A program made the translations under genes and the position numbers. Positions 1 through 64,000 of a DNA stretch of 64,000 bases are shown piece by piece (the stretch's first letter is position 1; each line of letters opens with the position of its first letter). Source of the DNA: Diphasiastrum complanatum (Eukaryota > Streptophyta > Lycopodiopsida > Lycopodiales > Lycopodiaceae); contig CM055108.1 in assembly GCA_029204225.1 (NCBI GenBank), positions 16,956,222 to 17,020,221 of the forward strand, in the 5' to 3' direction. Under the pieces are notes generated by a model. It was not told the origin of the DNA. It saw only the letters and a list, made by a program, of their open reading frames with translations, and searched no databases.

Positions 1-339
1 AGAAAAGATTTGCCTTCTTAGAGTCAACACTCTAGAAGTAGACTTGGATTCATAAAGCTTCTTCAATGAATTCCAAGCTTCCAAAGATGATGTGCACTTG
101 CCAACTTCCTTGAGAAGTTCATTGGTAACATTCATCTTTATCATGTGTAGAGCCTTCTTGGCCCTCTTCTCATACCTCAATGGATCTTGTTGTGTTGCTG
201 GTCTCTCCTCCAAACCTACAACAATATCCAAAACATCATTCATCTCAAGAAGTGACTCCATCCTCACTTTCCATAATGAATAGTTACTTGAGGTAAGCCT
301 ATCATTGGCTTCCAACATGACTCCAATTGAGGTTGCCAT
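1..339 (-). CDS. Copia gag, N-terminal part (E1), cut by window edge
   Basis: The minus strand is open from an ATG at 339-337 to the window edge (113 codons, no stop). The product is the N-terminal UBN2-type gag domain of a Ty1/Copia retrotransposon, the structural protein that packages element RNA into cytoplasmic particles. Visible family signatures are a W-K-V-R-M-E-S block near residue 27, the I-K-M-N-V block near residue 71, and an S-R-V-L-T-L-R-R-Q-I-F block at the end. It is closely similar, residue by residue, to the gag of E9 (39,367 downward), so E1 could be an autonomous or a gag-only member of that family. What follows gag lies outside the window. The start is fixed by similarity to the other gag proteins here. 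Confidence 0.85.
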   Translation of the reverse strand, partial: MATSIGVMLEANDRLTSSNYSLWKVRMESLLEMNDVLDIVVGLEERPATQQDPLRYEKRAKKALHMIKMNVTNELLKEVGKCTSSLEAWNSLKKLYESKSTSRVLTLRRQIFS

Positions 340-927
340 GTAATAATGACCTGATCTTCTCTTTCAACCTTCTTGAATGCACAAAGCACTCCTTTGAACA
401 ACAACAAATGCTTTCAAAAGAAATCACCAAGATTTGAAACTATCTCACAAATTCTCTTCTAGCACTTATCCAAGTAAATCAACACATAGAATCATGGAAT
501 CTTGATCAACCTATGATCTATCCTCAATCTAATGACTTTTGCCACTTTCTAAGATTGAAACACACTCAAATGAAGTCCAGCAATCTCACTATCTAGAGAT
601 CCAATCAAAATTAGGGTTTTGACAAAATCACAAAAAATTGACTATTCCAAATCTACATGCAAATGCTGAAAATTTGATATGCAATCTATAAGCCACCACT
701 TAGGCTGAACAAATGATCCAAAAATCGGCCAAATCCAGTATGTGAATTCAAAAATCGGAATTGAACAAGTATATTGACCTATTTAGTGTTTTGATCTGCA
801 AAAGATCCAATCTACAAAAGCAAAAAATCCGACTTTAGTGTAGAATCCTCTCTAGCATGCTCTAGACTTGATATCTTCACCAAATCATTGATAGATCTGA
901 TTTCCTCCTTCATAACCTGAAACACAA
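340..927 (-). other. Untranslated leader of E1
   Basis: AT-rich DNA between the E1 gag start and its primer binding site, with no ORF on the gag strand. Its position matches a retrotransposon leader carrying packaging signals; I see no specific motif. Confidence 0.5.
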
Positions 928-939
928 GTTCTGATACCA
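928..939 (-). promoter_or_regulatory. Primer binding site of E1 (tRNA-iMet type)
   Basis: GTTCTGATACCA on the plus strand is the reverse complement of a TGGTATCAGAAC site. It matches the usual plant Copia PBS (TGGTATCAGAGC, initiator Met tRNA) at all but one position. It lies upstream of the E1 gag, as expected. The adjoining LTR (from about 940) cannot be followed. Confidence 0.55.
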
Positions 940-991
940 TCTACATGATATCAAAGCGCTGATTCTTTTTCAAGACCTAATACTATTTTCA

Positions 992-1013
992 TATCAGAGC
1001 GAAAGCTCTAATA
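992..1013. repeat. Inverted repeat made of two PBS-like arms
   Basis: TATCAGAGC (992-1000), then GAAA, then GCTCTAATA (1005-1013). The arms are inverted with one mismatch, giving a possible 9-bp stem with a GAAA loop. Each arm resembles the core of the Copia tRNA-iMet primer site, one in each orientation. The stretch 940-1036 also has several GATATCAAA words. Confidence 0.4.
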
Positions 1014-1109
1014 CTTGATGTCTTTCATGATATCAAATTGATATCAAAATCTTCAGTTCCTTTCAATCTTTCAGTATCAGAGAATAGATTTCTTACTGCC
1101 ACATCCATG

Positions 1110-2115
1110 TCTGCCCAACCAGCAGTTACTGACATGACGGCTAGCAAAAGAATGCGTGGTGTTGCCCCTTCCTCCTCATCTCCACCTACCACTAGATGTG
1201 TGGTGCTGCCCCTTCCTCCTCATCTCCACCTACCACCAGATGCCGTACCACCACCACCACACCAGTAACAACTCCAGCTTCTACCGTTGCCACTTCCTCT
1301 TCTGTACAGCCCATACCCATCTCCTTCGTCGATACTACTTTCTCTCTGTTCCATCTTCCACCACCCCTTCCATTACTATCGCATCCTCCATTACTCCTGT
1401 TTCCACTGCTCTTCCTCTCCAGTTCAATTCTATTGATTTCCAGTTGTCTCCAGACACTCTTGCGTGGATGTAGGTCATCAACTTTTCACCACCACGCCAT
1501 ACCACTTTCGCCCCATCTTCTCCTTCCGTCCTCCACACCACCCTATAGTTTCTCTTTGTTCCATCCCTTCTCTCGTTTGGACAAATGATCCCCAACCCTG
1601 TTTTCACTTTTGTTCCTCCCACACCACCCCTTTCTCCATTAAAGGCTGCCGAGGGTGACCAATTGTTGCCTAATGATGCAGTTGCACAAACGATTTTTAT
1701 TTTATCACCAGATCGAATAGATCCCACTGTCCCATATGACAAGAGATCACTGGAGAACCTCATCGAAGACAACAACGATGACACTGTATAGGTCGTCGAG
1801 GACACTACCACACAAGCCCCTGCAAGTGCCAACGTACCGGCTGCTCCAACAAACTTAATGATGATGTATCAGGCCTTGGGAACATTCATCCAGGATACAG
1901 TAGCCACCAGGACATCATTGGACAGCCAAGTACTCCACTTGGCAACGATTAGTGAAGAGGCCCTTTTTGAGTCCAAAAGAGCCCTCATGTTTACATTGAG
2001 AATCCATCTGGAACTTAGTATGTCGATTGTATCGATGACGCTAAGATGTAGTAACACTCAGTATTTACATTCCACACTGGTACTGTCGTGTGAGGCCGCT
2101 CTTCATAATTTTTAA
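1110..2115 (+). pseudogene. Decayed proline/threonine/serine-rich gene of unknown identity
   Basis: Plus-strand coding remnants run from an ATG at 1110 through P/T/S-rich low-complexity sequence to a less repetitive C-terminal part (1585-2115). That part reads in one frame with a single TAG at 1789-1791. A 44-bp tandem duplication at 1152-1239 shifts the frame of the N-terminal part. The tail has acidic stretches (E-D-N-N-D-D near 1770) and an alanine/proline linker, then a Q-A-L-G-T-F-I-Q-D segment. Base composition is clearly richer in C than its neighbours. I do not recognise the family. It could be the C-terminal half of an extra ORF of a Gypsy element, because the similarly GC-rich ORF at 48,124 looks like an N-terminal half, but that link is only a guess. 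Confidence 0.35.
1152..1239 (+). repeat. Tandem duplication, 2 x 44 bp
   Basis: Units 1152-1195 and 1196-1239 differ at three positions. Because 44 is not a multiple of 3, the duplication shifts the reading frame of the proline-rich pseudogene. Confidence 0.9.
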
Positions 2116-2120
2116 TCATT

Positions 2121-3026
2121 TGATATAGGAAAAATAGCAATTATTTTTCCACAGAGAACACGATGCAAGTTCGAATAAATCAAACTAATATCAATGTCTT
2201 CAATCGCGATTTTATCCTATCTACATACTAATAGAACAATATTTATTCTGACTGAATATGTGTGCAAAAATTATATGCAAAAGTAAGGTACTATATGCGG
2301 AAGTATGAGACTACTCAAGATTATTTAGACAATAAAAAACCATTGATCAAAAATGAATTCTAATAACTCTAAATCTGATTCATCAATATACATCTCTTGT
2401 TGTCTTATCTCGCTGTTGTGTCTCTGGTTGAGTGAGTTACAACGAGTAGTGCATATGTATTTATATTCCTACAAGACAGGTCTTTTGGCCTTTTAATATT
2501 GTAACAGTAGAGATCTAACCGTTTACGACAGTTGATATTCAAATAGACGTTTTGTTTCCAAGCTCAAATAAATTCTATTTGTGAATATTTGCGATAGTCT
2601 GTCTCTTCGTTTCAGCTTCAAGTTTCGCAAATTGTTTGCGCCACTTGTCTCTTTGTGACATTTTTGTCATTCGCAAATTGTTCGCGACAGATGACAATTC
2701 TTGAGCTTGAAAAATAGTCCAGAAGATTTCGTGAATTGTTCGTGACAATTTTGCGACATCTGAGGCTTAACAAGAAATAGAAAATTTTGCGACAAGATTT
2801 TGTTCGCGAATCTTTTGAGCTTCAACAAGAAAGCCACGAGCTTCCACAAGACACTGTTTCACGAATCTTTCGAGTTGACTACTAGACAAATTTCACAAAT
2901 CCTTCGTGAATCTTTTTGAATTGGTCATGAATAAAAAAATTTCTAGTTCGAGTTTGTTTCTTTCTCATCCTTTGTCAAGTAAACTGTGCGCTTTGTTGGA
3001 AGAACCAAGATCTGTCTTGTTCTACA
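2121..3026 (-). repeat. E2 3' LTR
   Basis: On the minus strand it starts TGTAGAACAAG directly after a purine-rich tract (the complement of 3027-3036). It matches 7057-7957. It contains many TTCGCGAA/TTCGTGAA-like palindromic words between 2580 and 2920. The outer boundary at 2121 is uncertain by a few bases. Confidence 0.75.
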
Positions 3027-3039
3027 GCTCCCTCTCAAA

Positions 3040-5660
3040 GTGGCAGTTGAATTAACCCCAATCTTCTTCGCTACTTCTTGAACAAGGCTTTACTTAGTGG
3101 CTTTGTAAAGATACCAACTATCATTTCCTCTGTGGGTATAAAGACTGTCTTCAGTATCTTCTTCTTGACTGAGTCCCGAATCACATGATACTTGATAGCT
3201 ATGTGCTTTGTTTTCGAGTGAAATACAGGGTCTTTTGTAGAATAGATTGCTGAAGTGTTATCCATTAACAAGACATAAGGTTCAAAACTAGATTCATCAA
3301 ATCCTTCCAATATCTGTTCAATCCAGATCAGCTCGTCTACAAATTTCACTTCACAGGAAGATTGAGCTACTGTTGTTAGCTTCTTTCTAATCCAGAGTAT
3401 GGCTGTGCCAGATGCTAGAGTACAATCTCCTGAAATACTTTTGCTATCATCCTTCATGGATGCCCATCTTGCATCACTATAAGATTTGATGTGAAATCCA
3501 ACTTCCTTCAAATAACACAATTGATAGTCTTTCGTTTCCTGGAGATATTGTAGCACTCTCTTTGCCAACTTCCAATGTAACAGTCTTGGGTTATATTGGC
3601 TCAGTTTGTATACTACAAACTCTATATCAGGTCTGGTATTGTCTGCTAGATATAACAATGATCCAATCAACCTACGATAGGGTGTTTTGGCCATTCGTTT
3701 CTCTTCCTCGAGAGTCTACGGACAATCTGCCTTGTTTAGTATTGTTCTAGGTATCATGGGAGTACGCACACCATTGCATTCAAGCATGTTGAAGTCTTCA
3801 ATGATCTTTTGAGTGTACTTTTGTTGGTGAAGATACAACTTACCACCTTCAAAGTCTCTCACGATCTGCAAGTCTAGATAGATTTTAGCTTCTCCTAGGT
3901 CAGCGATCTCAAATATTTCAGAATTGTCTCTTTTGACATCTGAAATTAACTTATCTCTTCATGAGAAGATAAGCGTGTCATCAACATAAACAACTAGAAT
4001 AATTATTTCATTTTGGACATGCTTGATATAGATATTTGATTCAGCAAATAGAGGTTTGAAGCCTATGGAATGTAGTGCTTTGTCCTTCTTTCTATACCAT
4101 TGTCTCGCTGCTTGTTTCAGATCATAAATGTTTTTATTCATGTGACATCCATATTCTGGATATTCTTGGCTTAAAAACCAAGTGGTTGGTCCATGAATAA
4201 GTCTTCTTCCAATTCTGCATGTAGGAAAGCAATTTTCTCATCGACAATATGGATTTTCCAATCATGAGTCATTGCATACGTGAATAACAAGCAAATTATA
4301 TTTGACTACCGGTGAGAAAGTATGAGTGTAGTCGATTCCATACCTATGTGAAAATCCTTTAGCAACTAACCTTGCCTTGTATCTGATATTTTCTCCATCA
4401 GGACTTGTTTTAATCTTGTAGATCCACTTGCACTTGACTGATTTTCTGCCATCATGTATAGGTGCGAGTGTCCATACATTGTTCTTTTACATGGATGACA
4501 TTTCGTCCTCCATTGCTTGAATCCAACGATTTTTATCTGGTCCATCTACAGTTTCCTTGAATGTTTTAGGTTCGTCAGGGAATCCACAAAATTCGATGAT
4601 TATATTAAAAACATCCTGACCATACCTTTATGGTGGTTTTCATGTCTATCAGATCTTTTTCACAGGTGGTTTTGAGTTCGATTCTGCAGGTTTCGAGTTC
4701 AATTCTGATTTGAGCTTTTCTGCTGGAATTCAAACTGGCGATTTGAGTCTGTCAGGTATTCAATCTTGACCTCCCTCTGGATCTAGTAACTCTCTTTCAT
4801 CTTATGTTTGTTTTTCTTCTATTGTCATTGGTAGCTCATAATAATTTCTGAGAATTTCATAGCCGACTAGATCACTGTCTGCTATGTATTTTGTTTCATC
4901 AAATTTAACATCTCGAACAACTTTTATCTTGCCAGTTTCGGGTACATAAACATGATAGTATGATGAATGTAACTCAAATCCTACCAGAAAACCTTGTTTT
5001 GTCTTTTCATCGATTCTTTCTCAACTTATCTGGTATGTGCATATATACTGCGCATCCAAATGTTCGAACATGTATAAGATTTGGCTTTGACTTCCACCAT
5101 ATCTCATGAGGAGTTTTATCCGGTATTCGAGATTTCAAAATACGATTCTGAAGATGGTTTGATGTAGCCACTGCTTCTGCCCACAAATGTTTTGGTGCTT
5201 TTGCATGAGCCATAATACACCTTGCAGCTTCCATCAGTGTACTATTCCTTGTTCAGCCATTCCATTGTGCTGAGGTGTGTAAGATGCAATCTTTGTGTGC
5301 ATAATACCTCGACCAGTATAGTAAGCCTTGAATTCGTTGGAAATGTATTCACCTCCACGATCTGTGCAAATTTGCTTCAAAATATTGCATGTATGCTTCT
5401 CATCCCAATTTGTATAATCAACGAATTTCTCGAAAGCTTCAAATTTGGTACGAATAAAGTATACTACAACGAACTTGCTGAAGTCATCAATAAATGTAAT
5501 GAAGTACTTTGCATCACCCAATGACAATACTCTGAATAATCCACAAATATTTGAATGCACAATTTCAAGTACCTTAGTTGCTTTATAAACATCCTTACTA
5601 AAAGGTGTTCTAGTCATCTTGCCTTTAAGACAAGATTTGCAAGTAGTTCGAATGTCTCTA
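3040..5660 (-). pseudogene. E2 pol remnant: integrase, RT, RNase H
   Basis: Reading down the minus strand: an integrase core piece (5617-5234) with D-R-G-G-E-Y and N-G-M-A-E, in which the usual first catalytic Asp (H-S-D) is Asn (H-S-N-I-C-G); a post-integrase linker (5234-5007); a decayed RT start (about 4600-4250); the RT palm with Y-V-D-D (4141-3959); and the RT end plus RNase H (3694-3071). RNase H keeps S-Y-S-D, an S-S-C-E block and M-D-N-T-S-A-I. Several frameshifts separate these pieces, so no functional polyprotein remains. In an intact element this would be the polyprotein that copies element RNA and integrates the cDNA. Confidence 0.8.
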
Positions 5661-5802
5661 CTTTTGATTTCAACTCCTTAAATTCTCTGACTTTTATTGG
5701 CTTGGTACAAGGCTTCCATGTTCATATAACATAACTTTTTGTGCCACAGTACATCTATTGAATTTCGAGTTAGATTGACTTGTTCAATTCTTGTTCGAAT
5801 GT

Positions 5803-6960
5803 TTAAGTAATACAAATTTTCTTCTTTGTTGCCTTTAGCAACCATGTTATTAGAATCTTCCTCGAACAGTTTACAAGAGTTTTTGTGAAGGCTACTGACA
5901 TGCCTGTATCGACTATCTTTGCTACGGATAGAAGATCTTTGTCAAGAGTAGGGATATAGAGAACTTCCTCCAGTTTCTTGTCTCCCTGATTCGTGTCTAG
6001 CCATAATACACCAGGTCCATCATCCACGTATTTAGAATCGTCTCCAAGTATAATGAATCTCAAATCATTCGTTTTCTTGTACTCAGACAAAATTTGTTTC
6101 GAGAAAAAAAAATGTGAGGTGGCTCCCAAATAAAGTACTACTTCTTGAATTGAATCAGATGAACAACATAGATCAGTACTAACATAAGCTACTGAATTTC
6201 TTATTGCCCTGTCTTTTGCTGCTCTGGAGCATTCTGCTTTGTCTTCAACATAGTTTGAATCTGAAGGTTCGCTTCGATTCTGTTCCATTTCGTTTTTGGG
6301 ATTCTGATAATAGTCTATTGCTGCATGACCTCGTTTATGACAATGAATGCATTCAATCTTTGGATTTAGCCAACACTTTTCTTCTATGTGACCTGATCCT
6401 CTACCATAGTTGCAGATGTTCTTATCACCATAATTCTTCTGTTGTTTTCCAGATTGTTGTTCATTAGTCTTAGAGTCTATTGCCTTTTGAAGTGTCATTG
6501 TCACATCTTTCGCCAATAAGGTTCGAGTTGTGTGGAATGACCTGGGTAGGGCTCGAAGAAAATAATTAAGTTGTTTTTCCTTAGAAATTGTATTTTCTGC
6601 ACCATAATTCTGTAAGGAAATAAATAGATCTTTAATCTTTCACATGAATGTAGTTTGCAATTCTTTCCATAAATCCTTTGCGTTCGAAATTGATGTAAGA
6701 TCTAGCATTATATTGTCATGCACTGATGACGCAATATTTGTTATAGCTTTGTCATTTTTTAAACTCCATTCTTGAAGTTCTTTGCCAGGAGTAGTTTGTG
6801 GCTTCTCCTCAATTGGTTATACCCATTGTCATAGACCTTCGCCCTTCAACAAGAGTGAAGGCTTTAATTTTCAAATCAAGTAGTTTGAACCTTCTGGGTC
6901 CAAGATTGTAGTGATCTTAGCTTGAATATTGTTGATCGATGACACCTAATTCTGAATAAC
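5803..6960 (-). pseudogene. E2 gag and protease remnant
   Basis: Gag sequence begins near 6960 and becomes open from 6516. It resembles the E4/E5 gag (R-A-L-P-R-S-F block near 6550). Two zinc knuckles are visible around 6440-6310 but both are damaged: the first lacks the second Cys and the second ends in Tyr instead of Cys. The protease site (6150-6130) reads Y-L-G-A-T-S-H where related elements have D-S-G-A-T-S, so the catalytic Asp is lost. Several stops and frame changes occur upstream of 6516. Confidence 0.75.
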
Positions 6961-7044
6961 CTCCAGATAGCGGCTTATTGATGGATGTATGAAGAACGCT
7001 GAGAGGGATACGAAGATACCACTATATCAACTTTAATTCTGTAT

Positions 7045-7056
7045 GCTCTAATACAT
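7045..7056 (-). promoter_or_regulatory. E2 primer binding site (tRNA-iMet type, degenerate)
   Basis: GCTCTAATACAT next to the 5' LTR, the reverse complement of a PBS that deviates from TGGTATCAGAGC at two positions. Confidence 0.6.
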
Positions 7057-7957
7057 TTTAGGAAAAATAGCAATTATTCTTCCACAGAGAACACGATGCA
7101 AGTTCGAATAAATCAAACTAATATCAGTGTCTTCAATCGCAATTTTATTAGATCTATTCACTAATAGAATAGTATTTATTCTGACTGAATATGCGTGCAA
7201 AAATTATATGCAAAAGTATGAGACTACTCAAAATCATTTAGACAATAAGAAACTATTGATCGAAAATGAATTTTTATAACTCTGAATCTAATTCATCAAT
7301 ATACATCTCTTGTTGTCTTATCTCACTATTGTGTCTCTGATTGAGTGAGTTACAACGAGTAGTGCATTTGTATTTATATTCCTACATGATGGGTCTTTTG
7401 GCCTTTTATTTACAGGTCTTTTGGCCTTTTAATATTGTAAAAGTAGAAATCTAACCATTTATGATGGTTGATATTCAAATAGCACTTTGTTTCAAGGCTT
7501 GAATAAATTCTGTTCGCGAATATTTCGTGACAGTTTGTCTCTTCATTTCAGCTTCGTGTTTCACTATTGTTCGCAACACTTGTCTCTTCACGACATTTTC
7601 GTCATTCGCGAATTATTCATGACAGATGACAATTCTTGAGCTTGAACAATAGTCCAGGAGATTTCGCAAATTGTTCGCGACAATTTTGCAACATTTGAGG
7701 CTTGAACAAGAAATAGATAATTTTGCGACAAGATTCTGTTCACAAATCTTTTGAGCTTCAACAAAAAAGCCACGAGCTTCCACAAGACACTATTTCACGA
7801 ATCTTTCGAGTTGACTGCAAGACAAATTTTGCAAATCTTTTCGAGTTGGTCACGAATAAAAAAGTTTCTAGTTTGCATTCATTTCTTTCTCATCCTTTGT
7901 CAAGTAAGTTGTGTGCTTTGTTGGTAGAACCAAGATCTGTCTGATCAATTGTTCTAT
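7057..7957 (-). repeat. E2 5' LTR
   Basis: Diverged copy of 2121-3026. It keeps the array of TTCGCGAA-like words (7510-7850). The outer end is blurred by a short insertion near 7942, so the boundary is approximate. Confidence 0.75.
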
Positions 7958-8448
7958 ATTTGATCTATTGTTCTTGCTAAAATCATAGTGTAATACATCT
8001 CCTAGATCAAGATTAAATACATAGAACTTGATAGATCATTGAATTTAGCAATCAATAACTCTTAATGATTGTTTTGTATAATCATAATTGTCCTTTTTAT
8101 TAGAAAATTGACAAATAACATATCTGGGAAATCTTCGAGATGAATAACATTCACTTTGAGCAGTTTTCCAATCCAACTTATCTAATAACATAATTTCTTC
8201 CATTCAATGAACCCTTCCTTGATCCTAGTACTCAACTAAGACTAGATTGTTCATTTTATTAGACATTTCATCTTCTCACACATGGCAAGTTGGTGTTTTG
8301 TTGGCTCGCTTGCCCATTTTTGTTCTTGGGGATCCTACGGGTTGCTAGTACCAAGAAGCATTAAACATGCTTCAATAAGCAATGGCATGTTTAGAATCCT
8401 AGTACATTTTGCTAATACATTTCAATCTATGAGAGAGAGAAAAAAATC
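7958..8448. other. No feature seen
   Basis: AT-rich DNA without an ORF or repeat that I can recognise. Confidence 0.5.
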
Positions 8449-9375
8449 TAGTTCTATAAACTCCAATGATTACAATTAACAAAGCAAACGAGTAACTAAT
8501 CTATATGCAATATTGGCACTTGGTGTGCTAACAATCCTTCCAAATAACTCTATCTATTGATGAATATTATATTATGACATTTTCTCTTATAGATTTTGGC
8601 ATTCACGTGCTTCTCACAACCCAAAGAAACATATTTGGCTTAACATATTCCCAAATAATTTTTAAATTTTTTGAGCTCAAGAGACTTTTTCGACATCGTG
8701 AGATATTGTTGCCAAGCATGAAGGCAAATAAACAAATAAAATCACCAATTGCACTAGGTAGTTGACTTAAGAAGAATGATGTCACCAAGTGAAGTTTGAT
8801 ACTGTTCATAAGCTTTCAAAACCATGCAAACAAATTGCAATTATCTTATTTTGAATAGAGTCTAGGCCTTTACAAATAGAAAAACAATTTGAGCCATGGG
8901 GTTAGCGACCATGCAAAAGAAATGATGCTACTTATTATAAGTTTGCTCAATAATGGCTAACTAACATAGTACTTGATAATAATAAAAAACAATGTGGACG
9001 GTGTAAGGGACCAATTGGACTCCTCTTTAGACATACATCTTTATTTTGTCGACTAGTCACTATCAATAAAAACACATTTCTTGTTAAAGCTTAATGTGCA
9101 AAAATGTGGAAATTGTTGCAAAAAGGAATGAAGTTTAATGATGAGTAATTGTCATCATGTTTCTTTTGTGATGCCTGCAACAAACCTTTGGAATCTTGAG
9201 AGCCTTGAAGAATAAAACAATAATATTCTTCAGTGTTTATTTTGCACATTCCTTGTAATTAAAAAATCATTATTTTAATTGCCCTTGTATTCAAAATAGT
9301 ATCATGTACAAGATTTACAAAAGCGATAACCAAAAAACCACAACCATCAAGAAGGGAGAAATGTGATTGTCACTA
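8449..9375. repeat. Ancient direct repeat, copy 1
   Basis: About 0.9 kb that recurs at 9961-11030 in the same orientation, with many substitutions and small gaps. Shared words include CAATGTGGACGG (8990 and 10,510) and AGACATACATCT. No coding frame is conserved between the copies. I cannot assign it to a transposon class. Confidence 0.7.
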
Positions 9376-9960
9376 GCCTAATCAAATTATATATTTACCT
9401 AAGCTTTAAATTGCATAAAGGTCCACCCTTATTTCCTCCAATTGCGAATAAAGTCCAATTTTCTTTCTACGAGGCTAATAGTAAGTTCTATTGGATGCAT
9501 TAAGGACTTCATAATTTTTCAATCTTATTTCCCACTAAATTCATGGCACCAAGGCTAAGAAACTAGCCAAGGTTGAGGGTGAAATTAGAGGAGATTCCAA
9601 CAACTAAAGACTCGATTGAACTCATTTTAGGCTATCAATCAACATTTTTCTATGCTTACTAGAGGAAATTTAAGTGCCCAAGATGAGGCTTTTAGTGAGC
9701 AATCTAAAAGCTTCTTCAAACTTGGAGAAGAGCTAGTCAAGGATTTGTATCAAATGCAACTCAAATATCTCAACCCAACTCTTTGAATCTTCAAAAGTTG
9801 GATGGTGACTGTGTTTTTTTTTTCGTTCTCTGATGACATTCCTACACTAAGCCTTCAGAGGAGTGAGCATCAACCCATTGTCAATTTAGTCAAATTTTAC
9901 TTGCTTGTTGTTTGGGTTCAAGTGGACACTCCAAATAGATATGGTCCTAGACACAATAAC
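9376..9960. other. Spacer between the two direct repeat copies
   Basis: AT-rich and non-coding as far as I can see. Small ORFs here show no domain and are not shared with the other repeat unit. Confidence 0.4.
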
Positions 9961-11030
<1,070 letters not shown>

Positions 11031-12399
11031 ACTATGTTGGAAGAATTCAAGACCAAGATTCCAACACCATTGAAATATCCAACAAATGAAATGCAAATAA
11101 TGAGCACTAACACAATATTGATTTTGTAAGTTATGTAATTATATAAGTACAAAATTGCGTAATGGTGCAATTTACTAACATGACAAGTATTCATAATTGT
11201 AAATATGCCAATGAGGATAAGTACCATAATGTCGTCTCTAGAATCAAATGTGCCTTAGAAACTCATGTGGCGGTCCAATTAGAAGAAAAAATATAAAACC
11301 TTCTAAAAGTCAAGTTGCTCGAGTTTTATGTGAATGTGAGAGAGTGAGAGAGAAAGAGAAAGAGAAAGAGAAGGAGGGAGTTGTGAGGCTTTTGCTTTTG
11401 ATTCAAGCTTATGTTTGTTTCCATTTGCATTGCTTCTCCAATATGTATATATCATGCCTTGTGCTAGATAGACATGCTTAGTATCTGCTTTGTTCTTTAG
11501 CTTATAATAGAGTTTTTCTTGGCATAGTAATAGCATGGCACCTCATGATAGGACACTATAGTTGGAGTAGGTTTTTGTGATCCTCAAAGTCTATGTCTAA
11601 CTTAAAGTGACCCAGGACCATATTAGTGGATAGGAAGACTGGCTTCCATGTGCTTTCACCCCTAGTTTCTTTCTTTTCTCTTTTCTATTACAATAATCCC
11701 AAGAGCTTTAGGTCAATGTAGGTAGATTTTCCATATGCAAGCCTTGGAACCCAAGAGGCAAGAGCTAAGAAGGGTATGGTGCCCTCAAATAGGCTACAAT
11801 AAGTGGTAGATGAATTTTCTCTCCTTGTTGTTTTCTATGATTGTTGAAGTTGTAAATCCTTCGATAGGAGACTTTTTTAGAGGCACCCCATGATAGCTCC
11901 CTCTTTTCCTATCATAGTTACAAAACAAACATTTGTAGGATCAATCCCTTACTTCATGGTATACTCACCACTAGTTAGATCCTCTGTTTTACTTATTGAT
12001 GAGACTCTTGGATTCTTATCCTCTCCATCCCTAATCTCACATAATCTAGATCCATTTATTTTTCGTAAATACTTCTACAGTCACATACTTTGCAAAAATA
12101 CATGTGTTTCAAATAGTGTACAAAAATGCATGGAAATCACAAACAAATATTAGCTCGACAAACATCGAATTGACAATCATCAAATCTACTCTAACCGAAA
12201 CCCAGCAAAGACACTCAAATTGACAATTGTTGAAGCTAGATCTTTGTGACTTCGAAGCTCGTATCAAGTAGAGCTATTATTGACTTACTGATAATAGTTG
12301 AAATCCGATAGACATACATTCATGCACCAAGGAATTCTTTCACACAAATAGATTTCTCGACATGGCATTAGAGCTTCTCTATACTACCTGATCTTGTAT
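11031..12399. other. No gene seen; short GA-rich patch
   Basis: AT-rich intergenic DNA. A GAGAAA-type low-complexity patch lies at about 11,338-11,378. I see no transposon domain before the Copia homology begins near 12,400. Confidence 0.45.
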
Positions 12400-13522
12400 C
12401 TTATTTGATTAGATGTACGGCCTACGCTCATGTTCCAAAGAACACTAGAAAGAAACTGGATGAGCATTCTATTAAAATTGTTTTTCTCAGTTATTCTTCT
12501 TCTAATGACATGTATCGATTGTATAATATTGTAACATGTAAAGTTATTACTAGTAGAGATGTGACCTTCTTGAGGATCAATTTATTGATTTGAAGGGCAA
12601 AAACCAGATTTAATCTATTGACTCTACTCCAAAAGTTGATGAATATTGAAATACCATTTCAATTGCTTCAAGTAGTCAGACTATACAGTTGGATTTAGAA
12701 GAAGATCAAGAGCTGCAACTTAGGAGCAGCCGACATAGAATTGAATTTCATAACCAACAGCACCTCCCAAAAGATTGGCAAAAATTTGAAGTTAGTCTAT
12801 TTGATTCACTGATGAGTATGATCACTACCTTTCACAAGAGCCTACCAGAGTCGAAGAAGCACTATCATGAACCAATTTAGATCTCTTGAAGAAAGCCATG
12901 GACAAGGAGTACCACTCATTGATCAAGAACAACACTTGGATATTCCAAGTTGCTTGTAGACAAGAAGGTCATTGACTATAAATGGATCTTCAAGATCAAA
13001 TATAAAGCATATGGTAGCATCGATAGAAGAAAGACATGACTAGTGGCAAGGAGATTCTCTCAAATTTCCAACATCGACTATCTCAAAACATTTAGCCCAA
13101 TAGTCAAGCACTTTTCTATTTGACTGCTACTACTGTATGCCACTATAGCCAACCTTGAGGTACATTAGTTAGATGTGAAAACAATATTCCTTAATGGAGT
13201 TGTCGAAGAGGACATCTATATGATCCAACTAGAAGGATATGTCCTGAATGGTGAATAGGACCAAGTTTGTAAACTTCATCAAGCATTGTATGTCTTGAAA
13301 CAATCATCGAGAGCATAGTTTCATCGAATCAACAACTTTCTTATCAAGCAAGGATTTGAACCAAGATCTAGAGACTGTAATGTATACTTCAAAGCCATCC
13401 AACAATCCTTTATCACTATCACACTCTACATGAATGATACGTTACTGTTAAGCAACAGTATCAAATTGGTAAAGGACAACAAAAGTGTCTTATACCCATG
13501 ATTGATCTTGGAATATTATCCT
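12400..13522 (+). pseudogene. E3: decayed Copia pol fragment (integrase tail to RT)
   Basis: Plus strand. The part at 12,405-12,593 has the post-integrase signature (Y-A-H-V-P, then I-T-S-R-D-V-T-F). It is followed by a linker and the RT N-terminal half: D-Y-K-W-I-F-K-I-K-Y near 12,975, F-S-P-I-V-K-H near 13,090, F-L-N-G-V-V-E-E-D-I-Y-M near 13,190, and L-H-Q-A-L-Y-V-L-K-Q near 13,275. The active-site region is degenerate (Y-M-N-D instead of Y-V-D-D near 13,430). Many stops. It stops where the E4 LTR begins, so E4 probably inserted into it or deleted its end. Confidence 0.75.
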
Positions 13523-15576
13523 TGATGACAATCGATCGTGGACATGAAAAAAATTCAGATGGATTTCAGATATGGTTGCTGGTCACTGCCAGCTATATCA
13601 TTCCTACAGTCCTCTAGAATGTAGACAGACACTACTGATCTACATTTTAGTTAACACAACATTCAACAAAATTCAAACCAAGGTGCGGAATTAAATAAAC
13701 AAGAGAATCAGACACACAAATGGCAGTAGACCAATTTACATTCAAGATCAAACAAGATAAGAGTGATATTTGCGCAACGGCCACAAAATCATCTATTGAT
13801 TTTTTTGATTCTTCAAGCACTGCATGCAGATCCACGTAGTGCGTTGGCATGAGAGAAATACAGTTCTCTCACAAATTTGTGTCTTGCTTACTAGAGGACT
13901 TGTGGATTTATAGATCCTATGCAAAATTGTCTCGCACACGGGCGGACTCGTATTCAGTATTTTCTCACTCCTACTTCTTGCTCATATCTATCAATACTAC
14001 TGATAGAATGGCTTACGTGATACTACACCTACCCTCTGTTATAGCATCTTAATCGCTAGTTTACATAATCTTTTTCTCAATAAGAGGTTGTAACATTGCT
14101 ACGATAATTTTTGCAGTCTAGATTTCCAAAACTCTACTCTTGTTTCTTGATAGTAGCTATATGGGTTTCTCATGTCTAGTTGGTAGTATATAACTTGCAT
14201 ATAGATTGTAGACTTAGAAATGGCATTAATATGCTTGTAGAAACTCGTGGCATTCACATGCATTTATTGTAAGTGATCCATAGTGATATGAAATGGACAC
14301 ATGCATGATGATTTGTACAATTCTAGCTAGAAAAATGCCACTGGTAAAAGCAGGTAGAAATGCATGCATGAGGTCTGACAAATGTCACTTAGACTCTAGT
14401 TTTCACTTTAGATGTGATTGAAAGGTGGGTGGATGTGGTCTCACCTCGAGCTATCTCAAACTCCATAAATATGTGTAGCTATTCACATAATCTCTGGTGA
14501 AGAACCAAAGCTTTGTAGCTATTTAGTAAGCAACCTTTTCATGCAAAGAAAGTTTCCTAACAAGGAATGGAAGGTATACATATAAAGTGTCAATGTAGCA
14601 ATTACCAAACTGTCATTTGTGAAGCACTAGAGCTGCTAACATCTGTTGAAAGCTAATGATGATTGTCGTTTTTCCAGCGCATTATCACAATACATCTAAC
14701 ACATGAAGTTATTAGCTATAATTCATCATGTAAATGTGCAGATAGTGTGGGTTATCAGCGCTTTTTCCATCTATCAGCATTATACTGCCATAAAAGATTA
14801 CATGCGGTTTGCTACCAAACAAGGTTTATTTAACAACAACCATCATTGGTCAGAAAAGGTGAAAAAGACTATCACTTGATGGACCTTTGTCCTTGATCAA
14901 TGCTAATCAAAAAACATTGAAAAAACATTATCAATATATGAGCCATTACTAGCGATCAACAACAGCTTTCCACAATCTAGCAAGACCAATCATTACTTTC
15001 TCTAAGAAAGATCATATGAAGCGCAGTAGTAGAAGTGCAATGAGCATTGGTTGTTCAAGTTTTAGATGTACAAAGCATGAGTAATATGCATACCTGCGAT
15101 TGCTTTTGCTTACTAGCATTAGACTTCTTCATAGTATATCATGCATCAACCAGAAGGCATATAGTCACGTTGTATAACTTGTAGATTAGAGTGATTAAAC
15201 ATCTACAACTAATCACGAATTACAAGAGTGGCTGATTAGCCATGACCTAGAATGTATCTGCTGATGTCATGATATCAGATCAGATGTCTATACTTCTTTG
15301 TACTTGCATGATCTTGCTGGTCCTTTTTGGAGCTTGGGGGTTGAAGAAGACGTCGCAACGATTTTCGTGTCTTTTGACTTTCACATCATCTAACTTTCTC
15401 CCCCTGTACCACAAAAAATTCTCTCTCATGAATTTTCGCGTTTGTGTCTTTTTCGTCAGGGTGTTCACGAACATTTTTGCTTCGTGTCTTTTGACTTTTG
15501 TGTTCGTGAACATTTTCGTCAGAGTGAGGGCTGAAAGCTAGCAAAGCTTTGGTAACAGAAACATTATGTTTCTTCA
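13523..15576 (-). repeat. E4 3' LTR, enlarged by an insertion
   Basis: On the minus strand it starts TGAAGAAACATAATG after a purine tract (15,577-15,590). Its left part (13,523-13,982) matches the 5' LTR at 28,338 onward. The right part (15,106-15,576) matches the E5 LTR (about 16,600-17,126). Without the insert the LTR would be about 0.93 kb. Confidence 0.75.
13983..15105. mobile_element. Unknown 1.12-kb insertion in the E4 LTR
   Basis: This stretch is absent from the E4 5' LTR. It is flanked by TTGCT at 13,978-13,982 and 15,106-15,110, where the 5' LTR has TTGCT once (28,785 region), consistent with a 5-bp target duplication. I see no terminal inverted repeat, no TG..CA ends, no poly(A) and no coding capacity. 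The class of the insert is unknown. Confidence 0.55.
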
Positions 15577-16000
15577 GCTCCCATTCAAAGCATGATATCT
15601 TGATGACTCCAAGAATGCTCCTCTGTCTCAAAAGTCCTTTGTCTAGGGCCTTTGTGAAAATGTCAGCAACCATGTCTTTTGTTCCAATGAAGGTGGTCTG
15701 CAACATCTTCTTGCCAATCAGATCCCTGATCAAGTGGTACTTGATTGCAATATGTTTTGTCCTTGAGTGAATAACAAGGTCTTTCATCAGATTGTATTGC
15801 AGATGCAAGACCAGAGGCTCGTACTTTGTTTCGCCCAATTTGTCCAGGGATTCTTTGAGCCAAGTTATTTCATTGGCCATCTTTGCTGATGCAACGTACT
15901 ATACTTCGCAGGATGATTGAGCCACAATGGTCTGTCTCTTGCTGACCTAAAAAATTGCCGCTTCTGATGCGATGGTGCATCCTCTTGAGATGCTTTTACA
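15577..16000 (-). pseudogene. E4 RNase H fragment
   Basis: Minus-strand Copia RNase H in one frame with two in-frame TAG stops (near 15,950 and 15,910). Blocks include S-I-S-R-G-C-T, Q-S-S-C-E, the S-R-T-K-H-I-A-I-K-Y-H block and D-I-F-T-K-A-L-D-K-G near the C-terminus. It breaks off at 16,000, exactly where the E5 LTR begins. Confidence 0.75.
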
Positions 16001-17126
16001 TGTTGGAAGTGTGAGGGTGATAAATGTGATATGCTCTGCATGGCATTGAAGAAAGTGTGAATGAATCAAGATCGTAGTCACGAAGCTTTTGCAAAGGAAC
16101 CATGACTCTCTTGCCCTCAGATGGAGTTAAGATGCGATCGCTGGACACTGCCAACTGAATCACTCCTATCGTCCTTCAGACTGTAGTCAGACACTATTGA
16201 TCTACGTTTATAAAATTAATGCAGCATTCAACATAGTTTCAACCAAGGTGCGGAATTCAAATGAATAAGAAAACTTAGACACACGAATAAACAGCAGACG
16301 CATTTGCATTCGAGATCAGACATAGCAAGAAAACCATCTATATTAATCTTTCTCTGATTTTTTCAAGCACTGCATACAAATCCATGTAGTGCGGTGGCGT
16401 GGGAGAAACACAGTTCTCTCACGAGCAATCATCTTGCTTTACTAGCGGACAGTTGGATCTACAGATCCTAGACAGAATTGTCTTCGCACGTAGGTGGACA
16501 TGTATTCTGTATTTTTCTTGATTGCTTACTTGCATCAGACTACTACATTACAGTGTATGTTTACTCTGTTGATCTATATGTCAAATAACATCCAGTAAGT
16601 ATAGTCACTCTATGTAAATCTAAGATTAGAGTAATTAAGCATCTACAACTAATCAAGAAAATACAAGAGTGGCAAATTAGCCACGACCTAAAATGTATTT
16701 GTTGACGTCATGCCATCAGATCAGATATCTATACTTCTGAGTACTTGCATGATCTCGCTGGTACTCTCTAGAGGGTGGAGGGCAGGAGAAGGTTTCGTTT
16801 TGGTCATTTGCTTCTTTCGTACTGGATCGCAAAAGACTCTCGTTTGTGAATCTTTCGTGTTTGCAAACCATTCGTCTTTGTTTGCTTTGACTTTCGAGTT
16901 CGCAAACCATTCATCTTTGTCTGCTTTGTCTTTCAAGTTTTGAACTGTTCTCTTTGTTTTTTTTTACTTTCGAGTTCCGAACCGTTCTCTTTGTTTTCTT
17001 TGACTTTCGAGTTCGTGAAACTTTTTGTGCTTCGTGTCTCCTGACTTTCATGTTCACGAACATCTTCGTCAAGCTGAGGGCTGAAAGCCAGCAAGGCTTT
17101 GTAGTTAGAAACATTTTGATTCTTCA
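16001..17126 (-). repeat. E5 3' LTR with internal tandem repeats
   Basis: It begins TGTTGGAAGTG on the plus strand and ends ATTCTTCA against the purine tract. Its left 280 bp match 21,485-21,760. Within 16,850-17,020 there are four or five imperfect copies of a 38-45-bp unit (CTTTGACTTTCGAGTTCG core). Confidence 0.8.
16850..17020 (-). repeat. Imperfect tandem repeats in the E5 LTR U3
   Basis: Repeated CTTTCGAGTTCG...TTCTCTTTGTTT units of about 40 bp. The position near the start of the LTR (U3 on the minus strand) fits an enhancer array, but that role is inferred. Confidence 0.6.
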
Positions 17127-18967
17127 ACTCCCTCTCAAAGCATGATAGCTTTACAATCCCAAGACTGCTCCTCTGTCTTTCGTGTCCTTTGTCTAGGGCT
17201 TTAGTGAAGCTGTCAGCAACCATGTCTTTCGTTCCGATGAAGGTGGTCTGCAGCATCTTCCTTTCAATTAGATCCTTGATCAAGTGGTACTTGATCACAA
17301 TGTGCTTCGTTTTGGAATGGAACATGGGATCTTTCGTCAGGTGTATTGCAGAGGTGTTGTCCATCTGCAAGACCAGGGGCTCATTTCTTGTTTCGCCCAA
17401 TTTGTCCAGGAACTGCCTTAGCCAGATTATTTCGTTGGCCATCTTTGCTGCTGCAACATATTCTGCTTCGTAGGATGACTAGGCTACAACGGTCTGCTTC
17501 TTGCTGACCTAGAGAACTGCTGCTTCTGATGCGATGGTGCATCCTCCTGAGACGCTTTTACTCTCATCTTTGAGAGATGCCCAGCTAGCACGCTGTAGGA
17601 AAATATCCTGAAAATTGCATCACGACAATAACACAAGCCGTAATCTCTCATTAATTGAAGATATTGCAAAATGAATTTTGCAATCTTCCAATGTGTCGAG
17701 CCTGGATTCGTGTAGAATTGGCTCATCCTAAATACTCCATAAGCAATATCAGGATGTGTGTTGTCTGCAAGGTACATCAGTGATCCGATCAGCTTCCTGT
17801 AACAGTGTGAGCTGCATTTGTTCTCTCTCTTCTTCAGTCCTTGGACAGTCATCGCTTGTCAACACCATCCCTACGAGCATTGGAGTGTTCGCACCTTTGC
17901 AATTCAGCATCCCAAAGTCCACTAGAATCTTCTGGGTGTATCTGGACTAGTGAAGGTATAACTTACCTCCCTCATAGTCCCTTTCAATTTGTAAGCCTAG
18001 GTAACACCTGGCTTCTTCCAGATCCACTATCTCGAAATGTTTCGAGATGTCTGCCTTTACTTCAGCAATTAGCTGCTCACTCCTGCAAAGTATCAAAGTG
18101 TCGTCCACATATACAGCCACTATGATGATCTGTCCATCTGTAACTCTGATATATACATTAGTATCAGCCAACAGAGGCTTGAATCCAAATGATTTTCAGG
18201 GCTTGATCTTTCTTCTTGTACCATTGTCGGGCTTATTGTTTCAGACCGTAGATGTTTCTATGCATTCTGCATGCATACTCAGGAAGTGAATTCAAGACGT
18301 ATCATGGGGGTTGATCCATGTAGACCTCTTCATCTAATTCGCCATGCAAGAAGACTGTCTTCTCATCCACAATGTGGATCCTGAGGTCGTAAGCTGCTGC
18401 ATATGCAAATAACAGACGTAGGGACGAATGTTTGATGACACGAGAGAAGGATTCTGAGTAGTCAATACCATATCTCTGAAAAACCTTTCACTACCAATCT
18501 TGTCTTGTATTTCGTGATGTTCCCATCTGGTCCGTATTTGAGCTTGAAAACCCACCTACATTTGGTCCGTATTTGAGCTTGAAAACCCACCTACATTTGA
18601 CAGTCTTGCGCTTATGTGGTAGTGGCTCCAACGTCCATACCTGGTTCTTCCTCATGGACTCCATCTCTTCGTTCATGGCTTGGATCCATTTGTCCTTCTC
18701 TGGACTGTCAATTGCTTCCTCGAAAGTCTGTGGTTTGCCACTGAATCTGCAAAACTCTTCTGATGTGGAAGCTGAGTTGCCTGGCACATATCTTGCTGGC
18801 GCTCTTCGCGGTCTTGTCGACCTCTTGGGAGATCCTCCTGGGACAACTAAGTCTTTGCCTTTATCTTTGCCTTTGTCTGTTCTACTCAGTAAGGAACCAT
18901 CTTCGTTTACAAGAACTGCGGCGGCAAGTTGCCTCTCGAATCTTTCTTTGTCAGATTCATCATTCAA
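17127..18967 (-). pseudogene. E5 RT and RNase H remnant
   Basis: Reading down the minus strand: RT N-terminal half (18,967-18,334) with W-I-Q-A-M-N-E-E-M and C-R-W-V-F-K-L-K; the palm with Y-V-D-D-T-L-I-L (18,171-17,947); the S-L-M-Y-L-A-D-N-T-H-P-D thumb block (17,852-17,484); and RNase H (17,442-17,130) with Q-M-D-N-T-S-A-I-H and S-F-T-K-A-L-D-K-G. Frameshifts separate the pieces. A 36-bp tandem duplication (about 18,530-18,601) is one of the lesions. Not functional. Confidence 0.8.
18530..18601 (-). repeat. 36-bp tandem duplication in the E5 RT
   Basis: TGGTCCGTATTTGAGCTTG and its continuation to CTACATTT occurs twice back to back. Being 36 bp it keeps frame, but it duplicates 12 codons of the RT fingers. 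Confidence 0.85.
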
Positions 18968-19042
18968 ATGGGAGACGACTCAAAAATCTTCGTTTTTCTT
19001 GTCGTCCTCTGCTCTCTCTGTCATTGGTGGCAAGTCATAGTA

Positions 19043-19960
19043 CTATCTCTCCAGAACTTTGTAGCTGATAGGACCGTCATTGGCCATTGTCCTGCTCTCA
19101 TCGAATTTGACATCTCTCATTGTTTTCACAGTGTTCGTGTCTGGCATGTAGAATCTGTAGTATGACAAATTGTTGTCATAACCTACCAGAAATCCCTGCT
19201 CGGCTTTCTCATCAAGCTTCTTTCGAAGCTTATCAGAAATATGTGCATAAGCTGCACAGTCAAAGATTCTGATGTGAGACAGATTGGGTTTTCTACCCCA
19301 CCATAGCTCATGTGGTGTTGTGTGAGGGACACCAAGCTTGCCTATTCTATTCTGGATGTATGCGACTGTAGCTACTGCTTCAGCCCACAGTGCTCTTGGA
19401 GCCTTCGAGTAGGCCATCATGCATCTGGCTGCTTCCATCAGGTTCCTATTCTTTCATTTAGCAACACCATTGTGCTGCAGTGTGTAGGCTGCAGTTCTTC
19501 TGTGAATGATGCCACGATCATTGCAAAAGTGAGTGAAGCGATTCGAGATGTATTCGCCACCTCGATCTATTTTGATCTGCTTCACTTTGCTACATGTACA
19601 TCTCTCAGTCCAATTCACATATTCTATGAGTTTATCAAGTGCTTCAGGTTTATTTTGAATAAAATACACTCTGGCAAATTTGTTATAATCATCAATGAAG
19701 GTTATATAATATTTTGAACCTCCTACTGAGATCACGTTGAATGGTCCACAGATGTTGTAATGCACTAGCTCCAGAATCTTAGTCGTTCTGTAGGAGTCTT
19801 TGACGAATGGTGTGCGTGACATCTTTCCCTTTAAACGTGCATCATAGGTGGTCGAACTGGTTGTATTCGAGATGCTGACTCCTGTTATTGTTCCATGATG
19901 GCTTGTTCGGTAAAGTGCCATTGAGTTCATGTGGCAGAGTCTCTTGTGCCACGGAGTGTC
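19043..19960 (-). pseudogene. E5 integrase remnant
   Basis: Integrase core in two pieces (19,930-19,454 and 19,438-19,043) separated by a break at 19,440-19,453. Of the D,D35E triad, the first Asp is replaced (H-Y-N-I-C-G-P), the second is present (D-R-G-G-E-Y) and the Glu is replaced (N-G-V-A-K). The post-core part has P-H-E-L-W-W-G-R-K-P-N and V-K-T-M-R-D-V-K-F-D-E. Integration activity would be abolished. Confidence 0.8.
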
Positions 19961-20302
19961 TAGCTAGTCATCATGAGTCTGATGCACTTGATCTGTAGGT
20001 AGGCATAGCTTTAGATGATATAGGTTTCTTTTCCTTCTGCCTTGAGCGATCAAAGTACTGGTACTGGCATCAATCACATTGCATGCTTCATCAGAAAATG
20101 TCACACGCATCCCTGCATCTGCTATTCTTGCTACAGAGAGCAAATTTTGTTATAGAGTAGGCACAAACAGAACATCTTCAAGTCGTTTGTCTCTGCTGTT
20201 GGTGTTGAGCCATAGTGAACCAATACCGTTTACTTGATGTCTAGATCCATTTCCAAGAACTATGAATCTTGAGGGATCTGCACTTCTGAAATTAGACATT
20301 AT

Positions 20303-21367
20303 TCATCTTGATGTCACAAAGCGTGAGGTGGCTCCTGAGTCTAGAATCACCTCATGAGTGTCAGATGTTGATGCTGCACACATGTCTTCACAGATATAGG
20401 CGGTTGAACAGTTTCTGTTCGTTCTTTGTTTGCCCATTTTTGAGCTCTCGGGCTCCTCGACATAGGATGAACTATTGTTGTTCTCTTGTTTGTTCTGTGC
20501 TGATTTGTTTCTCGAGTTCTGGCGGCAATCCATGGCTGCGTTACCCTTCTTATGGCAATGGATACACTCAATCTTGGGATTGAGTTAGCATGTATCTACT
20601 GTATGCCCGTCTCTTCTGCATCTCACACAAGTCTTCTTGTCTGCACCTTGTTGTTTCGACCTCCCTTTGCTCCTCCAGTTGCTCTTGCTGGTCCCCTCCG
20701 CTTGCTGGTCATGATCTTGCCTCTGATTTGACTCTCTCTTAGGCTTAAACTACTTCTTGGATTTTTCTTTGTTGTTGCAGAGAGCCTAGTGAGGACCATC
20801 TTTGTGAGCAAGATGTTCTCTGGCCTTGACTTCCTCTCAAATCTCGACAATCACCTTTTCGAGGTTCATGGCGGGATCTTTTGTGAGTACGGATCTTGTC
20901 ATCTGGAATGATCTAGGTAAGGCTCTCAACAGGTACATGAGCTGCTTCTCAGCCGACACAACGTTCTTTGCTCTAGAGTTATGTAGTGACAGAAACAGAT
21001 CCTTCATCTTTCTTATGAAAGAAGTGAGGTCTTTTCCATCCCACTGCAAATTCGTCACCTGATCTTCTAGCATCATGATTTGACTTCTTGATTTCGTCTG
21101 AAATTTGGTGAGTAATGCATCCCACACCTCCTTAGCTTTGGAGAGTGTAGCCAGGTCAAGTGCAAGACTATCTTTGATGGAAGATGATAGCAAGGCTATT
21201 GCCTTGTCATTTTTTCCCTCCATTCACGTAGCTCCTATCCTGTTGTCGTAGTCATTTCTTCTGTGCCATCCACCGAGGGGAATAGTCCTTTGCCCTTGAG
21301 TATCAGTGATGTCTTAAAGATCAAGTATTGTGCAGATCTTGCTCTGCATGCTGCTGATTGAATCCAT
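20303..21367 (-). pseudogene. E5 gag and protease remnant
   Basis: Gag starts at an ATG at 21,367-21,365 and soon meets a stop; 21,223-20,837 is an open gag core. Next come a basic region and two zinc knuckles around 20,640-20,530. The first, C-V-R-C-R-R-D-G-H-T-V-D-T-C, is intact. The second has Asn in place of its His (C-I-H-C-H-K-K-G-N). The protease active site D-S-G-A-T-S is present near 20,335. Frame changes at about 20,840 and between the knuckles, plus a TAG after knuckle 1, inactivate it. Confidence 0.78.
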
Positions 21368-21471
21368 TGTTTCTTGGAGTCTGTTCTCTTGTTGATGGGT
21401 GTTTGTTTGAATGCCTGGCCTCCTGGATCTGCTAGCTTCTGCGACTATGTCAGAATATGACAGGACGATCG

Positions 21472-21483
21472 GATCTGATACCA
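21472..21483 (-). promoter_or_regulatory. E5 primer binding site (tRNA-iMet type)
   Basis: GATCTGATACCA next to the 5' LTR; its reverse complement, TGGTATCAGATC, matches the plant Copia PBS except at one position. Confidence 0.75.
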
Positions 21484-21484
21484 C

Positions 21485-21760
21485 TATTGGAAGTGTGAGG
21501 GTGATAAGTGTGATATGCTCTGCATGCCATTGAAGAAAGTGTGAATGAATCAGAATTGCAATCGCGAAGCTTTCATGAAGGAACCATGACTCTCTTGCCC
21601 TCGGATGGAGTTTAGATGCGATCGCTAGACACTGCCAACTGAATCATTCCTGCAGTCCTCCAGAGTGTAGTCAGGCACTACTGATCTACATTTATAAAAT
21701 TAATGCATCATTCAACATAGTTTCAACCAAGGTGCGGAATTCAAATGAACAAGAAAACAT
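21485..21760 (-). repeat. E5 5' LTR, truncated
   Basis: It matches the first 280 bp of 16,001-17,126 and then stops within AAGAAAAC. The retained part is the R/U5 side, so the promoter side is lost and E5 cannot be transcribed from its own LTR. Confidence 0.8.
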
Positions 21761-23520
21761 AAGCGAACCTATCAGCTTCCTATAAGGTGTGAGCTACATT
21801 TGTTCTCTCTCGTCTTTAGTCCTCGAACAATCATCGTTTGTCAGCATCATTCTTGCGAGCATTGGAGTATTTGCTCATTTGCAATTCAACATCCCAAAAT
21901 CCTTTAGGATTTTCTAGGTGTATCTAGACAATGAAAGTACAACTTACCTCCCTCATAGTCCCTATCAATTTGCAAGCCAAGGTAATACCTGGCTTCTCTC
22001 AGATCCACAATCTCGAAATGTTTCGAGATGTCTTCCTTCACTTCAGCAATCAGCTTCTCACTCTTGCAGAGTATCAGAGTGTCGTCCACATATACAACCA
22101 CAATAATGATCTGCCCAATCTGTGACTCTGACATATACATTGGAATCAACCATTAGTGGCTTGATTCCTAATGATGTCAGGGCTTGATCCTTCTTTTTGT
22201 ACCATTGTCGAGCTAACTATTTCAGACCGTAGATACTTCTATGCATTTTGCATGCATAATCAGGAAGTGAATTTGAGACATATCCTGGGGGTTGATCCAT
22301 GTAGACTTCTTCGTCTAACTCACCATGCAAGAAGGTTGTCTTCTCGTCTACAATGTGGATCCTGAGGTCATAAGCAGCTGCATATGCAAATAAAAAATGT
22401 AGGGTCGAATGTTTGACGACAAGAGAAAAGATTTCAGAGTAGTCAATACCATATCTCTGAGAAAATCCCTTTGCTACCAATCTTGCCTTGTATTTTGAGA
22501 CATTCCCATCTGGTCCATACTTGAGCTTGAGAACCCATTTGCATTTGACAGTCTTGTGCTTATGTGATAATGGCTGCAACGTCCATACTTGGTTCTTCCT
22601 CATGGATTCCATCTCTTTGTTCATGGCTTGGATCCATTTGTCCTTCTCTGAACATATTGCTTCATCAAAACTTTGTGGTTCGCCACTAAATCCATAGAAC
22701 TCTTTTGATGTAGAAGTAGAGCTGTCTGGCACGTATCTTGCTGGTGATCTTCGTGGTCTTGTCAACCTTCTAGGAGATCCTCCTGGGACAACAATGCCTT
22801 TGTCTTTTTCTACTCTGCTAGGTCTAGAACCATCTTGGTTTACATGTATTGTAGCAAAAGGCTGCCTCTCGAATCTTTCGTCTTCTGATTCCTCACTCAA
22901 ATGTGAAGCGACTCGAAAATCTTTGTTTTCATGTTCATATTCTGCTCCCTCTGTCACTAGTGGCAAATCATAGTACTGTTTTTCTAGGACTTCATAGCTG
23001 ACAGGATCGTCATTGGCCATTGTCCTGCTCTCATCAAATCTGACATCTCTCATTGTCTTCACAATGTTCGTGTTTGGCATGTAGACTCTGTAGTATGACA
23101 AATTGTTGTCATAACCTACCAGAAATCCCTATTTAGCTTTCTCATCAAGCCTTCTTCGAAGCTTATCAGGAATATATGCATAAGCTGCGCAGCCAAAGAT
23201 TCTGATGTGAGACAAATCGGGCTTTCTACCCCACCATAATTTGTGTGGTATCATGTGAGGAACACCAGACTTCCCTGTCCCGTTCTAGATGTATGCAGTT
23301 GCAGCTACTACTTCAGCCCACAATACCTTTGGAGCTTTCAAGTAGGCCATCATGCATCTGGCAGCTTCCATCAGGGTCCTATTCTTCCTCTCTACAACAC
23401 CGTTGTGCTTTGGTGTGTAGGCTGTAGTCCTTCTGTAAATGATGCCATGATCATTGCAGAAGTCAGTGAAGCAATTCGAGATGTATTCGTCACCTCAATC
23501 TGTCTTGATCTATCTTGATC
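21761..23520 (-). pseudogene. E4 RT and integrase C-terminal part
   Basis: The longest open piece is 23,101-22,217 (294 codons): the post-integrase block (T-M-R-D-V-R-F-D-E), a basic/proline linker, then RT fingers (C-K-W-V-L-K-L-K-Y and G-I-D-Y-S-E-I-F) to S-I-Y-G-L-K. The palm with Y-V-D-D-T-L-I-L lies at 22,149-21,904. Integrase residues continue upstream to 23,520, with Q-H-N-G-style and Y-I-Q-N-like blocks broken by stops. The integrase is interrupted at 23,525 by E6 and resumes at 27,360. Confidence 0.78.
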
Positions 23521-23525
23521 TAAAT
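23521..23525. repeat. Target site duplication of E6, left copy
   Basis: TAAAT immediately before the E6 LTR; the identical TAAAT follows the other LTR at 27,355-27,359. E4 integrase homology continues across the two copies. Confidence 0.85.
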
Positions 23526-24352
23526 TGTTGAATTTCACATGTGTGGATTATCCACTACATGTACTTGTGATCTCCTAAGGTGTGTAGATGCACCAAGATC
23601 AAGACTAGATTGAGATTCAAGATCTATCTTTGATTCTATGGCAAAAACACACTACTACATGCATTCAATCACTTCCAACTCTCACTCACACGTGTGGGAA
23701 GTGTTCCAAAAGTATTCTAAGTAAAAACAAGCTACTTTTCTCGGATAGAGAGAGAAAAATCATCATGAGCTCTCGGGTAGAGAGAGAAAGCTAGAAATTC
23801 AATGACACTCAAAATCCACTCAATCTCAAAATCAATTAGATCCAAAATGAGGAGTACAATGATACTAGTAGATTCATGAGCTACCACTATGCTTAACTAC
23901 AATTGGATCACACTTTGCCACCTCTTAATCCTATTGGACCATTGATCCATGCACCTCTAAATTCTATTGGACTATATTCAAGCACACCTCAAATTCCTAT
24001 TGGACCACACATGGTTCCACCTCTAAATCCTATTGGACCTCTTAAACTTCATCAAACAAAAGCATTACACTTGTCTACACTCTAATTGGCACAAGTTTGG
24101 CCTCCTACTCTATTTTGGCTCAATAGTGGCATTACAAGTGGAAATGGATAATTTGCCATCTATGCCAAATTTGACCCTATCAACATCCTACACCTAAATG
24201 CTTGACTATGAAATTCTATGAGACCCCTATATCAAACATTTTTATTTGCTTTACAATTCTCCACGCGTGGGAACATCCTCCACACGTGTGAGATTCACTT
24301 ACAAACTTCTATCATAAAAAATACCAAGCTAGATTTTTGCCAATTTCTCACA
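23526..24352 (-). repeat. E6 3' LTR
   Basis: 827 bp, with TGTTGAATTTCAC at the left end and ATTTCTCACA at the right, followed by the minus-strand purine tract (the complement of 24,353-24,372). It holds a CCAAT-repeat array (23,903-24,085) and two CACACGTGTG palindromes (23,687 and 24,281). Confidence 0.85.
23903..24085 (-). repeat. CCAAT-containing repeat array in the E6 3' LTR
   Basis: Four or five imperfect units of 25-35 bp built around CCTATTGGACC (CCAAT box on the minus strand), each followed by a CACCTCTAAAT-like word. The same array occurs at 26,905-27,087 and in the E7 LTR. The plus-strand Pro-rich ORFs here are by-products. Confidence 0.75.
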
Positions 24353-24478
24353 CTCCTCCTCAAAAAATAGCTTGGAAAGGTACTAGATCACTTGAGAAGT
24401 TTGTAAATCTTTTTGATTGGATCCTTTGGTATGCATAAGAAGTGAAGATCAGCCAAGGGATCCATCATAGCAGCACCC

Positions 24479-25440
24479 TCACCATATCCATGATAAGATC
24501 TCTTTGGTAGAGATCTCTTGCCAATGCCTTTGAAGAGTGCTCCACCAATATGCCACTATGATCATGGGCTTCCTCCATGCTTGATGATGATATTTGCTTT
24601 GGAAGTTCCACTTGCATGATGGATGCACCATAAATAGAGAAATCTGAGGCTTCCTAGCCTCATAAGGATCATGGAGATCAAGATCATAAGATGTGAAATG
24701 ATGATTATCAAGATTATGCTTTCTAGCTTGACTAGTCCACATACAATGAACTATATCCATGATGGATCTAATCTTGATATCAAAGACTATCTTGATCTTT
24801 TTTAGGCTAGTTAATCTCTCAAGGATGTAAGTGTCCACTTTGGATGCTTCACTTAATCTCAAGAGGAGTTTACAATTTGCCTCAAAACATGTGAAAACAT
24901 GATTTTCAAAAAAGTGAGTACCAAGCTCAATCTTGTTCTTACTAGAATCAAGAGCATACATTTGACAATACAATATCTTGCTTTCAAAAAGTATTGGAAA
25001 CACATCTAAGTCAATAATGACAAGAAACATGTTCATACCATAAGCATCATACAAAACTAGTATAGATTTTTTTGAACTTTGAGATCCAAAAAATTCAATG
25101 AAGCAAGATAGCATTTCAAGCAAAGGAAGAGAAGCATATATGAATGTGTTGTAGTAGATACAACATGAAAGATGTCCCTCTTTGCCATGTAAGGTGAGCC
25201 ATAAAGACTTGGCCATGCATCTTGAAAATCTTCTTGAAATCATATGAAGAAGAAACTCCTCCTCACACCTTGGCCCCATCATAACTTGAATACCTTCAAA
25301 AAAGATAACTTGTGATGCTTCTTGAGAAGCCTTGATCTCGGCCACTTCCAAGATTGAATCTTCATGCAATGTGACATCTCTATTCACAATCACTTTTGAA
25401 GTAGAGAGTGTAAAGACACTAAGTATACGGTCTTCTTGAC
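24479..25440 (-). pseudogene. E6 unknown ORF (about 304 codons) fused to an integrase tail
   Basis: The open frame begins with the signature found just after Copia integrase (V-I-V-N-R-D-V-T-L-H-E, about 25,395-25,365) and then runs about 290 residues without any RT motif. I do not recognise this part. It has hydrophobic segments (S-I-L-V-L near residue 110) and alternating polar stretches, and looks like a folded protein rather than a random ORF. Two blocks resemble the C-terminal region of the E9 ORF: a G-x-Q-S-S-x-x-S-I-L-V-L block and an F-T-C...C-K...S-E-A-S-x-x-D-T block. It is frame-shifted relative to gag/protease, so as it stands it would not be made as a fusion. Confidence 0.55.
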
Positions 25441-26454
25441 TCCATCATAAGGCAAAATAGATGAAAAAGAGTGCTTGGAGCCACACATATGTGAAGATGC
25501 TCCACTATCAATATATCATGAGTCATCCTTGTTGAAGGTGGAAGAGGAGAAGCTTGATGCCATAAGAGAGCCTTCTCCATCACTTGCAATATAGTCTTCT
25601 TTCTCATTGGTGATGTTGGCTTGATTGAGTTGATTCTTCTTCTTGAAGCAATTGGTGGCATAATGGCCTTTCATGCCACAATAAAAGCACTTGATCTTCT
25701 TCTTCTTGAGATTTGAAGTAGAAGCATGAGAGGTATCCTCCTCCTCCTCTTCATCTTGGTCTTTAGCTTTGTCATTAGAGAAGTGATGGTGTTTCTTCTT
25801 ACTCCTCTCTTTGTGCTTGGCAAATAGAACTTTGCCATCATCATGATTGAGTAATAGCTTGTCCATCCTCAAGAGTTTGTATTCTTGTCTTGATTCTTCA
25901 GAAATAAGCACACTTTGAAGGGCCTCCAAACTTGGTAGCTCCTCCTTAATGGCATAAGATAGGACAAGGTTGTCATATTCATCTCTCAAGCCATTGAGAA
26001 TGACTTGGACTAGCTCACTTTGATTGATTGAGTAACCAATACATGCAAGCTCCCTATGAATATCCGTGACTCTCAAAACATAACTAGATGCACTATCATC
26101 ACTCTTTTGACTACTTTGGAAGATTTGATTTCTAAGAGTGAGGAGCCTAGAGGTGTTCTTAGCCTCATAGATGGACTTGAGACAGTCCCAAGCTTCCTTG
26201 GATGTAGCACAATCACCAATCTCCCTCAATATCTCATCAGAGACATTCATCTTAATGTAGTGGAGAGCCATCCTAGCTCTCTTCTTGTATTTTTGTACTT
26301 CTTGAAGGACTTGAGGCTCCTCCTCAATCCCAAGTACAATGTCCATCACATCTTGGAGTATCAAGATGGACTCCATCCTCAACTTCCATATTGAATAATT
26401 GGAAGTAGACAATCTCTCACTTGGTTGCAACAAGTATGAACTCATTGAAGTCAT
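25441..26454 (-). pseudogene. E6 gag, ending in a stop just before the protease motif
   Basis: Open from ATG 26,454 to a TGA at 25,518-25,516 (312 codons). It holds the UBN2-type gag domain (residues about 1-220), a basic K/E-rich linker, and a zinc knuckle C-F-Y-C-G-M-K-G-H-Y-A-T-N-C near residue 263. The TGA stands where relatives have Trp before the protease site; the following residues still read D-S-G-A-S-S-H-M before the frame closes near 25,400. Gag itself is intact, so particle assembly protein could still be produced if it were transcribed. The start is fixed by similarity to the E9, E10 and E19 gag. Confidence 0.8.
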
Positions 26455-26722
26455 GTAAAGTGGAGATAAATAAAAGTGATGAACAAAAAATGTTGCTTCT
26501 CTCTCACTATAGGATCCAATAATGGTGTGCTACCATCTCCTATGCAAGATCTTGCAACAAACTGTGAGATGATTCTCACTAGCTATCTCAATCTCTCCAA
26601 AACTAGATCTACTTCACATCAAATGATGGAGTATGAGCAAATTTAGGATCAAACACTCTTAGCACGTGTGAAATACACTAAGAAACCAAATTTGACTCAA
26701 ATACAATGATATTGCATGAAAC
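26455..26722 (-). other. E6 leader; PBS and inner LTR end deleted
   Basis: Between the gag start and the remaining 5' LTR. No PBS-like GCTCTGATACCA is present, whereas about 190 bp of LTR that exists in the 3' copy is absent. The deletion therefore removed the LTR end and the PBS. Confidence 0.6.
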
Positions 26723-27354
26723 AAGTAAAAACAAGCTGCTCTCTTGTGTAGAGAGAGAAAAATCATCATGAGCTCTCGGGTAGAGAAAGAAAGCTAGAAA
26801 TTCAATGACACTCAAAATCCACTCAATCTCAAAATCAATTAGATCCAAAATGAGGAGTACATGATACTAGTAGATTCATGAGCTACCACTATGCTCAACT
26901 ATGATTGGATCACACTTTTTCACCTCTTAATCCTATTGGACCATTGATCCATGCACCTCTAAATTCTATTGGACTATATTCAAGCACACCTCAAATTCCT
27001 ATTGGACCACACATGGTTCCACCTCTAAATCCTATTGGACCTCTTAAACTTCATCAAACAAAAGCATTACACTTGTCTAGACTCTAATTGGCACAAGTTT
27101 GGCCTCCTACTCTATTTTGGCTCAATAGTGGCATTACAAGTGGAAATGGATAATTTGCCATCTATGCCAAATTTGACCCTATCAACATCCTACACCTAAA
27201 TGCTTGACTATGAAATTCTATGAGACTCCTATATCAAACATTTTTATTTACTTTACAATTCTCCACATGTGGGAACATCCTCCACACATGTGAGATTCAC
27301 TTACAAACTTCTATCATAAAAAATACCAAGCTAGATTTTTGCCAATTTCTCACA
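26723..27354 (-). repeat. E6 5' LTR, truncated on the inner side
   Basis: Copy of 23,718-24,352, including the CCAAT array (26,905-27,087). The outer end ATTTCTCACA is intact and abuts TAAAT. Some CG positions of the 3' copy are TG or CA here (for example ACACATGTG versus ACACGTGTG), as expected of methylated DNA. Confidence 0.85.
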
Positions 27355-27359
27355 TAAAT
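27355..27359. repeat. Target site duplication of E6, right copy
   Basis: TAAAT, identical to 23,521-23,525; the E4 integrase continues at CACTTTG. Confidence 0.85.
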
Positions 27360-28225
27360 CACTTTGTTGCCTGTGCATTTCTCTGCCCAATTCATGTATT
27401 CTGTGAATTTATCAAGTGCTTCTGATTTATTCTAGATGAAGTACACGTTGGCGAATTTAATATAATTATCAATGAAGGTTATGTAATATTTCGAGCCTCC
27501 TACCAAGATCACATTGAAAGGCCCACAAATGTCAGAATGCACTAACTTTAGAATCTTGGTCATTTTGTAGGAGTTGTTTCTTGGATTTTTCTTTGTTGTC
27601 GTAGAGGGCTTGGTCAGAACCATCCTTGTGATCAAGGTGTTCTCTAGCCTTGACTTCCTCTCGAATCTCGACAATTGCCTTTTCGAGGGTCATTTTAAGA
27701 TCTTTCGCGAGCAGGGTTTTGGTTGTCTGGAAAGATCTGGGTAAGGCTCTCAACAGGTAAGTAAGCTGCTTCTCAGTTGACACTACATTTTCTGCTCCAG
27801 AATTGTGTAGTGACAGAAACAAACAGATCCTTCATCTTCCTTACAAAAGAAGTGAGGTCTTTGTCGTCCCACTATAGATTCGTCAGCTGATTTTCCAGCA
27901 TCATTATTTGACTTCTTGATTTCGTTTGAAATCTCATGAGCAGTGTATCCCACATCTCCTTAGCTTTGGAGAGTGTAACCAGGTCAAGTGTGAGACTATC
28001 TTCGGTGGATGAAGATAGCAAGGCTATTGCCTTGTCATTTTTCTCCCTCCACTCATGTAGCTTTTTCCTTGATGTAGTAGGCATCTCTTCTATGCCATCC
28101 ACCTAGGAGAATAAACATTTACCCTTGAGTATCAATGATGTCTTAACTTTCCAGGCTAGAAAGCTAGATCCTGAAGAATATAGAACTATACAAATCTTGC
28201 TTTGTATGCTACTGACTGAAGCCAT
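27360..28225 (-). pseudogene. E4 gag joined to integrase by internal deletion
   Basis: The gag start is at ATG 28,225-28,223. Gag core pieces lie at 28,102-27,872 and 27,822-27,590 (R-A-L-P-R-S-F block). Near 27,570-27,580 gag sequence (K-K-N-P-R) passes directly into the integrase core (H-S-D-I-C-G-P-F-N-V), so zinc knuckles, protease and the integrase zinc domain were deleted. The integrase core runs to 27,360, where E6 interrupts it. The junction exists in E4 only; E5 keeps the region. Confidence 0.75.
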
Positions 28226-28324
28226 TGCTTCTGAAGTGTGTTCTCTTGTTGATGGTTGTTTGTTTGAATGATTGGCCTCCTGGATCTAATAACTTTTTGG
28301 CTATGTCAGACTATGACAAGGTAG

Positions 28325-28336
28325 GCTCTAATACCA
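28325..28336 (-). promoter_or_regulatory. E4 primer binding site (tRNA-iMet type)
   Basis: GCTCTAATACCA, one base before the 5' LTR. Its reverse complement is TGGTATTAGAGC, one change from the plant Copia consensus. Confidence 0.8.
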
Positions 28337-28337
28337 C

Positions 28338-28852
28338 TGATGACAATCGATCGTGGATGCAAAAAAAAATTCGGATGGATTTCAAATATGATTGCTGGTC
28401 ACTGCCAATTGTATCATTCCTACAGTCCTCCATAATGTAGACAGACACTGCTGATCTGCGTTTTAGATTAACACAACATTCAACAAAATTCAAACCAAGG
28501 TGTGAAATTAAATGAACAAGTGAATCAGACACACGAATGGTAGCAGACCAATTTACATTCAAGATCAGACAAGATAAGAGTGATATGTGTGCAATGGCTA
28601 CAAAATCATCTATTGATTTTTATGATTCTTCAAGCACTACATGCAGATCCACACAGTGCATTGGCATGAGAGAAATATAGTTCTCAAACAAATTCATGTC
28701 TCGCTTACTAGCGGACTTGTGGATCTATAGATCCTATGCAGAATTGTCTCGCACACAGGTAGACTCGTATTGGTATTTTTGTCTTCTTGCTTACTAGCAT
28801 TAGACTTCTTCATAGTATATCATGCATCAACCAGAAGGTATATAGTCATGTC
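28338..28852 (-). repeat. E4 5' LTR, truncated on the outer side
   Basis: It matches 13,523-13,982 plus 15,106-15,175 of the 3' LTR, without the 1.1-kb insert, and ends abruptly at TATAGTCATGT. The promoter half (U3) is missing. Confidence 0.8.
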
Positions 28853-29267
28853 ATATTGGACGTGACCCAAAAGTAACTAATATCCTTGTGTGTCCCAAAA
28901 CACACTAAAATGGAGTTTAGACATGGTATGAGACAGTGTCTGCATGTGTAGAGTTATCAATAACAATTCTATGAATAGTTGATCCATGCTTAGGACTCTA
29001 TTCTAGGTGAATCTATGTATAGGGAACTTAGGGCTATGCATGGCTATGTGCCCAGGTTGCTTTTGGCTCTATATATTGAGGCCAAACTCACCCTACTCCT
29101 CATCATGGTTTTGGATTCATTGCCAGGCTCTCACTCTATATTCATGTTTCTTGTTCTTTGGCTTGGGGGTGAGGCTTCTAGAGTTTGATTGGAGGCTTCT
29201 ACTTGGTTGGGTGGTTTCTCCATAGTGTGTTATCCATTGTGTTTGTACTTTGTAAGCAAGATCTATA
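28853..29267. other. Unassigned DNA between E4 and E7
   Basis: 415 bp with a TATA-like CTCTATATATTG at about 29,069 and no ORF of note. It may be part of another LTR, but I found no second copy in the window. Confidence 0.35.
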
Positions 29268-30584
29268 GAGCTTGATTATGAGGAGACCTTTGCACCCGTT
29301 GCAAAGATGGTGACAATAAAAATTCTTATTACTCTTGCTTGTTTTTTCAAGTGGAAGGTGTTCCAATTAGATGTATCCAATGCTTTTCTAAATGGTTATC
29401 TTGAGGAGGAGATCGATATGGAACAACCTCAAGGATTCATCAAGGATGAGTCCAAAGTGTGTTTGCTCTTCAAAAGTCTTTATGGACTCAATCAAGCACC
29501 AAGATCATGGTATTCAAGACTTAACTCTTTTCTTATCTCACTAGGATTTACTCTTAGTGACTATGATCCTTCCATGTATCTAAAGTTTGTTGATAGCAAT
29601 ATTGTCATTCTTCTAATTTATGTTGATGACATTATTCTTTGTGGAAGTTGTATCAAGCTAGTTGATGAAAACAAGCTAGCACTTGGATGTGAGTTTAAAA
29701 TGCAAGATCTAGGAGAGATGCATTACATCCTAGGCCTAGAAATTGATTTTTATGAAAATCATGTCTTTATATGCCAATCTAGATATGCTCACTCTATGTT
29801 GAAAAAACTCCATATGGAAAATTCTAAGAGCATAGATACTCCAATGGAGCAAATTGTAAAAGATCCTAATAAAGGTGATGAAAGATCCTTTGAGGACATC
29901 ACACTTTTTAGGAGTCTTGTAGGCTCCTTGATTTGGCTTACCATTACTAGGCCTGATCTAAGTTTTTGTGTGCACAAATTGAGTCAATTTATGCAAGATC
30001 TTAAGATCCATCATTGGAAGATGGCCAAGAGGATTCTAAGATATGTATCTTCATCTTGTGATTATGGTCTACTCTATAAAAGTGAAGATCTATTCATTGT
30101 TGGCTACTCGGATTCGAACTTTGCAAGTGACAAGATGGATCAAAAGTCTATTAGTGCATACACTATCTTTCTTGGAGGCAATCTTATATCTTGGATTTCC
30201 AAAAAGCAAGATACTATATCTCTCTCTTCATGTGAGGCCGAGTACAAAGCACTCACTACAACTACCAAATAAGTGCTTTGGATCAAGAGGTTATTAATGG
30301 AGCTAAAGTGCATCAAGGAGGATGATCTACCAATGATCAAGTGTGATAACATCTCGGCCAAAGCTCTTGCCAATAGTCCCATATTTCATGCAAGAAGCAA
30401 GCACATAGCAGTGGCACACCATTTTGTGAGAGAAAAGCAGCTTATAGGAGAAATCTATTTGGAGCATGTCAACTCGTCTTCTTGTATTGCCGATCTACTC
30501 ACCAAGCCTTTGAGCAAAACTGCTTTCATCAAGCATAGATCTAATCTTGGAGTTATATCAAGATCAATTGTCAAATCTTCATAG
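29268..30584 (+). pseudogene. E7 RT and RNase H with one internal stop
   Basis: A single reading frame runs from the RT fingers (D-Y-E-E-T-F-A-P-V-A-K-M at the 5' edge) through F-L-N-G-Y-L-E-E, S-L-Y-G-L-N-Q-A-P-R-S-W, the catalytic Y-V-D-D-I-I near 29,620, S-L-I-W-L-T-I-T-R-P-D, and RNase H (Y-S-D-S-N-F-A, S-S-C-E-A-E-Y, C-D-N-I-S-A-K, H-A-R-S-K-H-I) to a normal end at 30,584. The only break inside it is a TAA at 30,270-30,272 in RNase H. It is 5' truncated, lacking gag, protease and integrase. Its otherwise clean frame makes it the youngest-looking polymerase of the E6/E7 family in the window. Confidence 0.85.
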
Positions 30585-30602
30585 ATAATTTTTTAGGAGG
30601 AG

Positions 30603-31334
30603 TGTGAAGAATTGAAAAAGATTATCTATGTTAGATATAGGGGTCTTATGCTTTTTACATCAAGCATCTAGGTGTAGGATGTTGATAGGAATAAATTTGG
30701 CATAGATAGCAAATTATGCATTTCCACTTGTAATGCCACTATTGAGCCAAAATAGAGTAAGAGGCTAAACACGTGCCAATTAGAATGTAGACAAGTGTAA
30801 AGCTTTTGTTTGATGAATTCCAAGAGGTCCAATAGGATTTAGAGGTGGAACCTTGTGAGGTCCAATAGGAAATTGAGGTGTGCTTGAATATAGTCCAATA
30901 GAATTAAGAGGTGCATGGATCAATGATCCAGGATCAAGAGGTGACAAAATATGGTCCAATCAGAGTTAAGCATAGTGGTAGCTTGTGGATCTACTAGTAT
31001 CATTGTACTCCTCATTTTGAATCTAATTGATTTGGTGATTTCATGGATTTTGTGAGTTATTGGATTTCTAGCTTTCTCTCTCTACTCGAGAGCTCATGAT
31101 GCTTTTTCTCTCTCTACCCAAGGAGAGTAGCTTGTTTTTACTTGGATTATTTTGAATACTTCCCACACGTGTGAGTGAGAGTTGGAAGTGATCGAATGCA
31201 TGTAGTAGTGTGTTTTTGCCATAGGATTCAAGATTGATCTTGAATCTCAATCTAGTCTTGATCTTGGTGCATCTACACACCTTAGGAGATCACAAGTACA
31301 TGTAGTGGACAGTCCACATGTGTGAAATTCAACA
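30603..31334 (+). repeat. E7 3' LTR
   Basis: TGTGAAGAATTG...AAATTCAACA, 732 bp, preceded by TTTTTTAGGAGGAG. It contains the CCAAT repeats (about 30,820-30,970) and CACACGTGTG at 31,164-31,173. Its reverse complement aligns with the E6 LTR. Confidence 0.85.
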
Positions 31335-31364
31335 CTTTCTATCTGGCCATCTGATTCAGGATGA

Positions 31365-31937
31365 TTAGAAGAACTCACTCAAAGAAGTTTCATGTTTATG
31401 GAATATTGCTGACCAAAAGTGACCTGTGAACTTAGGATCTCTATCACTAACAATGTCACTTGGCAGACCATACAATCGAAATAATCTTTCAACAAAGATA
31501 TGGGCTAATTCAGAAGCCTTTATAGTTGACTTGATTGGTATGAATGCAACTAACTTAGTTAACCGATCCACTACAACCCAAATAGAATCATTTTTCCATT
31601 GGGTCTTCGAAAGTCCAAATACAAAATCCATAGATATGCTTCCCCATCTCTTATCAGGGATATCTAATAGATGCAACAAACCAACAGCCTTATGGCATTC
31701 AGCCTTTGCTAGTTGACAGGGCTTGCATTTAACAACATATGACTTGACATATGGCTTGAGCTTTGGCCAACAAAATTCTCTTTTAACCAAGTCTAGAGCC
31801 CTGTGTATACCGAGATGTCCTACATAGGGTATGTCATGACATTCAAAAAAAATCTTACGTTTGAGCTCATCATCACTAGATATGCAAACTTTCTCATTCC
31901 GAAATAGTAATCCATCTTTAATGGAAAACTGTTCCAC
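31365..31937 (-). pseudogene. E8 integrase (zinc domain and core), C-terminus lost
   Basis: 190 open codons. The zinc-binding domain has H-L-G-I-H and C-K-P-C-Q-L-A-K; the catalytic core has S-M-D-F-V-F-G-L (first Asp) and S-D-R-D-P-K-F (second Asp). The sequence changes before the expected Glu. The C-terminal domain, and any chromodomain, is absent because E7 lies there, so the Gypsy clade cannot be settled from it. Confidence 0.85.
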
Positions 31938-33556
31938 AATCTTCTTATCTTTCTGAGTTAGTTGAGTCCCTTGTGTTTCTAAGTCACGTTGTCAACATTT
32001 CTGTCGGTCTGAACAATGTTCCAAATGTCAACAAAATGGGAGTCTGATTCATATTTTCCTCTCAGTGAAAGAAACAATAATCATAGAAATATGGGTGAAT
32101 GACAACTCGTTCAGTTCACCGATCCGACTAAGAGCATCTGCAACTTGATTAGAGCTACCTCTTATCAATTCAGCCCATCGAGCTTTTCTCTCCCGAAGAT
32201 TATGTTGGTTACAAAAATACTTAAGAGGCTAGTGATCCGTATACACTACAAACTTACTACCATACAAGTAGTGTCTCCAGGTTTTAAGTGCATGGATTAT
32301 ATTGTAATAGAACCGCTCCAACTGCAACATCATTTGCATCCATTCTCACGACGTAAGGTAAATTTGGATTTGCAATTTGTAACAAGAGAGCTGAAACAAT
32401 CATTGTTTTAAGTTTCTCAAAACATTGATTCAATTTCTCATTCTAAACAATAGGCAAACTATGTTGATTCCTCTTTTTCTTTTTATTAACAAATCCTTTT
32501 GTCAGATTATTAAGTGGTGCTGCTAACTTAGCATAATCCTCAATAAATCTCTTCAAGAAAAGTGTAAAACCTAAAAATGACTTTACTTGCCTCACAGTTC
32601 CCGGAATTGACCACTCAATCACAATCTTGATTTTATCCTCGTCAATCTTGATCCCATTTACTGTGATCTTATGACCGAGATAAAGTAACTCTTGCTTAAA
32701 GAATTCATACTTGGACTCTTTAGCGTAGAGTAACTCTCGACGGAGTTTCATCAAGATGATTTTTAAGTGTTCTACATGTTTCACCAAGGATCTACTGTAA
32801 ACGAGAATATCGTCTAAGAATACAACCACAAACTTTCCCATGTATGGACGAAATAATAGTTCATCATTTCCTAGAACATTGCTGGAGTATTCGTTTATTC
32901 AAATGGCAACACTAAGAATTCATAATGACCAAATCTAAAACAAAATCCTATCTTTTGGACATCTTTCTACTTAATTCTTATTTGATGGTACCTGTCCTGA
33001 GATCTATCTTGGTGAAATACCATGCTCCACCCAAGCGATCTACAAGGTCATCCATCTTGGGTAATGGATATTTATTTTTGATAGTCACTTTATTAAGCCC
33101 CTTGCAATCTAAACACATCCGAAAACCTCCATCTTTCTTTGCTTTAAGAAGAACAAGAGCGCCCCATGGTGATTTACTAGGCTGTATATGTTCCATCCTC
33201 AGATAGTTTTCTATTTGATCTGAAATCTCTGTCTCCTCTTTCTGAGAAAACCTATAAGATTGTCTAGAAATAGGTTGTCTTCCTGGAATTAGCTCAATCT
33301 TGTGGTCTACTGACCTAGATGGTGGTAAACCATGAGGTAATTCAGATGGGAAAACATCTCTAACTTCATTTATGATCTGTTCTTTCACTACTGCTTGTTC
33401 ATGATCTAAATTTATTGAGTTAAGAATTGCTAAGAATTCACAACCATTTAGATTCATTTTAGGAACATCCACGACTGGCATAGCACATATTGAAAAAACT
33501 TCATACTTTGAATAATCCAATACTTCCATTTCATTAACTTTAGAAATCTGATCCAA
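31938..33556 (-). pseudogene. E8 RT and RNase H remnant
   Basis: The RT N-terminal half is open at 33,556-32,978 ([10 protein letters not shown], then K-S-P-W-G-A, then Y-P-L-P-K-M-D-D-L). The palm with F-L-D-D-I-L-V-Y-S and the thumb lie at 32,841-32,443. RNase H is decayed at 32,440-31,990 (V-V-Y-T-D-H and P-L-K-Y-F are legible). Between 32,977 and 32,842 the frame is lost. This is the typical RT of a Gypsy element. Confidence 0.82.
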
Positions 33557-34345
33557 TAGACGTACTAAATTACTGCCAAATAATGTAACTACCTTATCAC
33601 CCCTCCTTGAAAGTCAGAACATGCTTCTCAAAATCAATCAGCAGAGAAGGCGATTTACTAAATAACCATTCACAACCTAAGACTAAATCAGTACGAGCTA
33701 GGTCCAAAACATGAAAATTAACTAATTATGTGTGTCCTTGTATCAAAACTGGGAGCTTCGGTACTTTTACGTTCCAAGTCTCCAACTCTGCTCCTGAAGT
33801 TGATTGCTCGCTTCAATTTCCAAGCTGAATTTCTGCACAAGACGAAAATTGACAAAATTATGAGGTTAATCACTGTCCAATAGAATACTCACTTCTTTAT
33901 CTGTAATTGTGCCAGTTAAACAAAAGAGTTTATTAGGCAAGAAAGAAGTAGTACTGAAAGAACATTTACACTCATAATTAGTCAAGTTAATTTTCAAAGT
34001 CTTACCATTGCCAAACATTTTCTTCCTTTCTGGACAAAATTTTATCATATGTCCAGGTTTTTTACAGACAAAACATAAGTTCTCTTTCTTAGCCTTTTAC
34101 CGAGACTTAGATTTCTTAAATCTTTTCTTCTTCGGTTTCCTGGGTTCCGACGCTGCTTGATCTAATTCGTCAAAATATTTTGCTTGGTCTGGACTGCGCT
34201 TCTTACCCTTCTTGGTTTTCAAAGTGGTTGGAATTTGTGCAAATTGCTTCCTAGATGCCACCACTATGGAATCATATGCTTTCGCGATCTAAAATGCATC
34301 CTTGAGATTTTGAAGCACATTTCTACAAAAATTGCCACTTATAAA
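33557..34345 (-). pseudogene. E8 protease and gag tail
   Basis: The zinc knuckle C-F-V-C-K-K-P-G-H-M-I-K-F-C is at about 34,075-34,030, followed by an open stretch to a protease-like L-L-D-S-D at 33,870, after which the frame closes. A basic lysine-rich gag tail lies upstream (34,200-34,100) with one stop. Homology ends near 34,345. Confidence 0.65.
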
Positions 34346-35614
34346 ACCCAGTTTTATATCTATCAGTCATAGCACATACGTATAACCACTCAAAACATAT
34401 CTAGGCCATACATGCATGTCAGGATCACTTTAACATGCAAACATCCCATGCAAGCACAGTACCTCAAAATAGGAAATTGACTTGCATGAAATCAAATTTT
34501 GTTTGAAATTCTACCAATTTTGCTCACAAAATTGCAAAACTTCAGATGATCATCACTTTGGCTACAGAATACCAAATTGGATTTTGTAAAGCTCAAAACA
34601 GAGGGAGACCTAGTGAAAAAGACCCTTGCCACAACAGCTTGCCAACTAGGATTCACATATGTGAGTTCAAAACAACCAAAAAACCTGTAGGAGGGTGCAC
34701 TTTTTCAAGTCCAATCTGTCTGAAATTATGCAAACACTCAACCAAGCGTAAAAGTGATGATACAAATAGTCTTAAATGGTCTGTAAGACTTCCATGAAGC
34801 CTTCATACAGATCCTATGAAGCAGTATGGGCTGAGAAGCATGAATTCTTGATTTCTAGAAGTCAACATTGCAGCAAACTTGATGGAATTGAAACATAAGC
34901 CTCTACCCATCAATTTACAAGTCTGATAGCTTGCTTTTAAGGTAAAAAGGAACACAATTCATATTGCAAAAAATCCAGAATGGTCCTCTTATGTATCTAG
35001 AGAAATCCACCCCCCAAAATTCACCAAAATTTGTCAATTTTTGCCAATTTTTGACTTCATACAAACCCAATTGCTGGAATTTTTGGCTCTAACTTCAAGG
35101 ACAACTTCAAAAGACTATGATTCATCTTTTTCCAGCTGAAATCGATTTTCTACAACCTCCTACCATCCAATTTCATGAAAAAACAAGCAAAAATTATGGA
35201 TTTTGGCTACTTCTAGGTTTTTTCACCTTGACAAATTGGAAACTAATGGCAAAAATATTTTTCTCTAACACATGCAATCCTATTTACAGAATTATAACCA
35301 TCTTATTAATTTGAACTTGCTGAATTTTGAATTCTACTATCATTTTTGTGCCAAAATCATGGAAACAAGCCAAATATGGCTAGAAAAGAGCCTAGAATCC
35401 AAAACCATGGAAAGATCCAACATGCAACCTAAATTTCAACTACTTCAAAGTGAATAAACTTGTTGGAAATTTCAGATCCTTAACTAGTTTTGACTTACAC
35501 ATGCTAAAACTCCAAAAAGACAACCAAAATTGATTTCCTAGCACAATTCTCCATAAACTACAATGAATTTGAGAGAGATATGGATAATGCAAATTGAAAT
35601 TGGGAAGATCCACC
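34346..35614. other. No gene seen between E8 and E9
   Basis: About 1.27 kb of AT-rich DNA. Short ORFs (up to 83 codons) have no recognisable motif. It may contain an unrecognised LTR or leader. Confidence 0.4.
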
Positions 35615-36261
35615 TGTGAAAAATACAGATCCTAAGTGGATCTAAACTCCAAGATCATTGGCTTGAATGCTTGCACTCCAAACTACATAAGCTAGGAATT
35701 GGCAACACATTCTATGCTACCTAGAATGCAAAGAACTTGATCAAAAAGCATTTATCACAAATGGAAACTTCCATAAACATCAAGTGCGGTCCAAAATAGC
35801 ATTATACAGTCCATAATACATCAGCCTACCACTTTTGGAAAGCACCTAAGATCATACACACAAAGCTTGAACTCAATCACTACACAATGCCAACAATGGA
35901 AGGAGAACCCAATAGAAAAATCTCTCATTAAGCAAATGAATACAATGGATCTGCTCCAACCTGTTTCTCCACGGCCTACCTGCTATATATAGCTGAGAGA
36001 GATGACTCTCTCTCCTCTCTCTAGACCCTCCTTACCTAAAATATGCCCTATATAGGTAAAATTGGCATATATGTCCAAAATACATGAAAATGGACTCATT
36101 TCGAAGGTCTTGAAGTTTGACACTTCTTCATACTGAAAAAATACACTTACTAAAAATATCTAGACCTGTTTCACACGTGTGAAAAGTCAGATCCTAAACT
36201 ATGTGCCATTTTTAGCAATTTTGGCCTAAAACTAGACAAGGAAATGTTGACAATTTTCACA
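35615..36261 (-). repeat. E9 3' LTR
   Basis: 647 bp with perfect 8-bp inverted ends TGTGAAAA/TTTTCACA. A TATATATA core lies at about 35,990 and CACACGTGTG at 36,172-36,181. The left flank is GATCCACC; the target duplication cannot be checked because the other LTR is truncated. Confidence 0.92.
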
Positions 36262-36274
36262 CTCCCTCTTCAAC
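36262..36274 (-). promoter_or_regulatory. E9 polypurine tract
   Basis: The minus strand reads GTTGAAGAGGGAG directly before the LTR start TGTGAAAA. It is the primer for plus-strand DNA synthesis. The gag-X stop codon lies immediately upstream. Confidence 0.8.
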
Positions 36275-39200
36275 TTAACTTGCTAGTTTTACAACACTAC
36301 TTTGTTCCAACTTAAAAATGATCTCCATCATCAGAATAGATCTCTTCTCAAGGATCCTAATATGTACAAAATAGGACACAACATAATTGATATAGATAAT
36401 AGTGTCCATATAGGATGCTTCACTATTTCTTACATCAATTTTACATAGAATCATAAAAATGGTACATGTAAAAGAACATAGAATCTCAATTAATGAATTC
36501 CTCCATGTATCCATCTCTGGTTTCTCTGTAAAATAGCAGCAAACAAGTTGTAAATGAAAGTGATCAACAAGTGTTTGCATGCCTCCTCCACATTTCACTA
36601 TACATATAGTGAATGCAACATGTATCTCCATGAATGAACTTCCATCACCACCTTGCCTTTGTAGATCTTCAATCCATGAAAGCCTTTGAGTGAATGAATG
36701 CCAAAAAGATGTGTTCCCTACTCCATTTGAATGACCAAAACCTGAACTTGAAATACTTGAAGTACCTCCACAAGATTTGCACACAACGCTTGATCCTACA
36801 ATGTCAACAAGTTGCCAATTTGCCAACACTAGAATACTAGATCTTGAACTTTGTTCAAAAGAAAACATATTGACCACTTCAATACCTTTCAAGATCTGAA
36901 TGAATTCATGTACTTGATCATACAAACCAGCAATGATAACTATTCCATCTCCAAGATCCAAAGGATGCAAAACTATGGAACTAGTTTTATTGAAATTTGA
37001 CAATTTCAACACATTGACATAACAATGTTCATACATGAGATTAGGCAAGTGAGGTAGAGTAAGAAGACACTTCCTTGCAGCTCCAAAGACCTTACTTGAA
37101 CCTTCAAGAACCTGTAAAAACAGATCCAAAATGCCTTGACCATTTGTCTCTTCTTTGATGCTTTTCACTAGCTTCGAATTGCCACTTGTCTCTTGGTGTT
37201 GATGAAGCAATCCAAGATCAACCTCTTGATCTTCCAATAAGACATCAAAGATCTTGCATATGTGAACATCTTCAGATCTGAAACTCTGAAGATACTCCCT
37301 CTCAAACACATGATTAAGATCCCACAAGATCTCATCAATGCTCAAATTTGACCCTTCACTATAGTTAGTGAAAACAATGCCACCATCATAAACCAAAAGA
37401 TAGATTCCAACATTTCCATTTAACATGAAGTAGAGTAGGTGAAGATGAGTATCAAACCTAATCAAAACAGCCCTCTTGAGTTCATAACAAACCTCAATAA
37501 GCTCACCAATGATATCTCCCTTGCCTTGAAGAAGTTGCCACTTGAGTTGCTCCATGTAGTCTTCTTCAACCAACCTTTTGCCATCTTGACCATGAATGAA
37601 CAATCCACCACAATCATAGAATGCTTTGAGTTGATGAAGAGATGTTAGATCCATGCTTTGGATCTTCCCAAGAACCACTCTTCCATTGCCCTTTCCTTCA
37701 CAAGACTCCCTCTTAATGCTAGCACCACAAAAGTTAGAAACCTCCCTCTTGATAGTTGCACCATAAGAAGTAGAAGACTCTTGAATATTAGAAGCCAAGA
37801 AAAGAATCCTTAGTACCTTCAACATAAGAGTGATTGAAGTACTCTCTCTTTTCAAACATGAACTTCTACTCAATGATTTAGGTAATGAGTCATATGATAA
37901 TGATTCTTCCTCACTATCGTTCATAAAAACATCATTCAAAGTACATCCTACTTTGAACACTTCACATACTTCTCTTCCTTTTGACTTGTGATCTCCCTCA
38001 CCAAGTCTCATGATAGAAACCTTTGATCTACTCTTTTTATGAAGAAATGTGACACCACTTGTTGCACAAATGACTTTATCACAAAAAGATGTAAAAGAAC
38101 CATTTCCTTCAAGCATGCTCAAAGCACCATCATCTTTTCCCACATGATTACATACATCAATATGAAAAGAATTAGAAGAACAACCATCTTCTTGCAAAGA
38201 ATGACACTTAGCATCTCCATCTTTTTCCATATGAACAAACAAGTCATTAGCAACAATCACTTCCAAAGAAGAATCTTCATCAACTCCATTGATGAAGTTA
38301 GCTCCTTCCTTACCTTTTCCATTTTTGCACTTGCCATCTAGCACCATTGAAGAACCAACAAGCCTTGGAAGTCCATGAGTAGAAGAGTACAAACATGATG
38401 CTAATTTAGCTCCACATGACTCCATATGACTAGTAGGTAACACTAGTGCATCTTCAAGATCCAATGGATCCAAAAAATTGACCATAGATTCACCAAAGCT
38501 TGCCAAGTTAGCACAACAATTATCATCTCCAAGAAGTACATTAGATCTCAACCTAGATCTAGCATTTTGTTTCTTATGGCATTCATTTGCAAAATGTCCT
38601 TTTATCCCACAATAAAAGCACTTGAACTTTGACTTATTGTTCTTAGTAGAAGAGGAAGAGGAAGAGTGATCATCATGATCAAAGTTACCACCTTTGGACC
38701 ATTTCCCTTTGCCTTTACCTTTGCCCTTGAATTTGCCTTTTGTGAAGAAAGCCTCTTCACCTCCACCTTGCAAGGATGCACCATCAAGCTTTGATTGCAA
38801 CCTATGTTCTTCAGCCAATAAGATTTCTTGCAAGTCAACCACACTTGGCAAGACTCTTTGAATGGCAAAACTTTTCACAAGGTTAGCATGTTCATTTAGC
38901 AAACCATTCAACATAACTTGGACTATTTCACCATCTTTTATGTTCTCATCAATGCATGCTAAATCATCACTTAGGGACTTAACTCTCAAGATAAATGCAT
39001 GAGCACTTTCACCCTCTCTTTGCCTACTAGAAAATATTTGTCTCCTTAGGGTCAATACCCTAGATGTGGACTTTGATTCAAAGAGCTTCTTTAAGGCATT
39101 CCATGCCTCACTTGCACTTTGACACTTTCCAACTTCCTTGAGAAGTTCATTTGTAACATTCATTTTAATGATATGAAGAGCCCTTTTGGCCTTCTTATCA

Positions 39201-39367
39201 AACCTTTGTTGCTCTTGAAGTGTGAGAGGTCTCTCTTCAATTTCTGCAACTATGTCCATGAGTTCATTCAACTCAAGTAAGGACTCCATCCTCACTTTCC
39301 AAGTAGAGTAGTTTGATGAACTCAACCTTTCACTAGACTCTAGCATGATCCCACCATTGGAAGCCAT
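36275..39367 (-). CDS. E9 gag fused to a ~765-residue domain of unknown function
   Basis: 1030 codons without a break. Residues 1 to about 200 are a Copia UBN2-type gag domain, close to those of E1, E6 and E10. Residues 208-226 are a Gly/Lys-rich basic stretch. Residues 250-263 form a zinc knuckle (C-F-Y-C-G-I-K-G-H-F-A-N-E-C). From about 270 to 1030 there is no protease D-S-G-A, no integrase triad and no Y-V-D-D. Residues 270-580 look flexible, Ser- and charge-rich, with repeated G-A-x-I-K-R-E words. Residues about 580-1030 look globular, with hydrophobic strands and conserved-looking blocks such as Q-S-S-R-S-S-I-L-V-L. Part of this C-terminal region resembles the unknown ORF of E6. The ORF ends 13 nt before the LTR. 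The intact frame over 3 kb in a region full of decayed genes indicates recent or continuing selection. The function of the extra region is unknown; capture of a host gene is one possibility. Confidence 0.85.
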   Translation of the reverse strand: MASNGGIMLESSERLSSSNYSTWKVRMESLLELNELMDIVAEIEERPLTLQEQQRFDKKAKRALHIIKMNVTNELLKEVGKCQSASEAWNALKKLFESKSTSRVLTLRRQIFSSRQREGESAHAFILRVKSLSDDLACIDENIKDGEIVQVMLNGLLNEHANLVKSFAIQRVLPSVVDLQEILLAEEHRLQSKLDGASLQGGGEEAFFTKGKFKGKGKGKGKWSKGGNFDHDDHSSSSSSTKNNKSKFKCFYCGIKGHFANECHKKQNARSRLRSNVLLGDDNCCANLASFGESMVNFLDPLDLEDALVLPTSHMESCGAKLASCLYSSTHGLPRLVGSSMVLDGKCKNGKGKEGANFINGVDEDSSLEVIVANDLFVHMEKDGDAKCHSLQEDGCSSNSFHIDVCNHVGKDDGALSMLEGNGSFTSFCDKVICATSGVTFLHKKSRSKVSIMRLGEGDHKSKGREVCEVFKVGCTLNDVFMNDSEEESLSYDSLPKSLSRSSCLKRESTSITLMLKVLRILFLASNIQESSTSYGATIKREVSNFCGASIKRESCEGKGNGRVVLGKIQSMDLTSLHQLKAFYDCGGLFIHGQDGKRLVEEDYMEQLKWQLLQGKGDIIGELIEVCYELKRAVLIRFDTHLHLLYFMLNGNVGIYLLVYDGGIVFTNYSEGSNLSIDEILWDLNHVFEREYLQSFRSEDVHICKIFDVLLEDQEVDLGLLHQHQETSGNSKLVKSIKEETNGQGILDLFLQVLEGSSKVFGAARKCLLTLPHLPNLMYEHCYVNVLKLSNFNKTSSIVLHPLDLGDGIVIIAGLYDQVHEFIQILKGIEVVNMFSFEQSSRSSILVLANWQLVDIVGSSVVCKSCGGTSSISSSGFGHSNGVGNTSFWHSFTQRLSWIEDLQRQGGDGSSFMEIHVAFTICIVKCGGGMQTLVDHFHLQLVCCYFTEKPEMDTWRNSLIEILCSFTCTIFMILCKIDVRNSEASYMDTIIYINYVVSYFVHIRILEKRSILMMEIIFKLEQSSVVKLAS

Positions 39368-40527
39368 GATTCTAATGTTTCTTCAACTTTTAGGTTCTGT
39401 CCTAAAGCACTTAGCACTCACTTTTCTCTCAACAAATGATAGATAAAGAGATCTATGAAGATTTAGGACCCTAAAACACTTCTATCTTGAACCTAGATGG
39501 TTTCCAAGCATAGAAAGGAAGATTGAAACACATGCAACACTTTGCACACACTAAGAATGGATTACAAAATCAAACCAACCTGAACACACTCTTGCTTAAG
39601 CTCTCAAACTTTCCATCAAGTGACCAAATCAAGTTATGGTGTGAAGAGTTACTTGCATTCTTAGAAAATACCCAAAACTAGGATGCCAAGATTACCTAGT
39701 AATGAACAAACTTGATCAACATATGATCACCACACTAAGATATTGATTCAACCTGTAAAACCACATGTAAACCACACTTCTAAAAGTTTATAAACTCCAG
39801 CAAGTGATAAATACAAGATTTAGAGGTGAATGAATGAGCACACTTAGTGAATCACAAGACTAGCTTCACTATCTTGTCAAATCTTGGTGTTTAGATGTAG
39901 ATCTAAGATCACTTCACATGAGAATGTTCCTCAACCTGTTAAGAACCTGAAAACACACTTGCATAATGGTTAACACCTTCCAGCAAATGCTCCAATCAAA
40001 TTACATAAGGAGAGTTACTTACATGCTCAACAAAGTACACCAAAATTTATGCCAAAATTGATGACAATCTTTACAATATGCTCTTCACAATGGAGCTTAC
40101 AATATGTTCACCCAAAAAAGGGGATCTTTCATCCAAATGGGAGCTTTGCTCAGCCTTTAGGAGAATTACAACTCACTCAAAAGATCATTTGTCATCCACT
40201 TAAGGAGAAGTTTCATCCACTTAAGGAGAGTGTTCATCCAAGAATGGAGATTGTCAACAATAGGATTGAAAAGAACATTGTTAGTATTGAATATGCACAA
40301 GCCTCACAATCACAAATGATTAGGTGTTATGATCTGATCCAAAATAGTTTCTTTTCAGCCTCTGATCTTCAATAGACCTGAAATATGCTTTTGATCCACA
40401 AGTTCAACTCACAAAACAAAGGTTAGTAAGATTTGATCAACAAAGCAATGCAAAATCATGCTAGAACTTGATCAAACATCCAAATATCACCAAAAATGGA
40501 ATACTTACTGTAAATAGAAGCCAACCA
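39368..40527 (-). other. E9 leader, 1.16 kb, with internal repeats
   Basis: Untranslated leader between PBS and gag. It contains a 21-bp tandem repeat (TCATCCACTTAAGGAG core, 40,193-40,250) and diverged duplicated segments around 39,590-39,830 and 39,930-40,030 (AGAGTTACTT and CCAGCAA words). A 108-codon antisense ORF (40,049-40,375) exists because of the repeat. It may hold packaging signals, but this is inferred from position only. Confidence 0.65.
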
Positions 40528-40539
40528 GCTCTGATACCA
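40528..40539 (-). promoter_or_regulatory. E9 primer binding site (tRNA-iMet)
   Basis: GCTCTGATACCA directly against the LTR end; the reverse complement, TGGTATCAGAGC, is an exact match to the plant Copia initiator-Met PBS. Confidence 0.92.
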
Positions 40540-40975
40540 TGTGAAAAATACAGATCCTAAGTGGATCTAAACTCCAAGATCATTGGCTTGAATGCTTGCA
40601 CTCCAAACTACATAAGCTAGGAATTGGCAACACATTCTATGCTACCTAGAATGCAAAGAACTTGATCAAAAAGCATTTATCACAAATGGAAACTTCCATA
40701 AACATCAAGTGCGGCCCAAAATAGCATTATACAGTCCATAATACATCAGCCTACCACTTTTGGAAAGCACCTAAGATCATACACACAAAGCTTGAACTCA
40801 ATCACTACACAATGCCAACAATGGAAGGAGAACCCAATAGAAAAATCTCTCATTAAGCAAATGAATACAATGGATCTGCTCCAACCTGTTTCTCCATGGC
40901 CTACCTGCTATATATAGCTGAGAGAGATGACTCTCTCTCCTCTCTCTAGACCCTCCTTACCTAAAATATGCCCTA
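40540..40975 (-). repeat. E9 5' LTR, truncated on the outer side
   Basis: Copy of 35,615-36,050 with two differences (at 40,714-40,716 and about 40,896). The outer 211 bp, including the CACACGTGTG box, are missing. The TATATATA core (about 40,911) is kept, about 60 bp from the break. Confidence 0.92.
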
Positions 40976-41583
40976 AGAATTCAATTCACATTACCAAGAT
41001 AGCAAGTTTTGCTTGCTCCAAGCATTGATTTCTAAGCGAGTTTTGGAGGTGATTTCATAGAGAAGGCTTTCTAGCATTCAAGGAGAGGGAAGATCAGAGT
41101 TTTGGGGACTCTTCAAGGCTGTTCTAAGGTGTAGTAGGCACCTCCTAAAGTGATTTAGGTTCAGTCCAACCATTGCTTGACTTATGCACCAAATTAGATC
41201 AATTTTTCATCAATTTTGATCATTTTTTGCTTGTGATTGGATAGTAGATTGTGTTGCATCCTCATTAAGTTCCATTTAGATCTTTTACAAGTGATTTTGG
41301 AAGTATATTAGGTTGCTGAAATTCACTCTTGATCAGATCATTTGGAAGCTTTAATGTTCTTTATAGAAAGAGGGGCAATTCTACTAGTATTGTCTACTTC
41401 AATCAAGCAAGTGCATTGTTTCTAGTATTCTATGATTTGATTTTGTTAAAGATCATTCTTAGATCTTTATAGGAAGTCTATTACTGATCTTTTCAGGTCC
41501 CTAAGAAGTGGGATAAGGTAGACCTTCAATCAAATCAATAGAAGTAACCTTCATTTGTGTCAAGTCCTTGATTAGGAGACTAG
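40976..41583 (+). other. E10 leader
   Basis: Non-coding DNA directly upstream of gag. No PBS is found here, so the PBS and LTR were removed together with the outer part of the E9 LTR. Confidence 0.6.
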
Positions 41584-43413
41584 ATGGCATCTATAAATGC
41601 ATATCTTTTGGATACTAATGAAAGGCTCAACAAAACTAACTATTCCATATGGAAAGTTAGAATGGAATCTATCATGATCATGCAAGATCTGATGGAAATT
41701 GTAAATGGTAAGGAGGGTGAACCTATTCATCCTCAAGAAAAAGCCAAATACATCAAGAGGTGCAATGTTGCACTACATTGCATAAAAATGAATGTTGCAA
41801 ATGAACTCTTAAGAGAGGTAGGAGATTGCACTTCAGCTCAAGATGCTTGGGAGACTTTGCAAAAGGTCTATGAATCCAAGAACCAAACTAGAATGTTAGC
41901 TTTGAAGAATCAAATCTATAGAAGCTATCAAAAGAAAGGAGAGAGTGCACATACTTTTGTCCTAAGAGTAAAAGAATTGAACAAAGAGCTAGCCTTTATA
42001 GGTGAACCTATCAACGATGAAGAGCTTGTTCAACTCATATTGAATGGACTAAGCTTTGAATTTGACAATTTGGTTTAGGGATATGCAATTATGGGTAAGC
42101 TACCCATACTTGAAGAACTCCAAGGCACGCTCATGGCCGAGGAATCAAGAAGGAGCCAAATGCAAGAGAGGATGGATAGGCTTTCCATCCAAGGTGGAGA
42201 TGACCAAGCTCTCTTCACCAAAGGCAAAGGCAAGTCCAAAGGCAAAGGATCAACATTCAAGAAGTCTACAAAGCTTGAGGATCAAGAAGGACCCCCAAAG
42301 GCATCTCCATCAACCACCAAAGTCAAGAAGGACAAATCAAAGGTGAAGTGCTACTATTGTAGCAAGATGGGGCATTATGCCTCGAAATGCTTCAAGAGGA
42401 AGCAAGATCAAAGCCAAGCCAACAAGAGCAAAGAGGAGGAGGAGGAGAGTTCACATGAGGACTCTCTCATGATGTCCATATTTTCTTCAACAAGCTTCAA
42501 AGGAGAAGATCCTTGGTGGATTGACTCGGGTGCTAGTTCACACATGACTAGTAAAAGGGAGTTTTTCTCTTCTCTCTTATCTTATGATGGACCTATAAAG
42601 TCTATCTATACAGCAAATGATGAAGCTTGTAAGATTGAAGGAGTTGGTAGCATTCCCCTTTGCTTAGGATCTTCCAAAAAGATCAACATAGAAGGTATTT
42701 TGTACATTCCTACAATAACAAAGAATCTACTAAGTGTTGGCCAAATGGTAGACAATGGTTTCAATGTTGACTTTGCTTCAAATGAATGTTTCATCAAGAA
42801 GAAGGGTAAGATAGTGGCTAAGGGCACTAGACTTGGCAAACTTTATAAGCTGGATGCATTTGTGGATACTAATGTTGTCATGTTGGCCGAGAAGAGCAAG
42901 ATATCTACCTTTACTTTATGGCACAAAAGACTTGGACATGTCAACTCGGGTTCCATGGAGGCTATGATCAAGGAGGAGTATGCTTTAGGCCTACCAAGGT
43001 CTATTGGGAAGGAAGACAAGGTTTGTGAAGCTTGTGCCTTATCCAAGGCACATAAGAAGGTGTTTCCTAACTCCATCACAAAGTCATCTCATCCTCTTGA
43101 ACTCATACACTCGGATGTGCACATTGTTAGCACCAAATCTAATGGAGGTTCATCCATGTTTTTAACCTTCATTGATGACTACTCAAGATATTGTTGGGTG
43201 TTCTTACTTTCCTTCAAGTCTCAAGTATTTGATACTTTTGTAAAGTTCAAGTTGTTTGTGGAAAAGCATCATAATCATAGCATCAAGATTCTTAGAAGTG
43301 ACAATGGTGGAGAATTCATCTCCAATGAGTTCAAGGCCTTTTGTGAGGAGGAAGGGATCAAGAAAGAGACTTCTTGTCCTTACACTCCTCAACAAAATGG
43401 AGTTGCGGAATAG
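41584..43413 (+). pseudogene. E10 gag, protease and integrase (5' part of gag-pol)
   Basis: One frame with a single in-frame TAG at 42,076-42,078 (codon 165, end of the gag domain). In order: UBN2-type gag (residues 1-200); basic linker with K-G-K-G-K-S-K-G-K-G; zinc knuckle C-Y-Y-C-S-K-M-G-H-Y-A-S-K-C near residue 255; protease W-W-I-D-S-G-A-S-S-H-M near 312; pre-integrase zinc domain (W-H-K-R-L-G-H ... C-E-A-C); integrase core with H-S-D-V, R-S-D-N-G-G-E-F and N-G-V-A-E. The frame is lost at about 43,405-43,411 within the triad region. Polyprotein design (gag and pol in one frame) is usual for Copia. Confidence 0.88.
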
Positions 43414-45496
43414 AACATTATGTGAATGTTCTAAGGCTTTAAGATTAGATGCTTGTTTGCCCAAATCCTTTTGGGGTGAGTCTCTTGTATGTGCAAACTA
43501 CTTGATGAATAGGGTGTCTTGCAAAGCAATTGAAGGCAAAACTCCATATGAGATGTTGTATGGAAAGAAACCCAATCTTAATCACTTGAAAGTTTTTGGG
43601 TGTATATGTTATGTGCATGTGCCATTGGAAACAAGAACCAAGGAGGATCCATCTTCCACAAGAGGGATCATGCTTGGATATGCAAGCTCAAGCAAGGGCT
43701 ACAAAGTCTATCTCCCATCCTTGAACAAATTTGTTGTTTCAAGGGATGTCATCTTTGATGAACATCATATGCATATGCTTGAAGAAGGCTCAAGTGCTCC
43801 AATAATCAAGAAGAAGATGGCCGAGGAGCAAGATCTTGGTTTTGAGGAGGAGCTCATGGAGGAGCAAGCACCAAACCCACCTATCACACCAAGGAGATCT
43901 TCAAGGGCAAAAGTGGAGCCATCAAGGCTCACATATCAAGGCAAAGGACAGCAAGTTGAGGGTATATCATCCACTTCTTATGCTTTATCTAGTTTTGAAG
44001 AACCGTCTAATGTTGAAGATGCATTGAACTCCAAAGAATGGTATAAAGCTATGTTGGATGAGTATGATGCCTTGATTGAGAATGAAACTTGGTTGCTTGT
44101 TGAGAGACCTCAAAGGAATGTAATAGGATGCAAGTGGGTCTTCAAGCTTAAGTTGAATGCAAATGGGAGTGTTAACAAACATAAAGCAAGATTAGTTGCA
44201 AAAGGTTATGCTCAAGAGAGAGGGATAGACTATGAGGAAACTTTTGCACCCGTGGCCAAGATGGTCACAATAAGACTAATCATTGCACTTGCATCACATT
44301 TTGGATGGATTCTATGTCAAATGGATGTCTCTAATGCTTTCTTGAATGGTTTTTTGGAAGAGGATATCTATATGGAGCAGCCACAAGGGTTCATCAAGCA
44401 TGGAATGGAGAACAAATCTTGGAATTCAAGACTACATTGCTATCTTATTTCACTTTCTTATGTTCAAAGTGAATATGATCCCACTCTTTACATTAAGTTT
44501 GATGATGTTGGTATTGTACTTTTACTCATTTATGTAGATGACATCATCATTAGTGGAAATAGTTTTGATGGTATTGAAAAAATCAAAATAGATCTATCCT
44601 TAGAGTTCAAGATGGTAGATCTAGGGTGTCTTCACTTCATCTTAGGCATAGAAGTACTTAGAGGGTCTGATTTTATCTTTATAAGTCAAGTAAACTATGC
44701 TCAAAGTCTTTTGAAGAAGTTTAAGATGGAAGTATGCAAAAGTGTTGACACACCAATGGAGCAAGATGTAAAAGTGCCAAATGAAGATGATGAAAGATCC
44801 TTCATGGACATCACTTTGTTTAGGCAACTTATAGGTTCCTTAATGTGGATCACTATAACTAGACCAGATCTTAGCTTTAGTGTATGTAGGTTGAGCCAAT
44901 CCATGCAAAAGCCATTGAATATCCATTGGAAAAAGGCTAAGAGGATTCTAAGATACATCTCGGGTACATTGGATTTTGGGATTCTATATAGAGGAGATGT
45001 GATTAACCTTCATGCATTTAGTGATTCAGATTTTGCAGGGGACAAGAGGGATAGGAAATCAACAAGTGCCTATTCAACTTTCATAGGAGAAGGTGTGGTT
45101 TCATGGCTTTCAAAAAAGCAAGAAACTATATCTCTATCTTCAACCGAGGCCGAGTACAAAGCTTTGACAACCACTACAAAGGAGGTACTTTGGATCAAGA
45201 GATTATTGGTGGAACTAAAGATCATGGATTCAGAGGAGGCACCAATCATCTACAATGACAATATATCAGCCCAACACCTTGCATCTAACCCAATCTTCCA
45301 TGCAAGATCTAAGCACATTGAGATATGCCATCACTTTGTGAGAGAAATGGTGCAAGCCAAGGAGATTGCTTTGGAGCATGTTCCAAGCAATGAATGTGTA
45401 GCTGATCTACTTACTAAACCACTTCAAAAGACACCTTTTATGAAGTTCAGATCATCACTTGGAGTGATTAGTAAAGCAATGATTGAACCAAGCTAG
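43406..45496 (+). pseudogene. E10 integrase tail, RT and RNase H (3' part of gag-pol)
   Basis: This continues the polyprotein in another frame, open to a normal stop at 45,494-45,496. Visible blocks are K-T-P-Y-E-M-L-Y-G-K-K-P, V-V-S-R-D-V-I-F-D-E, W-V-F-K-L-K, D-Y-E-E-T-F-A-P-V-A-K-M, catalytic Y-V-D-D-I-I near 44,535, S-L-M-W-I-T-I-T-R-P-D, and RNase H with F-S-D-S-D-F-A-G, S-S-T-E-A-E-Y and N-D-N-I-S-A-Q. Between F-I-K-H-G near 44,400 and S-W-N-S-R the usual S-L-Y-G-L-K-Q-A-P-R stretch is missing, an in-frame deletion of about 13-16 codons. Apart from the frame change and this deletion the region is clean, so inactivation is recent. Confidence 0.88.
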
Positions 45497-45510
45497 ATAG
45501 TGAGGAGGAG

Positions 45511-46192
45511 TGTTAAAAATTCACAATTCTAGCTTGACTAGTTTTGGTCATATGACTTGTAAATAGTTAGATGGTCATGATGTGGCTTGTCACACGTGCC
45601 AAATAGCATAGAATTCCATTCATAAGGATGTTCTCAAGTAGACCTAAGTGTTAGAACCTTTGGAATGAGTCCAAATTATGCTTAGATACAAGGGAGAAAA
45701 AATAGGAGCTATTTTTGGTAATTTTTGCATTGTTGAGGGATCTCCAAGATTCCAACCCTAACTTGGTAGGGATGAAAGATCCACCAAAATTAGCATTAGG
45801 GATAGGTTTAGGGCTACTCATACCTGCCCAAAACCGTGATGGATCATGTATATATAGGTGATGATATCTCACCAAAATCAATCAAGCAATTTCATGTTTT
45901 TTCTCTCATAATGGTGCAATTGCTCTCTATGTTCATAATTGTTTGAGTACTTGTGATTACTAATGATTATAGGATTGAATGTAGGTCTGGTGTACAGTAC
46001 TCAGACTGTGGGAGGCCGTACTTTCACACGTGTGAAGCCTTCTTCAAGGATTTGGGCCATTTAGTGAGGTTCAAGCATAGATTTTTGATGGATTTTGATG
46101 TTTCAACTTGTGCTAATCTTATGAAATCATAATCTATTGTTTTCCTCATCATTTCAAGTGTTTTAGGATCCTTATTTGCTGTAATTTTTACA
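45511..46192 (+). repeat. E10 3' LTR
   Basis: It follows the purine tract TGAGGAGGAG (45,501-45,510), starts TGTTAAAAATT and ends AATTTTTACA, near-perfect inverted ends. A TATATATAGG core is at about 45,850 and CACACGTGTG at 46,025-46,034. No second copy remains in the window, so age cannot be estimated from LTRs. Confidence 0.8.
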
Positions 46193-46329
46193 GTTTTTAC
46201 AATTCCAATCTCATTTAGCCTGATTCAGATTGACAATCAATCAACAAATAAATTATCCAAGCAATTACTACCAACCAAATTTAAGGAAATACTAAAGCTA
46301 CTAGACAAACCTATTGATTCGGTTCATGG

Positions 46330-47039
46330 AAGATAGTAGTGCCATTCCACTCTGGACATCAGGCTCGATGAAGCTGGCTCAGACCAGCACATGCCTACTT
46401 ATGTCACACGAAAACTCCTCATGTATTGCCTCCATCCAACCAACGACCCGATGATTTCCATCCCAACAAATGAACATGCGACCCTGCATGTCGCTCCAAC
46501 ATGTGTCATGCGAGATTGCTTGCGTGCTAACAAAAACAGTTGAAGCTAGCAAATTGGATTGGGAACATAAGTTGCATGCTGCACTGTGGGCATTCAAGAT
46601 AGCATATAAAGGAAGCACTGATCAAACACCCTTCCAATTGGTATATGGTCAGGATGTTGTAATGCTAGTAGCGTTTTTAGTTCTCTCATTAAGGATTGCC
46701 ACCACGCAACGTCTTAATGAGTCCAATCTCTACAACTACACCATGAAGCTCTACATAAACTCTGTGAAACACACTTACCAGCTGCGGACGCACTAGCAAC
46801 TGAAAAGGAAAGACGCAAGGCATGGCATGATCGTAGGTTACAAAAGAAGGATCTTTGCTCCAGTCCTGATGTATAAAACCAAGGCGATCAAGGGAAAGTT
46901 AAAATTCATAGGCGAAGGTCCTTATAGGATCAAGGAAATTCTTAATCATGGAGCCATGAATTTGGAAAAGCTAGATGGGACACCATTCAATACACCCATC
47001 AACGGTAGCCGGTTGCACAAATACTGGCCACCGCAGTAA
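46330..47039 (+). pseudogene. E11: Gypsy integrase C-terminal part
   Basis: Plus strand. The clearest piece (46,540-46,740) has D-W-E-H-K-L-H-A-A-L-W-A-F-K-I-A-Y-K and T-P-F-Q-L-V-Y-G, the end of a Gypsy integrase core of the Tat/Athila type. After frame changes, 46,800-47,039 has R-K-A-W-H-D-R-R, G-P-Y-R-I-K-E-I-L and S-R-L-H-K-Y-W-P-P, then a stop. The stretch 46,330-46,470 is more decayed. E10's LTR end (46,192) marks its left limit. Confidence 0.82.
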
Positions 47040-48123
47040 GATAGATCCAAATTGGCGATGGCACGTTACGAAAAGCTATTTTACTAAACCATCACCACTA
47101 GATCTAAGAAGGTCAAGACAAATCAAGCTAGATCCATCTAGATTCAGCCAGATCTAGCAAGATCGAGAAAATCCATCAGAATCCAAGAAGGATCCAGATC
47201 CAGATAGGATCAAGAAGGAAGTAGATCATCAGACTGACTAATGGATCTACTACCAAGTATCCATCAGAACTTTCAGAGATCCACCAATAGTCAGATCAAG
47301 CATGGATGAAGTTGATTACTAGTTTACAAAAATTAAAAATCAGAACATCTCGAGATCTCATCTAAAAACACTCTGAAAGAGCACTTTTTTCATGATTTTT
47401 TGATATCTCCTGGGAGATAGCTCTTGAAACTTGGACAGTCACCAGATTTGACCCATATGCATCCATGAAAATATCTACGAGAGTTCCTAATGGAGGAATC
47501 ATCAGTTTTTAGTGTATGCGAGAGTTTCCATAAACTGAATTTTCAGAACCCTCGTAGAGCCTCAAGATCATCTTACCAACCCTTGCAAGGTGCCTAAATG
47601 AAATCAGAGAAGTGAAATTAGCCTACCTACATGGTCTGATCTTGAAAATCCAATCACAAAAACAAGTTGTGCGAGAAATCACTTTCGGCGAGTGTTGAAC
47701 CCTCATAGACAGCCTGAACCCTCGCAGAATCTTCACATAGTAGTCAAATCACCTTCTGAACTCTCGCAGACTTCCCTGAGGTCTTAGAATTTTGTGAAGA
47801 AGGTGTCTGCCAAAATTTGGGTGGAACTGAGCAAGAAAAAGTGGATTACACCTAATACGCACTCTAAATTCCGCTATATAAGGGCTGAATTCGAGTCATT
47901 TGTCACCTTTGCTAGCAAAGCTCTGTCGAAATTTACCAAGTTCTCCGTTTGTGACCAAACTCCCTACCAGCTATCCTCTGATCATACTGAATACCGATCT
48001 GTGCCCTCAACTACACTTCTTGTCATCCAACACTCGTTATTCACAGTTTTCTGTCGCTTCCACACCCTTTTCCATTTTCCACCATTTTTCCTATTTTTTT
48101 GACCTCTAATCATCACTTCTAAC
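47040..48123 (+). other. E11 3' region, probable LTR with promoter and repeated motif
   Basis: No coding sequence. A TATA-like GCTATATAAGGG lies at 47,873-47,884. Upstream of it the word GAACCCTCGCAGA or close variants occurs in both orientations at least five times (about 47,477, 47,518, 47,549, 47,697, 47,716 and 47,756). This arrangement suggests the U3 of a Gypsy LTR, but I could not define its ends or find a second copy. Confidence 0.5.
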
Positions 48124-48612
48124 ATGGTCTCCTCATCCTCTGAAGACTTTGGTGCCAAACAGGTGATCCAGTGTGACATCCCCGAGGCCACACAGATTTG
48201 ACCTCTACCCTCTGACGCTCTGATCCAACCATGGCTACAGACAGCCGGTCCACTTCTAGCAGCAATGGACTTTTACTCGGCGCTCTTCCATTCTGAGATT
48301 AACATGGGCCTCGCCCTTCATGCCTACGCCACCTAGGATGAGAAAACGACTCGTTTCCACTTCTTGTACCAAGGTACCACGTACAAGGTCAGGATTAACG
48401 TTGACTCGATGGTTACCATTGGCATTATGTCCGATGATCGTCAGCCTTTTTTCCATCGCAACGTCAAAACTCTGATCAAGCCTTTCGTCACCCAAACTGC
48501 ACCAGAAATCCCCATACAGACTAACAATGGTTACGTGATAGAGGCTATCACGGAACCCGTCATTCAGGCGGCTGCGCATCTGTTGAATACTTTGAAATCG
48601 CCAGTACTATAG
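48124..48612 (+). pseudogene. GC-richer ORF of unknown identity with two stops
   Basis: One frame from ATG 48,124 to TAG 48,610-48,612 (162 codons), interrupted by TGA at 48,199-48,201 and a TAG near 48,340. It starts M-V-S-S-S-S-E-D-F and has a middle section (F-L-Y-Q-G-T-T-Y-K-V-R-I) that looks like a folded domain. Codon use is richer in G and C than the Copia genes around it, similar to 1110-2115. The position 240 bp after a TATA-like element suggests the first gene of a retroelement whose LTR is just upstream. I do not recognise the family. Confidence 0.4.
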
Positions 48613-48971
48613 TGATTACGTAGCCAAACAATTAAGCATTGAACATTATCAGACAAATAATCAGTCACGAATCATTCGCGAAATAGTCACGAATCACAAG
48701 ACAAATAATTATCGTGAAGAGAATATAGAATTGCATACATTCTGAGATGAAGCTGAACACAATAAAGGATAGTATTGATTCAGTATGAAAACATAACAAA
48801 AGTAAATGAGTACAATAAATTGCGGATCGAAACTACATATGCTAACCAATTTTTGAACAGCTAAAAGAAAGTCTAAATTAAGCATTATGTTGATAAGTAG
48901 TGGCACAATAGCAATCTCTAAACAACTCTAAGAAATGAGCTAGAATGCTCAAGAGTGTTCAAGCTCGCAAG

Positions 48972-49057
<86 letters not shown>

Positions 49058-49999
49058 AACTATTCAAATGCTTCTAATGATCTCTTGACTTTCAGATGAT
49101 TGAAATTGCATGAATATGAACAACTATACTAAGAAATTAGATTGTCAATTGCGATTGCAAGTTGGATAATCTTCGCTGACATCCAATCGATTCCTTGTCA
49201 TTGATTGCTGATAAGTAGTGGAAATTGGTCGTAATGTGTCTGTCTACATAAATGAACCAAACTGTTGCTTCTACAGAAATGAACTAAAATAGCCACAGGC
49301 GACACTGTCGGGTTTTTCATGAAAAAGATGAAAAAGGAGAACGTGCCTTGAAATCTCATTTAGGGTTGTCTCACACTTTGCCAAAGCCATTTTCTTAACA
49401 TTTGAGGCTCTTTGGAAAAAGCAAAAATTGCAACACTGTGACTTTACACGAGATTTCTATCAGGCAAAAAATACAAAAAAGATGACACTGCATTTTTCGA
49501 CGGGCCTGACAAGCAAAAAATGCAACACTATGGTAACACTCCATGTAATTCTACAGACTATGTAAAGACACGAGAAAATCTGCAAAACTGGATAAACAAT
49601 GGATGAAGATTATAACCGATTATTCGATCAGTAAGAAGGAGAATAATCCAATATTGCCTGAACTCTTAGCCACAACTACTACTGCGCACTAAAATCTACC
49701 ATCTTCCAAGCTACAGATTGACATTGTAAATTTAGATTTAAGTTTATGAACAGTAGATAATGTTTAATAACAGCGGGAATATATCTACTATAAGCAAGCA
49801 TCAAAATCATTCATAGATTACACACCATAGATAGAATGCCGCAACTCTATTTTTCATAAACAAGTTTTACAACACATTTTCAAGTGATGTCTGTATTCTC
49901 TCTTACGAGGAATTAGCTACTACTAATTTCATATATGTTTGTGTGACAATGTGTGCCTACTACTGCATGACTAACACTGATGCATCAGAACAACAAACT
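48613..49999. other. Non-coding region with microsatellite
   Basis: AT-rich. It contains TTCGCGAA/CACGAATC words (48,665-48,720) like those of the E2 LTR, and the GA microsatellite. The right part may belong to the E12 LTR. No gene seen. Confidence 0.4.
48975..49055 (+). repeat. (GA)40 microsatellite
   Basis: Uninterrupted GA tract of about 81 bp, the second long GA tract in the window. Confidence 0.97.
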
Positions 50000-50453
50000 C
50001 ATCTCTCTCGTTCATCCCGTTTATATAGGAATAGAGAAAAGAGAGTTTATGTTGTATGTTGTAGGGTGTGAGAATAGTAGCATCTTGGCTTAGTTAGGCA
50101 CCTATCTAGTGAACTAACCCTCTTTGAGAGGCAAAAGGGCCACCTGGCGTCTACGTCCATTTTCCACCTGTATTGTGGTTCTATTCTCAGCCAATTTTTT
50201 GTGTTGATCATGATTTTGTCCAGGGGGTGTCACACTCCACCTATTTAGATCATTGTGGATAGGGGAGGTAGAGGGCATTGACCCTTAGCTGCCTGGGGCT
50301 GGTGACGTACGACCTGATGGTCGTAGGGTCGCGTTCAAACAACCTTTTTCTCCATTCTGGCTGAGCACCTAAGTTTGGAATATAGGCCAACTCATTGCCC
50401 TTGATCTTCTTTATTGTCACTGAGAGTTGCCAAGCCGTCGCGTGAGCTTTCAT
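50000..50453 (-). mobile_element. E12: minus-strand LTR element remnant
   Basis: On the minus strand a short open stretch (50,453-50,250, 67 codons, unrecognised) ends near a purine tract AGGTGGAG (the complement of 50,235-50,242). This is followed at once by TGTGACACCCCC, a plausible LTR start at 50,234. A minus-strand TATA (CTATATAAACGG) lies at about 50,018-50,029. The left end of the LTR was not found; it may extend to about 49,200. Confidence 0.35.
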
Positions 50454-50511
50454 GTGGGAACTGCGCTAGATAGGAGTTGATTTCATCTTCTATTGAGGTT
50501 GGCTTCCAGTT

Positions 50512-50760
50512 CAAATAGCAATGATTGACTTATACAGTGCTTTCTAATTTTGACGGCACCACATGTGCTCAGTTCTAGAATTATCGGGCCGTCTTTCTTT
50601 TACGAGCCCTTTGAGTGCTCTTAAGCAACTTTATCTTTGTACTTGCTTATTAGTGTAAATATACAATTTGTGGGAGACTAATTCTATTGTCTTGTCTTAT
50701 TGCACTTGACGTTGTGTTGTGGTGATTGATTCGGTTGGGTTTTTAAACAATATTCTCAAC
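50512..50760 (+). repeat. E13 5' LTR
   Basis: It matches 57,251-57,499. It ends ATTCTCAAC immediately before the PBS. The 5' boundary is approximate because the canonical TG is not preserved. Confidence 0.85.
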
Positions 50761-50761
50761 T

Positions 50762-50774
50762 TGGTATCAGAGCC
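50762..50774 (+). promoter_or_regulatory. E13 primer binding site (tRNA-iMet)
   Basis: TGGTATCAGAGCC, an exact match to the plant Copia PBS, one base after the LTR. Confidence 0.92.
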
Positions 50775-51945
50775 TTGGTGGCTACAATTACCGGATAGGA
50801 ATGGAGAGCTACGAATTCACGACGGTTTGCTGGTTGGGAAGCACAAAACCAAATCAAAGACAGGGAATTGTCGGCTGAATCAGAAAGCAAGTAGAAATTG
50901 AAGCCCAAAATGAAGGAGGGTTGCTTGGCATTTGTGATTGGCATGAATCCAATCGAATACCGTTTTAAGAATGGTTTGAAGCAAAAGACAGCTTACTGTA
51001 GGGCGACCTCAGTGGGATAGGTAGCTGCAAAAAGTATTTCTAAAAAAGACTGAATGAAGTCCAATAAAAGCTCATTCTTCATTCAGCTAGGGTTTTAAGC
51101 TGAGCAATTGCAAATCTTTCTTGTTTCTGAAGCTTTTTGGAAGCTGTAACTTGGTGGTGGTGGGTGTCCTAAGTAGTTGAATTGATCCCTGGAAGGCCAT
51201 GAGCAGCCATGCTCCAGCAAGAGAGTTGAATCCACATTTGTAGATCAGCCATATCTGAAGCTTGGTGAAGAAAGCTTGAATAAAGATGAAGATGGTCGTG
51301 ATGAAGGTCACGGGCCGGTGTGCGCGGCCAGTCACGCTAATCCCGTAGTGCATGGAGGGGTGTAGCAATCCCAAGAAGCTTGTAGGGTGCACCTGGAAGC
51401 CTATGATCATTGGATATGGGGTCATAGTGATCAACGGTTGAAATCGACTGGCCAAGGAGTGATCTAGGCCATCAGCCCGAAGTGCAGAAGGCACTTCAAC
51501 TTCTTTAAAAATTGAAATTTGAGTTGGGCCTTGAAATTGGTGAAGAGTGAAGTCCCTTCAAGGTGAAAAGACAATTCAAAAACTTAAAGTGCCCTTATTT
51601 TTACCTCCTTTAGCCTATTTTGGCCAAACGAAAGGCTATAGCCTCCAAACAAAGGGCACTTTGACTATAGCTACAAGTATGGTATGTCAAAACAGAGTGA
51701 TTGTCATGGAGAAAGTGTCCGGAGCTCGCAAAAAGTGATTTCACCATTCCATTGGGCACATAGTCAGAAGTTGGTGACAAGAAGCATTTTGGAAGGCGAT
51801 GCCAATTTGGCTTTCAATTTGGTGGAAAAGCAGTGGGTGGCCTGGTAAGCCAAAAATTGCAGGTCATTATTTTTTTCTTTTGACATCACGGTTGGCTTCA
51901 ACATACACTTTTTAGCCTACATGTGGAGTTTCAAGTAGTTTGGAA
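50775..51945 (+). other. E13 leader
   Basis: 1.17 kb between PBS and gag, somewhat G-rich on the plus strand. It has no plus-strand coding signal; a 135-codon minus-strand ORF (51,087-51,494) is unrecognised and probably incidental. Confidence 0.55.
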
Positions 51946-52401
51946 ATGACAAACATCAATGAGGCGATTTTGGGTGATGCTAGCAAACTTGATGGGCCTT
52001 CTAGCTACAACATCTGGAAATTCAAAATGAAGATGGAGAAGGAGTTATGAGACATTATTGTAGGTATTGAAGTCCAGACTAATACCACTTTAGGTGACAT
52101 GAGGGCCTTTGATAAAAAGGCACAGAGAGCATTGTCCTTGATCAACCTTTCAGTAAAAGACCATGTGATTACCCATACAAGTGATGCCACAACAACTAGG
52201 GGAGCTTGGGAAGCTCTTAGAATGCAATTTCAAACTTGCAATCTAGCTCAAACCATGTTCTTGAAGCCGAGATTGAACGCAATCAGGATGGAAGAAGGCG
52301 AATCGATGGGATCTTTCTTCACAAGGATAAATGAGCTGAGAGATCAACTTGTGGCAATTGGAGAACCAATTAGGATGTTGAATTGGTACATACCACTATG
52401 A
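51946..52401 (+). pseudogene. E13 gag N-terminal part
   Basis: One frame from ATG 51,946 with a TGA at 52,048-52,050 and a final stop at 52,399-52,401. Copia gag: L-D-G-P-S-S-Y-N-I-W-K-F-K-M near residue 15, a W-E-A-L block near residue 90, and F-F-T-R-I-N-E-L-R-D-Q-L near residue 125. It breaks off 16 bp before the E14 LTR. Confidence 0.8.
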
Positions 52402-52416
52402 GTGGTGTTTCGGAAG

Positions 52417-53676
52417 TGTGATGCCACGAAATTTTCAAATATTGAATATCAACATAAATATGGCATGATATACTCAAAAATGAGGATATGAGCTGGATAA
52501 GTATAAATCATGAAGAGGCTTAAGTCATTTTTTGAAATATATCTCCGAAGTACTTGCCTTGTAATTAAGGGCAAGACCTTTAAAATGAAAGACATTGTCT
52601 TGGATAACTTTTACTAGGCCGTCCACATGAAACGACTAGATATGAAAAGACATGTTAAACTAGAGTAATCTTAACTCTTAGTTAAATATAATTCTTATGG
52701 TATAATTGAACGTATACTTAGTCTAATTGTTAACTAGACCCTTTCGCAGGAGCAACGCACCTGTTGTTTTAGAGGTGTTTTGTTCGCCCGATAAAACATA
52801 TGTTGATCTCACACTTCAGTCTCAAGCATCGAGAAAGAAGAGTTTATGCATATGTAAGAGGTTGAAGAAGTGAATAGAGCGTTGAGAGTTACTCTCCCTT
52901 ATCTCTGTTCTCCGCACTGTTGAGTGTGAGTGATCTTGAGTCTACTAGCAATCTCTAACGCATTACATGAATTACTCTATGATCAGACAGACTCTCTAGT
53001 GCATTACAGTCGTTTGTTGTGTATCCGTAAAACATGCTCTAAAGAACTGTCTTAAAACCATCTTATTCGTCTGTTGCGAATACTTTTTTTTCGGCACTCG
53101 AATAACGACTATCTTTGGTGCAGTCTAGCACGTTCATTGAATAAAACTGTATGTATACATATGAGATGACAGTCTCTGTCTGAAGAATTGAGTCTTTGAT
53201 TTGTGTTCCTGATTGTAATTGACATAAGTTTCTAACATGATCTAAAACTATATGTGTTCTTTAACCATTAAATTGGACTTAAGATGTTGAGGACTTCTGT
53301 CTAGAAACGAACGAACACAATTAATTAATTGTCTGCACAATCGTGAATACATCGAACACTTCTCGACTCTCTTTTGGCACCTTAATCAGCCAGAGTGTAG
53401 CACTGCTGTACTAGTCTGATAACATCTCATCTGTAGAATGTGTTTCATTCGATTTGATAGAGGCCAGATTGTTGTTCTGAAATTATTAACATTACATTCC
53501 TCAAACACAAGTAATACTGATTACTTTTTAATGTTTGTCGACGACCAGAATAACACTCGAAACTACTTATCATAAACTGTACCAAGAAGATAACTTTCTA
53601 ATGCTATCCTCTGTGGGAATGATACTATTTACTACAAATCTATATTAACCTTGATGGTATAGTACGACATATACCA
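52417..53676 (+). repeat. E14 5' LTR
   Basis: TGTGATGCCACGAAATT at the start, ATATACCA at the end, about 1.26 kb. Segments recur in the 3' LTR. Confidence 0.8.
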
Positions 53677-53681
53677 ATTTT

Positions 53682-53698
53682 TGGCGCCGTTGTCGGGG
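53682..53698 (+). promoter_or_regulatory. E14 primer binding site (tRNA-Asp)
   Basis: TGGCGCCGTTGTCGGGG matches the PBS known from Athila/Tat-type plant Gypsy elements (3' end of tRNA-Asp) with one difference. Confidence 0.9.
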
Positions 53699-53735
53699 AT
53701 AAGAAATCTGACACATCCATCTCCATCTCTAGTGT

Positions 53736-54098
53736 ATGTCAGATAGAGAATCTCGATTAGAACGATATCGTAAGCTTAGAGAGGAATTTTTACGAAGACA
53801 GAGTGAGAGTACTAGTCGAAAAAATCTAAACAAAATCACTGCTCAGTTACTTGAACTCCTAATTAGCTTCGGTATGGAGGGTCCTGTTGCACGTTTCACT
53901 TCTATCTCAAAAATTAAGTACGATTATTTTAAAGGGACTTCTTCCAATGAGGCAGATAGCTATGTCTCGCAATTCGAGTCAATCGCTAATGCAGATTACA
54001 AAGGAACCGACGTAGATAAACTACGAATCTTCCCTGGTCTGCTAAGAAAACAAGCGTGCATATGGTACAGTCAGGTTGAACAAATTGTTAAATATTGA
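53736..54098 (+). pseudogene. E14 gag N-terminal fragment
   Basis: 120 codons. The N-terminus is charged and helical; from about residue 65 it has the start of a Gypsy retrotransposon gag domain (F-K-G-T-S-S-N-E-A-D-S-Y-V ... R-K-Q-A-C-I-W-Y). The frame ends in LTR-derived sequence, so the rest of gag and all of pol are deleted. Confidence 0.78.
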
Positions 54099-54165
54099 AT
54101 ATCAACATAAATATGGCATGATATACTCGAAAATGAAGATGATATGTTCACTAGGACGTTTCACA

Positions 54166-54181
54166 TTTGAGGAAGGGGATA
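54166..54181 (+). promoter_or_regulatory. E14 polypurine tract
   Basis: TTTGAGGAAGGGGATA directly before the 3' LTR start TGTGATGCC. Confidence 0.75.
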
Positions 54182-54430
54182 TGTGATGCCACGAAATTGT
54201 TAAATATTGAATATCAACATAAATATGGCATGATATACTTGAAATTGAAGATATGAGCTTAAGTCATTTTTCGGAATATCTCTCCTAAGTACTTGCCTTG
54301 TAATTAAAGGCAAGAAACGAATAGTTCGTGAACGCGATTAATTAATTGTTTGCACAGTTGCGAATACATCGAACACTTCTTGACTCTCTGTTGACACCTT
54401 AATCAGCCAGAGTGTAGCACTGTTGTACAA
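54182..54430 (+). repeat. E14 3' LTR, truncated and internally deleted
   Basis: It begins like 52,417, lacks roughly 0.7 kb of the middle (junction near GGCAAGAAACGAA), and stops at GCACTGTTGTAC, which in the 5' LTR lies about 250 bp before the end. Confidence 0.78.
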
Positions 54431-54436
54431 TCTGAG

Positions 54437-55946
54437 TTGTGGCACAAGAGACTTGGTTACTTGAACTATAGGAGCTTGAGATTGATGGCGAAGTTGAAAA
54501 TGGTAATAGGATTACCAGCACTACAGGATGATCATCACGCCATATGTGAAGGATGTGTTATGGGAAAGCATCACAGGGAGACATTCAAGAAAGGTGGAGC
54601 TGCAAGAGCTAAGAAACCGCTGGAACTTATTCATAGCGACCTGTGCAGCCAATGAAGACCATGTCAATGGGGAATGCCTATTATTTTATGACTTTCATAG
54701 ATGATTATTCTAGGGGAAAAGGATTTAGTTTTTGAAGAAGAAATTTGACGCTTTTGCTTGCTTCAAGAAGTTTAAGGCTTTAATAGAGAACCCTAGATGC
54801 AAGCATCAAAGTTCTAAGATTAGATAGAGGGGGCAAATACAAATTTGATGATTTTGAGGACTTTTGCAAAGAACACGACATCAAAAGACAATTCACATAG
54901 TCACACACGCCGCATAGTAATGGTGTAGCTGAAAGGAAAAACATGACTATTATGGAGAGTGCACGCTCCATGATGAAACAAATGGGCTTGACCGATTCAC
55001 TTTGGTCGGAAGCGTGCAGTGCAGCAACGTTCTTGCAAAACAAGAGCCTATAGTTGCGGTTCCAAATGTGACTCCTGAAGAAACATGTACAGGAATAAAG
55101 CCAAAAATTGACAAGTTTCATGTCATTGGATGTAGGGCCTATGTACATTTGCCAAAGGAGGAGCGAAGAAAACTTGATGCCAAAGCAATCAAGTGTATCT
55201 TTGTTGGTTATGATGAGAGGACGAAGGCGTACAGGTGTTTTGATCCTGTAATGAACAAGATTCACATAAGCAAAGATGTAATCTTTGATGAGACGCATAG
55301 GTATGAGGATGAAGACCGTGCAAGTGATGAAAGCATCAAAAGACTTCCCACAATCTTGGAAGAAGAAGATGAAGAAGACGCTCCACAAGATGATGCACAT
55401 GAAGACGAAGGTCGAGAGGGTGAGTATGAGAGGACACCACCTATGCAAGAGCCTAGGGGAAGGTACTTGCTGATAGGAGCAACAAAGGAAAAATCGATTG
55501 GAAGTAAGAGACATTACTTGGACACTCATTGGAACACATACTCTCCACGAAGTGTATCACCTGAGTCTACGATACCAAAATGGTATGAAAAGATCATGAA
55601 GGACGCAAAGCTAAATCAACTAGGATCTAGCACAGAAGAAGAAGTGAGAAGATCAACACGGGAAAGGAAGCCTCCCGATTGCTGTCATGTGAACTATGCT
55701 CTAATGAGTGACATTTTGAAGTGTCGAGAGCCATCAACCTTTGATGAGACAAAAGATCACAAAGAGTGGCAAAGGGCAATGGAAGAGGAGATGGAGTCCA
55801 TCCACATGCATGATACATGGGAGTTACTTGATCTACCACTGAGAAAGAAACCCCTTGACAACAAATGGGTGTTTAAAACAAAGTTTCATGCAGATGGCAC
55901 AATAGCAAAACATAAGACACGTCTAGTAGTGAAGGGCTATGAGTAG
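54437..55946 (+). pseudogene. E13 integrase and linker
   Basis: The pre-integrase zinc domain is open at 54,437-54,655 (L-W-H-K-R-L-G-Y ... C-E-G-C-V-M-G-K). A small deletion shifts the frame at about 54,645. The core is legible in pieces: F-I-D-D-Y-S, L-R-L-D-R-G-G-K and N-G-V-A-E-R-K-N (54,920). The open stretch 55,002-55,946 covers the integrase end (H-V-I-G-C-R-A-Y-V-H-L-P, I-S-K-D-V-I-F-D-E), an acidic linker rich in Glu/Asp, and the RT start (N-K-W-V-F-K-T-K-F-H-A-D-G), ending in a TAG. Confidence 0.82.
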
Positions 55947-57155
55947 AACAAAGGAATTGACTATGAAGAGACATTTGGTCCAGTGGCTAAGTGGATTACG
56001 CTATGTCTTATCATCGCCTTAGCATCTCATTTTGGATGAAAGATCCATCAAATGGATGTGAAGTCCGCATTTTTTGAATGGTGACTTAGAGGAAGAAGTT
56101 TACATGGTCCAACCACAGGGCTTTATGTCAAAAAGACAAGAACATGAATGGCCTTAAGCAAGCGCCACGCACATGGTATGGACACATTGACAATTACTTT
56201 TTTTCTCATGAGTTTGTAAGAACAAATTCAGATCCAAATCTTTATGTTCTTATAAAAGAAGATAGCATTGCCTTGATTGTACTTTATGTTGATGATATTA
56301 TTATCACGAGCAATGATGAGAATCTCATTCATTCTTTCAAAGCCAGCTTATGCAAGCAATTTGAGATGATAGATTTAGATCTTATGCACTATTGCTTGGG
56401 TGTCGAAGTATGGCAAACTGGCAATGATATCAGGTGATGTCAAAACAAGTATGTGCACAAGATATTAGAGAGATTTTGCATGACAGAGTGCAAACCTTCC
56501 ATCACCCCTTGCAAAGCTGATAAGAAGTTATCTCGTGTTGATGATAGTGCACATGTTGATGCTACTTTATTTTGTCAGCTAGTTGGGAGTTTGATTTATC
56601 TTATGACTACACGTCCTGATATCTGCTATGTTGTAAGTCTGATTGGTCAATTCATGACCACTATGGATCATTGGAAAGCCACGAAAAGGATTTTGAGGTA
56701 TGTGAAAAAGGTACACCTAACCTTGGCTTTGTCTACAAAAGACAAAGTGCTTTACCTAAGTTGCAAGGTTATGCTGACACTGATTGGGCAGGAAATGTAG
56801 ATGATAGAAAGTCAACAACAGGTTGTGCCTTCAATTTTGGTAGCGGTTGTTTTTCATGGTCTAGCAAGAAGCAAGACACCATTTCTCTTCCTTCTACAAA
56901 AGCTGAATATAAAGCGTTAATAATCCTATCTATGATAGCCAAATTGGGATACAATTGGCTAAGAATCCTATCTTTCACACGAGAACAAAACATATTGAGA
57001 TAAAATATCACTTTGTGCGTGAAAAGCTACAATCTGAAGTAAGTATTGCACACTATTCTACATTGTTGCAAGTTGCTGATATATTTACAAAAGCTTTAAG
57101 TAAAGAGAAGTTTGAAACTTTTAGAGCCAAACTTGGCCTAGATCTGGTTATGTAA
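55947..57155 (+). pseudogene. E13 RT and RNase H
   Basis: RT pieces are D-Y-E-E-T-F-G-P-V-A-K near 55,965, G-L-K-Q-A-P-R-T-W-Y at 56,150, catalytic Y-V-D-D-I-I-I-T near 56,290, and S-L-I-Y-L-M-T-T-R-P-D near 56,600. RNase H has Y-A-D-T-D-W-A-G at 56,770 and S-T-K-A-E-Y, where the conserved Glu block normally reads S-T-E-A-E-Y. The tail H-T-R-T-K-H-I-E-I-K-Y-H-F-V-R-E ends with a stop at 57,153-57,155. At least five frame changes or stops. Confidence 0.82.
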
Positions 57156-57250
57156 AAAGCTTTTACTTACAATACTATCATGGAGGTATGTTCCATGAAT
57201 AGAGTAAACTTTAAAATAAAGAGAGACATTGATCATTGAGGGAGAGAGTT

Positions 57251-57499
57251 AAAATAACAATGATCGACTTATACAGTGCTTTTTAATTTTGACGGCACCA
57301 CATGTGCTCAGTGCTAGAATTATCGGGCCGTCTTTCTTTTACGAGCCCTTTGAGTGCTCTCAAGCAACTTTATCTTTGTACTTGCTTATTAGTGTGAATA
57401 TATCGTTTGAAGGAGAGCAATTCTGTTGTCTTGTCTTATTGCACTTGACGTTATGTTGTGGTGATTGATTTGGTTGGGTTTTTAGACTATATTCTCAAC
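57251..57499 (+). repeat. E13 3' LTR
   Basis: Copy of 50,512-50,760, preceded by the purine-rich GAGGGAGAGAG. Confidence 0.85.
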
Positions 57500-57844
57500 T
57501 CTTCCTAAATGCGTGGCTAGCAGAGATCGATCTCGAGCCTTGTGAGGATGAGGCTTGTGTCTGGCTCGTATCTGGGCCTGTATCTTGCCCATGGGTGTCA
57601 GCTCCTATGGTGTCCTAGGGCTCCTGATCTTGTGCACCCTGAGCCATAATCTGGACTGCTTGCCCCTACTGCTTGTTTTCCTTTGTCATTGCTGGAGTTG
57701 CCCTATGCAGCATTGAAGACATGTAGTGATGGAATTACCACCAGGGTTGGTTGGGATTTCAGCTCCATGCATCTCTGATAGGCCTTGAGGGCTTGCTTGG
57801 CCTGGGCCATTGGCCTGTGTTAATTCCTGATTGGCACTTGCTCT
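57500..57844. other. Unassigned, GC-richer DNA
   Basis: 345 bp with higher GC than its surroundings and no long ORF. It may be a decayed part of the Gypsy element E15. Confidence 0.35.
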
Positions 57845-58085
57845 ATATTTGTCGTGATTTTGAAAGCTAGACCTTATCAGTTGATTGCCAACTAGTTATA
57901 TCGGAGAGGACCAGACAGTGTTCTTCGGAAATGTATTCTTCCACACGCGGCCACCCAAATTATCTCAATTTTGCATGAAGGCATGGGTGGTGGTCATTTT
58001 GCATCTGAAATTACAATTTGCAAGATTCTACAATTAGGATGCTGGTGGCCAATGATTCATAAGGATACGGATGAATACTTGAATG
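57845..58085 (+). pseudogene. E15: Gypsy RNase H end and integrase zinc domain fragment
   Basis: Plus strand. Legible blocks are K-A-R-P-Y-Q-L-I-A-N, then G-P-D-S-V-L-R-K-C, then H-E-G-M-G-G-G-H-F-A and L-G-C-W-W-P-M-I-H-K-D, the start of the H2C2 zinc domain in Tat/Athila-type Gypsy integrases. One stop lies between the first two blocks and homology ends near 58,085. Confidence 0.7.
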
Positions 58086-58599
58086 CACTCCAATTATTAA
58101 GAAAAATTCGAAAGTTGTAGAGAATGCTACAACAATAGTTAGAGAATTGAGAATGAATAATCATAAGAATATAGATTTGTGGGTGAATGGATCAATTTAT
58201 CCTAATGATCCAGCTACCAATTTGTGTTCAAATTTTAAGTTCGTAACTGATCTTCTCATATTTGTATGTAAAAAAATAGTGGATTACTGGGATATTGTCA
58301 AAGGTTGCGTGATATTGGAATGCATATCATATTTTGTCTTAATCAGCAATTACAGTTTGCTAATCAACAATTGCAATGATCAAATCAACAATTGCTTGGT
58401 TAGTGCAACACACTAGTGCTGAAAACATTGCACTCAAGCATGCTATATCAGAGTTGGAATGCTATAGTCACAACTCTTTGGAGATCAAACCAAGAAATGT
58501 TAGAATTTATGGAGAAGTTGCGATCTGATAGTTTAAAATCTATTGTTGATATACCTACCAAATATTCTTTGAATGCCGCCTACATAATTCATTGAAAGG
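58086..58599. other. No gene recognised
   Basis: AT-rich. A 89-codon ORF at 58,147-58,416 has no known motif. It includes a local repeat of CAACAATTGC/CAATTGC words near 58,360-58,400. Confidence 0.4.
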
Positions 58600-59703
58600 T
58601 ACTTGAGGCATTGCAAATTCCAAATGACATCACCTTATAGGCATAGGTTTCTCTTTCTGTGGCGAATGTTGTCTTATGTTGATCCTGCGGTGCTATTTTC
58701 ACTTGATTGTAGCCACTGAAATTGTCTATGAAACTATAGGCTTATGCTCCTGCTACTCTGTCTAGAACACTTTTCGTAAATGGTAAGAAAAAATGATCCT
58801 TCTTGGTGACTGCATTTAATGCTTTCAGGTTCACACAGATGTGCATTTTTGCATTCTTCTTGGATACTATGACTATTGGCGATACCCATTCAGTGTGCTC
58901 AAAGCATCTAGCAGTTTCTACAACTCTTGCTTGATTAGCTCGGTGTAGTTTGGGTTGTAGCGGCAGTAGCGACTCAACTTGGGGACTGCTCCATCCACCA
59001 AGGGTATGGTATGCTGGACTCCGGTTGGTGGGATACCCTTCAGATTACTGTAATTCCAAGCGAAACAATCCTTGCATTCCACCAATAATGAGCGTAGTCT
59101 TTTGAATTGAGTGGACGTTAACTTTTCTCCCACATGTACGATATTTTCTTCTTCACTTGGCTCAGCTATATTCATAGGTTGCGTTCACGCAGGTCCTTCA
59201 AAGACTTGTTCCATTTGTTCATGACTTTGATCAGGTTCTCGTTGTACCATGATTACTACGTCGTCTAAGGTATAGTTCTTGAAAATTTCTGGCATCTTGT
59301 GAACTGGCGTTTGATAGGATTCCTCCTTCAGCATATTGATCTTAGCGTGAATTGTAATCTTTGGGTTATCAGTCACCTATGAAAAAGATGACGCTGCATC
59401 TGGGTCTTGGTTATCAGTCACCTGTGAAGAAGATGACGCTGCGTTTGGGTCCATTCGAACTGACTTCAAAGAATTCAACGTCTTCTTTTTTTCTTTTCTG
59501 CTCACATGGTTGGGTTCATCCTTGTTGTCTTTCTTCGGAACCAATGCGACATTCACTTCATGATTGCAAATATCCACGTCCACCGTGGCTTTGGCCTCCT
59601 CTGACAAATCGCTCCATTGGATCACCTGGCTGTAACATTGTCTTAGTTGGTTCTTTTGGTTGGCAAGTGCCTTGGGTGGATCTATTTTGGAAACTTTAGC
59701 CAT
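58600..59703 (-). pseudogene. E16: Gypsy protease-RT linker and RT N-terminal part
   Basis: From 59,703 to 58,918 a single minus-strand frame has two stops (59,379-59,377 and 59,187-59,185). It holds an unclassified linker, then the block C-F-A-W-N-Y-S-N-L-K-G-I-P-P and Y-N-P-N-Y that precedes RT in Tat-like Gypsy elements. From about 58,917 to 58,600 a frame-shifted RT N-terminal half is legible (S-P-I-V-I-V-S-K-K-N, C-V-N-L-K-A-L-N, T-F-A-T-E). A 45-bp tandem duplication lies at 59,367-59,456. E15 lies nearby on the opposite strand, so E15 and E16 are separate fragments or one rearranged element. Confidence 0.75.
59367..59456 (-). repeat. Tandem duplication, 2 x about 45 bp, in E16
   Basis: TTATCAGTCACCT...GATGACGCTGC...TGGGT occurs twice (59,367 and 59,411 regions) with a few differences, repeating about 15 codons. 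One copy carries the in-frame TAG. Confidence 0.75.
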
Positions 59704-59799
59704 AGCGAATTTCTGTGGTGGCTAAGTTGGTACTTTCTTAATTTCCATAACGATGTGGGTCCATATGTTGCAAGACCTGCTCCTCTGTCAGCTCAGTGT

Positions 59800-59998
59800 C
59801 CTTGTTGTGGGTAAAAGCATATTGCCCTGTTTTGTATTTTTTTGGTTTTTACAAGAGTTTTTTGAAATTTTATGGTTTCTGATTTTTCAAGATTTGCTTG
59901 GAACTAACTCTCGCAAGATTCTGTGTAGGTCAGAGCAACAGCATGAATGGAGATAGATAAACATAGAATTTAGGAGAGTAGAGGAGATAAATCCAACA
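59800..59998 (-). repeat. E17 3' LTR, inner end (left boundary not found)
   Basis: On the minus strand TGTTGGATTTATC begins at 59,998 directly after a seven-G purine tract. The left limit is not defined; I chose 59,800 only as a conservative extent. Confidence 0.45.
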
Positions 59999-60008
59999 CC
60001 CCCCCTTA
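59999..60008 (-). promoter_or_regulatory. E17 polypurine tract
   Basis: CCCCCCCTTA on the plus strand is TAAGGGGGGG on the coding strand, adjoining the LTR start. Confidence 0.7.
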
Positions 60009-61456
60009 ATTTGGATCCGTGAATGTCTTGATCTTCAGACTAAGCAATGCAAAAAACTTTTTGTGTGCATTAACACTTAATGCCTTTGTAAATATATTTT
60101 GCAACCATGTCCTGTGTTCTACAGTATGTTAAGCTTACCTCTTGTTGAGAACCTTGTCTCTAATATAGTGATATCACATCTCAATGTGCTTACTCCTAGA
60201 GTGAAATCTAGGGTTGGCCGATACGGCAATAGCACTTTGATTATCACTAAAAACATGATAGTTGGGCTATACTGATTCAAATTAATGTCTGATAGTAAAT
60301 TTCTCAACCAAAATGCTTCTTCAATAAATTGAGAAGCAACAATGTATTCTGCTTCTATAGATGAAAGAGCGATAGAGGTTTGCTTATGACTATTCAATGA
60401 GATAGGATCGCCATTGAAGAAGAATGTAAATTCAAATGTGGACTTACGATTGTCTACATCTTCTCCCCAGCTTGCATCGGAATATCCACCGAGTTGATGA
60501 AGATTATCATTGTTGACTTCTCCATAACAGATGCACAGGTCCATGGTAATTTGAATATACCTTATGACTCTTATGAGAGCCTTCCAATGGGTAATGCCAG
60601 GATTAGCCATAAATTGGTTGTGTGCTTACTACAAAAGAGATGTCAGGTTTTGTACAGACCATTGCGTACATGAGAGATCCAAGTATCGATTGATAAGAAT
60701 ACTCTCTCATCTGCTCCTCTTCCTGCTTGGTTTGAGGACATTGGTCCCTTGACACACAAGTTGACTTCTTTAAAAATTAATTAAACGAAAGAAGCCGAAG
60801 GTAAGTGTCAGAAAGTGCGAAAAATATGAACTGCAACTAAGTATTTATGGAGACTGTTCAAATATAATGTAAATCTGCAGACTTGTTCTAAATGCAAGTT
60901 TTGTGGAAGTCCTTGAAGATGACCATTCTTCAATGACTTCAAGTTATTAAACTTAACATCTGAACTTTAAATTATGATGGGATTGGTTACCCTTTGTTGG
61001 AGATCAGCCAGAAGTCCATTGTAGGCATCCTTCAAATAAATTGGCTGTCTAAGTTATGATTCTAAGGAGACAACTATGGGCTCAACTTCCAACAATTGTT
61101 TAGATAGGACTCTTGGCTTATAGTAATCCTTTTGCCTCCGCGATCTCTGTGAATCTCCATACCGAATAGGTAATGGACTGGGCCTAAGGTCATCTCAAGT
61201 TTTGATGAAAGCAAAGATTTGGTTTCTTGTAGAGCAAGAAGTGAAGTTATGCTGCAATAGAAGTAATTTATTCTATCATACTAGGCCTTGGGAGCTTGCT
61301 TAAGACCATATAATGCCTTATGCAATTTGCATACCAAATGTTCTTTGACTTGAAGGATGTAACCTTCTAGTTGCTAAATGAATATGTGTTCTTGTATATA
61401 TCCGTGTATGAATGTTGTCTGGTGAATGTCCAGATTTTTTGCAGCAGCTATAGCTA
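60009..61456 (-). pseudogene. E17: Copia RT and RNase H, decayed
   Basis: Minus strand. RNase H is open at 60,610-60,119 with G-Y-S-D-A-S-W-G, S-S-I-E-A-E-Y and a changed C-terminal half. RT remnants lie at 61,456-60,960 (H-K-A-L-Y-G-L-K-Q-A-P-K-A near 61,290, then H-Y-L-F-G-M-E-I-H-R-D) and near 60,680. A segment of about 0.2 kb (60,770-60,960) shows no homology and may be an insertion. The element is cut at 61,456 by an LTR fragment of the E6/E7 family. Confidence 0.72.
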
Positions 61457-61462
61457 GCAAGG

Positions 61463-61832
61463 TGGTAGCTCGTGGATCTACTAGTATCATTGTACTCCTC
61501 ATTTTGAAGCTAATTGACTTGGTGATTATATGGATTTTGAGTGTTATTGGATTTCTAGCTTTCTCTCTCTACCCGAGAGCTCATGATGTTTTTTCTCTCT
61601 CTAACCAAGGAGAGCAGCTTGTTTTAATTTAGTTTATTTTTTGAATACTTCCCACACGTGTGAGTGAGAGTTGGAAGTGATTGAATGCATGTAGTAGTGT
61701 GTTTTTGCCATAGGATCCAAGGTTGATCTTGAATCTCAATCTAGTCTTGATCTTGGTGCATCTACACACCTTAGGAGATCACAAGTACATGTTGTGGACA
61801 ATCTACACATGTGAATTCAACATCCAATTCAA
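61463..61832 (+). repeat. E18: LTR fragment of the E6/E7 family
   Basis: It matches the right half of the E7 LTR (about 30,982-31,334), beginning GGTAGCTCGTGGATC and ending GTGAATTCAACA. It includes CACACGTGTG at 61,653-61,662. The left half with the CCAAT array is missing. Confidence 0.85.
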
Positions 61833-62180
61833 GCAAAAAAGCAGTTTATCACTTTTTTTTTATCTTTCTTGAAAAGTGTTTGGATCAAAGAGGATAGAAA
61901 CTAGATTTTCAGATCAGAATTGATATTGTACGGAATTTTGAAATTTTGCATGTGTGAAAATCAGATATTTTCAGACCTCTTTAATTCCTTGATATTTGGT
62001 CCAAAGATATTGATGTTATAGCTTGATGGAAAGCTTATGAAGGTACTTTCCATTGCAAAAATTGCCAATCTAGATCAATTTTTTTGTGTCTAGTTTTTTG
62101 ATAGATTGTTAAGCAAGCGTCCAATCACTCGTGGATCTTTTGTAGATCCATTTATGGTCCTAAAGTATAGTACTTGCACA
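61833..62180 (+). other. Possible U5 end of the E19 5' LTR
   Basis: AT-rich DNA ending TACTTGCACA directly before a PBS, as an LTR end would. There is no second copy in the window, so the start is unknown. Confidence 0.4.
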
Positions 62181-62192
62181 TGGTATCAGGGC
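62181..62192 (+). promoter_or_regulatory. E19 primer binding site (tRNA-iMet type)
   Basis: TGGTATCAGGGC, one change from the plant Copia consensus, following CA. Confidence 0.7.
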
Positions 62193-62895
62193 CAAGTACA
62201 AGAGCATAAGCCATTGATCTAATGCAAATCCAATTTAGCAAGTTTTGGTGCTAAAAAATAGTATTGAGAGGGCAAGCTATAATCTTGATTTTGGTGACAA
62301 GTTGATCCCAAACTTGGTAGGGGTCAAATGGAGTCAAAACATGTGTGGGCACCTCTGAACCTACATTTAATGCATGGTATTTATTTGATCCAAAGAAATT
62401 CAATTTGTGAGCTTTTGATGTAATTTTTTGTGGAAATCTTAGGGTAAGCTACCAAGATTGAGTGCCATTGATTAGATTTGACTTAGGGTCATGAGATCTA
62501 ATTAATCTAGGCTGAAATTAGGTCCTCTAGACTTGTTTTGCAAGTCTTGAAAGTACATCAAAAAGTGTGACGGAGATTTAGTCATGTTATTGTCCAAAAA
62601 TAGGCAAAATTGGAAAGATTTGTCTTCATTCCAACTTTGTGAGGGAGTGCTAGAAATGAGATTATAGGTCCATTTGTTGGATTAGAAATCTAATTTGAGT
62701 GAAACACTACAAGAGAGAGACCTTAGTGAGTTTCTAGAGTCAATCAAATCCATTTCTTGGCAAGATTTGTTTGAAAGTAGTTTTCACTTCATCTTATCTT
62801 CATTCCAGCTTTGTGAGGGAGTGATCGAATTGTGATTATAACCTTTGTGAGTTTCAAGGCTATCAAGTCTCTTGTTTGTAGAAGTCACTAGTAAG
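62193..62895 (+). other. E19 leader
   Basis: Non-coding DNA between PBS and gag. It has two copies of a TTCATTCCA..CTTTGTGAGGGAGTG module (62,626-62,652 and 62,800-62,825). Confidence 0.55.
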
Positions 62896-64000
62896 ATGAG
62901 ATCTGTTGGAGCATACCTTCTAGAAGCTAGTGAGAGATTGAATTCTATAAATTATGCTATCTGGAAGGTTAGGATGGAGTCACTTTTGGTGCTCCAAGAC
63001 CTTTATGAGTTTTTGATCGAGGATGAATATGAACCTCTAGGTGCACAAAAATCAGTGAGATACAAAAAGAGATCTAAACTAGCATTTCATTGTGTGAAAA
63101 TGAATGTGAGCAATGATCTTTTGAGGGAAGTATCATCATGTAAAAGTGCCAAAGAGGCTTGGGAGTCTTTAAAGTCAATCTATGAATCTAGTAACACTTT
63201 GAGGGTTCTCATGCTTAGAAATCGGATTTTGCAAAGCATGAAAAGAAGTGAGGAGAGTGCATAGGACTATGTACTCAGAATCAAGTCTCTAAATAGGGAG
63301 TTGGCTTCCATTGGAGAGACGATTCATGATGGAGAGCTTGTACAAATTGTTCTTAATGGTCTAGGAGATGACTTTGCAAATCTGGTCCAAAGTTTTGAGA
63401 TCCAAGACACTTTGCCAACTGTAGAAAAATTTCACAGTGTATTAGTGGCTGAAGAGTGTAGGATGCTCCATGCAAAATCTAGGATGAGTTCCTTGTCTTT
63501 GTAGGACGATGATGAGAAAACCAATTTCTCATTCGAGGGCAAAAGAAAGACCAATGGAAAGAAGAATCATCCAAAGTGGGCCAAAGAAGAGGATGTTGCA
63601 TCAAGCTCAAAGGACAAGTCAAAGCAAAAATGCTTCTTTTGTGGGAAGAAGGGGCATTATGCATCTGAATGCTACAAGAGGCTAAGATCACAAGTGGAGG
63701 AGGACAAACAAGGAAACCTTGCAAAGGAGGAGGTGAATGAAGCATATGTATTTTTTATGGCATCTACATCCTCACCAACAGGCAATAGCAATTCAAGAGA
63801 CAATTGGTGGATCGATAGTGGGGTGGGCTAGCTCCCACGTTTCTTGTGAAAAGGACTTTTTCTCAACCTTACACTCATTAAATGATACTAAAAGGTTTGT
63901 CTTTACTGGAAATGATGAAGAGTGTAGGATAGATGGTGTTGGCACCATCTCTTTGTGTCTAGAATCCTCCAAATGCATGGATCTAGAAAATGCCCTTTAT
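62896..64000 (+). pseudogene. E19 gag and protease, cut by the window end
   Basis: One plus-strand frame. The likely start is ATG 62,896, chosen by similarity to other gag proteins (an upstream in-frame ATG lies at 62,872). Stops are at 63,262-63,264 and 63,502-63,504. UBN2-type gag is followed by a basic linker, a zinc knuckle C-F-F-C-G-K-K-G-H-Y-A-S-E-C near 63,640, and the protease W-W-I-D-S-G near 63,810. A 5-bp insertion at about 63,820-63,826 splits the protease site and shifts the frame; protease sequence continues to the end in another frame. Same gag family as E6, E9 and E10. Confidence 0.82.

Follow-up and report, generated by a model that had tools for sequence, protein, structure and literature searches.

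A satellite Copia retrotransposon family of Diphasiastrum complanatum with an open reading frame that probably continues through a decayed pol

The retrotransposon E9 lies within a stretch of 64,000 nucleotides of Diphasiastrum complanatum DNA, the whole of which is referred to here as the window. Sequence comparison identifies E9 as a non-autonomous satellite LTR retrotransposon of the Copia type, since it shares 99-100% identity in primer-binding site (PBS), leader and gag with an autonomous Copia element that the genome also contains. Its open reading frame (ORF) does not end with gag, but continues through an extra part, here termed ext. In the overall reading that we favour, with a probability of about 0.6, ext is a decayed pol that would be kept as a stop-free translated spacer and not as an enzyme.

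Structure and abundance of E9

An intact gag-bearing ORF of 1030 codons, reported in the preliminary description to end 13 nt short of the 3' LTR, was confirmed at positions 36275-39367 of the minus strand. The element comprises the following features, with positions given for the window.

35615-36261, minus strand: 3' LTR, 647 bp, TGTG...CACA
36262-36271, minus strand: polypurine tract GAAGAGGGAG, the same in L045 and in L009
36275-36277, minus strand: stop codon of the ORF, 13 nt from the 3' LTR
36275-39367, minus strand: single uninterrupted ORF (gag plus ext), 1030 codons, 1030 aa
36278-38557, minus strand: ext, residues 271-1030, open, best read as decayed, rearranged pol
37295-37576, minus strand: degenerate Copia reverse transcriptase (RT) block, residues 598-691, YVDD not kept
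38558-39367, minus strand: gag part, residues 1-270, with Pfam Retrotran_gag_2 at residues 27-192
38579-38623, minus strand: CCHC zinc knuckle, residues 249-263, Pfam zf-CCHC
39368-40527, minus strand: leader (5' UTR)
40528-40539, minus strand: PBS TGGTATCAGAGC
40540-40975, minus strand: truncated 5' LTR, 436 of 647 bp, TATATATA stretch kept

The description of the window copy had to be corrected in that its 5' LTR is incomplete: the outer 211 bp are missing, and the 436 bp that are left show 2 mismatches to the 3' LTR. A complete copy of 5572 bp, L042, has identical 647-bp LTRs, the 1030-codon ORF and a 5-bp TSD (CATTC). The 3' LTR was 647 bp long at all 8 loci compared, of which two probably represent a single insertion. 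In the ORF, Retrotran_gag_2 was matched with an E-value of 1.9e-22 and zf-CCHC with an E-value of 0.0035, just below its curated cut-off, and the PBS presumably pairs with the initiator tRNA-Met. With a Copia-type gag, a PBS, a polypurine tract, TG..CA LTRs and a 5-bp TSD, E9 has the structure of a Copia LTR retrotransposon. It is not an autonomous one, as it has no intact PR-INT-RT-RH, in contrast to L045. Another non-autonomous element within the window (23719-27354) has an ORF that ends shortly behind gag, which counts against the reading of ext favoured here.

The E9 family is young, large and recently transposed, as is evident from the identical LTRs and the TSD of L042 and from the genome copy count that had been proposed as a check, in which a 49-nt ext probe gave 564 exact matches, as compared to 2689 for a gag probe from the window. 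Across 8 loci, ext differed from the window copy at 0-2 positions per 2280 nt; among these loci, L001 is the window itself and L005, with the same flank, probably represents that insertion a second time, on a different contig. The view of E9 as a young, multi-copy element was thereby upheld. Ext was free of stops in 57 of the 59 scored E9 copies (the best 59 of 19111 candidates), a state that could by itself reflect youth.

The autonomous partner

L045 (C1:532000-540500) contains one ORF of 1317 aa in which Pfam identified gag, Pol_BBD, integrase and RVT_2. An RNase H motif was located in it by string match, using a string that we take to be this motif. Unlike E9, L045 thus combines PR, INT and RT, as judged by Pfam, with an RNase H motif. 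Its LTRs differ from each other by 3 mismatches in 545 bp and are only about 85% identical to those of E9, although the two elements share the polypurine tract, the PBS and the first LTR bases. Scored per 100 nt, L042 and L045, the one copy by which the autonomous partner is represented in this comparison, were 0.99-1.00 identical throughout, from the PBS to a point shortly ahead of the end of the knuckle, and the first 780 nt of gag showed 1 difference from L045 in L042 and 2 in the window copy. Two different gag tracts occur among copies with the same ext: L003 has the ext of the window copy (1 nt different) together with a gag tract that is 78% identical, flanked by sequences at 0.95-1.00. 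In related families, ext is found behind gag-PR or occupies the place of RT.

Origin of the extension

Within E9, ext contains 0 stops in 760 codons, as compared to a mean of 50.6 and a minimum of 35 in 300 dinucleotide shuffles, which rules out a chance ORF; its other five frames contain 36-80 stops. Codon-likeness, from a model trained on coding regions of the window, was +0.04 to +0.13 per codon in frame up to about residue 760 and near zero beyond. It supports coding only weakly, as frame +1 scored equally high or higher around residues 310-509. An apparent open frame of 4330 aa at C7:33110933 adjoins a run of N at L044 and was taken as an artefact.

The preliminary description had noted no pol motif in the extra part. 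This is correct for catalytic motifs, as no catalytic PR, INT, RT or RH domain was found in E9; a degenerate stretch of RT, however, does occur. Residues 598-691 match the Copia RT profile with an hhalign score of 44.9 (P 4.5e-5), which was reached by 0 of 60 column shuffles (mean 16.3, maximum 23.0). Compared with pol of L045, ext scored 144 (shuffles: mean 71.3, maximum 107.5, 0 of 300 as high), and ext of L038, from the related C family, scored 141 (0 of 300). In Smith-Waterman comparisons with two further RTs, E9 was equalled by 0 and 2 of 300 shuffles, and L038 by 3 and 10 of 300. A plain profile search for RT gave 6.1 bits for E9, just above the best of 1000 shuffles (5.4), and values not above those of 1000 shuffles for L038 (2.1 bits) and L039 (-0.5 bits). 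The RT core score was 86 against a null of -9.3 (sd 9.9) in an alignment whose anchors were drawn from the alignment itself. With the RT profile, no match in the frames outside that of the ORF exceeded the highest-scoring of 600 shuffles, and neither did any match to the INT or RNase H profile in any of the six frames. Altogether, these comparisons identify the centre of ext (residues 598-691) as a degenerate Copia RT without a catalytic motif.

Outside the RT block, similarity to pol was not significant on its own, either in E9 (50 of 300 shuffles as good for the N part and 39 of 300 for the C part) or in L038 (75 and 17 of 300). Extension from the RT anchor was weak, with 4 and 116 of 400 shuffles as good on the left and right for E9, 39 and 19 for L038, and 21 and 46 for L039. 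A piece resembling the Copia INT-RT linker, which was chosen for testing after the results of the pol comparison were known, was detected in the C-family ext (0 of 400 shuffles for both L038 and L039) and not in that of E9 (202 of 400). Pfam listed no family for residues 271-1030 at E<=10, where the HMMER filters remove most weak matches; nothing exceeded the Pfam cut-off and no match was obtained in PDB. A search of IMG/VR with ext gave no homologue, and with gag it gave 2 pattern hits of which none was confirmed. The AlphaFold model of ext alone had a mean pLDDT of 31.9, too low to be informative. We infer that residues 271-1030 beyond the RT core are drifted, rearranged remains of pol. A match of the extra region to a Copia pol domain had been named in advance as evidence against a novel protein, and it was found for residues 598-691; the other two thirds of ext match nothing, and a different origin is possible there.

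Divergence of the extension between families

Ext of E9 and ext of the C family differ at about 24-27% of nucleotides and neither contains a stop. The divergence at the three codon positions was 0.249/0.233/0.235 for ext (chi2 p 0.77) and 0.202/0.164/0.469 for gag of the same pair (p 2e-16). For ext, it was even also where nucleotide identity is 0.83-0.91, and in one 60-codon window position 3 was the least diverged (0.13/0.12/0.03). The comparison of dN/dS between gag and the extra part, proposed earlier, gave 0.13 [0.06-0.20] for gag versus 0.79 [0.64-0.96] for ext. The latter is what neutral drift with stops rejected would produce (simulated mean 0.77-0.93), which argues against a conserved protein sequence and leaves room for a function that needs only the open frame. 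Values as low as 0.79 arose in 7% of these neutral simulations at kappa 1.5, 28% at kappa 2 and 63% at kappa 3. With the upper bound just below 1 and the 7% at kappa 1.5, there may be weak constraint on ext at the protein level. Simulation without stop rejection yielded 12.6-14.6 stops per lineage (roughly 10-15 expected), and not one lineage remained free of stops, either in 150 runs at each of three kappa values or in 500 runs of a separate simulation. Moreover, 11 of the 14 gaps between the E9 and C ext are multiples of 3 (binomial P 7e-4 if one third is expected; the non-coding control for gap lengths had only 4 gaps). The claim that the frame is open beyond chance therefore stands, based on the lack of stops despite divergence between related families, on the shuffles and on the 57 stop-free copies. 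The even divergence and the stop-free state of both families indicate that, for this one pair of families, the frame has been held open as the amino acids drifted without detectable constraint.

A point against this reading is that L038 and L039 were selected for being open, and that 1-2 stops occur within the matched part of 32 of the 88 scored C-family copies (the best 88 of 21065 candidates); six pairs of such copies show the same stops. In the two pairs compared in detail, the stop position is shared and the two copies hardly differ throughout the 2.75-2.8 kb covered, in one case for about 450 bp beyond the end of the presumed LTR, for which a length of 650 bp was assumed. These two pairs seem to have arisen by duplication of a locus and not by transposition of a copy that already carried the stop.

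Alternative explanations

It is rather unlikely that ext is a fast-evolving functional protein, such as a Gag tail or accessory factor of which mainly length and composition matter or which is under positive selection. Such a protein would fit the preserved frame, the dN/dS upper bound of 0.96, the in-frame codon-likeness up to about residue 760 and the dN/dS of 0.34 in the middle third of ext between L038 and L039, two copies that were selected for being open. However, the last third of the same pair gave 1.68, comparisons of B with C ext gave 1.28 [0.84-2.17] and 1.46 [0.92-2.66], the codon positions diverged evenly even between closely similar stretches, and ext matches neither Pfam above cut-off nor PDB. 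The preliminary description had favoured the capture of a host gene or, alternatively, a new protein specific to the element; this view is not supported, as residues 598-691 match Copia RT. Capture by transduplication, though compatible with a long open frame and with the absence of recognisable pol from residues 271-597 and 692-1030, is improbable for the centre and, given the linker-like piece in L038 and L039, very unlikely for ext as a whole. No LTR-free homologue of ext was seen among the best candidates (59 out of 19111, 88 out of 21065 and 150 out of 4696), which were filled by element copies.

Youth as the only reason for openness, with ext derived from a recently coding pol that had too little time to acquire stops, would suit the near-identity of the 8 loci, but it is contradicted for the E9-C pair, in which both members are open at about a quarter divergence, no simulated lineage was stop-free and most gaps keep the frame; we regard it as extremely unlikely. 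Hardly more probable is that E9 is an ordinary TR-GAG, a satellite with gag only, whose extra ORF would be without significance. TR-GAGs have been described as having two LTRs and one ORF encoding GAG and as being mobile without pol (PMC9784723, PMC8704663), and the 562-aa ORF of the Arabidopsis TR-GAG is longer than the gag part of 270 residues in E9, so that extra codons may occur (PMC8704663). Against this stand the 760 codons that follow the knuckle without a stop and that are open in both families despite divergence at a quarter of their nucleotides.

A possible mechanism and comparison with known elements

In the satellite reading that we prefer, protease, integrase, RT and RNase H would be supplied in trans by the partner, and template switching between the two RNAs, during their copying within a shared particle, would keep gag up to date. 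Selection would remove stops from ext, which would act as a translated spacer free of stops. With a stop directly behind gag, the untranslated tail would grow by more than 2 kb, and the genomic RNA might become exposed to nonsense-mediated decay (NMD); alternatively, the cost of such a stop could be a loss of translation coupled to packaging. Of the two, we prefer the former, in which translation up to the LTR would spare the RNA from NMD. More generally, and with somewhat less than even confidence, we propose that selection acts on the open frame as such: surveillance of long 3' UTRs by the host would make satellites with a borrowed pol translate to the 3' LTR, with the dead pol drifting neutrally and gag being renewed from the partner by template switching. 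If true, selection on a reading frame would here be separated from selection on the protein, two forces that are usually coupled, and such satellites would provide a natural sequence record of the strength of RNA surveillance on transposon RNA. Satellite-helper compatibility can be seen in one genome, where gag and the leader are near-identical to those of the helper and the remainder decays. Long intact ORFs in satellites should pass a codon-position test before they are taken as a sign of new proteins.

In Rous sarcoma virus and MuLV, too, the gag stop lies far from the 3' end of the RNA and creates an NMD target; these viruses evade decay by a sequence downstream of the gag stop and by readthrough, respectively (PMC6277124). 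The solution proposed for E9 would differ in that there is no stop at all. Open but unconstrained ORFs in satellite elements did not appear in the titles and abstract openings of the open-access literature searched.

As in the TR-GAGs of plants, E9 has two LTRs, one Copia GAG ORF and no catalytic pol, and was recently mobile (PMC8704663). No functional PR, INT, RT or RH was found in it. Its ORF, however, is not GAG-only: a further 760 codons, which appear to be decayed pol and include a degenerate RT block, extend to 13 nt from the 3' LTR, and this may set it apart from published TR-GAGs. In addition, E9 copies with the same ext bear different gag tracts. E9 is a variant of TR-GAG-like satellites with a long open tail. 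Large retrotransposon derivatives (LARDs) are non-autonomous, LTR-bounded and trans-mobilised elements with a non-coding interior. E9 shares with them the LTR boundaries and the lack of autonomy, but its interior is one open frame in which gag evolves under strong purifying selection.

The E9 reading frame and its copies

E9, a Copia-type LTR retrotransposon, contains a single open reading frame (ORF), for which the preliminary description had correctly reported 1030 codons, a Copia gag, a zinc knuckle and an end 13 nt before the 3' LTR. Its features are as follows.

36275-39367, minus strand: E9 ORF, 1030 codons, stop codon 13 nt from the 3' LTR
E9 ORF residues 27-192: Retrotran_gag_2 (Copia gag; Pfam)
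E9 ORF residues 249-263: zinc knuckle (Pfam)
E9 ORF residues 271-1030: extra part (ext) following the gag part

The 760 codons of ext contain no stop, whereas 300 dinucleotide shuffles contained 50.6 on average and at least 35. The window copy is damaged, though not in the ORF: of the 647 bp of its 5' LTR the outer 211 are missing, and what remains has 2 mismatches to the 3' LTR. The leader includes a short tandem repeat (window 40192-40240; 21-bp unit, 2.3 copies).

In the 1.74-Gb host genome, where the window lies at C17:16956222-17020221, a search with ext (59 scored of 19111 candidate places) reported 100% identity for 59/59, and 57 of these were stop-free. A 96-residue ext query gave at least 150 identical places that were open across those 96 residues (150 scored of 4696 candidates). 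An exact 49-nt ext probe had 564 genomic matches, a type of count that takes in alternative contigs of one locus and misses diverged copies. These copy counts are somewhat inflated, because loci occur twice together with their flanks. The flank of locus L005, on contig C232 of G000, is that of the window locus, and C23 and C4/C1179 also hold such pairs (L046-L049); the duplicates sit either on small contigs or on a single chromosome. L042, a complete copy, measures 5572 bp; its two 647-bp LTRs are identical, it has a 5-bp target-site duplication, and its 1030-codon ORF shows 2 nt differences from the window ORF. Across eight loci (L001-L008, L001 being the window locus), ext shows 0-2 differences in 2280 nt from the window. 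E9 belongs to a known class of satellite elements and is young.

Three arrangements of ext in one genome

E9 is one of three arrangements of the same extra part in this genome. In family B (40 scored of 2486 candidates), 38 places were 97-98% identical to the probe, the other two being the chimera and one near-identical place. All 7 family B loci compared (L030-L036) match the last 320 residues of ext at about 40-42% amino acid identity, and a near-identical LTR-like pair bounds 5 of them. The ext homologue in this chimeric family occupies the position of the reverse transcriptase (RT), because gag lies upstream in the same orientation (4/7) and an RNase H ORF downstream (4/7). The integrase part was identified from ORF strings rather than by Pfam, and frames are broken in several of the seven copies. 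In family C (88 scored of 21065 candidates), L038 has one 1195-codon ORF comprising gag, Pol_BBD (E 1.8e-24) and then ext to its end; L039 is arranged likewise, and L037, L040 and L041 are broken or partial. E9 residues of about 287-339, near the start of ext, resemble a segment near the end of the family C ext (80% DNA identity, 145 nt), and ext has therefore been internally shuffled. To the left of the window, L009 holds a gag-related element in which 302 bp share 72.8% DNA identity with ext. Within positions 1-9301 of this locus, two related, inverted Copia copies have long near-identical arms, and an ext-like stretch replaces RT in one of them.

An autonomous partner and probable exchange of gag

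The window gag probe had 2689 exact matches, nearly five times as many as the ext probe. One of these places, L045 (C1:532000-540500), has no ext and a single 1317-aa ORF with the Pfam domains gag, Pol_BBD, gag_pre-integrs, rve, SH3_retrovirus and RVT_2, as well as an RNase H motif identified by string. Its LTR pair has 3 mismatches in 545 sites. Judged from its sequence, L045 is an autonomous Copia element. From the PBS on, L042 and L045 are 0.99-1.00 identical over 19 consecutive 100-nt windows, the high identity stopping at about gag nt 770-788; the LTRs of E9 and L045 are only about 85% identical. In L003, ext differs by 1 nt, whereas the stretch surrounding gag, from about -150 to +760, shares 78% identity with the window copy (0.50-0.93 in 40-nt windows, against 0.95-1.00 in the flanking windows except the alignment's first). 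A probe from this second gag occurred 255 times. Template switching while co-packaged RNAs are being reverse-transcribed would be expected to leave such gag/ext mosaics.

Origin of the extra part

The preliminary description took ext for a captured host gene or a new element-specific protein, held open by selection. Pfam gave nothing above cut-off for ext, with one weak Peptidase_M43 match in L041 (E 0.29), and a PDB search with ext gave no match. The first hint of RT came from a local comparison (E 0.018). In Smith-Waterman comparisons with six pol pieces, the RT pieces alone stood out (0/300 and 2/300 shuffles for E9, 3/300 and 10/300 for L038), one INT-end piece giving 14/300 for E9. Profile-profile comparison of ext (5 rows) with RT (14 rows) scored 44.9 (P 4.5e-5; maximum of 60 column shuffles 23.0), or 40.7 with L038 as first row (shuffle maximum 22.6), and nothing was found against INT (33 rows) or RH (29 rows). 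A plain profile search gave 6.1 bits for E9, against a maximum of 5.4 in 1000 shuffles, 2.1 for L038 and -0.5 for L039. Against the pol of L045, the ext of E9 scored 144 over ext 16-647 (shuffle mean 71.3, maximum 107.5, 0/300) and that of L038 scored 141 (maximum 113.0, 0/300). Since collinearity is built into any local alignment, this comparison says little about how the blocks outside RT are ordered.

The RT core of E9 extends from YMEQ to IDEI (residues 605-681, counted from 1). LLVYDGGIV replaces the LLLIYVDDII of L045, and the catalytic pair has therefore been lost. An INT-RT linker-like piece, picked after the comparison with L045 pol, was detected in L038 and L039 (0/400 shuffles each) and not in E9 (202/400); its position downstream of the RT block points to rearrangement. 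Compared separately with L045 pol, neither the N nor the C part of ext gave a significant match. We conclude from these alignments that ext has a dead RT at its centre; the rest of it we infer to be mostly decayed pol as well. A captured host gene is not supported, since the centre matches Copia RT.

An open frame with a drifting sequence

Between E9 and L038, the divergence of ext at codon positions 1/2/3 was 0.249/0.233/0.235 (631 codons, chi2 p 0.77), and that of gag 0.202/0.164/0.469 (262 codons, p 2e-16). The dN/dS comparison foreseen in the preliminary description indicated purifying selection on gag (0.13, 0.06-0.20), while the value for ext (0.79, 0.64-0.96) argues against a conserved protein sequence; with equally diverged codon positions, a new element-specific protein is unlikely. 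Values for ext were similar against L039 (0.80, 0.63-1.01), within the 426 codons that align well (0.78, 0.56-1.12) and between family B and E9 (0.85, 0.63-1.13), and between families B and C they were 1.28 (0.84-2.17; L031) and 1.46 (0.92-2.66; L033, which has one stop). dS was 0.40 in ext versus 1.65 in gag, consistent with different histories of the two parts.

Simulated neutral drift with rejection of stops gave a mean dN/dS of 0.93/0.86/0.77 at kappa 1.5/2/3, with values of 0.79 or less in 7%/28%/63% of runs, and the three codon positions diverged equally. Without rejection, lineages gained 14.6/14.4/12.6 stops on average, and 0/150 runs per kappa setting were stop-free; a simpler drift model gave 9.6 stops and 0/500 stop-free runs. 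DNA gaps in ext between E9 and L038 were multiples of 3 in 11/14 cases, and the other three (11, 4, 5) total a frame-keeping change. The corresponding counts were 0/4 in the non-coding control, which had only these 4 gaps, and 1/5 (length 3) in one more diverged LTR pair.

L038 and L039 were picked because they are open, which does not create this result, because all copies would carry any stop that had arisen in the ancestral lineage. Among the 88 scored family C copies, the matched part was stop-free in 56 and had 1-2 stops in 32. Six pairs share the same stops and frame length, and stops inherited through transposition would put selection for openness in doubt. In the two of the six pairs that were compared, the stop position is common to both members. 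The members of each pair agree at 99.7% across the full length retrieved, which in the C23 pair takes in about 450 bp past the end of an assumed 650-bp LTR; these two pairs seem to be locus or contig duplicates rather than separate insertions.

E9 combines a satellite structure, a gag kept like that of L045, loss of the catalytic RT and an open frame. Its enzymes would be supplied in trans by the autonomous partner, and copies with a new stop in ext may leave fewer offspring. The simplest reason for such a loss could be RNA surveillance. The open frame places the stop 13 nt from the LTR, and termination right behind gag would lengthen the 3' UTR by about 2.3 kb; in plants, long 3' UTRs are described as triggering nonsense-mediated decay (PMC3711448), and retroviruses as facing the same decay problem at the gag stop (PMC6277124). 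A Gag tail for which length alone matters would give the same pattern, as would translation coupled to packaging. Retention of a dead pol as a translated, stop-free spacer is apparently the unusual feature of E9.

Other Copia elements in the window

A second non-autonomous Copia element (23719-27354; LTRs 97% identical) has gag at 25516-26454, followed by a protease start and a stop. Its separate 304-aa ORF (24479-25393) begins, by eye, like an integrase end, the rest being unrecognised, and its single match to the E9 ext covers 26 aa (E 1.4). Another Copia family is represented by a nearly complete element (41584-45496), which has a split frame and lacks 16 RT residues present in the family B locus L030 (VCHLQRSIYGLKQASR).
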